Shown: positions 1 through 64,000 of the stretch, in pieces
Position numbering within the stretch: position 1 is the first letter of the stretch
Layout: each line of letters starts with the position of its first letter
The notes under the pieces: model-generated
Told to the model about the DNA's origin: nothing
Databases searched by the model: none
The model's input: the letters and a program-made list of their open reading frames with translations, nothing else
Position numbers and translations under genes: made by a program
Assembly (NCBI RefSeq): GCF_000264995.1
Contig: NW_006767437.1
Coordinates: 767,890 to 831,889, forward strand
Direction of reading: 5' to 3'
Length of the DNA: 64,000 nt
Origin: Punctularia strigosozonata HHB-11173 SS5
Lineage: Eukaryota; Basidiomycota; Agaricomycetes; Corticiales; Punctulariaceae

Positions 1-1159
1 ACGCGGAATCGGAGTAGCAAGCACCAGCTCATGTTCGATACAGCAGTAACCGCATCCTGGGCGTCGCGGTCGGGGATCGTAATGAGACACTGTCGATATA
101 GAGTGATGGACTGATGAAGTAAATCCTCAGATCCGACATGCATATACGAATAATGTAAACAAGTAGCAAGAGTGGTCGTAACTCTCGCACGATAGCAGTG
201 GCAATTAGGGCAGCTGTCGTATGCCATCTGCGCGCACATACGGGCCTCGGAAATGTCACCGGCGGACGGCGTTTTTGTATACTTGATTACAAGGGTGTCC
301 GCGAGGAAGTAAAGTGGCATCCATCGGTCCGGGTGCTGGTCTCGCGCGGCTACATCGCGGGCCTCAGCGAGCAGTCGTCGATATCCCTTGTTATACCGTA
401 TCTCACGAAACGAAACCTCAGCGCCCGCCCGAGCGACACGAGAGACGCGACGAGATCCATCGACGATTGACATTGTCGAGCCAGAGTTAAGGCCGTTTTA
501 GACGCCTCGACAGCTTCTTTCAACAACTGCGCGTTTCCCGTGGCCCATAGATGGAGGAGTAATGTATCGCAGAGTCCCGTCAACGCGGGAATAGATCGCT
601 TGTTGGTGGAAGGGAACAGCGCCAGGGACTCATGCCATATGGAGGTGGCTTTGTCCAGGGTATCTGCGCGAAATGGATGATATCGAGCCGAACTGGTCAG
701 TGCTCTGGCTAATCCGATCATCATGGTTGCCTTGACAGTAGCGTGCGCCTGACCCGCTAATGCTCTCTGAAATAGTGATATCGCTCCATCAAGGTCGGAC
801 GTTGAAGAGGTCCATGTATGCCTATCGTCAAGAGCTGATGCAAGTGTGCATAATACGGATTCTTTGTCCGGCGAGGTGAGTTCTTGTAAATCCATCGCTC
901 TCTTGCACAGCACGATGGTCTCATCGAGCGACGTAATATCGCCTGTATAGTGGAAGAGGTCATGGAGGTAAGAGCCAAGAGCTTTCATGCTGTCCAAAGA
1001 CCGCTCGTCAGAGGTAGCGTATCGAGACAAGCGCTGGCGATATCCGTCAACGATGCCTTGCAGGATTGAGATCGGTGACTGGATATCCACTGTCTCTTCC
1101 GTCGGCGTTGCTTGTACCTCTCGAGGAGCATACACTCCGGCGTCATGGGTGTGGATGCC
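1..1159 (-). pseudogene. TPR-CHAT family protein, partial at left edge, frame-disrupted
   Basis: This is a second copy of the TPR repeat region of the CHAT gene at 1712-5393. Shared blocks include RYHPF, a Y/LWATG motif, and the segment reading SEDLLHQSITLYRQC (the neighbour has SEDLLHHSITLYREC) between about 1 and 145. The first visible exon probably begins after an acceptor CAG at 1160-1162; I could not find the start exon. The frame from 1159 runs to a stop at 350, but homology to the neighbour continues in another frame from about 378 to position 1, so the frame breaks once near 374-385. The break sits where the neighbour has a few more residues, which suggests a small deletion. The CHAT protease domain would lie beyond the left edge. 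I infer a recently broken duplicate; a sequencing error or an unusual intron is the alternative. Confidence 0.72.
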
Positions 1160-1711
1160 CTGCGCAAATACGGTAAGGTAGATCTTTGAACATGCCTCTC
1201 ATACTAGTAGCAAGGGCCTCAGCGCACCATCTTACAGTAAAGTCAGTCCAGCCCACTTTCGCCCGTTAATCAGGCCGGTCCGGGTATGGGGAGTATGGAG
1301 GTATTGCATGACGTGTGGTGTATCATGAGTTATAGCTTGCATGCCTTGGGTCTCACTCAGCATCTTTGACCAACCTAGAGCTCTATAGTAGATGTTCCAG
1401 CGTGATACATACTCAGTCAGCGGTGCACATGAAAAGATCCATCCGAACATAGTCCTGCGATGGTCCCGGATCCGAACAGATTTTCAGAGAAAGAAGCAGA
1501 TTCGATATGAAAGTGGAGAGCGTGCATCAAGAGAAGCAAAGCTTGAGCTTTTCTTACGATTGTGCATCAACGAAGACGTTGAACAAAGTGACCCACACGT
1601 GCCACGTGGTCGGTCGTACCGAACCTAAGGTCACTACATAATCCACTGATACAAATTTCTTTCCATATTGGCGCAGGAGCAACGCGATGTAGAACGTGTA
1701 GTATCTGCTAG
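1160..1711. other. Intergenic stretch between the two TPR-CHAT genes
   Basis: This lies between the stop of the intact CHAT gene (minus strand) and the first recognisable exon of its paralogue. It should hold the 3' end of one transcript and the promoter and first exon of the other. I could not identify a convincing start codon plus splice donor for the downstream copy, nor any other gene. Confidence 0.4.
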
Positions 1712-4700
1712 TTATATACCCATATGGATGTAAGTTGCCCATCGGATAGGACTAGCACCTGATTCTCTGAGCTCTCGCGCAGCGGAATCCAATGCATAAG
1801 GTATGACACGGGGATCAAGTATTTCCGACCCATCGAGCAGCGCTTCGTAAACCTGCCGGGCTACTGAAGGTCCATCGGCGTCGTTCATGGACCTGGATTC
1901 GAGAGCAGCGGTTAGCATGACCACAACGCTAGCAAGTTTGGAGCATGCTGGAGACGTACCACATCGTTCCAATCACGGATTTAAATCCCGCAAACATCAT
2001 GGCAGCAGAGAGATTAATCACCTCGTCAGGCTGTTCCGTATCTCCTTTAGCGCTCTCGCAAGCACTCAGGAAGGCAAAGAAAGCATGAGGAAGGTGGAGT
2101 TGCATCAGCGCCGACACAGTCAGCTTGCCATCCTTCAGGACGAAACCGCTATCGAGGGCGTCTTCGCTGTTCTGTTGCCCATGGCAGGCGAGATGAAGGA
2201 TGGACACCTGTGGACACGCGCTGAGAGTTTGTTCAACCGTAAGTTGACTATCGTCAGAACTGTTCAGTCGTATCAACATGGTCGAAGGGAGGAGCTGCGA
2301 AATTCCTTCGGCCTCGGCGACGATGTTCGGCAGGACACCGAGTCCTGGCGCATCCGGCTGGGTCACGAGCAAAACCCGAGCATCACTTGCGGAAATCCTT
2401 CGAGAGCGTCCCCGGGCTTCAAGCAATGTTCCAATGTTCGGAGAGTACGACGATACCGCGAAGTCAGATAGGGAAACGGGTTCAGGCCCAGAATATATGC
2501 CTGCAGCATGAACGGGGAGGAACAGGAAGGCGCCTGTGGGCACCCACCATAGTCGAGGGCGATCCCGACCCTGAGCAGGCTGCAGAAACCTGTCAGAGAT
2601 GCGAGAGCGTAACATGATCATGCACCAACCTCGAGACCCAGGGCTTGGATTACCGGTTGCACCACTCCATGCCATAATTCCGAAAGGAGTTTCTGAACGG
2701 GATCGTGCTTTGGCCTGAGCTTCTGAATGCGTAATGCCAACCTCGCTTGTTCAAGTTCCGTTCGATCGTTGGCGGTACTACTCGTGTGTCTGGCATTCCT
2801 TGATTCAGCGTACATGAAATCGCCAACTATCTTTAGACGTTGGGGTGAAATCGATAAAGTTACTTTTGCTGCATCGCCCGAAGCTGAGGGGATGACGATT
2901 GCCTCGGCGCGACTATCGTGGGCGACGAGGATGATCACGGGGCCCTCAGCAGCGGCAAGGCACAGTTGCTCGAAGGACAAGGGCTTCAGGAAGCTTTCGC
3001 AACCAGGATGCTTGCGCGCCAATTCAACGAGACGGTCGAATTCAAGCGTAATTTGTCGACGAGTAGCAGCCTCATCTTCCATAGGGCCAGAACCTATGGA
3101 CCTCGCCTCCAGTTTTGCAGCGATTTCGGTAAGTCGTGATGCCAGGTTGGCCGGTAGGTTTTGATTTCCTTGATGGTCTCTGAGACGCATCATCTGCGCC
3201 CAAAACACGCCTCTAACCAGCAGTGAAGCACTGACCAAAATACTGGAAAATGTGGGCTAACCTTCCCTCTTCTAGAAGTTCGATCGCTGTAGTAATCATA
3301 TCCTGTGCCAAAAAATGCAGGGCAGCGCTCTGTACTAAACCAGGCAAGCGCCTTATAAATTTGAGTGATTGCAATCGCTGAGTGGGGCTGAGGTGGAGAT
3401 AGACAAGGCCAGGGAGCAACGCTAATGCTCGCCGATAAGCTTCGGAGATGCAGGACACGTCCCCTGCCTCCGTGGCTCGCTCAATCCATTGAAGCGCGGC
3501 GTCGAACCGGTCGCGAATCCACGAACTTTCGTGCGATACTGCGTCGCGATACGCCTGCATGGACCGAGCTAGATCCGCAGCGTCCTCCGTCGCGCGATAT
3601 TTCGTAAACCACTCGTCCCCGAGGTCTGCGAGCTTCTCCGCAAAAATCGGATGGCCCGGAGGAAGTGTGGCTACGCCACTTTGGTGCAATTCTATCGCGT
3701 CCTGTAGTCCGTTGGGGTCCATCCCGCGTTCCCATGCAGCCCGTAGCACGGTCCCCAGGCTGGCATATGTGAAACGATTCTGTGACGGGACAGCCTCGAT
3801 TGCTTCTCGCGCTGCGGCAGCAGCTTCGGGGAGGCACTCGATCTTTCCCAGCTTCTCCGCCGCACTGTGCAGACTGTAGGCAAGATTGGCAAGGTAGAGT
3901 GGTCGACGGACATCCGTAAGAGGGCAGAGTTCGAGAGTCTCTCTACGAAGGCGAATTGCTGTTTGGCTGTCTGACTCCCGCTCTAGGGCTTTGAACCGGG
4001 CGCCGTAAAGATTAGCAAGGTTTTGGATGAGGTTGAAGAAACCTGCGTAGTACCGCGGCACCCGTTCAATACAGTCCGTGAGGAATTCAATCGCGGAGTC
4101 CAAATCTTCTGCCTGATCCATGATTCGATATCGATAGCGGAGCGCAGAGGATAGATTGGATATGGCAACCACACACTCAGGCATCTCCCGAGTTGGGCAC
4201 AGGGAGATGCATTCGCGATAAAGCGTGATTGAATGGTGGAGCAGGTCTTCGGAGCCAGCAAGGTTGTACTGATGGTGTTCGCTCGTAGCAAGGACGACGA
4301 TGACGCGTGTTCGATAGAAATGATTCGGGGGACAGAGGTCCGACGCCTGCCGGGCGAGAGTTGTCGCCTTCGATATGGTGTCAACAGACGAAACCTTTAC
4401 TCCGCGAAATATGAGAGCGTCGGCCCAAGCGCAGAGTGGTCTCCATCGGTCCGGGGAGGACGTGATGGAAAGTTGCTCATAAGATTCAGCGAACATCCGT
4501 TCGGCTTCTTCCATGTCTTGCATGCTCCCCGTTTTCACGAAACGTTTCGCTAGGGCGTTACCGAGGCCAATAAGCGCGAGGGAGTGGTCGGGCGACCATG
4601 TCATGGACGAGGCGGCTCTCACCGCACTACGGGAGACGTTGATGTCTTCTTCGAGAAGATCGATTCTGCCAGTTGCCCAGTATTGCAACTCCAGCACCTC

Positions 4701-5393
4701 AGAGAGACCAATGGAAGGTGATATGGATTGAGCGGCGTCGTTGGAGGTCGATTCTAGACAACGACGAAGGCAAACGATGGCTTCCTCGATACGACCATCA
4801 TCGCTGAATGGGTGATATCGACATCTTGTGGTCAAGGCTGTCCCCATTAGAAGTAGAGAGGAAGTCGTATCTGAGTCGTATTGCATCCTGATGTCTCGCG
4901 CTGCCCGACATAACGAGATAGCCTGGTCGAGATCCGCCACCATCCCGGTCTGCATGTGTCGATCCTGCAAAGCACTACCCAGCGCTTCAAGAATTGCGGC
5001 ATGTTCAAGTGAGCGTAATTCTTGCAACTCAAGCGCGGTCTTGAGATGGAAAATCGCTTCATCGAGAAGATGAACACCGCCTCGGTGGCGGAAATCATGA
5101 TGCAACGCGGCTGCTAGAGCTGTCAGATTTTCGATACATCCGGCGCTGCCCGCAGTACATTGCGAAAGGCATCCTCGATGATATTCGATCGTCCTATGAG
5201 TCTCGGAGATACGTGTTCGTGTTGTCTTCTCATCAGGCACGGTTGCGATGCCAATGATTGAATTTCGGCGGACACACCCAGCCTGAACAGAACATGAGCT
5301 CCAGAAACGAGGTATGAATGAATCAGAGTGGAAACTTACATGGCTCTCCGTGTGATCAGATGAACAAGACATGTGTGATGCACTCTTGATCAA
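1712..5393 (-). CDS. TPR-repeat protein with C-terminal CHAT caspase-like protease domain
   Basis: The protein is about 1,150 residues. The first roughly 700 are tandem helical TPR-type repeats rich in AL/LG spacing. The C-terminal third is a CHAT domain (Caspase HetF Associated with TPRs), with the signature PTG.FLFLPVHAAG, the catalytic-histidine block LHLACHG, the catalytic-cysteine block FLSACESAKG, and the family end motif ATYIHMG. Four introns join conserved text in frame: 5283-5339; 3213-3261 (giving LLEEGRGVFWAQ); 2580-2629 (giving GLEPAQGRDRPRLWW); and one near 1.9 kb (giving GTMWSMNDADGP). Both dyad residues are kept, so the peptidase may be active. CHAT proteins are clan CD cysteine peptidases; fungal substrates are not known to me. 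A TATATA run at 5481-5486 lies about 90 bp upstream of the start. A damaged paralogue lies immediately downstream. Family call is sure; role unknown. Confidence 0.88.
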
Positions 5394-6046
5394 GGCTGGG
5401 CAAAAGAGCTACTGGTTGATAGGTAGCTGCACGACGATGGGGATGGTAACGACCGATGCCGCGCGCCAGAACCCTCGCAGTATATACACGCAAAGGCAGG
5501 TGAGAAGTGATCGCCTAAACATTGGTGGAGCCTGACTGGGAAGGAGCATGCGTTCGTTGGCGCTTCCGGCGGCCTCCGATGACCCAGGAGGACATATTCA
5601 TGGAGTTGAATTGGTGGCTTGCGTTACACACGGACTCGTTCGGCGCCCCCAGGAGTACTTGGATTCGAGAAACGCAATGGCACTACGAGCCAAGGGTGAA
5701 TCGCGTGTGCGCCGACACCCGCGTGGGTCGAGCGCCTTCGTGGCGCCGGGCCGCCGGCTTCGGCACAAACGAGAGGCTGACTCTGTACTTTGGCTACGAA
5801 GAAGGAATCAACTGGTCTGCCATGATCAAGTGAACCTGCTGCGATCCAATTCAAACCGTTTAAGAACAGACCGTGTCGGCAACTTAATAGAAGAATCGAA
5901 GGTCGCCCGTGCTACTAACTACTATGGATACAGCACAGGAAGCTCTATATAGTGCAAACGGGGTTAAGGTATATTGGTACGAAACATGATGGACAGGGAG
6001 GCGACGATAACCCGACATCGCAGAATATGGCCTTGTTGAAGGGAAT
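5394..6046. promoter_or_regulatory. Spacer: CHAT promoter side and APN2 3' flank
   Basis: No gene is convincing here. The left part contains a TATA-like TATATA (5481-5486) suitably placed for the minus-strand CHAT gene. An open frame at 5522-5833 on the plus strand lacks an ATG start at its left end and any family motif, and I regard it as chance. Confidence 0.4.
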
Positions 6047-8289
6047 TTATTGCGCTGCTTGACGCGACGCTTCCCTTTTTACCTCGCTCGCCCATTTGAA
6101 AAAATTGCATCTGTACTCGGGATTCACCTCTTCACGTAGGCGCTCCCCTCTTCCCTTATCGTAGCCAGGTCCGACAGGTCTGGAGAACGAAGTCCGTTAG
6201 CAACGGTGCCGAAAAACGAACATCCGAAGCGTGTTCTGACCTTGAACACAGGTAGAACGTTTTACCCTTGTTCGGCCCAGGTTTGTTCACGGTCCACTCC
6301 TTCGCCAACTCGTTGTGGACAGTGCATCTGGGCACAGGAATTGGAGCAAACATCTGAGACCAAGCAGCCTTACTCTCCGCAGCGGACCTAGGAGAACTCG
6401 CTTCACTCCGCATCACGAGACTCTGTTGCGATGCAGACAACGTCTGAGCCAACTGAAAGTCGGCATCAATTTGGTCGACATCTTGAGTTGCATCGACATC
6501 GATAACCTCTTCAGCAGGACACGGTGCATGCACGGTCGAGGATGATGCTGAACGTGACAGCGGTTGAACGTCAGGCGGACCCGGCGGAGAGGAAGTCGGA
6601 GGTTTCGTGAAGAAAGTCGATAGCTTGCTTTGCCCAGCTTTCTGTTGTTTCTTCGCCTTCTTGGTGGTAGCAGACACGCTCTCAATCGATTTTCTCTTTG
6701 TAGACGAAGGTGGGTTCGATTTAGCTACGTGTTGGGACGGGCTCGGGGGTGTGGATGTAGGAGGCAAAGACGCAACCGGGTAGCTTGTTGGCGGTGTAGA
6801 GAGAGTTGGTGCTGCGATGATCTCCTTCGGGACAGGAGCCGCTGGAGGTTCCACCGGCGTGCTAACCGGTGTGGGAACAGGCGTTGCGGTTGCAGGTGGA
6901 AGCGGCGGTGGGGCTGGCTGAGAGTTAGGAGACACGGAAGATAATGTTACACTTGTTGAAGGAGGGAGGGCTTTTCCGCCTTTGCCAAAGAAAGACGACA
7001 ACAACGTTTGCTTGCCTGAAAACTCTGGCCAGTATTTGGCTGCGAGGCGGGGTGTGACCCTGAATTGATTCATCTTCAGACTATCGCGCAACTTGATGTC
7101 CTGGCCGGGCAAGATGTCATGGCTAACAGAGACTTCAGGCTCAGTCAGCCACGCCGGAAACGCAGCACTCACAGATCCACCCATATTGGACAATGATCCG
7201 AGCCCTTGACGGACGCCTCTATATCTGCCGCTTTCACCCAGGGGAGAAGACCTGGTGTCACGAGGATATAATCAACCCGTGTCCCGTAGTTGGTCTCTCG
7301 CCCGCCAATCTTCTGATTCCAGACTGGAACAGGAATATGAGATTTCCCCATCGAGGGCGAGTGGGAAGTCGCGTACCCGTATACATCCCTTTGCGCTCCG
7401 GCCAGAAGCGCCTCAAGACGTCGATCATGAGTCCGTTGGGATCAAGCCAGTTATGGAACCATGCCCGAGCAGGATGGTCCCAGAACGTGGCGGCGTTGCT
7501 AGGAAGGTGTCCGTCGCAGTGGTCGAGCGGTGTCGCGCAAATGTTCATGTCGCCCACCACCATGACTTCCCGTCCTTCTCCGACAAGCTCGCGCACGCGT
7601 TCCTCCAGCATGAGGTGGTAATTCATTTTGAAGGGGAGTCGTGCATCGGAAGTCTCGTTGGGGCAATACACGTTGATCAACACGAAAAGGCCGAAATCAA
7701 CCATCAAGGCGCGTCCCTCGGAGTCAAGCCCGATAAGGTCAGAAGGAGTGTTTCCTTCTTCATCCGGGTAGAGCGTCATATCGTCCGCGGATGGCTTGGA
7801 GGCAGAGATGCGATCTTCCGGAGCAAGCTGAGTGTTCCCTGGCAGAGTCCCAGAAAGACCTTCCTCCGCTTTCAGTGGCATGGCGTTTTCGGAATTGGTG
7901 AATACGCCTACGCCGCTGTACCCGCCTTTGCTGACGGGGTAGGACAAAAACGCGTCATACAAGCCTGGCACGGCAACATTGCGTTCCGTGTTCGCGCGAC
8001 ATGACTTCAGTTCTATACATTCCCGTGAACTGAGGGGCGATCGGATGCATACGGAGTGCGCACCTTGAAAGCAGATGACGTCCGCATCTAGTGCCATGAG
8101 AATGCCTTCGAAGTCTTTATATGTGTTCCATCTGATACACTTCATGTTGGACTTGTTCGAGGTTACGAGGGCAAAGTAGACGCACGGGTAGTACTTTGGT
8201 AGAGTTCGTATGCCATTCTGCACGACCGATGAGATTGCTGCCAGCGCCTAAACTCACGTCCTTACGATGTTCCAAGAGACTATGCGCAT
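6047..8289 (-). CDS. APN2: DNA-(apurinic or apyrimidinic site) endonuclease 2 (APN2), EEP nuclease with GRF zinc finger
   Basis: Exonuclease III-family AP endonuclease that cleaves DNA 5' to abasic sites and trims blocked 3' ends in nuclear base-excision repair. The start reads MRIVSWNINGIRTLPKY across the first intron. Family motifs follow: CFQELKS (the catalytic Glu codon is assembled across an intron), VVGDMN, NYGTRVDYIL and SDHCPIW. After the nuclease domain (about 400 residues) comes a proline/serine-rich linker and a C-terminal zf-GRF finger (CTVH, NKGKTFYLCSRP, YRCNFFKWAS), then a stop at 6047. The linker holds two PCNA-binding (PIP) boxes, QTLLSSFF and QSKLSTFF, plus a VIDVDA stretch followed by DADFQLAQTLSASQ. 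Six introns all join conserved motifs in frame. Length about 630 residues, normal for the family. The ATG lies in a 10-bp palindrome, 8281-8290. Confidence 0.95.
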
Positions 8290-8720
8290 ATGGTGTCTAA
8301 CTCAGGGGAGGAAGACTCGAGTAGACACATAAAGCACGCGTATATAGGTTCAAATATGGCCGGAATCACCAGATGGACGACGACAGTTTGTTGACAAGAA
8401 CCTGCACCACCGCCGGCGCTTTCGACGACGACGTGCCCGGAAGTCGTTTCGCACGTGATGTCACTAAATCAGGGGCTTTTCGCTTTCGTCCGACGCTCAG
8501 CATATAATGCGGTTGTCGAGTTCAGCAAACCACCAGCACGATTATGTTGGTATTAGTGACATGGCGTAGGCTAAGCTTCTATGTCTCTATTGAAGTACGC
8601 AGACCAACACGCACCAAATCCCTCGCGTTGCCTGATGCCTCGCTGTATTTTGCCATGAAGTACTCGTCCCTGGCAGCTGCATGATCATGAGTACGACGGT
8701 GACCGAAGGGATAGGTGTCA
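8290..8720. other. Spacer between APN2 start and RSM23 stop
   Basis: Both neighbours are on the minus strand, so this holds the APN2 promoter and the RSM23 3' end. I see no coding exon or structured RNA here. Confidence 0.4.
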
Positions 8721-10422
8721 CTAACCCGCGTTCACCCAAGCATCGTCTTTCCAGACCTCGAAGATGGAGGCCGCCTCCTCCACGCTGAGCCTGTCTGGTA
8801 CAGGAAGAGCCTTCAGCCCGCGCGTGTACTCGACGATTTCAGGGGAGCGCTTCACGTATGGCCCGGTCGGCTTGTCGTGCGGCAGTCCCAGGGCTTCCCT
8901 CAATTCGACGGGGAGCTGGAAGAGGGTGTGCTCCGTGGAAATGGCGCCCATCACTGCGCCGCGTGCCTGGGTAATCGAGTGGGAAGTAAGCGGAGATAGA
9001 AGTCTGCGGCTGCGAACAAGGAACGCACGAAGGACCTGCGGCCACTCGCATATTCCAATATAAGCCTTGGCATGGAGAGGTGATATGGCTTGATCGTGCC
9101 GAAGTTCGCGTCGCGGTACAGGGTTTTGCAGTACAGTGCCTGGAAGTCATCGACGGCAAGCAGAACCGGATAGCTGCGACGATGTCAGGCCAGGACGTAG
9201 TTGTGTGAAATCTGGGGCATACTCTTTCTGCTTCCCCAGTTCATCGAGAACTGCAGTCAGCACAGAAGGTGCCATGCTAGGATCCTTCGTGCCTATGCTG
9301 ATGAGAGATGCCAGGCTAGTACCGGCCGGTACGGGTGCCGGTCGCCTGTCCAGCGTCACTTCCAATTGGGTCTTCAGCTCCTCCAACGCCGCGGAGTTGA
9401 CGGTGAGGAATCGTTGTAATGTTTGAAAGGCGAAAGCAGGTTGCACATAGGTTTGTGTGCGTAGGTCGTAGACGTAGGGCGACGTTGAGTTGACCATATT
9501 GATCGCTACAAGGGCAGGGCAGGTCAATACGCAGGTTATTGCTCGAGAACGCAGCTTACTTACCACGCGGGAAGTACAATACTATCCAACCATTCGCGAA
9601 GCAGTGTTCCAGAGCTTGAAGGAGTGTGTAACTCTTTCCACATCCCGGCTCCCCGGCTAGTGCAAGTCAGCAAAACGATCTGAAATTCGGGGAGGCGTAG
9701 GTACGTACTCAAGACAACTCGCGTGTGTAAACTTGATTGCTTGTTGGCCGCCGACAACCTCTCTACTACCGTCTTCGTCACGTCTCGCACGACCGAAAAG
9801 GGTGCAGAGATCATTCGAAACTGTTATGAAATATGAGAGAGGCACTGCACTGGATATCAAATAGCGTACCTCCAGGAGGATGTCCTTCGGTAAACCGAAA
9901 ATCCGTACAGGGCTGTTCTCCTTCATCGGAAACCTCATAGCTTTGGCCACACGGAGCTTGTCCTAGGATGCTTTGTTTAGCCATCACGTATGTACCAAGT
10001 CAGACATGGCATCGCACAGGTTGGAAGGCAGACAAGGATAGCGGATTCCTCGACTCGGGGTGGAACAATGGGTGCGTGAGTTGGCCAGCGTTCATGGGGC
10101 GGAACACCTTTGTGAAACGTGTTAGCACGCAAGGGCGAGGGGTTGGTCTGTCGTAACGCTAACCCCAGGCCATTTCTTGTCGACTCGTCCTGTGGGTAAG
10201 TGCTTGACACGCTTCCTCTCCTTCTTTTTCTGCCATGCTGTTGCGACGAATAACTATCAGGTTCGGAGGCTATGATATGAGAAGGATAGACGCACAAGCC
10301 GTGGTCGCTACTCTGGGAGCATTTGGGTCATTCGAGGCGTAGCGTTTCTGGGAGCAAATGGCGCTAGGGCCAGCAGGCGCCGCGCGGGGGACTTTGCGTA
10401 GGGTCGTGGCCAGAAGCGACAT
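8721..10422 (-). CDS. RSM23: Mitochondrial small-subunit ribosomal protein mS29 (Rsm23/DAP3), GTP-binding
   Basis: The mitoribosomal P-loop protein mS29. The start at 10420-10422 opens a basic, hydroxylated presequence (MSLLATTLRKVPRAAPAG) typical of matrix import. Spliced exons then give a lysine-rich stretch, FRPMNAGQLTHPLFH, IFGLPKDILLEFRMI, the Walker A loop GEPGCGKS, GWIVLYFPR, NSTSPYVYDLRTQTYVQP, AVDDFQALY and YHLSMPRLILEYASG, and a C-terminal SVEEAASIFEVW. Branch-point-like TGCTAAC precedes the acceptor of the intron before FRPMN. Every block matches the DAP3 family in order, across about eight introns. Expected to sit in the head of the 37S subunit. The DAP3 name comes from a death-associated human homologue; here only the ribosomal role is supported. 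Confidence 0.9.
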
Positions 10423-10745
10423 ATTTCAACCCTGAAGCCAGAAAAGGGAGGGCGCAGACAGGACAATTCTAACGAAGTGGATATTTGACGACCGTCGTAG
10501 AGAAAATACGGCCGTCCAAGGTTTAGCAGGCTTGCCTGCTCGCGGCGACTGGCGTTGGCGAATTCGACCGGGCACAGTGTGACAAAGCTCGGCGTACACC
10601 GGTGTCGTGACCGGGTCACGTAGAGTATCAATGCCACTCAGCCGCTTTCAGCTCTTGTCGTTAGCTCGAGATTATCGTCTTTCTGTTTATGTTCAGTGCT
10701 GAGATCTAATGGGCTCCGACTTCAGCCCCCGAATACCAGAAGATA
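10423..10745. other. Spacer: RSM23 promoter side
   Basis: This lies upstream of the minus-strand RSM23 start and upstream of the plus-strand decayed BTB copy. No coding exon is recognisable; any first exon of the decayed BTB copy would fall here. Confidence 0.35.
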
Positions 10746-11194
10746 GAGCGCCTTCGGTTTGACGATTGGAATGTTGTCCTATGCTCGCTTTCTGCTTCCA
10801 CTAGGCTATCCCGCGTTCATCGCTTCGCCTTATTGGTAAATTCCATCACTTTTCGCGACATGTTCGATGCAGAAAGCGGTGGAATAGGTAACGGAGATCC
10901 AAGCGTCGAGGGGTGCGCGGTCATTCAGCTGGCAGATGATCCGGAAGATATCAGGCATTCCTGAACGCTTTGTACTATCGCAAGTGAGCAGTACATATTA
11001 TCCCTTCATATTAGCCTGTGCTCGCGTCGAATAGGTACTTTGTGAAGGAAAAACTCATACACCTCGACATAGTAGTGTCGTTGCTCCGGCTAGCAACAAA
11101 GTATATGGCAACGGACCTGCGGGAAGGCATAGCTGCGCATATGTTGACCCGTTACCCCTCCGCTCTGAGGGACCTTCGTCGCGCAGAAGTCTGA
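10746..11194 (+). pseudogene. Decayed BTB/POZ gene copy (tandem duplicate of the next gene)
   Basis: Two exon-like blocks align with the intact BTB gene that follows. The first (10746 to about 10960) reads RLRFDDWNVV, then SRVHRFALLVNSITFRDMF and AVIQLADDPEDIRH, parallel to the neighbour's LFRVHRSILSLNSVVFRDMF and PLIQLADDLDDIRH. The second (about 11051-11194) reads LIHLDIVVSLLRLATKYMA then TDLREGIAAHML, parallel to MHLDVVAGMLRMATKYIV. The exon 1 frame is shifted by one base after DIRH, and the second block stops after DLRRAEV, losing the whole C-terminal half. The GTGAGC donor between the blocks is still visible. A host gene duplicate that has lost function. Confidence 0.75.
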
Positions 11195-11409
11195 CTCTGC
11201 GAACGTGTGAATGAACGTATTACTATCCAGCTTCGCATCCAGAGTGCACAAGGGACACAAGCGGCAGTGGCAGCCTGCAGGGCTCGATTGGGGAAATAGG
11301 GAGCGTGACTTGAAGACGGTCGCCGGCAGTCACAGGTCTCACGTGAGGATGCCAGGCCTGTCACACCGCGTCGAGGGACGCGTTGATCCGCGCGCGCACA
11401 TCCATACTA
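11195..11409. other. Spacer before the intact BTB gene
   Basis: Follows the stop of the decayed copy. It no longer aligns with the C-terminal half of the intact gene. No exon or RNA gene seen; it presumably includes the promoter of the BTB gene. Confidence 0.3.
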
Positions 11410-12484
11410 ATGGACCTCGCTGCTGTGACCCCTCCTGGCTGGAGTATCACGGAGACTCTGGAAATACCAGTATATTAGAAAGACCAAGAGCTATGGTTTG
11501 AGGACGGCAACATTGTTATCTCCTCCTTCTTCGCCCCCGATACACTCTTCCGAGTACACCGCTCCATCTTATCCCTAAATTCGGTGGTGTTCCGCGACAT
11601 GTTTGCGTTGGCTTGCAGCGGTCCAGGAAGCGGTTGTCCGACGTTTGAAGGATACCCACTCATCCAGCTCGCGGACGACCTCGATGACATCAGACATTTC
11701 CTGGGGGCATTATATCATCGCAGGTGAGCAGGCGAATCCATTGTGTGTGAACGCAGTTTCTTTGCCAATGACGTGAAGCTACTTTCAAAAGGGTATCGAC
11801 ATGCACCTAGACGTCGTCGCTGGCATGCTTAGGATGGCCACGAAATACATCGTGACGGACTTGCGGAAGGATCTGATCGCACACATGGAACTGCTATACC
11901 CCCTCTCACTCAAGGAGTTTCGCGCCACAGTGGAAGATGGGTCACATATTGACGATGATGGTCATTCCTTCGTCGCGGTGCAGATCGCCCGCGAGAGCAA
12001 CATACCCTCGATCCTCCCCGCCGCCCTCTATCACTGTTGCGAGTTGCCCGTCCAGAGCTTGCTCGATGGCGTCGAGTTCTCCGGGATGTTAGGCCCTCGC
12101 CGGGTGCGGCTCCCGGCCTCCGATCTGCGAGCCTGTCTGCTCGCTCGCGGAAAGTTAATCAAAATCAAGGCCGAGAATATCGATGCATTCCTCTGGGACG
12201 ACGGTCCATCCGCTTCATGCCGAGACCCTCAGGGCTGCTCCGAGTGTTTGCGCTGCTGTCAAGACGACGAGCGGCAGAATGGATACTTCGACACCTGCGA
12301 TATCTTCACGAGGAGGCTGCGGTCGGTTTACCACGGGACCGCAGAAGGGGATTTCTGCTACAAATGCCAGGCGGCGTGGAAGCGTAAGGAGGAGGAGGAG
12401 CTAGAACGAACTTGGCGTGAGCTTCCTGCGGTCTTCGGTCTCGAGGACTGGGCAGAATTAGAAAAACAGAGCCGGTGCATGTGA
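11410..12484 (+). CDS. BTB/POZ domain protein
   Basis: A member of the large basidiomycete BTB-domain family of unknown function. The BTB fold covers the first two main exons: ELWFEDGNIVISS, LFRVHRSILSLNSVVFRDMF, a variable acidic loop, IQLADDLDDIRHFLGALYHR, then after an intron GIDMHLDVVAGMLRMATKYI and DLRKDLIAHM. The remaining 150 residues are cysteine-rich (CSECLRCCQDDE, CYKCQAAW) and end with a charged helix. The exon at 11479 is clear. The start is not: the best reading is a 15-nt first exon at 11410-11424 (MDLAA) joined over a 54-nt intron with a weak GTGACC donor. BTB domains usually dimerise or bind cullin 3; neither is shown here. A broken copy sits just upstream. Confidence 0.8.
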
Positions 12485-12985
12485 ACGCCGAGGGTGCCAT
12501 GACGGAATGTACAGCGACAATAGCAGCGTTGTAGACACGTCAAGCGCGGATTCAATTGCTCTCCACCCCCTCGAGCGAGCATGAGATAACGCCCCAGGGG
12601 GTTCCGTTGCATCGTATCGCGCAGTCCTGGGCAGCGATGGCGTTGCCGACGGGGCACAACGTTGAACATGCGGGATCGTTCCCATAGATCCTCTCTCGGC
12701 GCCTCGATTCGACATGAGCGTTGGAGTACGGCGTGCGATAAGGGTTCTGTTCGGCGGTTTGGTGCCCGCGTAGATCCACACATCAGACAGAGCGTATGCT
12801 CCCACCCGCAAGAAGCCGCACACCTCGCACACCTAACCAGAACCTAGGGCGCGCGTCTTACGTCAGCCACGATCGTGCCCGTCGACCTTCCCCATGCATG
12901 CCAGCGTCAAAATTTGGGGAAGTTCGGCACGGGCGCACGCCCTCTCTTTACCTCCAACCACCACCACCCGGGACAGTCGCTCGCG
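12485..12985. promoter_or_regulatory. Upstream region of ACC1
   Basis: 500 bp between the BTB stop and the ACC1 start. It should contain the ACC1 promoter and 5' UTR. A short CCCCAGGGGG palindrome lies near 12592. No exon was found, though the ACC1 reading frame is open upstream to 12875 without an ATG. Confidence 0.4.
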
Positions 12986-15900
12986 ATGTCCAAGTACGAT
13001 CACGGTAGAGTCTCCCAATTCGTGGGTGGCAACTCCCTCGAGACCGCGCCTCCCAGTCGCGTCAAGGACTTCGTCCAGACCCACGGAGGTCATACGGTTA
13101 TCACCAAGGTATATGCGTTTCGTCGGGACACATTTACGTGGCTAACAGTGCCCTTTACTCGATAGGTCCTGATTGCGAACAACGGTAGACTTCACTCTGT
13201 CTCACGGTCTAATATGGAAAGTTCCTGATGATTGATGCGTTAAGGTATCGCCGCCGTCAAGGAGATCCGCTCAGTCCGCCAATGGAGCTACGAAACTTTC
13301 GGCACAGAGCGGGCCATCGAATTCACGGTCATGGCTACGCCGGAGGACCTGAAGGTCAATGCCGAGTATATCCGCATGGCCGACCGCTACGTCGAGGTGC
13401 CCGGGGGTACCAACAACAACAACTACGCGAACGTCGAATTGATCGTCGATGTGGCTGAGCGCGCCGGTGTCCATGCTGTATGGGCCGGTTGGGGCCACGC
13501 GTCCGAGAACCCCCGATTACCGGAGAGCCTCGCCGCCAGCAAGCACAAGATAGTTTTTATCGGTCCCCCGGGCAGTGCCATGCGCAGCTTGGGTGATAAG
13601 ATCTCGAGTACGATCGTCGCCCAGCACGCCGAGGTACCCACGATGGCGTGGTCCGGAACGGGCATCACCGACACTGTCCTGTCGGAAGGCGGTTTTGTGA
13701 CCGTACCGGATGGTGCATACCAGAATGCATGCGTCACGAGCGTTGAGGAAGGCTTGGCCAAGGCGGAACAGATCGGCTTCCCGGTCATGATCAAGGCTAG
13801 TGAAGGTGGAGGAGGCAAGGGTATTCGGAAAGTCGAGAGTCCGGATGCCTTCAAGAATGCCTACAATGCTGTGATGGGCGAAATTCCAGGTTTGTTTGGA
13901 TTTCTTATTTCAATTGGGACATGTAATAACACACGATCAACAGGCTCGCCTATATTCATCATGAAGCTTGCCGGCCAGGCCCGCCATTTAGAGGTGCAGC
14001 TTCTTGCAGACCAGTATGGCAATGCCATTTCGCTTTTCGGACGTGACTGCTCCGTCCAGCGTCGTCACCAGAAGATCATTGAGGAAGCTCCTGTGACCAT
14101 CGCGAAGGAAGATACTTTTGAGCAAATGGAGCGCGCCGCTGTCCGTCTCGCTAAACTTGTCGGTTACGTGAGTGCCGGCACCGTGGAGTGTAAGTTGGAA
14201 AGGCATCGCTATTTTTACGAATCGTTGACACATATGCCTCTTTCTAGACCTATACAGTCACGGCGAGGACGTATTCTACTTCCTCGAGTTGAACCCTCGT
14301 CTTCAAGTCGAGCACCCTACCACGGAGATGGTTTCGGGCGTCAACCTACCCGCTGCCCAGCTTGCGGTCGCGATGGGCGTCCCACTCCATCGCATTCGCC
14401 ATATCCGTCAGCTGTACGGACTTGATCCCCACGGGGCCTCCGAGATTGACTTTGAAATGTCCAAGCCCGAGTCGAATCAACTGCAGCGCAAGCCGAGGCC
14501 GAAGGGCCATGTTGTCGCCGTCCGGATCACGGCGGAGAACCCAGACGCTGGCTTCAAGCCTTCGTCCGGTTCGTTGCAAGAACTCAACTTCCGTTCGAGT
14601 ACCAACGTCTGGGGCTACTTCTCCGTCGGCTCCGCCGGTGGTTTGCACGAGTTCGCCGACTCGCAGTTTGGACACGTCTTTGCGTATGGTGCCGACCGTG
14701 GCGAGAGCCGCAAGAACATGATCGTCGCGTTGAAGGAGCTCAGCATCCGTGGTGACTTCAGAACCACTGTCGAGTATCTCATCAAGCTCTTGGAGATGAA
14801 GGCGTTCGAGGAGAACACGATCACGACTGGCTGGCTGGACTCCTTGATCAGCAGCAAGCTCACTGCTGAGCGTCCCGATGCGACCCTCGCGGTCATCTGT
14901 GGAGCCGTCACGAAGGCGCACCTCGCGTCAGACGCCTGCTGGGCGGAGTACAAGCGAATTCTCGACAAGGGCCAGGTCCCTGCTCGTGATGTGCTCAAGT
15001 CCGTATTCGTTATCGAGTTCATCTATGACAACATCCGATACTCCTTCACGTGCACCCGGTCGTCCGCGACGCAGTGGACGCTTTACCTCAATGGTGGCAG
15101 GGTTCTCGTCGCTGCACGCCCCTTGGCCGATGGTGGTCTGCTCGTGCTCATGGACGGCAAGAGTCACTCCGTCTACTGGCGCGAGGAAGTTGGCGCTCTT
15201 CGCCTCATGGTGGATGCAAAGACCTGCTTGATCGAGCAAGAGAACGATCCGACACAGCTCAGGAGTCCGTCACCGGGCAAGTTAGTTCGCTTCCTCGTCG
15301 ACAGCGGCGACCACATCAAGGCTGGCGAGCCTTACGCCGAGATCGAGGTATGCTCTCAGATACATCCCTAGTGTTACCGCTGCTGACGTCTCGTTTCAGG
15401 TCATGAAGATGTACATGCCTCTCGCGGCTACTGAGGACGGTACCGTCCAGTTCGTCAAGCAAGCTGGCGTTACTCTCGAGCCTGGAGACATTATCGGCAT
15501 TTTGGCACTTGATGACCCTGCTCGTGTCAAGCACGCCAAGCCCTTCGACGGCCTTCTCCCTGATATGGGCGTTCCTAACGTCATCGCCAACAAGCCGCAC
15601 CAGCGCCTCGCCTACTGCTTGGGCGTCCTCAATGACCAGCTCGACGGCTACGATAACCTAGCCACTATGAATGCCATCTTCAAAGAGTTGCTCGATGTCC
15701 TCCATGATCCCGAACTGCCCTTTGGCGAGGTCAGTGCTATTCTGGCCACGTTCTCTGGCCGTTTGCCTCCCAAGCTTGAGGATAGCATCCGCGCCGCCAT
15801 CGAGTCTACCAAAACCAAGGGCGATGGCGCCGAGTTCCCTGCTCCCCGCCTGAAGAAGATCCTGGATCACTTCGTTCAAGATAATCTTCGGGCTCAGGAC

Positions 15901-18900
15901 CGTGCCATGTTCCGCACTCAGTTCGGTCCCTTATTCGATGTCGTGGAGCGCTACGTCGGTGGCATGCAGGTCCACGAGAAGAACACGTTGGCGCAGCTAC
16001 TGAACAAGTTCTCCGACACAGAGAAGCTTTTCGGAGGCAGCATCGAAGCCCGGGTTCTGCAGCTTCGCGAAGAATTCAAGGACGACCCGGACAAGGTCGC
16101 AGCGCTAGTGTTCAGCCACATTCAGGCGCAATGCAAGGCGAAACTCGTCATGCTCATTCTCGATTATGTCAAGTCGCGGGGCTGGCCGTCCACCGCGGAG
16201 AGTCGACTTCGTGATGCTCTGCATGCCCTAACAGCGCTTGAGACTAAGTGAGTTGGCATCGAATGCGGCATCCTGCTGGGCTGACGGTATCCTTAGATCG
16301 TCCACCAAGGTTGCGTTGAAGGCGCGCGAGGTGCTGATCTCGTCATCCATGCCATCCTATGAGGATCGTCGCGTCCAGATGGGCAATATCCTCAAGGCGG
16401 CGGTTACCAACACGTACTATGGCGAAAACGCCGGCAACAGGTAATTCGTATGCTGGTTTTGTTGGTAGTCTTGCTAATTGTGTTGTCAGGACGCCGAACG
16501 CGGACGTTCTTCGTGAGCTCACTGACTCGAGGTACACCGTGTACGATGTCCTCCCGTCGTTCTTCGATAGCTCGGATCCCTGGACCGCCCTTGGTGAGTT
16601 GTGCCTCTGATGCTGCACCTTCTCAACTAATTTGAGGATAGCCGCCTTGGAGGTTTATGTCCGCCGCGCATACCGTGCATACCATCTCCTGTCCATCGAT
16701 TACGAGGAAGGTGACGGTGCCGACGACGGTGACGACCCACACGTGGTCCTCTGGCGGTTCAACCTAGGATCGTCGCCGTCGCCGCCCTCGACGCCGCGGT
16801 ATGGCCCAGGGTAAGTTAGCTGAGTCGCCGCATCATACCTTTGCTCACATGTCCGCGGTAGTGAACTGGCTAGCCGCCGCGCAGCGTCGGTCAGCGATCT
16901 CACGTACATGATTAACCGGCATCAGTCGCAGCCTGTACGCCACGGCGCCATCGCTTCTTTCCCTAACCTTGCCGCTCTTGATCGCGGGTTTGCAAACGTC
17001 GCCTCTTTGTTGCCTCAATTCGATGCCGCCGAATACAGGGAGAAGTACGGAAACAATAGCCAGCCTCCCAACGTCCTCAACCTTGCTCTCCGTATCTTCA
17101 ATGAAGCGGACGATCTGTCTGAAGCCGCCTGGTCTGACGCTATCCAGTCTTTGATCAACAAGAACCGCAAGGTCCTGAATGAGCATGGCGTACGCCGTGT
17201 TTCCGTGCTCATCTGTCGTCCGGAGCAATATCCCTACTACTACACTCTGCGCGACATGGGCAAGTCCTGGGACGAAGAGCGTCACATTCGTAATATCGAA
17301 CCTGCACTTGCCTTCCAGCTCGAGCTAAGCCGCCTCTCCAACTACAACCTCACCCCGTGCTTCGTCGAGAGCAAGCAGATCCACATCTACCACGGTGTCG
17401 CAAAAGATAATCAGCTCGATAATCGCTTCTTCATCCGCGCACTCGTCCGCCCTGGCCGTCCTGGAGGAAATATCACCACCGCGCAGTACCTTATCTCCGA
17501 GACCGATCGCCTCGTTGCGACCACGCTCGACGCCCTCGAAGTTGTCAGTGCTCAATATCGCAACGCTGACTGCAACCACATCTTCATGAACTTCGTGTAC
17601 AACCTTCCGGTCACCTACGACGACGTTTTGGCGGCGATCTCCGGTTTCCTTGAACGCCACGGCAAGCGCCTGTGGCGCCTCCACGTCACCTCTTCCGAAA
17701 TCCGCATTGTCCTTGAGGATAAGGAGGGTAACGCGACGCCAATACGGTGCATCATCGAGAACGTATCTGGCTTTGTTGTCAATTATCACGGGTACCAGGA
17801 GATCGTGACTGATAGGGGGACGACGATCCTTAAGTCCATAGGCGAGAAGGGTCCGCTGCATCTCCAGCCGGTTCACCACCCGTACGCCGTCAAGGAGTCG
17901 CTGCAACCGAAGCGTTACGCCGCGCACATCATCGGCACCACTTACGTCTACGACTTCCCCGATCTGTTCTCCAAGGCTTTGTTCAACCTCTGGGGCAAGG
18001 CTCGCAAGGCTAACCCCGCGTTGACCTTACCGAAGAAGCTGCTTGAATCGCGGGAGCTGGTGCTCGATGAACACGATCAGTTGCAGGAAGTAGACCGTGC
18101 TCCCGGTAACAACACCTTCGGTATGGTCGGTTGGGTCTTCACCATGAGGACGCCTGAGTACCCGTTGGGACGGAAGGCGGTCGTGATCGCCAACGACATC
18201 ACCTACAAAATCGGTTCGTTTGGTCCCGTCGAAGATCAATTCTTTTACCTTGCTTCTACATATGCCCGCGAGCACGGTCTTCCTCGCATCTACCTATCTG
18301 CTAACTCTGGTGCTCGCATCGGGTTGGCCGAGGAGGCGCTTGGCCTGTTCTCAGCCGCATGGAACGATGAGTCCGCACCTGAGAAAGGCTTCAAGTACCT
18401 TTACCTCACCCGCGAGAACTTCCTCAAGCTCGAGGAGACGGCCCCCGGCGCTGTTCGTACGGAGGAGATTGAAGAGAGCGGCGAGAAGCGATACTTGATC
18501 ACAGATGTCATCGGAACGCAGGATGGTCTCGGAGTGGAGTGTTTGAAGGGCTCTGGTCTCATCGCCGGGGAGACATCTCGTGCATACGACGACATCTTCA
18601 CGATCACACTGGTTACCGCTCGGTCCGTCGGCATCGGCGCTTACCTCGTTCGCCTCGGCGAGCGTGCGGTGCAGGTTGAGGGCCAGCCGATCATCCTCAC
18701 TGGTGCGCCCGCGCTGAACAAGGTGCTCGGACGGGAGGTCTACACGTCCAACCTGCAGTTGGGTGGCACGCAGATCATGCACAAGAACGGTGTATCCCAC
18801 CTCACCGCGTCGAGTGATCTCGAGGGTGCCACGCACATTCTCGAGTGGATGTCCTACGTGCCGGCATCCAAGGGCGAGAAGCTACCCATCCTCGAGAGCA

Positions 18901-20305
18901 CGGACTCCTGGGACCGCGACATCGCCTACAAGCCGCCCAAGGGCGCGTATGACCCGCGCTGGTTCCTCGGCGGCAAAACGGACGAGGCGAACTCTGAGTG
19001 GCTCAGCGGCTTCTTCGACAAGGACTCGTTCCAGGAGACGCTCAGTGGTTGGGCGCAGACCGTCGTCGTCGGCCGTGCGCGCCTCGGCGGCATTCCGATG
19101 GGCGCGATTGCGGTCGAGACGCGGACTATCGAGCGCATCGTGCCCGCAGACCCGGCGAACCCATCCTCGTTCGAGCAGCGGATCATGGAGGCTGGCCAGG
19201 TGTGGTACCCCAACTCGGCGTACAAGACTGCGCAGGCGATTTTCGACTTCAACCGTGAGGGCCTGCCGCTGATCATCTTCGCCAACTGGCGTGGTTTCTC
19301 CGGTGGTCAGCAGGACATGTACGACGAGGTGCTCAAGCAGGGCTCGAAGATCGTGGACGGCCTGTCGAGCTATAAGCAGCCCGTGTTTGTGTACATCGTA
19401 CCGAACGGTGAGCTGCGTGGTGGCGCGTGGGTCGTGCTCGACCCGAGCATCAACGCTGAGGGACGTATGGAGATGTACGCCGACGTCGAGGCGCGCGCGG
19501 GTGTGCTGGAGCCTGAGGGCATCATCGAGATCAAGATGCGCAGGGACAAGATCCTCACGCTCATGGAGCGGATGGATGCTACTTATGCCCAGCTCAAGCG
19601 GGATAGCAAGGACCCCAGCAAGAGCGCCGAGGAGAAGGCGCAGGCGGCTGAAGCGCTTGCCAAGCGCGAGCAGTTCTTGCAGCCTACCTACAAGCAGATC
19701 GCGCTCTTGTACGCCGACCTTCACGAGTAAGTGCCCACGAGATATGGTAGTTGAATTGGCTACTGACACGATTGTCAGCCGTACCGGTCGCATGGAGGCG
19801 AAAGGTTGTGCCAAGCCGATGGTGTGGAAAGATGCTCGTCGGCGCTTCTACTGGCGCGTGCGCGCCCGGCTCGCTTATAGCGCCGCGCTCGAGAAGCTCG
19901 CGCAGGCGTCGCCCATCTCGACGCACGAGTACCGCACGCGTCTGCTGGACACGTTGAGCCAGATCAATGACCTGCCTGACGCGCGCGCGCAGGCGGAGGC
20001 GCTTGAGCAGCTCGACCTCGCGCCGACGCTGAGCCAGCTCAAGGCGGACGCGGTCGCGAAGCGGCTCCTCGACGTCGGCCGGGACGACCGCAAGGCGATG
20101 GTGAGCGGCCTTGCGAAGATGGTGGACAACCTCACGGCGGACGAGAAGGAGGCACTGCGCGCCGCGCTGGCGAGTCAGGGACGGAGTCCTGGTCAGTTCC
20201 CGTTTCGCGCCCCTGCCCCGTTCACTTCTCTGCTTGGTGTTTTGTCCCCGGTCAGGACGCTGATATCATTTTCGTTCAGGCCCTCCGAGTTATGAGACTG
20301 CATGA
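12986..20305 (+). CDS. ACC1: Acetyl-CoA carboxylase, multifunctional eukaryotic type
   Basis: Cytosolic enzyme that makes malonyl-CoA from acetyl-CoA, bicarbonate and ATP, the committed step of fatty-acid synthesis. About 2,230 residues, full family length. Order: biotin carboxylase ([20 protein letters not shown], the ATP-grasp glycine loop [29 protein letters not shown]); biotin carrier domain (EVMKMYMP, biotinyl lysine codon at 15406-15408, directly after an intron); the long central domain; carboxyltransferase ([30 protein letters not shown]). About 11 introns, all joining in frame; most of the carboxyltransferase is one exon from about 16.86 to 19.73 kb. The second coding exon (13166-13184) is a 19-nt micro-exon. 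The last intron (about 20192-20277) gives the end [15 protein letters not shown] chosen because the homologous region starts at [15 protein letters not shown]. Confidence 0.97.
13166..13184 (+). other. ACC1: 19-nt micro-exon of ACC1
   Basis: Bounded by acceptor GATAG and donor GTAGAC. It encodes VLIANN plus the first base of the next glycine. The residues are part of the invariant start of the biotin carboxylase domain, so the exon must be included in the mRNA. Confidence 0.9.
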
Positions 20306-21337
20306 ACGGACGACGGTGTTACGACGCGCGTTTTCTAACGAGGTTTTTTTTTGCTACGATCATCCAATCACGTCTGCTCGCATATGCTCACACATCCAAC
20401 TGTCTCTTTTGTTCTTGCTTTGCTTCGGTCATATGCTGTCGGTCATCATCTAGATCATCTGCTCCTGTATAGATTACCCAAATAGATTCATCATTTCCTG
20501 AGGCCATTCGATTGCCCTCGATGCGAATCTCATTACCCGGTAATTGGGGCGTTCACCGTCTGATGCGCACTCTTCACGAGGCTCGCGCGCTGGACGGGCA
20601 TGACGGCATCCTGTGCGTATCCTTGCCTTGAATAGCGACATGGGTGCTCTTGGTTTCGGATATATACTTCCATGTGCTGAGCAGTACTGAGGCTATGAAT
20701 CTCTCTCGGCGACCATGACCGACAACAACACGCGGTCTGAGCCAACACCGTTCCCCCATTCCTTCACTTTGACGTTGCCCACTGCGTTCTAGATTTTGCA
20801 CACGCACGGAAGCTTCATCGGACTGGTCGCCGGATCATTTGGGCGTTCTGTGGCGGTCTCTTCAGATCTATAGCGTGCAAGTATACGCCGGCATCAATCC
20901 CGCTCGGCCTTTTGAGCACCCAAGAACCTGCAAGAATCCCGCCTGCGTCATGCGCGATGCATCACAAGGCGTTCTGCGCCCGTTCCCCTTCTTGTTCTTC
21001 TCGTTCTTCCCCGTTCTTTGCCTTGGCCGGTCGCACGTCAGGCGGGCAGGAAGGCCCGACGACCGCGCATGAGCGAGCGGCGAGGCTCCATCGGCATGAC
21101 GGGGTTTCCCTTGTGGTCAACGCGGAGCCAGGCGTCCGCCATGAGAACGTCCTGGGACATCGGGGGGACATGTGTGGCATTACTTACCTCTTGGGATTGG
21201 GGAGATGGATCGCCAGAGGGTCGGCGCTGGGTGCCGTATATATAAAGACGGCGATGTAGGAGCAATGGCTACAGCAGAGGACTACCGCACGTTGCTTCTC
21301 TACTTGCCTAACGACCCAAGACTCCTTGCAATTCATC
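20306..21337. promoter_or_regulatory. ACC1 3' flank and thaumatin-like gene promoter
   Basis: 1 kb without a convincing gene. A TATA element, TATATATAAAG at 21237-21247, lies about 90 bp before the thaumatin-like ATG and is the clearest TATA box in the window. The rest includes the ACC1 3' UTR. Confidence 0.6.
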
Positions 21338-22096
21338 ATGTTCCCCAGCATTGCGTTGACCCTCGCCGCCCTCGCAGGTCTCGCTGCGTCCACGTACGTC
21401 CCTTCCTCGCTGCGCGTCCGAGAGCAGACATGTTCACCAGGCTCCTCCGCCCAGGACGATCACCGTCGTCAACCACTGCAGTTCCGCGGTCGACCCAGGC
21501 TTCTTCCCCGCGGCGAACAACGGCGCGCTCGGCGGCTTTGCGCTGGCGGCGGGCGCGTCGCAGGCCGTGACGCTCCCGTCCGGCTACAGCGGGCGCGCGT
21601 GGGGCCGCACCGGGTGCGACGACGCTGGTGTGTGCACCACCGGGAGCTGCTCGGGCGGCGTGAACTGCACCGCGCCTGCCGCCGCAGGGCCCACGCTTGC
21701 GCAGTTTACGATCAACGGGTGAGCTTCGTCGTCGCGTACTCCGAGCGAGGACGCTGAAAGATGTGGGGCGGGGGCGGGGCAGGTTCTCGAACCTGGACTT
21801 CTTCAATCCGGGCGTTGCGGACGGGTTCAACATCCCGGTGACGATCACTCCCGGCGCTGGCTGTACGTGACGGATATGTCCGTCCTCCGAGTACACGCGG
21901 TATTGACATCGGGATGCTTGTGCAGGCTCGACTGCTGCTGTGACGTGCTCGAACGCCGCTGGAGCTGGTAGGCATTTCTTCTTGCCGCCTAAATCTATTG
22001 CCGGTAACCGATCTGACTGTCCCGCTCGTAGGTAACGGCTGCGGTGCGACTTCTACCTGCCCGACCGGTACCGCCTACACCCTCTCCTTCTGCTGA
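21338..22096 (+). CDS. Small secreted thaumatin-like protein
   Basis: The start gives a classical signal peptide (MFPSIALTLAALAGLAAS), after which an intron joins TTITVVNHC, the usual first strand of thaumatin-like proteins. Later blocks include DPGFFPAANNGA, GRAWGRTGCDD, GVCTTGSCSGGVNC, FTINGFSNLDFFNPG, DGFNIPVTITP, and an end CPTGTAYTLSFC with a terminal cysteine. Four introns, all joining in frame. At roughly 165 residues it is the short form of the family. Many paired cysteines fit an extracellular disulfide-rich beta sandwich. Thaumatin-like proteins of fungi are tied to beta-glucan binding or hydrolysis and fruit-body cell walls; which applies here cannot be seen. A strong TATA box upstream suggests inducible expression. 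Confidence 0.88.
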
Positions 22097-22265
22097 GAGT
22101 TCTTTCCCCATCAAAAACTCGGACTTACATATGGACTCTACGGACACATGTACTAGCGCACTGTAATGGCTCTTGTAAACATTCGTCGTAGCAATATGAA
22201 CAAAACGCTGCCTTGCAGACGAAATGCCGCTATATGCCGTGGCAAGCAACTCCATCGCCGAAACG

Positions 22266-23990
22266 ATGTCCGGTCTTCCGCCACAACCACCACCACCACC
22301 GTCAGAACCGTCGCAGACCGCCCTCACCACCCCGGCAACCGATGCCCTCCTCGAGCCGCTGAACGACCTCCAATCCCTTGCGCACACCCTATTCGCCTCG
22401 CTCTCCCCCGCGCACACCAAGCCCCCGCCCGCGCCGCCGCTCACAGCCTTCCTCGATGCGGACGCGCGGCTCGCGGACGCCGTCGCGCTAGCGCGCGTGC
22501 ACCAGGCCCGCCAGCGCCGGATCGAAGCGCTCAAGGCCGACATCGGGAGGCTCGACGCGCGCTGGCGCGATATCTGCGCCGAGCTGGAACGCGGGCGGAG
22601 GGAACTCGAGGCGGCGATCGAGGAGGGCGAGGTGCGCGTCCGCGCCATGCAGAAGGCGAAGGACGGTACGTCTTGTGCCCTTTTGCCCCCCCCCCCCCCC
22701 CCCCCCCCCNNNNNNNNNNNNNNNNNNNNNNNNNNNNNNNNNNNNNNNNNNNNNNNNNNNNNNNNNNNNNNNNNNNNNNNNNNNNNNNNNNNNNNNNNNN
22801 NNNNNNNNNNNNNNNNNNNNNNNNNNNNNNNNNNNNNNNNNNNNNNNNNNNNNNNNNNNNNNNNNNNNNNNNNNNNNNNNNNNNNNNNNNNNNNNNNNNN
22901 NNNNNNNNNNNNNNNNNNNNNNNNNNNNNNNNNNNNNNNNNNNNNNNNNNNNNNNNNNNNNNNNNNNNNNNNNNNNNNNNNNNNNNNNNNNNNNNNNNNN
23001 NNNNNNNNNNNNNNNNNNNNNNNNNNNNNNNNNNNNNNNNNNNNNNNNNNNNNNNNNNNNNNNNNNNNNNNNNNNNNNNNNNNNNNNNNNNNNNNNNNNN
23101 NNNNNNNNNNNNNNNNNNNNNNNNNNNNNNNNNNNNNNNNNNNNNNNNNNNNNNNNNNNNNNNNNNNNNNNNNNNNNNNNNNNNNNNNNNNNNNNNNNNN
23201 NNNNNNNNNNNNNNNNNNNNNNNNNNNNNNNNNNNNNNNNNNNNNNNNNNNNNNNNNNNNNNNNNNNNNNNNNNNNNNNNNNNNNNNNNNNNNNNNNNNN
23301 NNNNNNNNNNNNNNNNNNNNNNNNNNNNNNNNNNNNNNNNNNNNNNNNNNNNNNNNNNNNNNNNNNNNNNNNNNNNNNNNNNNNNNNNNNNNNNNNNNNN
23401 NNNNNNNNNNNNNNNNNNNNNNNNNNNNNNNNNNNNNNNNNNNNNNNNNNNNNNNNNNNNNNNNNNCCCCCCCCCCCCCCGTCCTCCCTACCTCTGCTTT
23501 GCGACGATATGCTGACGATCGTCGGTCGCGCGCAGCGGCGGTCCCGTACCCGGAGCTGCTCTCGTACGCGCAGGCGATCAGCGCGTTCACCTCCGCGCCG
23601 CCCAACATGCCCGCGCTCGCGCCGGGCCAGCCGCCCCCGCCGCTCTTCTTCCCGCCCTTTCCTAATGAGGAGAAGATGCGCCGCGGGCGGATGAACGCTG
23701 AGGCGCCGTTAGGGATCCTTGGCGAGACACACTCTGTTGGACGACGTGAGTATTCCCTCACCCCCCCCCCTTCCTTGTGCTATCTATGCCCTCTCCCTCC
23801 TCCTTTTTGTTTTCTTTTAGCCGTTACCGTTACTGATCGTTGGTTTATGTGTTCAGCACCGACTGCGTCTCCGCCAAAGCAGGCGGATCAGCTCCCCGCG
23901 ATGGGCCACGGAGCGAATCCGTATCGACCAGAGCAGCGGCCCCCGCAGCAGGTTTTCGACCTCGACTTGGATCTCAATCCCGATTTGTGA
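22266..23990 (+). CDS. MED4: Mediator complex subunit 4 (interrupted by assembly gap)
   Basis: Mediator middle-module subunit that links activators to RNA polymerase II. Exon 1 (22266-22665) encodes a proline-rich start (MSGLPPQPPPPPSEP), then a long coiled coil (RQRRIEALKADIGRLDARWR and following). After the intron the Med4 signature appears: VPYPELLSYAQAISAFTSAP, then PPLFFPPFPNEEKMRRG. The last exon ends with the acidic DLDLDLNPDL typical of Agaricomycete Med4. The upstream in-frame ATG at 22224 is possible, but the 22266 ATG fits the family start better. The first intron runs 22666-23535 and contains a 757-N gap; its true length is unknown. The second intron (from 23747) carries another poly-C run. 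Confidence 0.88.
   Translation: MSGLPPQPPPPPSEPSQTALTTPATDALLEPLNDLQSLAHTLFASLSPAHTKPPPAPPLTAFLDADARLADAVALARVHQARQRRIEALKADIGRLDARWRDICAELERGRRELEAAIEEGEVRVRAMQKAKDGTSCALLPPPPPPPPXXXXXXXXXXXXXXXXXXXXXXXXXXXXXXXXXXXXXXXXXXXXXXXXXXXXXXXXXXXXXXXXXXXXXXXXXXXXXXXXXXXXXXXXXXXXXXXXXXXXXXXXXXXXXXXXXXXXXXXXXXXXXXXXXXXXXXXXXXXXXXXXXXXXXXXXXXXXXXXXXXXXXXXXXXXXXXXXXXXXXXXXXXXXXXXXXXXXXXXXXXXXXXXXXXXXXXXXXXXXXXXXXXXXXXXXXXXXXXXXXXXXXXXXXXXXXPPPPVLPTSALRRYADDRRSRAAAVPYPELLSYAQAISAFTSAPPNMPALAPGQPPPPLFFPPFPNEEKMRRGRMNAEAPLGILGETHSVGRREYSLTPPPSLCYLCPLPPPFCFLLAVTVTDRWFMCSAPTASPPKQADQLPAMGHGANPYRPEQRPPQQVFDLDLDLNPDL
22686..23480. other. Assembly gap (757 N) flanked by poly-C tracts
   Basis: 24 C residues at 22686-22709, N from 22710 to 23466, then 14 C residues at 23467-23480, all inside the first MED4 intron. 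The assembly seems to have stopped in a C homopolymer from both sides. Confidence 0.97.
23761..23770 (+). repeat. Poly-C tract in the second MED4 intron
   Basis: A run of ten C just after the donor of the next MED4 intron. A third run of eleven C lies at 24271-24281, downstream of the gene. All runs are C on the MED4 coding strand. Confidence 0.9.
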
Positions 23991-24899
23991 ACTGCACTAT
24001 GAGCATGCACACAACCTGCGCCATCCGCGCGACGAACCAGCTTCATGGTCGTGAATTGCTTGTGGTCGGCCCATGATTGGAAAGAGTCGCGTCCCAAACC
24101 CCGATGCGAACGGTCTACGTAGCTGTTCTGGTGGTACTAAGCACGTTTGCGCCGGCGATGACATGTATGTTTCAGATAGGCAAATGCGCAATTATTCGTA
24201 AAAGTGAAAAGGGATGGTAAAGTAAGAGTATGGTAAAACCGGCTTCGGAAGCGGAACATCCAGCAGTTCACCCCCCCCCCCTTTCACTGTGAACGCCGCG
24301 ATGAGTCGGGGATTTCATACCGCCCATGAAGCAGATAGTTGCAGAGGCGAGCAGTTATGTGTGTTGGGCCCTTGACCAGATCCAGCGACGGCCAACGCGA
24401 AATGGGCAGACGGCGAACTCGAGGACTCGGAAGCTGTATGTACATGTTTAACATGTGTAAGAGCCTCTCTGCACGTATATTACACGCTGTGTAGAGCTCA
24501 GCCCGCCATTTGATGCTAGATCATCTGCGGTGCTATGCACGCAATAGGTCTGTCGGAGACGCGACGAATGATGTTGAATGCAAAGTTGCAAACCGGTGGC
24601 AGCGACGCTGCGGTAATCGGCGGCGGCACGTCTTGGGTCAACCTGAAACGACGCTAAGCCCTCCTGACCTCCACACAGACCAGAACCGAAGCCTCTATCG
24701 TGTACATTAGATGTGTAGCAATGATTATGTACCCTAAACATATATGCAAAAAAAAGAAAACACATTTTTGCGTTTCCAGATAGCGTGCGCTCAGACTCAA
24801 AAAAACCAGTTATACACACACAGCCAGCGAAGATGTCCTCTCCTCCTCCTGTATCCTCCGCAGATCTCGGGTCACCCTCTCGGCCAAGTGACGAAAAGC
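23991..24899. other. Convergent 3' flank between MED4 and the unknown minus-strand gene
   Basis: 900 bp holding the two 3' ends, with a C11 run at 24271-24281 and an A-rich patch near 24745-24760. An open frame on the minus strand at 24448-24903 has no family motif and overlaps the end of the neighbouring gene, so I do not call it. Confidence 0.4.
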
Positions 24900-26450
24900 T
24901 CATGCCGCCACCGCCGCCCGTATCGCCTGCGTCTTCACGCCCGCCTCCTGCAGCGCGACCTCAAACGCCTTCAGATGTTCCTCCACCAGTTTCCGCCCGT
25001 CCACCCTCCGCACCACGATCCGGCCGTTCAGGTTCCCGGGCGACATCGGCGCCGGCGCCGGCGCCTCGCCTCCCGCCCCGTCCGCCGGCAAGCCCGCCTC
25101 CCAGCGCTCGATGCGCGCGCGGCTGCGCTCCGCGCCCTCCGCCTCCGCGCGCCACTCGCCGAGCCGGTTCTTGAGCGCGCGCAGCTTGCGGCCCGCGTCC
25201 GTCGTCAGCGCGCCGTTCACCTGCGCCTGTTCCGACACGGTCGCGAGGGACGTCACGAGCGAGGCCGTGAGCGTGCGCGTGTGCACGAGGTGGGGGAGCG
25301 CGGTGCGGGCGGTCGGTGGGCCCGTCACCGGGGGCGCCGGAGGCACCGGGTCTTCTTTGAGGGTGGTGAGGGGTGATGTGGGCGAGGACGGCTCGGCGTC
25401 CGAGTCGGCGTCCAGCGCGTCGTCCAACGAGTGTTCGTCCGGTTCGGTCTCCCACTCTTGCGAGGCTTCCTCCTGCAATGCCAGGAGCTTCTCCACCACG
25501 GGCGAGCGAGGCCGGGCCGCTTCCGCCGTCGCCGCCGACGAAGATGATGGTAGGTCGAGCCCCTCCAGTATCTCGAGCTCGTCTAGCTGCGCGAGCACCT
25601 CCTCTCCGCCGATCTCGCCGCCGATCTTGCGCAGCTCGCGCTCGTACTCGAACAATGAGCGGACTTGGCCTTCGCGGTCGCGGGCAGCCTCGTCCATGTG
25701 CCGGATCATGCCCGCCGCAGCGCGTTCTAAAGCAGGGGTATGATGCGCGCCTGCGGGGGCGTCGGAACCGGCATCGAGGATGCGCAGCGCGGAGAGAAAG
25801 GCGGAGGTAGAAGCTAGGTCGGCGGTGAGGACCGACATCGGGTCCTGTTGTGGTTGTTGATGATGATGTCTTCGGTTCCGTGGCCGGGAGGGGGTCTGTG
25901 TTGGACTTGGCGAACCGAACGAGGCGTCGGGGGACGCGTCGAGTCCTAGTTCAGATGCGAAGGAGGGAGATGTTGGCGGTAGTTCGTGTTCGTTCTCTTG
26001 ATCGACACGCGACGGCCCTCCGCCCCCGAACACGTCGTCCATAGACACCGACACGGACGGCGGCGTGGCCGCGCCGGCGTCGCGTGCGTGCGCTGCATCG
26101 ATCGGCGGCTCCTCGTCGATGCCCTCCGCGCCCTCGTCGTAGTCGATCCCGAACTCCTCCGCAAGCAGCTTCGAGCCGGCGCTGGGCTCGGGCATGAGCG
26201 CCGCCGCGAGCTCGTGCGCGAGCGAAAACTGGCCGCTGCCGCCGCTTGCTGCTCCGTCTACGCCGCCACCCATCGCGTCGGCGAGGCTCGAGGATGCGCC
26301 GCGTAGGGACACACTCGAGCGCGTGCCATTCGGGCGCAGGCTCTGGCGCGAGGGCGACCTGCGCGTCGCCATCTTGGCAGGAGAAAGGAACTTGCTGCCG
26401 CCGCCGTCGCTCGGGCCGCCGAACATGTCGTCCTCGTCGTAGTTGGCCAT
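24900..26450 (-). CDS. Unrecognised acidic, disordered/coiled-coil protein
   Basis: A single open frame of 516 residues from an ATG at 26448-26450, apparently intronless, which is unusual in this window. The N-terminal 200 residues are low complexity and acidic (MANYDEDDMFGGPSDGGG; many Ser, Pro, Asp, Glu; a HHHQQPQQ patch). Two blocks look structured: SLAHELAAALMPEPSAGSKL with EEFGIDYDEG, and helical stretches around ERAAAGMIRHMDEAARDREG and LDELEILEGL. The C-terminal part is a predicted coiled coil (TLTASLVTSLATVSEQAQVN, LRALKNRLGEWRAEAEG) followed by a helix LVEEHLKAFEVALQEAG. I recognise no domain. Strong codon bias for G/C third positions and the long uninterrupted frame support a real gene. 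It is divergent from the dynactin gene, 204 bp apart. Confidence 0.75.
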   Translation of the reverse strand: MANYDEDDMFGGPSDGGGSKFLSPAKMATRRSPSRQSLRPNGTRSSVSLRGASSSLADAMGGGVDGAASGGSGQFSLAHELAAALMPEPSAGSKLLAEEFGIDYDEGAEGIDEEPPIDAAHARDAGAATPPSVSVSMDDVFGGGGPSRVDQENEHELPPTSPSFASELGLDASPDASFGSPSPTQTPSRPRNRRHHHQQPQQDPMSVLTADLASTSAFLSALRILDAGSDAPAGAHHTPALERAAAGMIRHMDEAARDREGQVRSLFEYERELRKIGGEIGGEEVLAQLDELEILEGLDLPSSSSAATAEAARPRSPVVEKLLALQEEASQEWETEPDEHSLDDALDADSDAEPSSPTSPLTTLKEDPVPPAPPVTGPPTARTALPHLVHTRTLTASLVTSLATVSEQAQVNGALTTDAGRKLRALKNRLGEWRAEAEGAERSRARIERWEAGLPADGAGGEAPAPAPMSPGNLNGRIVVRRVDGRKLVEEHLKAFEVALQEAGVKTQAIRAAVAA

Positions 26451-26654
26451 GGCTTAGTCTGTAGCGAGGGCCCGCGTCGTCGCGCGCGATGACGAAGGGA
26501 ACGTAGCCGAGGCCGGGTCACGGTGGCAGGAGATGGTGTGGACCCGCCCTGCCAACGCGTCGCGACCCAGATTGGTTATCACATTCCCACGCCCCCTTCA
26601 GTCGCGCTCGCCGCAGCCGACGACGCCGAAGCGCTTAGCTCGACGCCGACGGCA

Positions 26655-27673
26655 ATGACCACGAAATACGGCAGCGTCTTCCTCGGCGACCCGCGCCAGC
26701 GCGTCCTCTCGACCGGCACGCCGCCCTCCTCGCCGCCGCCGACCATCTCCCCGATCGCCGCGACCTCCTCCATGGCCGTCGTTACCGACCCCAAGCCCAC
26801 CTTCGCGCCCGTCTCCTTCCCGCCGACGATCGACCCCGCGCTCTCGCTCGAACTTCGTCTGCGCTGGCTCGAGGCGCTGCTCTTCGGCGTGCACGACCGG
26901 AAGGGCAAGGCGCCCGAGCTCCGGCGCGGCGAGACGCTCCTGCGCAAGGCCGAGGAGCTCCAGCGGCGGCTCGACGCGCTCGTCGAGAACAACGACGGAC
27001 TCAAGCGGTTCGTCACCGGCTGTACGTGCGCCTTCCTTTCGGCCGTTTTTCTCGCAGACAGGAAGCAGGCGGCGCTGATACCCGTTTCGGGGAAGGAAAG
27101 ACGAGCAGCACGCGCAATACCTCACGCCGTCCTTCGCGCTCTCGGGCACCGTCCCCGGCGCGGCGGCGTCCGCGCCCGCGTACGAGCACATGTCTCCGAG
27201 CGAGTTGGAAGCTTTTCTCGCCGAGATGGAGCCTGACATACGCGCCGCCGACCGCGACATGGCCGAGATCGAGTTGCTCGAGAAGAAGGGCGTCACGGGC
27301 GCCGGCAACCTCGCAGGTATCGGTTTGCATCGCGGACCTTCCGTCCCTTGCTAGCTAGCTCACGTACGCGCCGATCCGTAGTCTACGAAACGCTTCAGCC
27401 ACGGCTGCAGGCGCTCCTGAGGGCGCAAGAGGACGACCGGAAGTTGGCGGCTTCCCTCGAGGAACGAATAGCGAACCTCATCGACCGGCATACAATACAC
27501 GTTCGTGTACTACCCACGACGATCGTGTCCGCGTTCTTAGCCCCCGATATGCACAGGTTGACGCCCTCTCGGAACTATTCGTCGACTGGGACGACACGCT
27601 GGCCGAGGTCGAGGACAAGACCAGCCGGCTGGAGCGGCAACGGGAGGAGAAACAACGATTAGGCTACGAGTGA
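26655..27673 (+). CDS. DCTN3: Dynactin p22/p24 subunit (dynactin subunit 3)
   Basis: Small coiled-coil subunit of the dynactin shoulder, which activates dynein for minus-end transport. The start ATG is the first in frame (MTTKYGSVFLGDPRQRVLS). Family hallmark: LELRLRWLEALLFG early in the protein, then RGETLLRKAEELQRRLDAL, and after introns HMSPSELEAFLAEMEPDIRA, LLEKKGVTGAGNLA, YETLQPRLQALLRAQEDD, and a helical tail ending RQREEKQRLGYE. Three introns join phase-correctly (for example GY-EQHAQYL across 27014-27100). The match to PF07426-type proteins is by helix pattern and spacing rather than by a unique motif, so the name is a shade less certain than others here. Confidence 0.78.
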
Positions 27674-28219
27674 AAAAAAGGCCTCGCTTCAGACCCTCCT
27701 CGTACTCTCAGCCGCCGCTCTCATCGGTTTCCAAGCGAAACAGGGCCAGCGTCCCACGTCAGCGCAAGTGCGCGTCGGCCATAGCGGGTTGCAACCTTGC
27801 CCGTCCGAGAGCGACGATAGATACCATAGCATTCGCCACCGCCATCTAGTCTGCATATTGTACAATAGAGGTCACACGCCGCCACGGCACCTATGAATGC
27901 TTGTGGGGGACTTTCCCCGTTCCGGTTCCAGAACGCTTAGATCCGAAAATAGGAGGATAGGAAAGAGGATAAAGGATAGAGATGAAGGGAGAGGGATAGC
28001 GGGAGCACCAAGATAGTAGATAGTCGCGACGGAGGAAAGAGAGGAAGGGGGAAGAAGAAGAAAGTTCGTTGTTTGCTTGGTTGTGAGAAACGGAAAGGGA
28101 ATAAACATTCGCCACAAGATAAACAAAAAATCACCCAAATGCCGACGACCATTGGACGGGCGAACAAGAAGTGTATGAACAAGATCCGGAATAGGCGCAT
28201 GTCGTGTCGACGCGCGGGC
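27674..28219. other. Convergent 3' flank between dynactin and the RING-PH-VWA gene
   Basis: 545 bp between two stop codons facing each other. It contains a purine-rich plus-strand stretch (about 27945-28070, mostly A and G) that would be pyrimidine-rich in the minus-strand transcript. No exon recognised. Confidence 0.4.
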
Positions 28220-31200
28220 TTAATCGCGGGCGACCCAGTCGTTGCTCCGCGCGACGAGCTCGATGGAGTTGTCGATCGTCCAGAACAGCCGCTCGGTCGC
28301 GCTGCGGCCACTCCACGCCTTCTGGTCGCGAAGGATCATAGCCTACGAACAAGCGAATGAGCTTCAAAGGAGACGAGAAAGAGTACACAACACCTCACCT
28401 GCTGCGCGCCAAAGTTGCGCTGGTCGTGCCCGAACAGGTCGACGTTGTCCTCGAGCGCCTCCGCGAGGATCTGAAGGTCCTGCAGCATCGCCTGTATGCA
28501 CCTCACGCACGACAGCGTCAGGATCTCGCGGCGGTTCCGGATCGAGCCCGCGCTCGGCGCGGGCAGCGTCTGCGTCACGCTCTGGAGCACGGTGTGCAGC
28601 ACGCGCTTCGTCTCGCCGAGGATCGTCTGCGCTTGAGGGTAGTTCTTCCGCGACACGAGCACGAGCGCGCGCGTGATCATGTCCGACGTCAGCAGCTCCA
28701 TCCGCCGACGGACGATCACCGGGTCGGACGCGCCGCTCGGCGTGCGCGGGCGTCCGCCAGGCGTCGCGGGCAAGAGCGTGATCGTGAGCAGAACGGGGTG
28801 CGTGAGGCGGGAGACGTGCCGGGCCGCGTTCGGATCGAAGAACGCGCCGTCGACCTCGAACACCGGCACCTCGTCGATCATCCGGTCCATCGTCGCGTCC
28901 GCAAGGTCGGCCGCATCCGCGCCGATCGCGAGCGCGTCGAGCCCCATCCGCGCCACGAACTCGTCCGTCGCGTTCAGGTGCCGCGCGCCGCCATGGCCGC
29001 CGCCGCCGCCGCCGTACTGAGGGCGGATGAGCTCCGAGTTGTCGAGCTCGAGTTCGACGAGGATCTCCTTTCGCTCGCCGTAGCGGAGCTCGCCCACGTC
29101 GATGTCGACGTGCTTCCCGTCCGAGCTCACGATCGCCTGCGGCCCGCCGGAAACCTTGCGAATCTGGAACCGGTTCCCGTCCACGATCTTGAAGTGGAGT
29201 TTCATGTTGGTGATGCCCATCGACATCATCCCGCCGACGCAGCCCGCGACACAATCCCTGAGGTCGTACCAATCCCGCACGAACGTGTACGTCCCGCTCG
29301 TGTGGTTCGACATCAGCCAGAGCGAGGCCGGGTCGTGCGAGCGACCGTAACCGAGCGAGTGGATGGGCACGTTCGCCGCCTCCGCTCGAGCGAGGACGAG
29401 GTCCATCTGCGCCCGGCGGGTCGTTTCTGCCGCGTCGCTGATCAGGATCATGCCCGACACTGGGTTGCGCGCCTTGCGCTGCAGCACGACGTCAAGGCCT
29501 GAGCAAGATTTGAAACGACCGTCAGCAAAGTATGCACCCGAGTGCGTCTCAGGTACGCGTACCGTGATTGACCGCGGTCACCACATCCGTCTTCTCATCC
29601 TTCGACCCTCGCACCAAAAACTCGTCCTCGCCCTGACCCTCTTCCCATCGCATCCCGATCTCGTCCACAAACTTGCTCAGCCTCGCCCGGCTCTGCGTCC
29701 TGCCCACGCACAAGAACGGCGTCTTGCGCACCCTGCCGCCGACGCCGACCTCGAACGTGACCAAACTCAGACGGTCCTTCGCGCCCAGGCTGGCGATGAT
29801 AAAGTCGAGCGTGGCCTTGATGACGCGCACCTTGAGCGCGGCCGTGCTCGGGACGGCGCTCGGCGGAGGGAGGGAGACGACGAGGATGAGGTCCAGATGC
29901 GGGTGCTGTAGCGGGGTGAGCGAGTTGCTCGGGCCGGCGCTGAGGTGGGGCGTGACGAGCGCGGCGTGTCCGTCGTCGTACGCGCCCGCGCCGAGTTCCT
30001 CGTCCTCCGCGAGCGCGGCGAGCTTGGTAGCGCCGTACGGCCCTTGCGCCTGTGAAGAAGCCGCGTGCGGGGCGTGGGATGATGAGCCAGAGCCGTGGGA
30101 CGTAGACGAAGACATGGTCGAGCGCTGCGAGCCGCCCTTGAGCAGGCTGTCGACCGTGCTCACCGTCGTCGCCGTGCTCCCGGAGAGCATGCGCGCCGCC
30201 TTGGCGCTCCCGCCGAACTCCTCCAGGTCCGGCTGCTGGCCCGGATACGGCGGCTGCGGCTGCGGCGCCGGCGGGAGCTGTTGCTGCTGCTCGCGGTGGA
30301 AGAGCGCGACGAGCTCCTGGATGTGTGCTTTCCACGTCTCGAGCGAGGAGCGGTCGCGGAAGACGAGGATGAACGAGTCCAGCCGCTCGTCCTCCATGTC
30401 GATCGTCAAGCTCAGCTCGCCCGCTACGCTTGTGTCCGTGACGCGCCGGATGTGGCGGATGAAGATGCGGCCCTTGAGCCGGAGCACGCCGCGGGTGGCG
30501 CTCGCGGGCGCGGGCGCACCGCCCTCGGCGACGCCAGTGAGGAAGCGCCCGAGCGAGCGCTTCTTCTCCTCCGAGACGCAGATGATGGCCTCCTTGAAGA
30601 GGTAGACGTAGAACTCGCGCACGAGCGCGTCGCGCCGTACGGAGAGCAGGTCGTACATCTGCAGCGGGCCGAGCCCCTCCGGCGAGTGGCCCTTCCAGTC
30701 GACGATCCGCGCGCGGAGGTCGTCGGTGATCGCCGCGAAGGGGGAGTCCTCGTCCGAGTAGATGATGCTGCTCGCCGTGCCGCCTCCGGGGGAGTAGAGC
30801 GCGGTCTCGCCCGCGTCGCTGTATTGCGACTGGTGCGGGGACTGCACGAGCGCCTGCGACTGCTGCTGGGGGCTCATCGGGCTCTGCTGCTGGTAATTGT
30901 GCGACTGCTCCGAGGGCGAGCGCATCCCGTCCGGGTGCGGGGAGGACTGCGCCGAGTACGCGGTCTCGTGCCTCAGGTGGCCGTTGCGCGAGGGCGGGGC
31001 AGCGGGGTAGCCGACGTTCATGCCGACGCCGTCCTGCGGCGCGGGACCCGGCACCGCGCCCGGGCGGCGGCGGCCGGGGAGCTCGACGACGACGATGCAG
31101 GTGAGCGGCTGCGTGGCCTGGTCGGTGGCGCGCGTGATGGACGCGAATTCGGGCCGGACCTGGATCGAGGGCGCGACGACGTAGTGCGCGTGCTCGGCGG

Positions 31201-32136
31201 AGCTCGCGGTCTTGACAGAGCCCGCGTGGTGGTCGAGCGGATCGTCTTGCGTGGGGTCGTAGGGCGCGGGCGCGGGCTGGCCGTTCCGCCGCGCGCCGCC
31301 GCGCATGGAGCCGGGCGTCTCGCGGCCTGGGTAGAGCGAGGTGTTGCGATCGCCCATGCCGGTGAGCGCCGCGAGTTCTGGGCAAGAACCGTCAGGATCA
31401 GCGTTTTCCTTTCCTCGTGCGGATGGGTACGCACTGTTGGATTTTCCACCGTCTCCATCACCGACTTTCATGGTCCTTCGGCATACGCCACATACGCCGA
31501 GGTTGGCTTTTCGGATGGCGCGTTGGCCGGGCGGGGGTCCATAGACTGCTGTAAAGCACGCCTTGTATGCGCATATATATGAGCATATATTGCGGGGAAG
31601 TAAAACTCAGATCCGCATCGACCGACCTCGTGAAGCGCGTGCCCACATTCGGGTACTATATGTGGTTTCTCGCCAGGGAGCCTGAAGCTGAAGCTGAGCG
31701 GTTCGAGGCAGACCGGGCATTCCGCCTCCTCGTCCTCGTCCCTGTGGCCGGACACGACCGGCAGCGGTGCAGGCATGACGGAGTACGGATGGAGCTTGTC
31801 GCCGGTGAACGACGCCGAGTCGGCGACGACGGACGATGAGGCTGTGTAGGCGGAGCGCAGGGAAGCCGTCGACGGGGCGCGGGGCGGCGGACGGCGAAGA
31901 AACGCGGGCTGGTTCTGCGGTGGGGGCGGTGGGGGACGCGGGGCGGAGCGGGGCGCGGTGTAGGCGGAGGGGGGGAGGACGGGGCGGGAGGAGGAGGTGG
32001 TGGAGGTGGAGGTGAGATCACCAGGGGCCAAAGCCGGGAGCGCTTCCTGATGATGGACGTCAGACGGCTGCCTGTGCGTGCGGAACGAGAACGGGCTGTG
32101 CGACTTTGCCCAGCTCGACGCGGACGAGGGCGCCAT
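28220..32136 (-). CDS. RING-H2 / PH / VWA-like protein, Far1/Ste5-type architecture
   Basis: About 1,230 residues. After a Ser/Pro-rich start comes a RING-H2 finger: CPVCLEPLSF, the GEKPHIVPECGHALHEACF block joined over an intron, then CGVCRRTM, giving C3H2C3 ligands. A long disordered Gln/Pro-rich linker follows. A PH domain spans roughly residues 450-610 (VREFYVYLFKEAIICVSEEK, LRLKGRIFIRHIRRV, DSFILVFRDRSSLETWKAHI). Then comes a VWA-like domain (LDLILVVSLPPPS, KDRLSLVTFEVGV, MILISDAAETTRRAQMD, NVPIHSLGYGRSHDPASLW). The end is RSNDWVARD. Domain order and RING spacing are those of yeast mating-pathway scaffolds Far1/Ste5, so a signalling-scaffold role is inferred. The metal-binding DxSxS of VWA is absent. 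Three introns. The ATG at 32136 is the simplest start; an upstream exon is possible. Confidence 0.82.
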
Positions 32137-34361
32137 CGTCGTCGGGCGCGGCGAGGACGAGGGGGGCTTTGGGGGGCGGCGACGAGGGGGACGGCGAGCG
32201 CGCGCGGAGGTCGGGTGGGCGATATTCTAGCCCTGCGGCTCGCGAAGCACCGCGTTCACACCTTCGTCGCTCGGCTAACAGGTCTCGGTTCACAACTTTA
32301 ATCTCCACTCCGATATCTCGGCCTCCAGCCATGGCGACGACGCCGCAGATAAATTGTGCTCGACATCCGCCCCCTAATACTCGTGCGTGTATACCGTGTA
32401 TATTCCCTCGTCTCGTCCCGATCGAGCAACACTCACGAAGGCGCCAACAAAAGAACTGCATTCAGACCCCTAATCAACTGCGAAACGGCGGAATTCTCAT
32501 CGCGGTATTCTCTCGCGCGAGCAGGGCTGGTAATTCGCCAACTGTTGCATCTCCGGAAGCCAGGCCAAGCATCATCCCGCGAAGGACAGCAGCGCATGCG
32601 GCCATCTCGACATCATTCACTGGTCTCCTGATGCACCATACAACACAGCGTAGCAGCGTCATAACCTATTAGTAGACAAACATATGGAACCGAGCTGATC
32701 ATGCTACGTTCTGTCTGTCCCCCTGATCCAGCTGTCCAACGCTCTGAATCCAACAAACCTCATCGAAGTCTTCCAGGCACCAATGGACCCTCACTTCGCC
32801 AGCCGAGAAAACGAGGGTAAGACGAATTGTATACAGTCCACCGATCCGAATTATATCACGAATTTTCTGTTACCCGCTTTTTCCAGATCCAAGGGCACAA
32901 CCTCTTTTCACATCTTCCCCTCGTGTCCGCGAAGCTCCCGTGCGAGCGCGCGACTGATGCCGCTGGCGCCACCGCTCGCACGCACCCAGCAAAGGGGGCA
33001 GCGACAAGACCAACAGGACCAGCAACCGCGAGAGGAGCAGGTGCAGGTGTACATATCATCAACGTCGACGTCGCACACGTGTCGATAAAGTGATCCGACA
33101 CAGGCCCGTCCATCCGACATGACGATCTCCTTCGTGCATGACAGTTGCGGATCCGCTCTTACGAGCCCTGAGCTCGCTTTGGCGATCCTTCCATTGAGTC
33201 GTTGACGTGAATTCACGCTTGGGTTCATACCCTCGATTCCTCAATCGAGGCATCCAGACCACGTCGAGCTCCTCAATCTGCGCTCATCTATTCCTATTCA
33301 TCCGTCCTGCATCCGTTGCTGATCCATACATATCGTTCAACATGGACGCAGCGTAGGTGCCTGGGCGACGATTATTCACGATTCACACCATCGCATCAAC
33401 TCTCAATCATCATATGGATCTCAGCCCCCGGCAGTCCCCTTGGTGTTCCCGCACCCGCGATCAAGGCAGCTCGCTCTCACCCCCGGCACCCGTCCTCTCC
33501 CACCATCTCCTGCGTCCTGCGGCGATGACCGCACCTTGAGCCTCAAGCACCGGGGGGCGGACCGACGGCAACGGGCGGTCAACTCGGACCTCGTCAAGTA
33601 ATCGGTTAAATAGAGCGCGCAGCGCTCTCAGCAACTGCCAGTGGTGCTGTCTGTGTCTGTCCGAGACAGCTATAGATGTATGTATACGCCGCGCACTCGG
33701 TTTTTCGGCTAAACGTCGCAAGAGGTCTGCGATACGAATGAAGAGAGAATTCGACCCCTCGCGTCCACCCACTTCTGATCCTCGTATATCGGTACGAACC
33801 TTCGTGGACGCCAGGAAAGCGCCCAGCGAAGCTTCTGCGTTCCTCGCTTTCTGGAAAGTGCATACTGCTCTCTCGGACCATTCCGAGGTGCGAAGACCCA
33901 TAGTTTCGTCCTACAAACCCGAAGCTATGCTCTGGGTCTCACGAGCTGGCTTCCAGCTTGGACGGTGTAATAACACTGGAGTCCACACCCATCCGTTGGT
34001 GTAGTACGCCACGGGAACGGTCCCCCTTGCCATCTCACGACTGTAGGGTTCACTATAGGACGACGCAGTATCACAAGGTGATCAAGATCGACCCACATCG
34101 CGCGAGTAACAGACCGGGCGAGCGATCGTTCCGTGTGGCGCGACCCCGGTTCTGGTCTTCGGTCTTGGACCGGACAAGCAACCTTCCGTCTGCCTTGCAT
34201 GGACTCCGCCGGCATGGCGACCCTAATTTCGTTGGCCAAGAAGCAGCTTTCGTTGTGTTAACCTGCGGCGCGTCAGGTGGCATGAATGGTTGTCCATATC
34301 GTGTAATGTACAACTTGCAAACTGTGAAGTGCATGACTATCGGCGCCAGCTGCACGCGCAT
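32137..34361. other. 2.2 kb region without a convincing gene
   Basis: Between the start of the RING-PH-VWA gene and the stop of COQ6. Several open frames exist but none carries a motif: minus strand 33461-33901 (146 residues, Arg-rich, ATG start) is the longest. A possible tiny spliced frame starts at ATG 32783 (MDPHFASRENE, donor GTAAG, acceptor TTTCCAG near 32886). Neither can be supported. A perfect hairpin sits at 33231-33250. Confidence 0.4.
33231..33250. repeat. Small perfect inverted repeat
   Basis: CCTCGATT, a 4-nt loop CCTC, and AATCGAGG: an 8-bp stem in otherwise gene-free DNA. No neighbouring T-run or RNA-gene hallmark, so its role is unknown. Confidence 0.6.
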
Positions 34362-36363
34362 TTATTGCCGCTTCTCCGTCGCGGCCAGCACCGCGTTCCT
34401 CAGCGCGCCCGCCGCGACGTTGCCCAGAGCCCCGCCGAGTATCTCCGCCGTCCTCACCGCGTTCGTCGCTCCGCTCACCGCGTCCGCCGCCGTACCCATC
34501 GCCCACTTCCACGCAGCCCCTTGGCCCGAGTCTGTCCAACATATGCGCGTCATGAGTTTGATATGCACAGTACCAGAAAGAGAACGGATGCGCGTACCGG
34601 TGACGTCCGCGCCGGCAGAACGCATGACGACGCCCTTGAGCGTGTCGAGCTCGTTCAGCACCTCGAGCCCCGTCGAGCGCGCCCACACGACGGGCGCGGC
34701 AGTGGTCGAGTACAGCTTGTGAAGCTTGTCGACGGCGGACATGACTTTGTGATTCTCAAAGTACCGTTCCCGCGCGTAGGGCATCAACGCCGTATAGGCC
34801 CCTGCATCGAGCCGTCAGCGACCCCATAACAGCAGGGTTGACTAGCACACACACCGATATCCCCGCCGCGCGAGGCGGCTGCGATGATGCACCGCGCGAG
34901 CGCGTCGACGTCGCCCAGGCCGAGGTTGAGCCCCTGCCCCGCGAGCGGGTGCACGGTGTGTGCCGCATCGCCGACGAGGACCGTGCGCGCGCCGGCGCCC
35001 TCGCCGAGGTAGGCGTCCGCGTGGTTATAGCGCAGCGGGAAGGACGCGACGGTGCCAGGCTGGACGGACGTGATCAGGGGCGGGAGCGCCCCGGCGTCCG
35101 CGGGCGGGATGCCCTCGTCGGTGACGAGCGATGAGGCGGAGGCGTAGGCCGAGTGCGGGTCGACGCCGTGCGAGGCCTCCCGCCACGCGATCTCCGCCTT
35201 GAGCTCCTCGGCGCCGAGCGGCGCCGCGGGCTCGAGCAGCCGCGCGTGGAGGTAGCGCATCGAGCGCTCCGGCAGGCGAAACGCGGCGTTCACCATGCTG
35301 GCGAACCCGTCCCCGTCGAGCGCTTTGAGCGCCTGCGCGAGCGCGGGCGTCGTGCTCCACACCAGGCTCGCGGCCGTGTCCGAGAGCGGGAGGAACGCGA
35401 CGGGGCCGGTGGGCAGGAATCGCTGGTACGCGGTCGAGTTCGTCGGCGGGCGGCGGAAGGGCGAGAGCGGCGGGTGACGCAGCGTCGCCACGACAGCGTG
35501 GGTCGGGTACGCCCAGCCGGTGGAGGTGATGCGCGCGTACGCGCGCACGGGCGAGTTGAAGCCGTCTGCGCCGACCTGGACAGGGGGTCAGTGAGGCGCC
35601 GTCAGGAGGAAGGGGCGCGCACGCACGAGCAACCGGGCGCGGAGGCGCCGGCCGTCGGAGAGGTGCACAACCGGCCAGCCGCCGCCCTCGATATCGTCGG
35701 GCGAGATGCGCTCCACGCGCACGCCGTCGGCAAGCTCGACCGCGGGCGTCTGCGCAAGCCGGTGGAGGAGCGCACGCTGGATGTTCAGGTTCTCAACGAG
35801 CGTGGCCATCCCGCCAAGCGGTGATAGGCCCGCCTCGGCGGCATCGAAAGTGATCCGGGCGTCCGACAACCCGTCCCACACCTATGACGGACGAGATGAG
35901 CTCGAACAGAGGGGGTTAGTAGAGCGTGTGCGCACCTGCATCGCTTCGATGGGCATTGTCCTCGTCGTGTCTACAAGTGACCATGCCCCTATGCGCTCCA
36001 AAAGCGATTTGCTTGCGTTTGTGATGGAGCTGACCCTGTTCGAGAACTCGGACGGGCCCATGGTCCATTCACGAATCTTGGACAGGCTGCCAGCCTCGAC
36101 GAGGACGACCTTATGCGACGCTCGTACGACATCAGACGTCCCTAGCACCGAGCTTGGTTAACAGACGGTTGATGGCAAGATATGCCAAGGCGCAACATAC
36201 CTAGAGCAGTCGCGAGCGCGAGACCAGCCGGTCCTCCTCCGACGATGACCACGTCGCATTCTTCGTGAGGCGCGCTGGTTGACGTGGACGCGCATCGGCA
36301 CGAGAGGACCGTTCGCCGTCGTAAGGCGAGGCCCCTCGTCGAAAGACGAGCTGCTCGTTGCAT
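34362..36363 (-). CDS. COQ6: Ubiquinone biosynthesis FAD monooxygenase COQ6, mitochondrial
   Basis: Flavin-dependent hydroxylase of the coenzyme Q pathway, acting on the ring in the mitochondrial matrix-side CoQ synthome. The start (MQRAARLSTRGLALRRRTV) is an Arg-rich presequence. The dinucleotide fold follows at once: CDVVIVGGGPAGLALATALG. Later family blocks: WTMGPSEFSNRVSSITNAS, RIGAWSLVDTTRTMPIEAMQ, ISPLGG-like AGLSPLGGMATLVENLNIQ, and the FAD/ribityl motif VLVGDAAHTVHPLAGQGLNL. The end, LGNVAAGALRNAVLAATEKR, lies about 20 residues past the expected helical tail. About five introns. It diverges from SEC6 with only 149 bp between the start codons. Confidence 0.93.
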
Positions 36364-36512
36364 TGGATAATTAGGAGAATAACGAGCAGAATAATTGCGA
36401 GCTATATTTGGACCAGCTGTCGTACTGCGCGTCAGTGGCTGAGGCGATTATATTGTTCTGCCTCTTCCTGTGCAGCGCCCGGCTACGAGCTGCACAGTGA
36501 CCAGTGACCACG
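36364..36512. promoter_or_regulatory. Bidirectional promoter between COQ6 and SEC6
   Basis: 149 bp separate the two divergent ATGs, so both promoters and 5' UTRs must share or overlap this segment. No TATA box is visible. Confidence 0.65.
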
Positions 36513-39040
36513 ATGGCAGCCGCCGCGACGCTCTCAGCACCGACCATGTCCGCCGCCCAGGCTGTGGGCGAGTACCTGCAGTCCCCGGAAGACCTGCTCA
36601 AGATCGCCGCATTTCGCAAGCGACTCGAGAAGGAGAAGGCGTCCATCGACGCTCGTCTCCAGGCCGGCGTCAAGGACCAACTCGACGCGACCCGCACTGG
36701 GCTACGAAAGCTTTTCGGGACGCGAAACAATGTACAGGCTCTGCGCGATGAGATGGAAACTATCGATAGAATGTCGAGCGACCCCAAGAATGTCGTCCGG
36801 ACGTTCGACCAGATCAGCAGGGTGCGCATGTCTCGATCGTCTGCCATTTGCTGCTCTCTGACACAATACGTGCTCTGCTTAGGTGTCTATGGTCCATCGT
36901 AACTTTGAGCAGACCGAAGAGATGGTCTCCAACCTACTCGCCATGTCTGCCCAGCTCGATCGGCTAGAGCGCCTCCTCGACGCCGATCGTGCCGACCTTC
37001 TTGGCGGCTCACCCAACCTGCTCGCCATCCACTTGCAACTTAATCAACTCGAGGCGTTCCGCAACCAGACGCTGCACCAGGCGAAGAAGGCCTCAGCACA
37101 GTCGCGCGACACGCTTAATAAGTGGTTCGAACGCCTCAACCGCTTGATCGAGGCTTTCGATGAATATATGTTCGCACTGGCCGCCAACGTATTACCTCTC
37201 GTACGCGCGGGACATCCCGAGGTCATCGTCAAGCTTGTCAAGATTGCCGAGATTGAGGGACGCGAAGACGAGAAGGTGGGACAGCATCAATTATCACATA
37301 GACCAACCCGAATGACACTTCGCGCCCTCTACTGCAGGCGATCGCGATTCGCCTCGTCAAGAAAGCCGCCAAGATGGACGCCGCGTCCAAGTTCAAGTCG
37401 ATGCAGGCCAACGCGCGCCTCATCAAGCACTACCGCTCCAAGATCACAAAGGCGATCACGGACGAAATCAAGCGCAAGTTCACCGCCGCGTACGAGCAGG
37501 ACGAGCGCGACCCGGGCGCGTTCCTCGACGGGCTCGGTAAATGGCTCTATCGTGACCTGATTGTGATCGAGGAGGAGGTCGTGCCGTGCTTCCCGCCCGA
37601 GTACGATATACACTCCCTCTTCGTGCGCGAGTACCACCGCGCGCTCAATACGACGCTCAAGCGCCTGATCGAATCCGCGCCCGAGGCCAGCGTGCTGCTC
37701 GAGCTTCACGGCTGGATCAAGGAGTACAAGAAGAACATGCAGGAACTGAGCGTACCGCCGGAGCTCCTCGAGCCACCATTGCTCGACGGCAAGGAGCAGT
37801 CGCTTATCGACGATTACCTCCAGCTCATCGTCGCCAAACTCGACGAGTGGTCCGCGAACCTGATGAAGACCGAGGTCGAGGCATTCACCACCCGCGCGGA
37901 ACCGCCCGAAGTCGATGGCGACGGGTTGTACGGAACTCAGGGCGCCGTCATCCTCTTCCAGATGGTTAACCAGCAGTGCGACCTCGCGATAGAGTCTGGC
38001 CAGGGACTCATCCTCGCACGCGTGATTGGGGACGTCAACAGGGTCATGCGGAGTATACAGAGCCAATGGGTCAAGGTGATCGACGTCGAGCTTAAGCGCC
38101 ATGTCGAGAAGCCCGAGGAAAGCCCCGATGGGCTGGTGGAATACCTTATCGCCCTCGCAAACGATCAAATCAAGTCCGCGGATTACGCAGAGGCGCTCAG
38201 CGGCCGACTCGAACCACTGGTCTCGCAGGTACTCTTTGTCGATGCCCATCCTACAGAAGTGACCCTAACGACATTGCAGAAATATAGCACACAGATCAGC
38301 GAAAAGCTTAATGACGCGATTGACGGTTACCTCGACGTGGCCAAAAAGTGCACGCAGACGCTGATAGACATCATCTTCACTGATCTGAAGTCCGCCGTGC
38401 GGAAACTCTTCCAGGCCGAGTGGTATGACGGCATCGCTGTGCAGATCGTCGAGACCATGCGCGACTACACGAACGACTACCAAGAGTACCTCAACCCGCA
38501 GTTGCTCGAGATCCTCGTCGAGGACCTGCTCGAGCACTTCCTCGTCACATACATCACGGCGCTGGGCAATGCGAGCAAGCTTCGTATGCCAGCAGCGACA
38601 AACCGGATCAAGGACGACGTGAGCGCGGCGTTTGGCTACTTCGCGACGCTCAAGCCGCCGAAGGAGCTTGAGGTCAATTTTGAGGTACTGGAGATGATCC
38701 TCGCGATGCTTGAGGCGTCGAAGAGCCTCGTGTTCCTCTCTTATTGGCAATTCGCCAAGGTCCACGGCCCGAACCTGGCGTTCGTGGAGGGGCTGATGAG
38801 GGCGAGGGGGGACTTCGATCGCAGTGCGGCAAACGAGGTGATGGATAGCATACGAAGGAAGGTGAAGGAAGAGAATCTGACGGATCGTGCGTACATCTCC
38901 TCGTGGTTCCTTCGAGCTGTTGCTGATGGAAATCGTCAGCTCCGGAACCGACGATCATGAAGAAGGTAACCGTGCAAAGCACGTTCTCCAAGATTGTGAA
39001 CGCTGCATCAGCGGTTTCCGCGTTCCGGTCAGGAGTCTGA
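36513..39040 (+). CDS. SEC6: Exocyst complex component Sec6
   Basis: Subunit of the octameric exocyst that tethers secretory vesicles to the plasma membrane before SNARE fusion. About 765 residues. The N-terminal block EYLQSPEDLLKIAAFRKRLE, KEKASIDARLQAGVKDQLDA and TFDQISRVSMVHRNFEQTEE match Sec6. The C-terminal helical bundle includes WIKEYKKNMQELSVPPELLE, FQMVNQQCDLAIESGQG, and EKLNDAIDGYLDVAKKC. Four introns: after QISR, after GREDEK, a 51-nt in-frame one at about 38230-38280 (homology joins LVSQ to KYSTQ), and one near 38889-38939 that leads to the true end TIMKKVTVQSTFSKIVNAAS. The single open frame read through that last intron gives a false end at 38960. Confidence 0.93.
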
Positions 39041-39163
39041 GCGCCACGATCTCTCAGATGATTCCGACGTTGCATTGCTCTGGACCACGCATCTGTAATC
39101 TACGCATACACTGTACAACAACATTTGTATTCTTCGTTATACTTGGCTATATCTGTTTGAGTT

Positions 39164-42100
39164 CTAGTCGGATTTCTTGGATTTGTCCGGCAGCGACTTC
39201 GCCAGCTCGTCGATCTTGCGGAACTGCCAAGGGAATCGCACTGGGTAGAGGAACGGCCGCAGGTCGAAACGGTTATCATCCGGACTATACGATTCAGCGT
39301 GGTACGACGGCGTGAGCGTCGTCATTTTGTGCCTGTTCCGAGCATAGTGGAAGAAGAATAACTTGACCTTCTCCGCGATCTAGGCCCGGGCATCAACAGG
39401 GCGTATGTGATCGAAGGAAGGAGACACGAACTTGGAGAGGAGAAAGTCTGGTTCCCCATTGAACTAGCAGCTTGGTATACATACTGAAGGGCCCGCATTT
39501 ATCGATCTTACGCAGACGGCCGTACACAGATAGATCCTCGTAAGTCATGCCCATGTCAGCCTAATGATGCTAGTCAGTCACCCAATGACACCAAGTACGC
39601 GGGTGGAGAACGGTACCTCATCGGATTGCACGTAGGTCTCCGTGATGGGTTCGAGTTCAGCCGTAGGTACAGCGTTGAGGAACCTGGAAATCCGTGAGGA
39701 CGAGCATATCATATTAACGTTGTGGCTCACGTATCAAGTACTGGGAGCTCGAAAGCGTCGCGAGCGTACGCGATGAACTTCTTCAAGTCCGTCTTACTGA
39801 TAGCCCCAATCGGGTTGACGTCGGCTAATCATAATATGAGCCGGAGTTAGAGTGCCAAATGGGACATCACGACGTACCCGATGAACAATCATATTTGGTG
39901 AGGTATCCTCGCAGACTGTTTGAAGGATGAAAACTGAAAATTGACACTGTTGTCGTGAGAGTTGCTATCCTTACCTCTCATCAACGTTGGCACTGCCCAA
40001 CACCAGCAGACCGCCGTACTTCCCTCGAACCCAAGGAAGTAGCTGAGCGAACATATATGCCAATACCATACGCAGCCTCGCTTGGATGTTCTGCAGCGCG
40101 AAATTCTCCGCCTCGGATCCCCCGTGGACCTTGAACTTCGGACGCAGGCCAGTCACGAAGCCGAACAGGTCGCGTACGGAGGTCACCACCGTGTCCATAT
40201 TGAGATCCACATGATAACTATGTCACGCTTCAGTCGTCTTGCAATCGTGTCGGTGGCGTAGAATACTTGCCTTCCGATAGCGTCCGCAAGCTCTTTCGCC
40301 CTGCCCCTTGTTTCCGTGCTGGAGTTTTCGGTGCCCATATAACATGTGTGAAATATCCTGTTGCAAAACTCGCGAGGGTCTGTAGGGACGTAGGTAGATT
40401 CGGCCGGCTCTCCCGTCATGCGGCGCGCGTCTGCAATGACATTTTCGTCTGCGGCAAGCGCGTCCCGTCAGCCAACAAGATCTTGAAAGGGGGGAAACAC
40501 ACATCACCTCCGCGAGATGCAGCTTCTGCTACCAGCCGGCACATGGAATAAACAATCGTGGCTGTCGCACAGCTGTCAATGCCCCCGCTGAGTGGAACGA
40601 AGTAGCCCTGGGTACGCGATCGTCGAAGGTAGTCCCAAAGCCAACATGCTGGTCCAAGCCTAAGGTGCATTGTTCAGGTGAGTTTGGGGAGTGCAGAGAT
40701 CACTACTTACGCGATCTCTTCCTCAGGCCTATGATATTGCAGCTCAAAGCCGAGGCCAAGAGCTCCCTTGTCCGTCTCCTCGACATGCACTTCGCCAATC
40801 TGAATGGGGTTCCTGTAGCATCGTACGCTGCACAGACAAGAGGGAACAATTTACCAGATCGGCGTCCACCTTCTCAGCAGAGCTTAATGGGAAATCCACC
40901 TCGATGCGTTGGTAACGCTCTGCACCAGCTGCTTGCATGGAGCTGTGAATGCGTACAACATACGATCGACCTTCTAGGAGCTGGCTCATGGATCAGTCAG
41001 CTGCGACTCACCGGCTATTCTTCCCTGCCCTATGAGAGCGAACGTCTTCGACGTCGACGGTAGCCGTTACAACTTCAACCTATAGGGATCATTGACTTAC
41101 ATAGCAAGGGTTTACGATAATCGGTGCTTACCTCATTGAGGGAGAATTGAGAGCCTTGCGCGACGATTACGCCGTTGACCGCAATCATAGCGCATCCATC
41201 GTAGTATAAGCGATCTCCGTCACAACCCTGTTGATTAGCGTATAGGTAGACACCTCCAAGCTGAAGAATATTCAGGGCGGATCAGCACCATCCACCAGAC
41301 CGTCTGGACCACCAAGCTGACCTTTTGCGTAGCTTCCTTAATGAGTTCAACCCTCGTGTGGAGCTTGCGAAGCTCATGATGGCTACCAGAAGAATTCGTG
41401 AAGATCTCAACTCCATCGAGGCCCATAAGGATATGAGGGCTAGAAGGCATCAAAAACTGATCGGCGATAAGGCACGAAGACGAGCAAACCTGGCTGGGGT
41501 GAACAGTTCTTCGCAAAGCTCGACACCGATGCAAGTGTCTGTAGTGCTGACGACTGCATCGCCAAAAGGAACTTTGATCTGTTCGGCGCAGACGTTGATT
41601 ACGTTCACATCGCATTATATTGAATCATGACACACCTGACCGGTGACTTTCTGGAGCATGCGAGGTAGATAGTGGTCTTCGGTTTGACGATGCTTCTGCC
41701 ATGGCGTGAAATATCTGATAGAGGTATATCAGTTCATGTTGGATAGAGCAGACCAGAACCACAGTATGCACCGAAGTTCTCGATAATTACCATCATTCGC
41801 CAGCCACATTTTCGGGCGAATGAGGAGGATGCGCCTATCGTGAATAATCACACGGCAATTGTAAATCACATTTTTGTGGACGACGGGCCTGAGCTATCTG
41901 ATCAACATACATCCATGCAAAGGAGAAGAGAACGCACATGCCGATATCGCAGACAATCCCCTGAGCTGCGCCGCCCTCCAGGATCTGCGCAAGAACCTCC
42001 CAGGAGTGCAGATGAGTATCACCCTCCAAGAAATGATCGAGACAGCCATAGCCTCTGCAAGGCATAGCGTTCAGAATCCTGCCTTCGTGACAATCATCCG

Positions 42101-42431
42101 GCGGCGTACGGAATCTCAAGTTCGGGCCCGACGCGAAGTGTTGCACCTCGTTCCTTGGCTATCCTGATGCTCTCCAGGATACGCTTCAGGTTGCCCTATC
42201 GAAGTCGTAAGCATCTCATCACGACACGCCTAGCGCATCCGTCGCGCTCACGTCGAAATCGAGTGCCCATTGATTGAGAGAGCTAATGGACATTAGTGGC
42301 CCTCAATCAGCTACCAATGTCCCGTTGCAGGCGAAGACGCTCCACTAACCACCTAAACGTGAAGCTGGTATCATACGTGCGTCCGATGATGAATGTCAAG
42401 CATACGTTGCAAGAGTGATCAGATGTCCCAT
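39164..42431 (-). CDS. QNS1: Glutamine-dependent NAD(+) synthetase
   Basis: Final step of NAD+ synthesis: amidates nicotinic acid adenine dinucleotide using ammonia released from glutamine. The start is rebuilt as MGHLITLAT joined to [10 protein letters not shown]. The N-terminal nitrilase-type glutaminase shows [20 protein letters not shown] and [17 protein letters not shown]. The C-terminal NAD synthase has the ATP-pyrophosphatase loop [19 protein letters not shown], then [20 protein letters not shown] and [18 protein letters not shown]-like text. The end is [15 protein letters not shown]. It is the most finely split gene here, with well over a dozen short introns, so individual exon borders in 40.9-42.2 kb are approximate. 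Its stop faces the SEC6 stop 123 bp away. Confidence 0.92.
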
Positions 42432-43125
42432 TCGCGGTTTATACGCGTCTTTATTAGTCCAGACTGTAGAATGTCACACTGGTCCTCTCTCAACGAATAG
42501 TTTTGTTAGTGGTTGAGTTGACCCGGTGAAACGATTGTGGTGAAGTGAGCGATACAACAGCATCTGAATCAGTCGAGAACTCGCGGACCGCGACGCGCAA
42601 TTCAGTGACTCGGTCGCAGCCCCCTATTACCTACGCCTCCCTTGACGTCGACATCGCCAGTATTGTCCGTGTCCACCTACCTCATCCATGGTTATCCATC
42701 ACGCTAAAAAGTACACCAGGGGCTCTTTGCATGATGAGCCCGGTACACCGCGGCACGCGCCCCGTGGCTTCGACACGGCTTCATATTCCGCCCACGACTT
42801 CGATTCCCTACAAGCGGCAGTTCTGCAGCCATCGATTGACTGAACTCCACATAGTACACACAATGCATCTGGATTACGGAACACCTCGTACGCCAGAGCC
42901 AGTCATGCTGCCGCAGCATACTATACAAAGGGGGAGCTTTGTCTGGTTACTCACGTCGAGAGTGACCTCCACCCGATTTCACCAAGGTTACGTCTACCCA
43001 GCCGCCGTTATGGACCATGAACATTGATAATGTCCGCGGAGGACCGCAACTCCTCTGTTGCTTGCGGAGATGGTCCCATACTACTTCCAGGCGAGGTCAC
43101 CGGAAGCTCATGTTGGTCTTTCATT
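42432..43125. other. Spacer between QNS1 start and the WD40-like gene
   Basis: It holds the QNS1 promoter. On the minus strand there are short open pieces (for example an exon-like NGGWVDVTLVKSGGGHSR before a GTGAG donor near 42960) that may be further 3' exons of the WD40-like gene, but I could not chain them. Confidence 0.3.
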
Positions 43126-44986
43126 TCAGAAACGGAAACGAATCTTGCTGAAGCCGACTCTGCCATCGTCAGAGCCGACGAGTACGTCCAGAGTGATCTC
43201 TTCGCCCGGAGTATGGTCGGTATGCTCGCTGAGGCATCTTAGTGTGATGACCGGCGAGCGCAGCGAGCCAGTTGACCCCCCAAACACTGCGAACTCCCCC
43301 TTGTGTTCTGCAGATTTGCGCATCCATACGTGAACTGTACCAGCTGAATAGGTAGACCGTCAGGTGAATAGAAGCAACTTGAGGCAACCAAGATATGACG
43401 AACTTCTCGTGCCTCGTAGAACTATTTGATCCTGGGGGCCGGCGAAACAGCTTGGGCCAGAAAACTCGACTGACAGAGATGTAAAGAACGCGTGGAGCAA
43501 TCGGAGCCTCGGTTTCTGAAATCGGTATCCGTCCGGCTCCTCGATTTTCCACAGCCTTGGACTCTGTATACGGTGTCATGATCATGGAAGCGCAAACTAT
43601 TAGTTATCGACAACCTACTTTTCTTCCGTAAGACACCAATGCATAGTATCCTTGACTATTGCTCGCCACGATGTGGCTAATTTCATGCAGCAAAGGTTGT
43701 CGGTGCATTATTGCGTCCTTATCATGCTCCGGGTCCGCGTCCTCATGAAGTACTGCCGATCACTGATCAGAATTACGGTCCTGCTTGCAGAGGATAGCTG
43801 CTGAGTTAATTCTCAATACATACATATTAATTCGTTGTGCTGCTCGCGTCCAATTCTGGGCCTCGAGTCCCTAGAAAGATACACCGCCGAGAGGATGAGG
43901 TAGGATGTTTCAGGGACATGAGCTGCGACCCGTAGACAAAAACGTTTGTTGGGGGTCATTTCTCGCTCGATTGATATCTGTGGCAAAGAGGAATTGGCGG
44001 CATCGGACTAGGAAAACAAACTCAATGATAACATGCGGTGCCGACTGATCACTACATACCGCGGTTGACTTACAAATCGACTTCGAGTCATTTCAGCGCA
44101 TGTTTGCTTCAAGAGGGACGTTCTCGCACTCACAAATCTGATGAGCTGTGCACCCTCCGCAGACCAGAAAGTGTCCTTGACGCGGGATCGTGCCAAGCAA
44201 TTGCTCACACGTTCGCGTAGAAGTTCTTTACCATCCGCAGCACGCTGAGGTTTACCCTTATGGTCTTCGACAAGGATGCTAGTGGTGAAGGTGCCGTAGA
44301 CTCCCGGTGAATTTCGAACACGGATCTGATCTGGAAGTTCGTTAACCAGGTTGAAGTTAGTTTTCTCAAGTCTTTCCCCATCTCGAATCCAGATCCCTTT
44401 CGTGGTTCTTTCAAGAAAGAAGTCCCCAGAGAACATCCTGGTCAGGAAGGAACATGTCAAAACGGCGGTCTGGCTGAATTGAAGATGTAGACGAGATATG
44501 CTCACGATAAGAGTTGCAGCGGCAATGGTTCTGGCTCTTCGGCCTTCTTGGTGTAACGTATCTGCTCTCCTGTCGAGGAGTCGGTCACTGGAACTTTGAG
44601 TACTCTCAAGGTTCGATCCCACCTGCCGATGTCTGGTGAGCATGCGAAGATACGGTAGTTCGATGTATGACATACCCTGCGGTGACAAGTATATTCTTGC
44701 TTCTCGACAGACACAAAGCTATCACCGATTGCCCCTGGTGCTCGACAAGCACTTTCGCGGTTGCCTGATGAACATCAGGATCCGCAGTTGCTTGACCAAC
44801 CGCAGCGCGACGCGTCGAACTTTCGTCAACGAATCCTTCCTCTGCCAGGTTCAGGAACATGCACAAAGGAGTGCGCATTATGGAATAAACGAGTAAAACC
44901 GTGAGATGGTGCACTTTGACACCGTCCTTCTTGTGGATGGCAGCAAGCCATGACGGCGAGGTTCTTTGTTCAAAAGTCTCCCACAT
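43126..44986 (-). CDS. WD40-repeat-like protein, gene model uncertain
   Basis: No single long frame exists, but splicing short exons recovers beta-propeller blades. Over a 60-nt intron near 44.6 kb, SVIALCLSRSKNILVTAG joins WDRTLRVLKVP. Next come FSGDFFLERTTKGIWIRDGE, then (about 43.7 to 43.55 kb) QGYYALVSYGRK joined to SPRLWKIEEPDG, CFAGPQDQIVLRGTR joined to TGTVHVWMRKS, and finally VLVGSDDGRVGFSKI near 43.15 kb. The CFAG...GTVHVW block resembles the Gid7/WDR26 pattern CFGG...GNVYVW, so a GID/CTLH-complex relative is one option; a generic WD40 scaffold is the other. Both the start and the end are unsettled, and a decaying gene cannot be excluded. Bounds given are those of the recognisable exons. 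Confidence 0.5.
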
Positions 44987-45419
44987 TCTCTCCGTCGCTA
45001 AGCACGATCCAGTTCAGTCACCTTGAAAGCTTGTCGTACGGAGCTGATAGCTCCCCAACGTCTACGAGCTCACCAGTTTCAGGGACATCTTGCAAGCGTT
45101 GCCTGCAGGATTCCGTGTCGGATCGAGTGTTATTCGGTGGAACTGACTCCCCCCCGGTGGCTTCTCTTACACCCAGAGTTTGTAAGTCTGTACCTCTTTC
45201 GAGGTCAGGAGAGGTTGTCATCTTCAAGATACTACCCAGCGAAGTCCATGTCCGCTCGAGGAGCGGACGCGAGACAACACGCTCGTTTGCCTCAGACCTG
45301 TTGCTGCTACCCTCCGGTTGTCGATGTTCATTCCCTTTTCCATTGCCGTGTCGCATTTTTCCAGCTTCGTGCGATAACTCAGGTTGAGGACATCTTCGCT
45401 GATTCACTAGATTCGGCAC

Positions 45420-47564
45420 TTACCTTCCCTTTTCAGGAGAGAAACCAACTTTAGCCCCGATGTGTCTGAACCTGAAGCTGTATTCAGTTTTTCCCCTTGA
45501 TACACACGTGAGTGGCGCGCCTTCGATGCTCTGATATTGAATCGCCGAGCTACTCTTCTTCTGTATACCACCGGATACGTTCTGAAGCAACGAGCATAGC
45601 CAAGGGAGTCGAGTGTGTGTATCATCCGCCCGCAACTCGTGCACGGTAGGGTGCGACTCGCCCTGAGAGGGTCGCTGTAGCGCTCTCAATTCTTCTTGCT
45701 TCGAATTTGGCTTCTCGACGTCGCCCTGTGACTCCGATTGAATATGTCCTGGGAGAAGCCAAGTCAGAGCGATTATCAAGCCTAAACCACTGGCGATTGT
45801 AGCGGCAGTCGTGATAGCCGAAGTAACCTTATTCTAAGAAAGGCAGTGTCAGATACTGGGGCAGCCGATACTAAAGATGTGTACCTGATCTGATGCATAT
45901 ACATATACCATTATGGCGACAGCAAAACACAGCATCGAGGGAACTAGGGTGAGCATGGGGGAGTGATGTAGCCAAACACGGAGGATGTGTGGGATTTCAT
46001 CAAGACTGAAAGGTTCGGGAAGGTCAGATTTGACGATGCGAGGGAGGTAGTATATTAGAAAGGCCGCTCACAATTTGGTCTCGATCCATGCGTACCCTGC
46101 GAGACTGTTTACGGCGCAGGCAATGCTCAGCACTAGGGAAAGATACCAGAACGCCGCGAATGTTGCGTTGGCATCGGCCGCTGACTTGCTTGTGCCACCT
46201 TGAAACTGCAGCATTGTGGCTATTTAAGACCATGAAGCGGAATTGTTTGAGAGAGGCAGACGATACACCTACCAGTCACGCCGCTAAGCAAGGTGGCTAC
46301 CGCTGTCAAGTACGTGTAACGAGAAGATCTCTCTTGTTGTTCCCTCTTTAAGACAGTGATTGCTTTGAATGCGACATAAGCATGTTTCGTTCGATACCAA
46401 TACGTGATATCCGCCATACCTTCCTTCCTGAGTGACGTAATCACTTCACACATGCCATCCATATCGTGTTTGATATGTTTCGAGAGCTCGAGCATGAACA
46501 ACCGAATAGTATGTTCTCGGAATCTCGCTGGAGGTTGGAAATTGTCATCGAAATATGCTTTAACTACACAAAATACCCACCTCGTGGGAAATCACTGCAG
46601 TGCAGGAACCAAAACTGCATACTAGAATCAGGGTAGGACATAGCCCCTTCAAGCAAGCAGACTTACCTCGAGGTCTTCTTCGAACGCCGTCAACGACCCT
46701 TCCCCTGCATGTCGCCTGAAATCCGGCACCGCCATGAGGCAATTGTAGAAGGTGCGAAGTGACACGAGCACTTTTTTCAGTTGCGTGGTGAAATATTCTG
46801 AACTCGCGCCAGGTTGTTCGAAATGATGGCCATTGAGCTTGTACCCATAGTATTCCTGGCGCCCGTCTTGGAACTGAATCTTTCCATCCTGCGGATACAA
46901 GGCTGCGGCGTTTTCGTAGACGAGGAAGTGAAGAATTTCCAGGGCCTTGTCAAGCCTTATGACTGAATGAATCACCTCGTGATGCCGGCAAATCGAGCGA
47001 ATATCCCGTGCCATCATTGAGAGCTGATATACCATGTTAGTATGTGCTATACAAGCAGAGATCCCAACGCGCACCTGTTCTCTGAGCAGAGTAACACTCC
47101 TGCAAAGAATCAGACAATCAAGTTGAGATCGAGCACTTTGCGTTGGCACAGAGCTTACTTCTGAAACTGCTTGAAGGAGTCGACCCTCTTTGCATCGACC
47201 CGTTCTCTGCCTGAGACTAACAGCCGATTGTTGCAGTATACCCTGATTGAAGCGGTGTAACACTCACCCTGAGCTGATATTTCTGGAAACCCCCAGGTCG
47301 TTGTAGCGCCTACGGGGTAGATCATATTCTATCTCAGAGGGGAGGGAATGAGATGGATGACATGTGCTTACTTTCGCCAGAGGAGAGTAGGACACTACGA
47401 ATGATCCCGTTAAAATGGCGGTCCGTTACGTTGACGGGTTGTGTTGGTGGAGGGGGAAAGGCGCCGAGTAACGCGAAACCATTCATCTTCGTAGAGTCTT
47501 CAGACTCTACGGGCGCCATGGGTGGCTCCTGGCTAGATGACGGCGGTGAGATGCGCCCGAACAT
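45420..47564 (-). CDS. Agaricomycete multi-pass membrane protein of unknown function
   Basis: Exons assemble into a protein with a cytosolic-looking N-terminal helical half (MFGRISPPSSSQEPP, VSGRERVDAKRVDSFKQFQK, YYGYKLNGHHFEQ, YFTTQLKKVLVSLRTFYNC) and four hydrophobic segments: YLTAVATLLSGVTATMLQF, AFWYLSLVLSIACAVNSLAG, MLTLVPSMLCFAVAIMVYVY and TTAATIASGLGLIIALTWLL. A long hydrophilic tail follows. This order (a helical domain, then SxVTATxLQF, FWxxSLVxSIAxAVNSLLG and a final pair) is one I associate with an abundant, uncharacterised agaricomycete family. About seven introns. An alternative ATG lies 78 bp upstream at 47640-47642. The end is either the TAA at 45420 or, if a GTAAGT donor there is used, an exon further down. 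Function unknown. Confidence 0.7.
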
Positions 47565-48840
47565 CAAGAGGTACGATTGTCGGAACAGTGCGATGGACGG
47601 GAGATGAAAGCAGGTGTCCTTATAGCTGCAGACCTTTCGCATGTCCTTGATTACGTTTCAGACGTGGATGTAAAGTAAGTTGCATCCTACGTACCACCCA
47701 GAATAGCCCCATAAGCGCCAGGTGGCGTCCTGCGGGAAAGCAAGATGCCACATGTTCACGACATTTCGAGGTTGGACCGCATAACGCACCTAGTACCGCG
47801 TTGGATTCTGGGATCAACTGTGGAGCAGTCTTGTGTTATATAAACCTTGATTGGCTGGAGTCGGGTTCTGGGAAAGTCTAGATATTCAATCCTATTTCTT
47901 TCGTGCGATTACAGAGCGCTCGGCGAGAGACCGGCACCACTGTCCAATCCACCGTGAGCTATGGCCGTCGCTATATATATGCGTCTCCACGGGCAATCTT
48001 GAGACTCTGGATCAGCTGGAGAAAGGAGCTACCAGACTAGAAAGTAAAAACACACTATTTTCGCCGTGCTTCCCCCGATGTCTGCGCATTAGAACGACGC
48101 CTCATGGATGTATCCGATTCTTCATGATTCTTGTTTCAAAGCATACTTAATCTGCGCGCAACGTGTGATACGCCACTGTCCGGTGGAGACACGGGCGCCT
48201 ATGTCAAACTTTCTCATCGGTATCAGAACGGCACGATCCCATGTTCGCTGCCTCATGGACGGCATGGACGGAACTTTGTTAAGGCCGACGTCCATGTGAA
48301 CACACGCAGTGAATGCCTTTATCCCAAGATGGAAAACCGGGTGAGTCTTGGAAACAGGAAGACAGCTTGCTCAGTTTCTCATATGGCCGGATCCGAACAC
48401 GCTCTTCTTCCACGATTCCAACAAGCCGATATCGAAGCGTCGTTCGGATGGATCCATACCTAAGAATAAGCGCGAAGCACGGCACAGTCGGAGCTGCTCC
48501 ATGAGCAAGAGAAGAAAGGTTTGCAAGGTGGTGTCGTTGAGGATGCATGTCATGTCGGTGAACGCTGCTTGAATGCAACTTTGAGCTGGGTAGCATGAGC
48601 TCAGGAAACAGGTTTGCACGTCGTACGAGTCCACTCAATCTGTAGATAGCGAGACAGTAGTGCGGGGTATACAGCACAAGCTCGTCAACGCGGAAGTGGC
48701 AAGAGGTGGCAAGTGCGTGCCGCGGCTCAAACCCTCGTATAATCTCGTTTTCCCCTCCCTCGTTGTACCACGGCTCCGCATCCACATTCTCACTTATTGC
48801 TCATTATTGCAACTATCACCCCTGTCAACTACTGCATCAC
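47565..48840. promoter_or_regulatory. 1.3 kb divergent spacer
   Basis: Between the membrane-protein gene (minus) and the eIF4E gene (plus). TATA-like runs occur at 47836-47844 (TTATATAAA, symmetrical enough to read on either strand) and near 47971-47980. An open frame on the minus strand at 48279-48785 has no motif, and I do not call it. Confidence 0.45.
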
Positions 48841-49753
48841 ATGGCCGGTTACTTTTCCAACCACTCACAATCCCAATCGCGTTTCCCGAGCGCGAATGCT
48901 ACGAACGCGCCGTCATCGACCACGACTGCAGTGGCTGCGCCCGGTAAACCAACAAGGATACCCTCCTCAGGCCGCTTCTCGACATCCGTATCGTCCTCCG
49001 GCGACGACAAGACGTTGACGAGAGACAAAAGCCGTTCCGGTAATGGGACGCCTACAGGTGTACACCCTCTGAAAAACACGTATGTTCGTGCAATCGCCCG
49101 GTTTGGGTCTTCTTCGCGCATCTGAAGCCCTGTTCCCGCAGCTGGGTTTTTTGGTTCCGCCAACAACGTGCTCCTGGAAACAAGACACTCAACTATGAGG
49201 AGGGTATCAAGAAGGTCGCGGCATTCAGCTCTGTGAGCCGCACCCCCACCGTCGTCGCACTCCGTTCTCAACTTGGATGGCATAGGTCGAATCCTTCTGG
49301 TCCCTCTGGACACACGTCAATCCTCCGTCGGCTCTCCAGCCGACGACGGACTACCTCCTCTTCCACTCGGGCGTACGCCGACCGGTATGGGAAGATCCCG
49401 TCAACATCTCGGGCGGGAAATGGATCCTTCGTCTTAAGAAGGGGGTGGCGGACCGTATCTGGGAGGATTTGGTCCTAGCGATCATTGGCGACCAGTTCGC
49501 CGACGCGGACAGCCTGGATAAGGATGGACCGGAGATATGTGGCTGCACGATTAGCGTGAGGCAGAGCGAGGACGTTGTGCAGCTGTGGAACCGCCAGGAG
49601 AAGCCCGAGGTCAAAGAGAAGATCAGGTATGTTCCCCAACTATCCACCTGCCTGCGGGCCTCGCTCATGTCATGGCATCACAGGGAGACCATGCGAAGAG
49701 TACTAAACCTTCCCGCCTCCACGATCATCGAGTACAAATCGAACAATGGTTAG
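48841..49753 (+). CDS. Translation initiation factor eIF4E, class II (4EHP/eIF4E2 type)
   Basis: mRNA 5' cap-binding protein. After a Ser-rich disordered start (MAGYFSNHSQSQSRFPS) the fold begins at HPLKNTWVFWFRQQRAPGNK. The usual first cap-stacking Trp of eIF4E is replaced by Tyr in NYEEGIKKVAAFSSVESFW, as in 4EHP, while the second is present in RRPVWEDPVN. Further matches: GGKWILRLKKGVADRIWEDL, EICGCTISVRQSEDVVQLWN and the class II end RETMRRVLNLPASTIIEYKS. Three introns (after KNT, after AFSS, and in KIR) all join in frame. Metazoan 4EHP represses translation of bound mRNAs; the role in fungi is not shown by the sequence. Confidence 0.92.
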
Positions 49754-50152
49754 CTTGATACCGCATTCGTCGCCTGCGTATTGCATGTTGATCTCCCGGT
49801 TAGACTCCATGCAAGACCGGTCAACCTTCCGGCCGGCACCTTCCAGTGACCGTACCCCCCTATCATGATAAGCAAAGTGGACCACCAACCTCTGAAGTGG
49901 TTACTTGAGCCGCTTAGGGCAGCGAATATGTGCGTCGCTGGTGTTCACGAATCACCTATGTAGCATTGCAAGACTGCGCGACGAATGTGATTGCATGCGC
50001 GTCAGTCTGCTGGCACTGAAATTGTGTTCACTGTATCCATCTGTAGGAGGAAACCGCGTTGCTTGCAACTGTGATTAAGATATATCGTGATACTGAACAG
50101 CGGCCCAGCTGGAGTATTAAGAGCAGATGCCGATTGCTGAACGTATATTTGT
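49754..50152. other. Convergent 3' flank of eIF4E and mS33
   Basis: 400 bp between two stop codons facing each other. I see no exon, repeat or RNA gene in it. Confidence 0.4.
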
Positions 50153-50524
50153 CTATTTTCTCCTTTTCGCGCGTCGACTGTCCTCTGCGGAGCAGAATTC
50201 AGAAAAGAACAACGCAGACAGGATGGGCAACCTACCCTTGCTGCTGACTTTCTTCGGTGCGCCCTTTCCCCTTGCTTTCCGGTCCTCGACGTCCATAAGC
50301 CTCTGTTCCTCTGCCTCGTTCATAACTTTAAGTTCGCGGAACTCCCGCAATGCCTGGGGAATATCGAGTTCCTCCGGGTAATATTTGAGGAGAGCAGGCC
50401 CGATGAGGCGTCGCCGAAGGTATTTCGCGCCGGTGCGGGCGGATGTGGGGTTGTATGATGTTTGGAAGATGCTGCATCGCAGGCGGGTGAGCGCCGCGAG
50501 GCGTGAAGGCGCTATTGTCGCCAT
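50153..50524 (-). CDS. RSM27: Mitochondrial small-subunit ribosomal protein mS33 (Rsm27)
   Basis: Short component of the mitochondrial 37S subunit, about 100 residues after splicing. Family signature: LTRLRCSIFQTSYNPTSART, then GAKYLRRRLIGPALLKYYP, and DVEDRKARGKGAPKK. The last intron (donor GTAGGT near 50234) joins KVSSK to EDSRRAKRRK; its length is a multiple of three, so the unspliced frame stays open to the same stop. No cleaved presequence is obvious, as is common for this protein. It is head-to-head with KEI1, 291 bp apart. Confidence 0.92.
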   Translation of the reverse strand: MATIAPSRLAALTRLRCSIFQTSYNPTSARTGAKYLRRRLIGPALLKYYPEELDIPQALREFRELKVMNEAEEQRLMDVEDRKARGKGAPKKVSSKGRLPILSALFFSEFCSAEDSRRAKRRK

Positions 50525-50815
50525 GCTAGCTTGTGTTGGATCCTCTGAGGGCAGCTACGGCCTGCGAGCCGCAGTATGAACAGAACGGAGCCCCGAGTGG
50601 ACGTCGTGAGTGGATGAAGACGCCGACGAAGTCGGTGCCAACGCGCAGCAACGCGCCAACCCGTGCCTCTCTTCACGAAGCCTCAGGCTGACCAAAACTT
50701 CGACCCAACCACCACCACCCTGTTTTTCGTGTCCTATCGCGGTTATCCCGACTTAGCTGGCTGTACGAGACTCTTGAAAGAACGCTCTGTGCCTGTGCTT
50801 TAGCACTTGCACCTC
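50525..50815. promoter_or_regulatory. Bidirectional promoter between mS33 and KEI1
   Basis: 291 bp between divergent start codons; must carry both promoters. A run of ACCACC repeats occurs near 50710. No TATA box seen. Confidence 0.5.
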
Positions 50816-51956
50816 ATGAAGTTGATGTTGCGCCCCGAATGGAAGCCGCGGCCGGCCTCGTCGTTTCTTGGCTGCCTTGACTTGAAGATCGGCGTCACTG
50901 TAGCCTTACTGTTTGCCGTGAGCACCAAGTTCCATGCCTACGTTTTGAAGCTGAAGATTTTTCTTTCCAGTTGCTCAACAAGGTTGCGGGCGTTTATGGT
51001 CTTATTGCGGCCTTGACCGGAGCCGGCGGCTCGTTCGCCCAAATAAGCCTCTACGTGTACTCGGTCTTCGGGCTCGTCGTCCTTGCGTGGGGTCTCAGGG
51101 CGGTAACGGAGGTGCGGGTATATCGCGCTCGGCTCAACATCAGTCATCTGACGTCAATACCGTTGTAGGAGGATGCTAAGCGTTCGCTGTACTTCGCCCA
51201 CATGTTCTTCGCCGACCACGTCCTCTCCACAATGTGGACGGTCTTCTTCGCTGTTACATATTGGGTATATACGCCACACGATGGACGAAGGCAAGCGAGC
51301 TCGGCGGCACAGGAGGAGATCATGAATGGCGGCATGAACAACCGGCCTCCGATGTCGGATGTGGAACGCGAAACTGCCGCTCGGATGATATGGAACCAGG
51401 AGAAGGGCTCTGCAGCCGCGCTGATCACCATTGGCTGGTTATCCAAGGTACGTTCGTGCAGCTACACACTGGGGCGATTTGCTGATAACCTCGGTATCAG
51501 TTTTACTTCGCACTGCTAATCTACTCCTACGCGATGCATCTGCGACGAGGCTCGTATCGTTCCCTCCCACACTCGCGACCCAATCCTGCCACAACCGGCG
51601 TATACGCCGCCCTCGGTGACGACGAAGAGGACGTCGAGATCGAGGAATTCTACCGCGTCCCCACCCGCACGCCCGCGGGCAACTCCATCAGCAACTTCGG
51701 CGACTTGAGCACAACGTCCGGGCGTCTGCAGAAGCAAGCGTCGCGCAATCCGAGCTCGAAGTCGCTCGGAGACGACGCAGTGGACGAGGTGCTGTTCGAC
51801 GAGGACGAGGCGGATAGGCACTCGCGGCTAGCGAGCGCGGAGGGGAGTACGAGCAAGAGCTCGTCGGAAGATGAGCCGCCGGCGGGAGTGGGCGCTGGCC
51901 ACGACCGGAGTCGGACGGCGCGGGCGTGGATGGCGCCGGTACCGGGCGCACGATGA
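50816..51956 (+). CDS. KEI1: Inositol phosphorylceramide synthase regulatory subunit Kei1
   Basis: Golgi membrane partner of the fungal IPC synthase Aur1, needed for its activity. The N-terminal 230 residues hold four hydrophobic segments and the family text: LDLKIGVTVALLFALLNKVA, GVYGLIAALTGAGG, LYVYSVFGLVVLAWGLRAV, LYFAHMFFADHVLSTMWTVF, TPHDGRR, and FYFALLIYSYAMHLRRGSY. Three introns join these in frame. The C-terminal 110 residues are a soluble acidic tail (GDDEEDVEIEEFYRVP, VLFDEDEADRH) rich in Ser/Arg. In yeast Kei1 is cut by Kex2 in the Golgi; a matching Lys-Arg site is not obvious here. Its stop faces the stop of the PQ-loop gene 119 bp away. Confidence 0.9.
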
Positions 51957-52075
51957 CCGGGGCGTTTTCGGAGGGTCTTTTCTGCACATTGCACACACTA
52001 TACAGCATCTTCGTAATGTCATACCACCTCGGAAATCGGAATACGGGCTCGTTTTTTTTTTCATCTTCTGTCCCG

Positions 52076-53375
52076 TTATCCGACTTTCTCGAGGCTTCGC
52101 TCGTCTGATGGATTGGGCGCCTTGTCGACGTGGCTCTGCCGTGATGGGACTCGCGTCGGCGCGTCGCTGAGGGGGAGATTGTCTTCCGCATCTCTAGAGG
52201 TGGACGCTCCACCGTCAAGGTCTGGGGTGGTATCGTCAGGCGGCTGCCGTTGAGCCAGGCGCCGCCGTCTCCGACGAGCCAACGGGTTCAGGATGAAATA
52301 TAGTAGGATGACGAGACCATCGAGCGCCTGTACGTCGTCGAAGGTTCAACGTCGGATATATGTGGGGTTGAGGCATGCTCACTACAACGAGCGAATATGA
52401 GATCGCCGCCAGGGTGTCCAATTTGGTCTTGAACACCAGCGAAAGCAGGTTGAATACGCCGCCTAGCATGTCCACGGTCATGAAGATGATCGATATCCCG
52501 ATGACCTCGCCGTGCTTGTATATTTCCCAGTACTGTGGACTGCGCCAGAAATGAGACAGCTGGTCCTGGTGCGGATAGAGTTGCAGTCGTACAGGAGCGC
52601 GGAAGATATCATGATCGCAGCGAGAATGCCAAAAACCTTGACAGGCGCATCATTCCCGTGCCCATGATTGTACACTGGCTGCAGACGAAATATCAGAATG
52701 CGCGCCTCGACCTTTTCCCAATCAACCGAGCTTACCCGGATGGCGAAAACCATGCCAGCCTCGAATGCCCCAGCAAAAATACATGTACCAAGCCACATGA
52801 TGATCGAGGTGCGCTTGGACCGGCCCTGGCCATAGTACAGGCACTGTCGAGGAAATGACATGAGGACAGTGTGCATAAAAAACGGTGGCATAAGACGTAC
52901 CTGAGCCCATGATGCCAGACACAACACCATGAACAGTTGAGGCTGAACAATCAAGGGGATGTTCAAGTTTTGGACGATGGCATAGATGCCAAGTGGGATG
53001 CCTGCGACACCCCACATAAATCTGAAAATGATACGGTGAGGATTACGATGATCAGCTGTTTAGTTGCATGTTTTCGTACACCAATATTGAGGATAGGCCC
53101 TCCACCGATTTCTGGCGGAAACGAATTCAGAACACGCGAAATTGCTCAGGGAATGGATAATTCACCTCTCGGTAACTCTTAATCAGTTGCGGCACAAGCT
53201 GAACCTGAATGATACAGAACAGTCAGAAGAATCCCCGCTGATAGGGCAAGACAGAGTACCGTCCAGCATATAGTGCCTACCAGAGTATGGTCAATATGCA
53301 TTCGTTTCGAAGTCCTATCCACTCAAGCTTACCGATGATACCAAAAACATTCTCAGCGACTTTGTTGACTGGCAT
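52076..53375 (-). CDS. PQ-loop repeat membrane transporter (vacuolar cationic amino-acid exporter-like)
   Basis: Seven-helix PQ-loop protein. Spliced start: MPVNKVAENVFGIIG, TICWTVQLVPQLIKSYRE (first PQ motif), KSVEGLSS, then FMWGVAGIPLGIYAIVQNLN, IPLIVQPQLF, a helix rich in aromatics, GILAAIMISSALLY, and VDMLGGVFNLLSLVFK with AAISYSLVVV. The tail is hydrophilic and Arg-rich (RRRRRRLAQRQ; ends ERSLEKVG). This matches the basidiomycete branch of proteins related to yeast Ypq transporters, which move basic amino acids out of the vacuole; substrate is inferred only. About seven introns. Exon borders in 52.5-52.9 kb are approximate. An Arg/dileucine-type tail would fit vacuolar sorting but is not proof. 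Confidence 0.85.
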
Positions 53376-54276
53376 GGTCCGTTCGGGGTCGGAGGCAGAC
53401 GTTTACTCCTTCTTCCTCGGGGATGCTTTTATACTCGAGCTTGTTATGACGCCCTCTCTCTTAAGCCGGTAGAAATCTAGGGCGCTTGATGACGGCAACT
53501 CGTACGACTTCAATCTGGCCAACCGATCCGACGGAGTTCCTTGCTGTGACTCGTGGACTCTTGAAGCCAGACTACATGGCAAGAAACGTAAGAGGGCGCA
53601 TGCTTGAAGCTTCTTTGGGACGCACAAATTAGAGATGATGAGGAATACGTTCCAAGGGGATTGCCTGGAGCTCCTGCAAGCAGAGACGTCGAGAGTATAT
53701 AACAGAACCGTGAAGAGCCCGATGGCGACTTCAGTTGGTACGATGGACCATCGCCGCAGAGGACAACTTCCCGTACGAATGCCGATTGGTTGAAACAGAG
53801 AAATGTTCGCGCCATACCCACTTTTTTCTGACTCAGCGATCGTCCCGCCGGCAAAGGTCGGACGAGGTGGTGGAGATGCCCCTCGGCCAAGCGCGGCTCA
53901 ACCTGAACGCGCGACATGACAAAAGTGTAAGTAAGTACGTTCCCAGAAATCGGAGTGCCCGTCGAGCACGTATGGAGCCGCGACACATGAGTGAAATCGT
54001 TCGCAGGTCGTCCATCCGGCATTCAACCAAGGCCTAGGATATCAGATAGTAACTTAGGATGCAGCACCGGCGGCCCCGACCCTGACGGCACATGGCAGCT
54101 TTGCCAGGCTCGTAAACAGCCTGGCTGCGGTGGGCCACGAGCTGTTCTCACGGGGGGCAAGGTCCGGTAATACGTCGCGCAAAGCACAATCATATGAATT
54201 ACAGCAAGGAAACCCGATAGTTTTACACCGTCCCAACAGTGGAACGAAAGCAGGCCAACTACTCAGAGGGGCATGT
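53376..54276. other. Spacer between PQ-loop gene start and TMEM14 stop
   Basis: 900 bp. The minus strand has an open frame at 53510-54022 and an ATG near 53917 followed by MSRVQVEPRLAEGHLHH and a GTGGGT donor. It could be one exon of a small unknown gene, but I cannot extend it to a full model. Confidence 0.35.
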
Positions 54277-54758
54277 TCATGCACGAGTCTTGTACACAAG
54301 GTTGCCGTAGTACACCGAGGAAAGCGCCGAAGTGACTGCAAGCACGGCGGGGACGGGCCCCTTTGCAACACGAGGGAGGGATGATAGCAGCAGAAGCGCC
54401 GAGGCACCTGCGAGACGGTCAATACCGTAGATTCTAGTTACGTATACGGGAGTAAAGCCGTTGAACGCACCCAGGGCACCCTCGAGGCCGTTTGACTCTC
54501 CTTTTCGAATGGTTTCCGCACTCCAGAGGTACAAAGCGCCCACACTGGTAATAAGGGGTCAGCACAATGAGAGCCGAGTCCGACGACGAGAGCATCCATA
54601 CCCCACGCCGGCTACAAGAGAGGGGATAGAACGCCTGCGCGCGAAGCCGCTGAGACCGCCGAAAAGGCAGAGCCCCCCCATAGTATAAGACGGATACGCA
54701 GACTGGCAAACACGCGTCAGCGCATAGCAAGCACAGTAAAGATGCCTTGAGTAACCAT
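54277..54758 (-). CDS. TMEM14 family (UPF0136) small membrane protein
   Basis: Four-helix membrane protein of about 105 residues. The first exon (54756-54758) appears to contribute only the ATG, followed directly by a 55-nt intron (donor GTTACT, CTGAC branch point, acceptor GCCAG). The body then reads SAYPSYTMGGLCLFGGLSGF, ARRRSIPSLVAGVG, VGALYLWSAETIRKGESNGL, EGALGASALLLL, SSLPRVAKGPVP, and YYGNLVYK. These are the TMEM14 blocks in order (RRRSVPSL, GxxYLxS, SxLPRxxKxxP). Human TMEM14 members act in the mitochondrial inner membrane, TMEM14C in haem synthesis; the fungal role is unknown. Head-to-head with the methyltransferase gene, 193 bp apart. Confidence 0.87.
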
Positions 54759-54951
54759 TGTGTTTGGGACGTTGAGTAGGTAGCAGGCGCGCTGGGGGGT
54801 GTGTTGCGGGAGGGAGTAAGAGGTAAGCGAAGGATCCTGCGTGTGCGCTTTCGATTGAAATCCGGGGTAACGTGGAAACCGGCCTGTCATCTGGCCCGGT
54901 CCGGAGCCCGCCCAGCCGGGAGCCCCTATTTTCTTTTGAAGATCGACGACG
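54759..54951. promoter_or_regulatory. Bidirectional promoter between TMEM14 and methyltransferase genes
   Basis: 193 bp between divergent ATGs, serving both genes. A pyrimidine-rich patch on the minus strand (54800-54820) precedes the TMEM14 start. Confidence 0.55.
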
Positions 54952-56006
54952 ATGAGCCTCGATATCCTTCCTGACAAAAACGAGGAGTACGGCACCAAAG
55001 ATTACTGGTCTGCTATGCTCAAATGGACATCGGTGTATTTTAGGCTCATGGATACAGGGATCGCAGATATGAGCAGTAAGACTCCTCCGATCTTGAACGC
55101 GACCACGCGTAGCGTTCATTCTCTTCGGCTTCAGGGAGCAGGATGGAGCATCCTTTGACTGGTTCAAGACTTATGTGGATATTGCGCCTATGATTAAGGA
55201 CCTAATACGTCATGAACATCGCATCCTCATGCTAGGATGCGGCAACAGCAAGTTATCCGAGGAGGTGACTCAAGACATGCCTTGCTGAGATAGTTGCATT
55301 TCCTTACGCTGACGATAGATGTGGGACGATGAATACAAGAACATCGTGAACGTTGACGTGAGCGTTGCCCATCGAATCGGCGATCGTCGGTCTCACTCTG
55401 TATAAGTATTCTCCAGTGCTGATTGAGCGGATGAAACGTCAACACGAGCTTCAACGGCCCGAGATGGAGTGTATGTGCTGACACGAAGCCCCTCCCCCTC
55501 AAGCGACTGAATTCCGATTGCAGGGCATGTGATGGATGTGCGACACCTGGAGTTCCCCGACGCCAGTTTTGATATAGCTATAGATAAAGGTATGTCTGAT
55601 ATAGGGATGCTCGCATAACATCCAAAACGTGACCGGCGGTATCTAGGCACGATGGACGCCATGATGACTTCGAAAGGAGACGTATGGGTATGTTATCCAC
55701 AGCTTTCCATGCATCCCACGCGACTGAACGCTCTCGTTCCCATTAGGACCCCCCGGAGCAAGTGGTCAGCGACTGCAACGCAGAGGTGGACGAAGTCTTG
55801 AGGTAGGTGCAGCCAGTTCACGCGACATAGCGGGCTAACGTGATACCGGCTGCAGGGTCCTTCGTCCTGGTGGCGTCTTCCTCTACCTAACCTTCGGGCA
55901 GCCCCATTTCCGTCGGAGATACCTCAACCGTCCGGGCACGACGCTTGAGATTCGGCAGATCGGCGATGCCTTCCATTATTACCTGTACATCGTACGAAAG
56001 GCATAG
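54952..56006 (+). CDS. SAM-dependent methyltransferase, eEF1A-lysine-methyltransferase-4-like
   Basis: Class I methyltransferase. Start MSLDILPDKNEEYGTKDYW; an 18-nt micro-exon (55058-55075) then supplies DRRYEQ, giving the family text KDYWDRRYEQEQDGASFDWF. The SAM-binding loop is RILMLGCGNSKLSEE, followed by IVNVDYSPVLIERM, WHVMDVRHLEFPDASFDIAI, the substrate-side DKGTMDAMM, and VLRVLRPGGVFLYLTFGQPH with RRRYL. The end is HYYLYIVRKA. These are the motifs of the EEF1AKMT4/METTL13 N-domain group, which methylate lysines of elongation factor 1A; the substrate here is inferred. About eight short introns. Its stop is only 47 bp from the opposing NDUFAF7 stop. Confidence 0.87.
55058..55075 (+). 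other. 18-nt micro-exon of the methyltransferase gene
   Basis: Acceptor ATACAG before it and donor GTAAGA after it. It encodes part of WDRRYEQ; skipping it would remove the conserved YWDxRY motif. Confidence 0.85.
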
Positions 56007-56053
56007 CATCGTGGCGAGGGGTGGTGCAGTAGCGCCCACGGAGGTACCTGCCT

Positions 56054-57756
56054 CTAGAACAGGAACTTGACGTTCTGGTAGAAGTCAAGGAGCGGATTCT
56101 CGCCGTTGTGCAACCGGGTCTTGGACAGGTCCGCGTACGTCTCCATGAACTCGGCGTGCGTGAACACGCTGGATTTACGCTCGCCGATCGGGAGGCCGCT
56201 CGCGCTCACGATGCCGTCGACGGGCGTGCGCCTGTTGTGGGGGTGATAGGACGAGAAGAAGTCGGAGCCGACCGATAACGGCGTCATGCTGCTGCTAAGA
56301 GGAGACAACCGAGGGATCGGTAGGTCCGCGTCTGGAGTTTTCGGTTCACGCGGTTCGGACAGGATATGTTCGTACATGTCCCGGAGGTGCTCGAAGTTGG
56401 TAGGGAAGAAGATGTCGAAGTAACCCTGCTTGACGAGGACGGTTCCACATGGGACGGTTTCGTTCCGATACCGCGTCTGTACGACCGGGGCGTTGACGCC
56501 GGGGGTGGTATCGGGCAAGGACGAGAAGTCCGAGAGGAGGAGGCGATGTCGCGGGAAGTGATCGCGCAGCGTAAGTAACAGACTCAGGAGCCGCGTCGGG
56601 ATGTACTCCGGCGCGGACAGGTTAGGCGCGAACGGGAGGTTGGTGTAAATGTTACGGAATGTTTTGGATGCCTTGAGGAGACGCGGTATCGGAGGGGGAT
56701 GCGAAAGTCGTCTTCGTAGTTGGATGAAGGAGGTTATTAGTGGGTCGGTGACGCGGGTGAAGTGCGTTGAAAAGTCCCCGTTTTCGTCGATCGCGACAAA
56801 GCCCTGGTAAGGCTCTAGGGTACGGAGGTCATAGCGTATCATATCGTGAGCAAAATTGTCCTAAACAAAATTTCAGAGTCGTGCGTAACAGAGATATGGG
56901 CTTCACGTACGACAACTTCCATCGCTATGAAGAAACATGGCGACGGTTCTCGCGTGTCCCAATGAAAGATGCTTTTGTGGGCTATTTGTACTGTCGGATG
57001 AACGGCACAAAGTCTTTCCTCCTGTATCTTGGCTAAACTCCCGCTGATCTCTATGATGTGGTACCGGGTGCGGTCATAGACTTCCGGATACTCGTCGCGG
57101 ATGAAGTCAAGGATGTTGAGAGCTAACGTGCCATTTCCAGCGCCAATCTCGTAAATCACGAAATCTTCGTACGGGAAGTACTTGAGCAAATATTCGGACA
57201 CCAGACATTGTGCGATGGCTTGACCATACCATGGCTTTAAGGTCGGTAAGCCAACAGCATACGAGGAATTGCAAGCGCGTATACTGACCTTGAACAACTC
57301 CGTCGGAGTATGCCATATCTGCCTCCCGGGTCCGTCCTCATCGGCGCCATAGCTCTCGTACCGCCGGGCGACCTCTTGTTGGAATTCCACCGCGTTCTTC
57401 ATTGGGCCGAAGTTGAAAGCATCCTCGGCATAGGTAAATATCTGGGCTTGTTTCGGGAAGTAGCCGTAGTGCGGGTTGTACAGCGAGTCCTCGATGAAGT
57501 CCCGGACGAGCATGCGAACTTCCGTTGGCGGCTCGCGCGAGCTTTCGAGGTCATTGGCGGTAACGCGCCGATAGTTCACATGTTCGGGGTTGGTCACCGG
57601 CTCGAACACGTTCGGGTTGTAGTTGAACTTGTCCTGAGCGCGTCCGTCTCGGAGTGCATTTGTGGAGGTGCGGAATCCAGCTACCCGGGCTCGGCAGTGT
57701 CTGGCAATGTGGAAGGCGAGAGAGACACGGGCCACCAACGCGCCCCGCGAGAGCAT
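56054..57756 (-). CDS. NDUFAF7: Mitochondrial complex I assembly methyltransferase NDUFAF7 (MidA/DUF185)
   Basis: Protein arginine methyltransferase that modifies the NDUFS2 subunit in early complex I assembly in mitochondria. Start MLSRGALVARVSLAFHIARH is a basic presequence. Family text: LVRDFIEDSLYNPHYGYF, GRQIWHTPTELFKPWYGQAI across an in-frame intron, FVIYEIGAGNGTLALNILDF (SAM site), RYHIIEISGSLAKIQ, FIAMEVVDNFAHDMIRYD (joined over an intron), and RLLLSDFSSLPDTTPGVNAP with APVVQTRYRNETVPCGTVLV. A long Ser/Pro-rich insertion lies before the C-terminal helix ending DFYQNVKFLF. Two introns are clear. The organism must therefore keep a conventional complex I. Head-to-head with MMS19. Confidence 0.92.
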
Positions 57757-57998
57757 GAACCTTCAAAGGCGACGAGAAGATGAGTCCTGCGCCTGCAGGT
57801 CGTGTTGGTTAAGTGCAGGACCAAAGAGCGCTAGCGTGATGTCGTACAAAGTACACCGTCCAGAAAGAAAGCCGCGTCGGCTTCGAGCTCACCTTGAATT
57901 CCATTCTCCTGGATACTCCTCGTTAGATCTGCTCTCTGCATCCTCCGCACGACCTTGTATTGATCTGTCATCGAGGGGGTGCGGCGCTCTTGCCCTCC
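57757..57998. promoter_or_regulatory. Bidirectional promoter between NDUFAF7 and MMS19
   Basis: 242 bp between divergent start codons. No TATA element seen. Confidence 0.5.
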
Positions 57999-60900
57999 AT
58001 GGAAAACATAGAACGGTCTGTCAGGACATGGATGGCCACGGGCAAGGAGGCTCAAGTGGATGAAGTCATTGCCTGTGAGCATATCCGACGATCCGCGCAT
58101 GTTCAATAGTATTGATACGATGGCATGTAGCCGTCGCCCACAAACAAACTACGCTCCTGCAGCTGGTCAAGAGTCTCGGAGAGTATCTCACCTCGGAAGA
58201 CGATGAGCTAAGAAACAAAGGTTTGTTCGCATACTCATGGGCATGTCGGAGTCCATTTGCCTCACCTCATAATCAAGGCGTCGAGTTCCTCTCCCGAGTA
58301 CTGGAGAGATCTCCGTCGGATACCTTGAACCGCAACTCCGGTGCGAGCCGCCAACTCGCGAGTTACAGGCGGCATCTGATACGGGACTTGAAGTGAAGGT
58401 CTTGGTGACCTTCTATATCAGCAAATTGGAAGACACGGAAACGGTCATTCCGGCTCTTAAGGGACTTGTTACATTGACGGCAAACTCTGCATTTACTGGG
58501 CTGGATGCCGCTGAGGTGGCCAAAGCGTGAGCTATTTCGTCGCAGAGCTTCTTGGCCTATTTCTAAGTCTCCTACAGCTTGTTTCAACATGTCAAGATGA
58601 AGGCCTTGATACAATCAGTCAGGTTCAACGTCTTTTCTATCCTTGACAATCTGATATCTCGTCATCGAGAAGGTATTTCGTTTACAAATGAGGTTGATGT
58701 GCAAGAAGTCCGGTGTATGACGTCCATGCGCAGCACTAAAAGGAATGGGAGCCGAATTCATCGAAGGATATATATATCTCGCGGAGGGCGAGAAGGATCC
58801 AAGAAATCTGACCGTCGCCTTCGCCATTGACCGAGTCATCGCCATCGAATTCGACATTACCCGGCACCTTGAGGTGATAAAGTCTCTGAACCATGGCATC
58901 AATACCATGCTCATAGCATCACGAGCAGCAATTCTTCAACATTACATTTTGCTACTTCCCGATCACCTTCCGACCTCCACCTGACGATCCTTATGGTATC
59001 ACCGCGGATGATCTCAGGAAATCCCTCCGGTATCGATATTCTATTACAGACTTAATCGAGCACGGTGTCTGACCGCACGTCCGTTAGGAAGTGTTTAGAG
59101 GCAAATCCGGCGTTTGGACCCCTGGCCATACCGCTCTTCCTTGAGAAGCTTGCGGCTGGTTCCCCCATTACGAAGGCAAATCGTTTCATTCTTCATGAAG
59201 GGTGTTTCTGAAATCTTCTCCTGCTGTAGAGAGACACATTGCAAACCATCGCCACATGTCTTCCGATATACGGCATGCCCTTGGCTCGGAAAGAAGCCAA
59301 AAACCTATGGAACCATTTACGGCTCGAGGTAGTGTCCTCTTGGCGTCGAAAGGGCCTTATACTCAACCTCACATCAGATCTTCCAACCCACCGATGACCA
59401 AACAGCGGAAGAAGCATTGGCGACGATGCGCTCGCTCATCCAAACTTTCTATCAACCTCCGGCGACTGGAGAGTCGGACATGGATGTCGATGCTCCAGTA
59501 ACAGGGCTCGCAAAGGATATCTGCCAGGAGTGTCTAAAACTTTTAGGCGAGCCGGAGAAAAGTCAAGCCAAACCTGCCATGAAGACCGTGTGCTCACTTC
59601 TCAAGACTACGGGTAAGGCAACGATGCATTCATGTTCATGCATCGTCACGCTTACTTGCTTACAGAATCTGTATCTTATTACACTCTGGTACAAGTTGCA
59701 CCCCAGCTGCTTAAAACCTTCAATGATCCGGACGAGATATCGAATCGTCCCCAGGTTCTGGCTCTTCTCTGTCAATTTCTGGACACAGCCAAGACTATAT
59801 CCGCTGGTCAGCAGCTATCCTTGGTTTCGTACAAGGATGAGATACTTGGTGCCTTCATCGTCGGGCTCGGAAACTCCGCTTCGCAGGATCCCGCGATCAC
59901 GGGGCTGAAAATACTCGCTACTACGGAGAACCTTGCGACTGATGAAGAGCTTCGCTATATCGTCCACAATGTCAACGACACGATCGAAGCAAATCTCAGA
60001 ACGGACGAGCAGATCAGGTAGGCGACGATAATAAAGGCATGCCGATCTCTAACGTCTCCTCAGCGACGCTATTCTAGATTTGCTGACATCCATTTCGAAA
60101 TCGAGCGCGAAACATGTCAAAGAAATGACTCTTCCTCTTCTCTTTGCGTCACTCCCCGATGTCGCGCCCCCGCGAGCTGCAGACAAGGAACGTGCGAAGT
60201 GCTGGGAGATCCTGGCCGCGTTGAAGTCGCTATGTCTCGAACCCGAACTGTTCGAGACCATGATCATCCGTCTTCTCGCAAAATTGGATCTGGTGTGCGC
60301 GACGCGTCCTGATGCGGATATCGAGGCCAGCGCGGCATACGCACATTCGTTGCTTTACACGCTCTCCACGACCCTGGACGCGAAAGTACAACGAGGAGAC
60401 TCTGACATACTGAAATATGTCGACAAGTTGATCCCTCAGCTCTTCAACCTCTTCATCTTCGCATCGCTGACGACCGACGGCTATGACGTAGCCCGAGATC
60501 CAAGGCTCATTGGTACGGCGGGCAAGATCACGACATCTATTGTTCAGACTCTTCCTATAGAGTGAGCAACCTATCCTATCATGCCGACACAATGAAGTTA
60601 ATGCAACGACCTGGGCTACAGGCGGCAACAAACGCTGGTTGACGCGGTCTTCACAGCCTACGTATCTGGCCCGATCACCCTCATCGCCAGCGGCATTCAC
60701 AAGATGCCTCAGGATGCGGGTTTTCATCCTTTTCTCGTATGTGGCTACACAATGCGGTGTCTCTGAGGACAATCACTAACGCCTGAATCACAGAGTGAGG
60801 CCTCCGAGGCTCAAAGGAACACAGTAGCACTATTCGCTTCTATCGTACAGGCCTTGCGAAAAGAGGTACATACTTCATGTTGCATGTGGGGAATACATGC

Positions 60901-62220
60901 ATCTCATCCACAGTCTAGGTTGTTATCCCCAGCGAACCTTCCGCGTACTCAGTTCTCGAGTGGGGTATGGATCAAGCTACAAACGCACTCCAGCGCGACG
61001 CTGCATGGCATGTGCTGGCATCTATAGTCAACAAACAAACCGAAAGTAGGATGGCGCTTCCTTGTCTTGACTTTGTCTAACTGTTCTGCTCAGGGCTGGA
61101 ATCCTTGTTGACGAGAGTACGCAGCGAGTTTTGGCAGCACTTTATTGCGGACAAATCGGTTCCCGTTGCTACCCGTCGTCGAGCCATCGATGCATGGGTT
61201 TGGGTGAGTCCTTGCAGCAATTGAATCTTTCCAATCCTTATACTGCGATCAGATCACGCGAGCCCTGCTGATCCGTAACCATTCGGATGCGATGGTCCAG
61301 GTCGACGTTCTCTTCTCGCTTTTCGACGACCAGGACCTTGGCTGGGATGCGGCTAGGGCAGTCGGTCGCGTGGCTACTGCAGAAAATGTCCTGACGAAAC
61401 GGAATCACGCGATTTCGAGGGTGAGCAACATCCTTCGGCCACAGAACACCAGACTTCATATGTAATGATATCGTCCAGATTCTATATGCACAGAAGTACT
61501 GTAATGCTCTGCTGCCTCGAGTTTTGCAAGGCGCCAAGACCGGCGAAGGCGAGTCGTCACATGTACGGCCGCGAACGCGCATTTGACCAGGTCCACAGAC
61601 TCCACATTGCAGAATACCTACCTCGTGGCCCTGACTTCGCTCATTACCGCCCTACCGAAGGCAACCTACACCACCGAGATGCCTACGGTCAGTTGATCCA
61701 CCCAAAAGCGAACACCAGGACTCATCGTGTGATCAGCTCATGCCCCTCCTGCTTCACGGGCTTGAACTTCCCGACTTCGAAATCCGCTTCAACGTCATCA
61801 CGACGCTTCTTGCGGCCGCTGAAGGCGAGAAGGGGAAGAGTGGAGATAAAGAGGGTCACATCGTCAGCGAGCATGCCAATACTTTGGTCAATGTGATGCT
61901 CAAGAATAGCATGGTATCGAGCATGCCGTCTATGGTGCGTACATTTCATCATGATCGTTTCTCTGATCACTGATAATCTTTGCTAGCGTGTTCGTACTGC
62001 TGCTCTTCGGTACCTCGCGATGTTACCGGACCTCGTGCGGTACGACGTCTTGCATCCTCAGAAAGCGTTTGTGTTACGCGAGCTGGCGAAGGTGCTCGAT
62101 GATCCCAAGCGGGCCGTTCGGGCAGAGGCCGTCAACGCTCGGTCAAGATGGTAAGCAATCGCGCATTGAATGGTCCGCTCCAACGCTGAAATGCCTTTTA
62201 GGTACGCCTATAACGGCTAA
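57999..62220 (+). CDS. MET18: MMS19 (Met18), HEAT-repeat Fe-S cluster targeting protein
   Basis: Scaffold of the cytosolic iron-sulfur assembly (CIA) targeting complex, which delivers Fe-S clusters to DNA polymerases and helicases. About 1,100 residues of HEAT repeats across well over a dozen introns. Start MENIERSVRTWMATGKEAQV, then HKQTTLLQLVKSLGEYLTSE and KGVEFLSRVLERSP. Middle signatures: GAEFIEGYIYLAEGEKDPRN, VIAIEFDITRHLEDFFNITF with CYFPITFRPPP, and PAFGPLAIPLFLEKL with GSPITKRDTLQTI. C-terminal HEATs: TLMPLLLHGLELPDFEIRFN, VRTAALRYLAMLPDLV, ending in VRAEAVNARSRWYAYNG after the last intron. The conserved ITFRPPP block is diagnostic of the MMS19 N-terminal domain. Confidence 0.93.
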
Positions 62221-62812
62221 AGAGAGACTTGCAAGTATACTCGCGTCGAACCGCCATCGTAGCAGTCAAGACACTCGGTCGCCATTCACCAGAATTTCAT
62301 CGAGCACGAAACATACAATGTATCAAGTAGCGAAGCCCAATAGCTTGTCATCTGCATCCACGAAACTATGAGCCGCTCGATCAGCAGTGATACCGCTGGA
62401 GACTTATTTCCGTCGTGCGCTAACTGTGCATGCCATGTATACACTCTCAGATCTCGCCGCAACGATTGTATGTTAGTGCGGATCGTTCACCTTTTCTTGC
62501 ACCATCTTTGCCGTATATGGCCCCTGAGCAAGCAGCGTCATCATATGTTTCACCGAAGTTGGCGCCCGTCCCATCGCTATAGCGGTCGAAACCCCTGATG
62601 ACCGTGTGACACAAGCCAGAGAGCCAAAGGCGGCTGACGCCTTCGGCGCCCCCTCAGCCGCTCGCGCCCCCATTCCCCGTTACCTGCTCCTCGCTGCCCA
62701 ACACGACGTGCAGGACGGCGTCGCCGACACTCACGCTATCTCCACCACCTCGGCGCGGTCAGTACGGCGCGGCTCGGGCGACGATTCGTGCTGATCAGTG
62801 ACCAGCCCACCC
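62221..62812. other. Spacer between MMS19 and the last gene
   Basis: 590 bp. It holds the MMS19 3' UTR and the promoter of the gene starting at 62813. The minus-strand open frame at 62473-62673 is alanine-rich low complexity without an identifiable domain. Confidence 0.4.
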
Positions 62813-64000
62813 ATGAACCCCTCCGAGTACGAGATTCAGCGCGAGGTCGAAAATCTCCGGGACATCAAGCGACGCTCGAGCACTCAAGGCGGCCCAGGTG
62901 CGCTCTTGATCGACCCCGACCTCCCGGAGCAGTCGGCCACGGGGTCTCATGGGAACTACTGGACCGCCGGCTCGACGGAGAGCGACGAGCTGGAGGGCAC
63001 GTCCAGCGAAGATGCCAGCGATCAGATCCTCAGCCCGACCAACGACGACCCCGCGAACCTCTTCTGGGTTCCCGCCCGCCTCCATCCCGAGATTGCTCCC
63101 TCGGAGTTCAGCGCGTTTCTCAAGGAGCACACCCGTGTCGCGGCCGATGGATCGACCTTAGGGCTCTCGCGCACCGCCTCGAGCTCGTCCACGTCGAGTC
63201 TGGGGCGCAAGAAGTCTATGCTGCGAAACCAGTACAGGCCGACAGCGAACGACGGCGTCGAGCACGAGTCCGTCAAACCCCTCCGGAGAAACCGATCTAC
63301 CGCCTTCCCCAACGCCGTTCCGCAGCTTACGATCAGCGACCTTCAGAAATTGGAGGAGCTCGCGGAGGAGGCCTCGAAGAGCGATGACCCCTCCAAGCTG
63401 CGGTCCATCTTGCGGAGGAGTATGAGTATGAATGTCGCACCCTCAGGTTCAGTGCATCAGTCTTTGGGTGTAGTCCCTCCGCTCACGCGACCGCGATGTC
63501 ACAGCTATCGACAGGATGGATGATCTGCCCCTAGCCGATGAAGGTGACGCGCCCATCATCGTCCCTCCGCAGCCTCTACGGCGTGCCGCCAGGACGAAAA
63601 TCCGAAAACCCGGCGTGGAGGGCACGGGGAACACTAGGTTCTCTGCCCGTCGGAGAACATCTGCCTCGGCCCGTATCGCAGCAATGGAAGCGCAGAGGAC
63701 GTCGAGCGACATTTCCTCCAGCGATCACGATCACAGCGAAGAGGCGTTCAATCGCCCGCCTCTTCCCCACGCTGCCGGCAGTTTCATGGACGAAGCACCC
63801 GCACTACGTCCCAAATCATTTGAAGATGAACATGAGCGCCCACATTCGCTTGTGACCTCTATCTATGAAGCCTACGCTTCGGACGACGTTTCGGTAGAGT
63901 CAGACGAGATCTCTATTCGCGCGACGTCTCCACCGTCGGCGCCCGCGCCCGTCCTCCCACTCGTACACGAGTTTCCTCCCCCTCAGAACCCGATTCCCAT
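62813..64000 (+). CDS. Serine-rich disordered protein, possibly SBE2-like, partial at right edge
   Basis: From the ATG at 62813 (MNPSEYEIQREVENLRDIKR) the frame is open to 63447, then an intron (donor GTTCAG, acceptor GTCACAG) leads into AIDRMDDLPLADEGDAPIIV, and the frame stays open to the window end. Most of it is Ser/Pro/Glu-rich and probably disordered. One block looks conserved: NLFWVPARLHPEIAPSEFSA followed by FLKEHTR. I associate a FWVPA.HPEIAP segment with fungal SBE2/SBE22-type cell-wall and bud-growth proteins, but this is from memory of a pattern and is not firm. An Arg-rich patch (RSILRRSMSM, RRAARTKIRK) could be a phosphorylation target. The C-terminal part is missing. Confidence 0.7.

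Follow-up and report, generated by a model that had tools for sequence, protein, structure and literature searches.

Gene Model and Surrounding Genes

Joining of open frames in the 64-kb window, the whole stretch of DNA from Punctularia strigosozonata that was analyzed, gave a minus-strand gene for a RING/PH/VWA protein that runs from an ATG at 32136 to the end of a stop codon at 28220, and the coordinates given in the initial annotation (28220–32136) agree with this model. The spliced coding sequence of 3732 nt yields a protein of 1243 aa and is divided into 4 exons by three GT-AG introns of 65, 64, and 56 bases, with the frame open throughout. Judged from the sequence, the gene is real and its predicted model looks intact. 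Its parts are as follows.

28220..32136, minus strand: probable Far1-like/Fmp1-type gene; exons 32136-31627, 31561-29563, 29498-28399, and 28342-28220; 1243 aa
31481..31719, minus strand: RING-H2 finger, residues 140-197; C3H2C3 by reading; split by the first intron (31626-31562)
30320..30676, minus strand: PH domain (PF15411, PH_10), residues 466-584; Pfam match, related to the PH domain of a Cdc24-like gene of the genome
29233..29905, minus strand: VWA domain, residues ~723-925; Pfam models matched over their C-terminal half; interrupted by intron two of three (29562-29499)
28220..29205, minus strand: C-terminal region, residues 935-1243; no Pfam match; strands and then helices in a low-confidence model

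An extra 88-base GT-AG intron at 31465–31378 was also considered and was rejected because the frame is lost, with a stop after 321 codons.

Close to this gene lie those for the Mediator subunit Med4 (22200–23987, plus strand) and the exocyst protein Sec6 (36883–38957, plus strand), a 517-codon open frame (24903–26453, minus strand) with no Pfam match at E ≤ 0.001, and a portion of a gene of the FAD-binding monooxygenase type (FAD_binding_3; 34787–35587, minus strand). Elsewhere in the window, an acetyl-CoA carboxylase gene, with domains from biotin carboxylase to carboxyl transferase, occupies 13244–19727 on the plus strand. The minus strand also carries a CHAT domain (1932–2750), with a weakly TPR-like frame at 3216–5408, an endonuclease/exonuclease/phosphatase domain next to a frame that codes for a GRF zinc finger (6159–8247), together probably an Apn2-like gene, and a Methyltransf_28 gene in two frames (56057–57762).

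RING, PH, and VWA Domains of the Predicted Protein

Pfam was run on the whole protein and then on domain pieces cut out by hand, with the cut-offs of the models applied. The matches place a RING finger (models at ~139–199), a PH domain, and a VWA domain (models at 825–918) in this order in one protein, as in the Far1-like proteins of filamentous ascomycetes and as had been proposed from the sequence. On the whole protein, the RING and VWA models scored below their cut-offs, so that PH_10 alone passed there; when the pieces were scored by themselves, one model for each of these two domains passed as well. No match to the protein was returned by an NCBIfam search.

All eight ligands of a C3H2C3 RING-H2 finger can be read (CPVC at 140–143, E-P, GEK, CGH..H..C at 164–172, and CGVC at 194–197), which bears out the spacing first described for this gene (CxxC.EP, GEK, CGH..H..C, CxxC). 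Two exons code for the finger, and the 65-base intron separates its second His (169) from Cys 172, the sixth ligand. The zf-RING_UBOX model scored 21.6 bits on the whole protein (E 2.2e-4), below its cut-off of 25.2, and 27.0 on the hand-cut piece (E 4.4e-6), where it passed; zf-RING_5 and zf-RING_2 remained below cut-off on this piece. PF12906, another RING type, has two matches elsewhere in the genome, of which no use was made.

For comparison with yeast, working sequences of Ste5 and Far1 were used, of which the Ste5 VWA stretch alone was checked against PDB chains. The Punctularia RING scored 70 against the Ste5 RING and 58 against the Far1 RING of this set, and in neither case did any of 1000 shuffles score as high. 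Because shuffling destroys the Cys/His pattern, other RINGs of the same genome were used as controls, namely all 28 of the 28 listed zf-RING_2 matches, scored against both yeast RINGs. The controls were translated unspliced, which favors the Punctularia gene, and taken as the best of six frames, which favors the controls. Against Ste5, the Punctularia RING came first of 29 with a modest margin (70, the next 61), as would be expected of a Ste5-type RING, and against Far1 it came second of 29 (58 versus 63). The RING therefore lends modest support to kinship with Ste5/Far1. Genome searches with the two yeast RINGs returned no match and missed the Punctularia gene itself; they are uninformative because its RING is split by an intron.

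PH_10 matched the whole protein with 90 bits (cut-off 27.5, E 1.8e-25) and the PH piece with an E value of 4.6e-27. A profile search of the genome gave three exon matches to this family in two genes, the one described here and another on contig C3. The latter ends in a PB1 domain, as does Cdc24, and is called Cdc24-like here because PH_10 and PB1 are both present; no RhoGEF match was found in the one upstream frame that was tried. The PH domains of the two genes are clearly related, with an alignment score of 168 as against a maximum of 49 in 1000 shuffles. Similarity to the Ste5 PH domain was marginal (score 42, reached by 11 of 1000 shuffles), and the Far1 PH domain gave no significant match, its score being reached by 118 of 1000 shuffles. 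A model of the PH piece built without an alignment had a mean pLDDT of 43.8, too low to rely on; the best 28 Foldseek matches listed for it were all chains of GRK2 (E ≤ 0.001, TM by query 0.40–0.46, rmsd >11), a kinase that binds G-beta-gamma via its PH region, and nothing was concluded from them.

On the whole protein, VWA_3 and VWA each scored 20.5 bits, against cut-offs of 27 (E 5.5e-4) and 23.8 (E 6.2e-4), respectively. On the hand-cut piece, VWA passed (24.6 versus 23.8, E 3.3e-5), and VWA_3 stayed below its cut-off (E 1.6e-5). In both models, the match is limited to the C-terminal half; the N-terminal half (residues 723–775), including the strand DRLSLVTF, is VWA-like by eye only. At the usual site of the VWA metal-site motif DxSxS, VVSLPPPSA is found by eye; the motif is absent, and classic metal binding by this domain is therefore unlikely. 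With the Ste5 VWA domain (3FZE/4F2H) there was no sequence similarity (752 of 1000 shuffles as high), so by this measure the domain is not of the Ste5 type, and phmmer searches of the PDB with the whole protein and the VWA piece gave no Ste5 chain among the matches listed. Against Far1, 49 of 1000 shuffles scored as high as the VWA region; the aligned stretch is located after the VWA domain, and pairwise comparison found no similarity to Far1 within the VWA proper. As far as its sequence goes, the VWA domain does not support kinship with Ste5 or Far1.

The C-terminal region (residues 935–1243) had no Pfam match at E ≤ 5. Its secondary structure is read from a model that was built from one sequence and takes in most of exon 3, with a confidence too low to rely on (mean pLDDT 40.9). 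For the idea, since dropped, that this region corresponds to the Vwaint domain of VWA proteins, no Pfam match was found, and PF14624 matched nowhere, controls included.

Copy Number and Pheromone Pathway Families in the Genome

As a whole, the protein scored 70 against Ste5, a score reached by none of 200 shuffles (shuffle maximum 68), and its score against Far1 was exceeded by 3 of 200; both matches run through the RING. When residues 434–1243 were searched against the genome, the locus itself was recovered together with a weak match (E 2.8e-7) to the PH domain of the Cdc24-like gene. No second copy of these residues was found in the genome, and the gene appears to be single copy. To our knowledge, each basidiomycete genome holds one Far1-like/Fmp1 gene, and Cote et al. 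are said to have described, in mBio in 2011, a single Far1-like protein in basidiomycetes and filamentous ascomycetes. No relatives of the protein were found in the viral and prokaryote collections.

Several other families of the pheromone pathway could be found in the genome. For STE3-type receptors, 25 exons were matched; those listed all lie on contig C12, between 141735 and 199840, and some contain internal stops. The Ste11/Byr2-type domain Ras_bdg_2 occurs in one place, the Ste12-type domain STE in two, and G-gamma is represented on contig C9 by a pair of exon matches separated by 1.5 kb. The gene described here is on contig C5, a contig different from that of the receptors. The dense cluster of STE3 exons (C12:141735–199840), which is in keeping with a basidiomycete, is a likely mating-type receptor locus, and one of the Ste12-type loci lies ~40 kb from it. 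The two Ste12-type loci (C3:2341059 and C12:240142) are 96.7% identical over ~1835 bases of the stretches compared, either through a recent duplication or as an effect of assembly.

Relation to Known Scaffolds and Possible Function

The initial annotation had proposed a Far1/Ste5-like protein that could be the scaffold missing from descriptions of basidiomycete pheromone pathways, or an ancestor-like form. The available text of PMC9790007 describes Fmp1 (CNF00230 / CNAG_07699) of Cryptococcus as a protein with PH, RING, and VWA domains and with orthologues in Ascomycota and Basidiomycota. When it was deleted, almost no cell fusion was left in either of two Cryptococcus species; for Neurospora, a defect in perithecia is reported; and a fragment of residues 735–1690 bound the MAPK Cpk1 in vitro (PMC9790007). 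Fmp1 and the Punctularia protein have in common that all three domains are found in one basidiomycete protein, and they differ in length, Fmp1 being the longer to judge from the fragment used; they are likened by description, not by sequence.

In layout, the protein also resembles BcFar1 of Botrytis, which has 1173 aa, four introns, a RING at 134–186, a PH domain at 428–566, and a VWA domain at 632–812 (PMC4010548), compared with 140–197, 466–584, and ~723–925 in the 1243 aa and three introns described here. BcFar1 differs in coming from an ascomycete and in that its deletion gave no significant phenotype, the data not being shown there (PMC4010548). The Far1-like proteins BcFar1, NCU07565, and AN5167 of that paper also resemble the Punctularia protein, again by description, in domain order and short introns. 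"Far1" has 0 occurrences in the searched text of PMC9790007. NCU07565 is named there as the orthologue of Fmp1 and in PMC4010548 as the ortholog of Botrytis Far1, and as it is common to both, Far1-like proteins and Fmp1 would therefore form a single family under two names. The kinship of the Punctularia protein to Fmp1 and BcFar1 is drawn from architecture and reported positions, not from an alignment or tree, and the protein is to be called Far1-like by architecture.

With the yeast proteins, the likeness is partial. Far1 of Saccharomyces cerevisiae shares the RING-PH-VWA layout and the RING ligand pattern, with a RING score of 58, but convincing similarity does not extend to its PH and VWA domains (scores reached by 118 and 49 of 1000 shuffles). 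A Far1 in the strict sense would also inhibit a Cdk and bind Cdc24. Ste5 shares the RING pattern C..C.EP, GEK, and CGH..H..C and a marginally similar PH domain, but its VWA domain has no sequence similarity. The Fmp1 authors regard Ste5 as either a remote relative of Fmp1 or no homologue of it, and describe Ste5 as confined to Saccharomycotina (PMC9790007). Of the proposed Far1/Ste5-like identity, the domain order, the first rank of the RING among 29 against Ste5, and the several other pathway families in the genome speak in its favor, whereas the sequence comparisons give no support to a strict Ste5, given the dissimilar VWA; Far1-like or Fmp1-type fits better as a name than Ste5.

The remark that a Ste5 is usually left out of accounts of basidiomycete pathways does apply to some papers, the available text of PMC4239118 restricting Ste5 to budding yeast and its relatives and that of PMC9296135 giving the Cryptococcus cascade as Ste20, Ste11, Ste7, Cpk1, and Ste50 only, but basidiomycete members such as Fmp1 are in print. 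Since these two papers and PMC13144348, according to which few species have had scaffolds described, omit or restrict scaffolds, the earlier impression can be explained; nothing decisive on the scaffold question was found in the available text of PMC5578929, PMC6382970, PMC3744442, PMC6887120, and PMC7295950. The idea of a missing scaffold is not supported: basidiomycete members have already been published, one of them with a mating defect and in vitro MAPK binding (PMC9790007). This kind of scaffold is already known in basidiomycetes; the annotation of the gene is sound, but the gene is no missing link.

The gene is probably the single Far1-like (= Fmp1-type) pheromone pathway scaffold of P. 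strigosozonata, on the grounds of architecture and domain positions. It is possible, if unlikely, that the protein instead has the strict Far1 function of a polarity scaffold, joining G-beta-gamma to Cdc24/Cdc42 so that growth is directed, while the MAPK would regulate it and not be its cargo. Members of the PH_10 family turned up in just one further gene of the genome, the Cdc24-like one, with the high pairwise score given above, and yeast Far1 connects G-beta-gamma to Cdc24, Bem1, and Cdc42 (PMC4010548); a common PH family is, however, no proof of binding, the effects of losing Fmp1 are like those of losing the MAPK cascade, with the genes affected being mostly those affected by Cpk1 (PMC9790007), and the bcfar1 deletion showed no polarity phenotype (PMC4010548). 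It is improbable that the protein is a RING-type ubiquitin ligase by which the pathway would be regulated through turnover and not through the holding of kinases. The complete C3H2C3 ligand set, the Val in CPVC and the Arg after the last Cys, which are positions used by active ligases, and the occurrence of RING and VWA together in ligases would suit such an activity. Against it stand the RING models under cut-off on the whole protein and the action of Fmp1 as a pathway component, with no ligase activity of Fmp1 mentioned in the available text of PMC9790007.

Very improbable, finally, is an unrelated RING/PH/VWA protein that has converged on the Ste5/Far1 layout. Such an origin could account for a VWA domain unlike that of Ste5 or Far1 in sequence, for the markedly different VWA structure predicted for Fmp1 (PMC9790007), and for a RING only second among 29 against Far1, but the same RING reached 70 against Ste5, where the other 28 reached at most 61, and the three domains of BcFar1 have the same order and similar places (PMC4010548).

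If the gene encodes a Far1-like/Fmp1-type scaffold, pheromone acting on the STE3-type receptors would free G-beta-gamma, and binding of the latter by the RING-H2 region would bring the scaffold to the plasma membrane, with the PH domain helping. The VWA region and neighboring linkers would hold the MAPK module of Ste11/Ste7/Fus3-type kinases (Cpk1 in Cryptococcus), and the signal would thereby reach transcriptional output and cell fusion. For P. strigosozonata, all of these binding steps are inferred, as is the binding of G-beta by any basidiomycete protein of the family. The gene structure, the domains, the lack of a detected second copy, and the presence of some partner families in the genome were obtained here, and the need for mating and the in vitro MAPK binding were reported for the relative Fmp1.

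The present analysis adds one more gene model, a clean one, for a basidiomycete pheromone scaffold and links the names Far1-like and Fmp1. A bolder reading, which we consider quite unlikely, is that basidiomycetes keep an ancestral state in which a single protein is the scaffold of the MAPK module and of the Cdc24/Cdc42 module alike, a task later split between yeast Ste5 and Far1. Its PH domain, of a family found in this genome only here and in the Cdc24-like gene, would be a physical trace of the link, either as a copy of the PH domain of the exchange factor that it positions or as a partner to it. If this were true, mushrooms would be a place to study the state that preceded the division between MAPK signaling and polarity in yeast.
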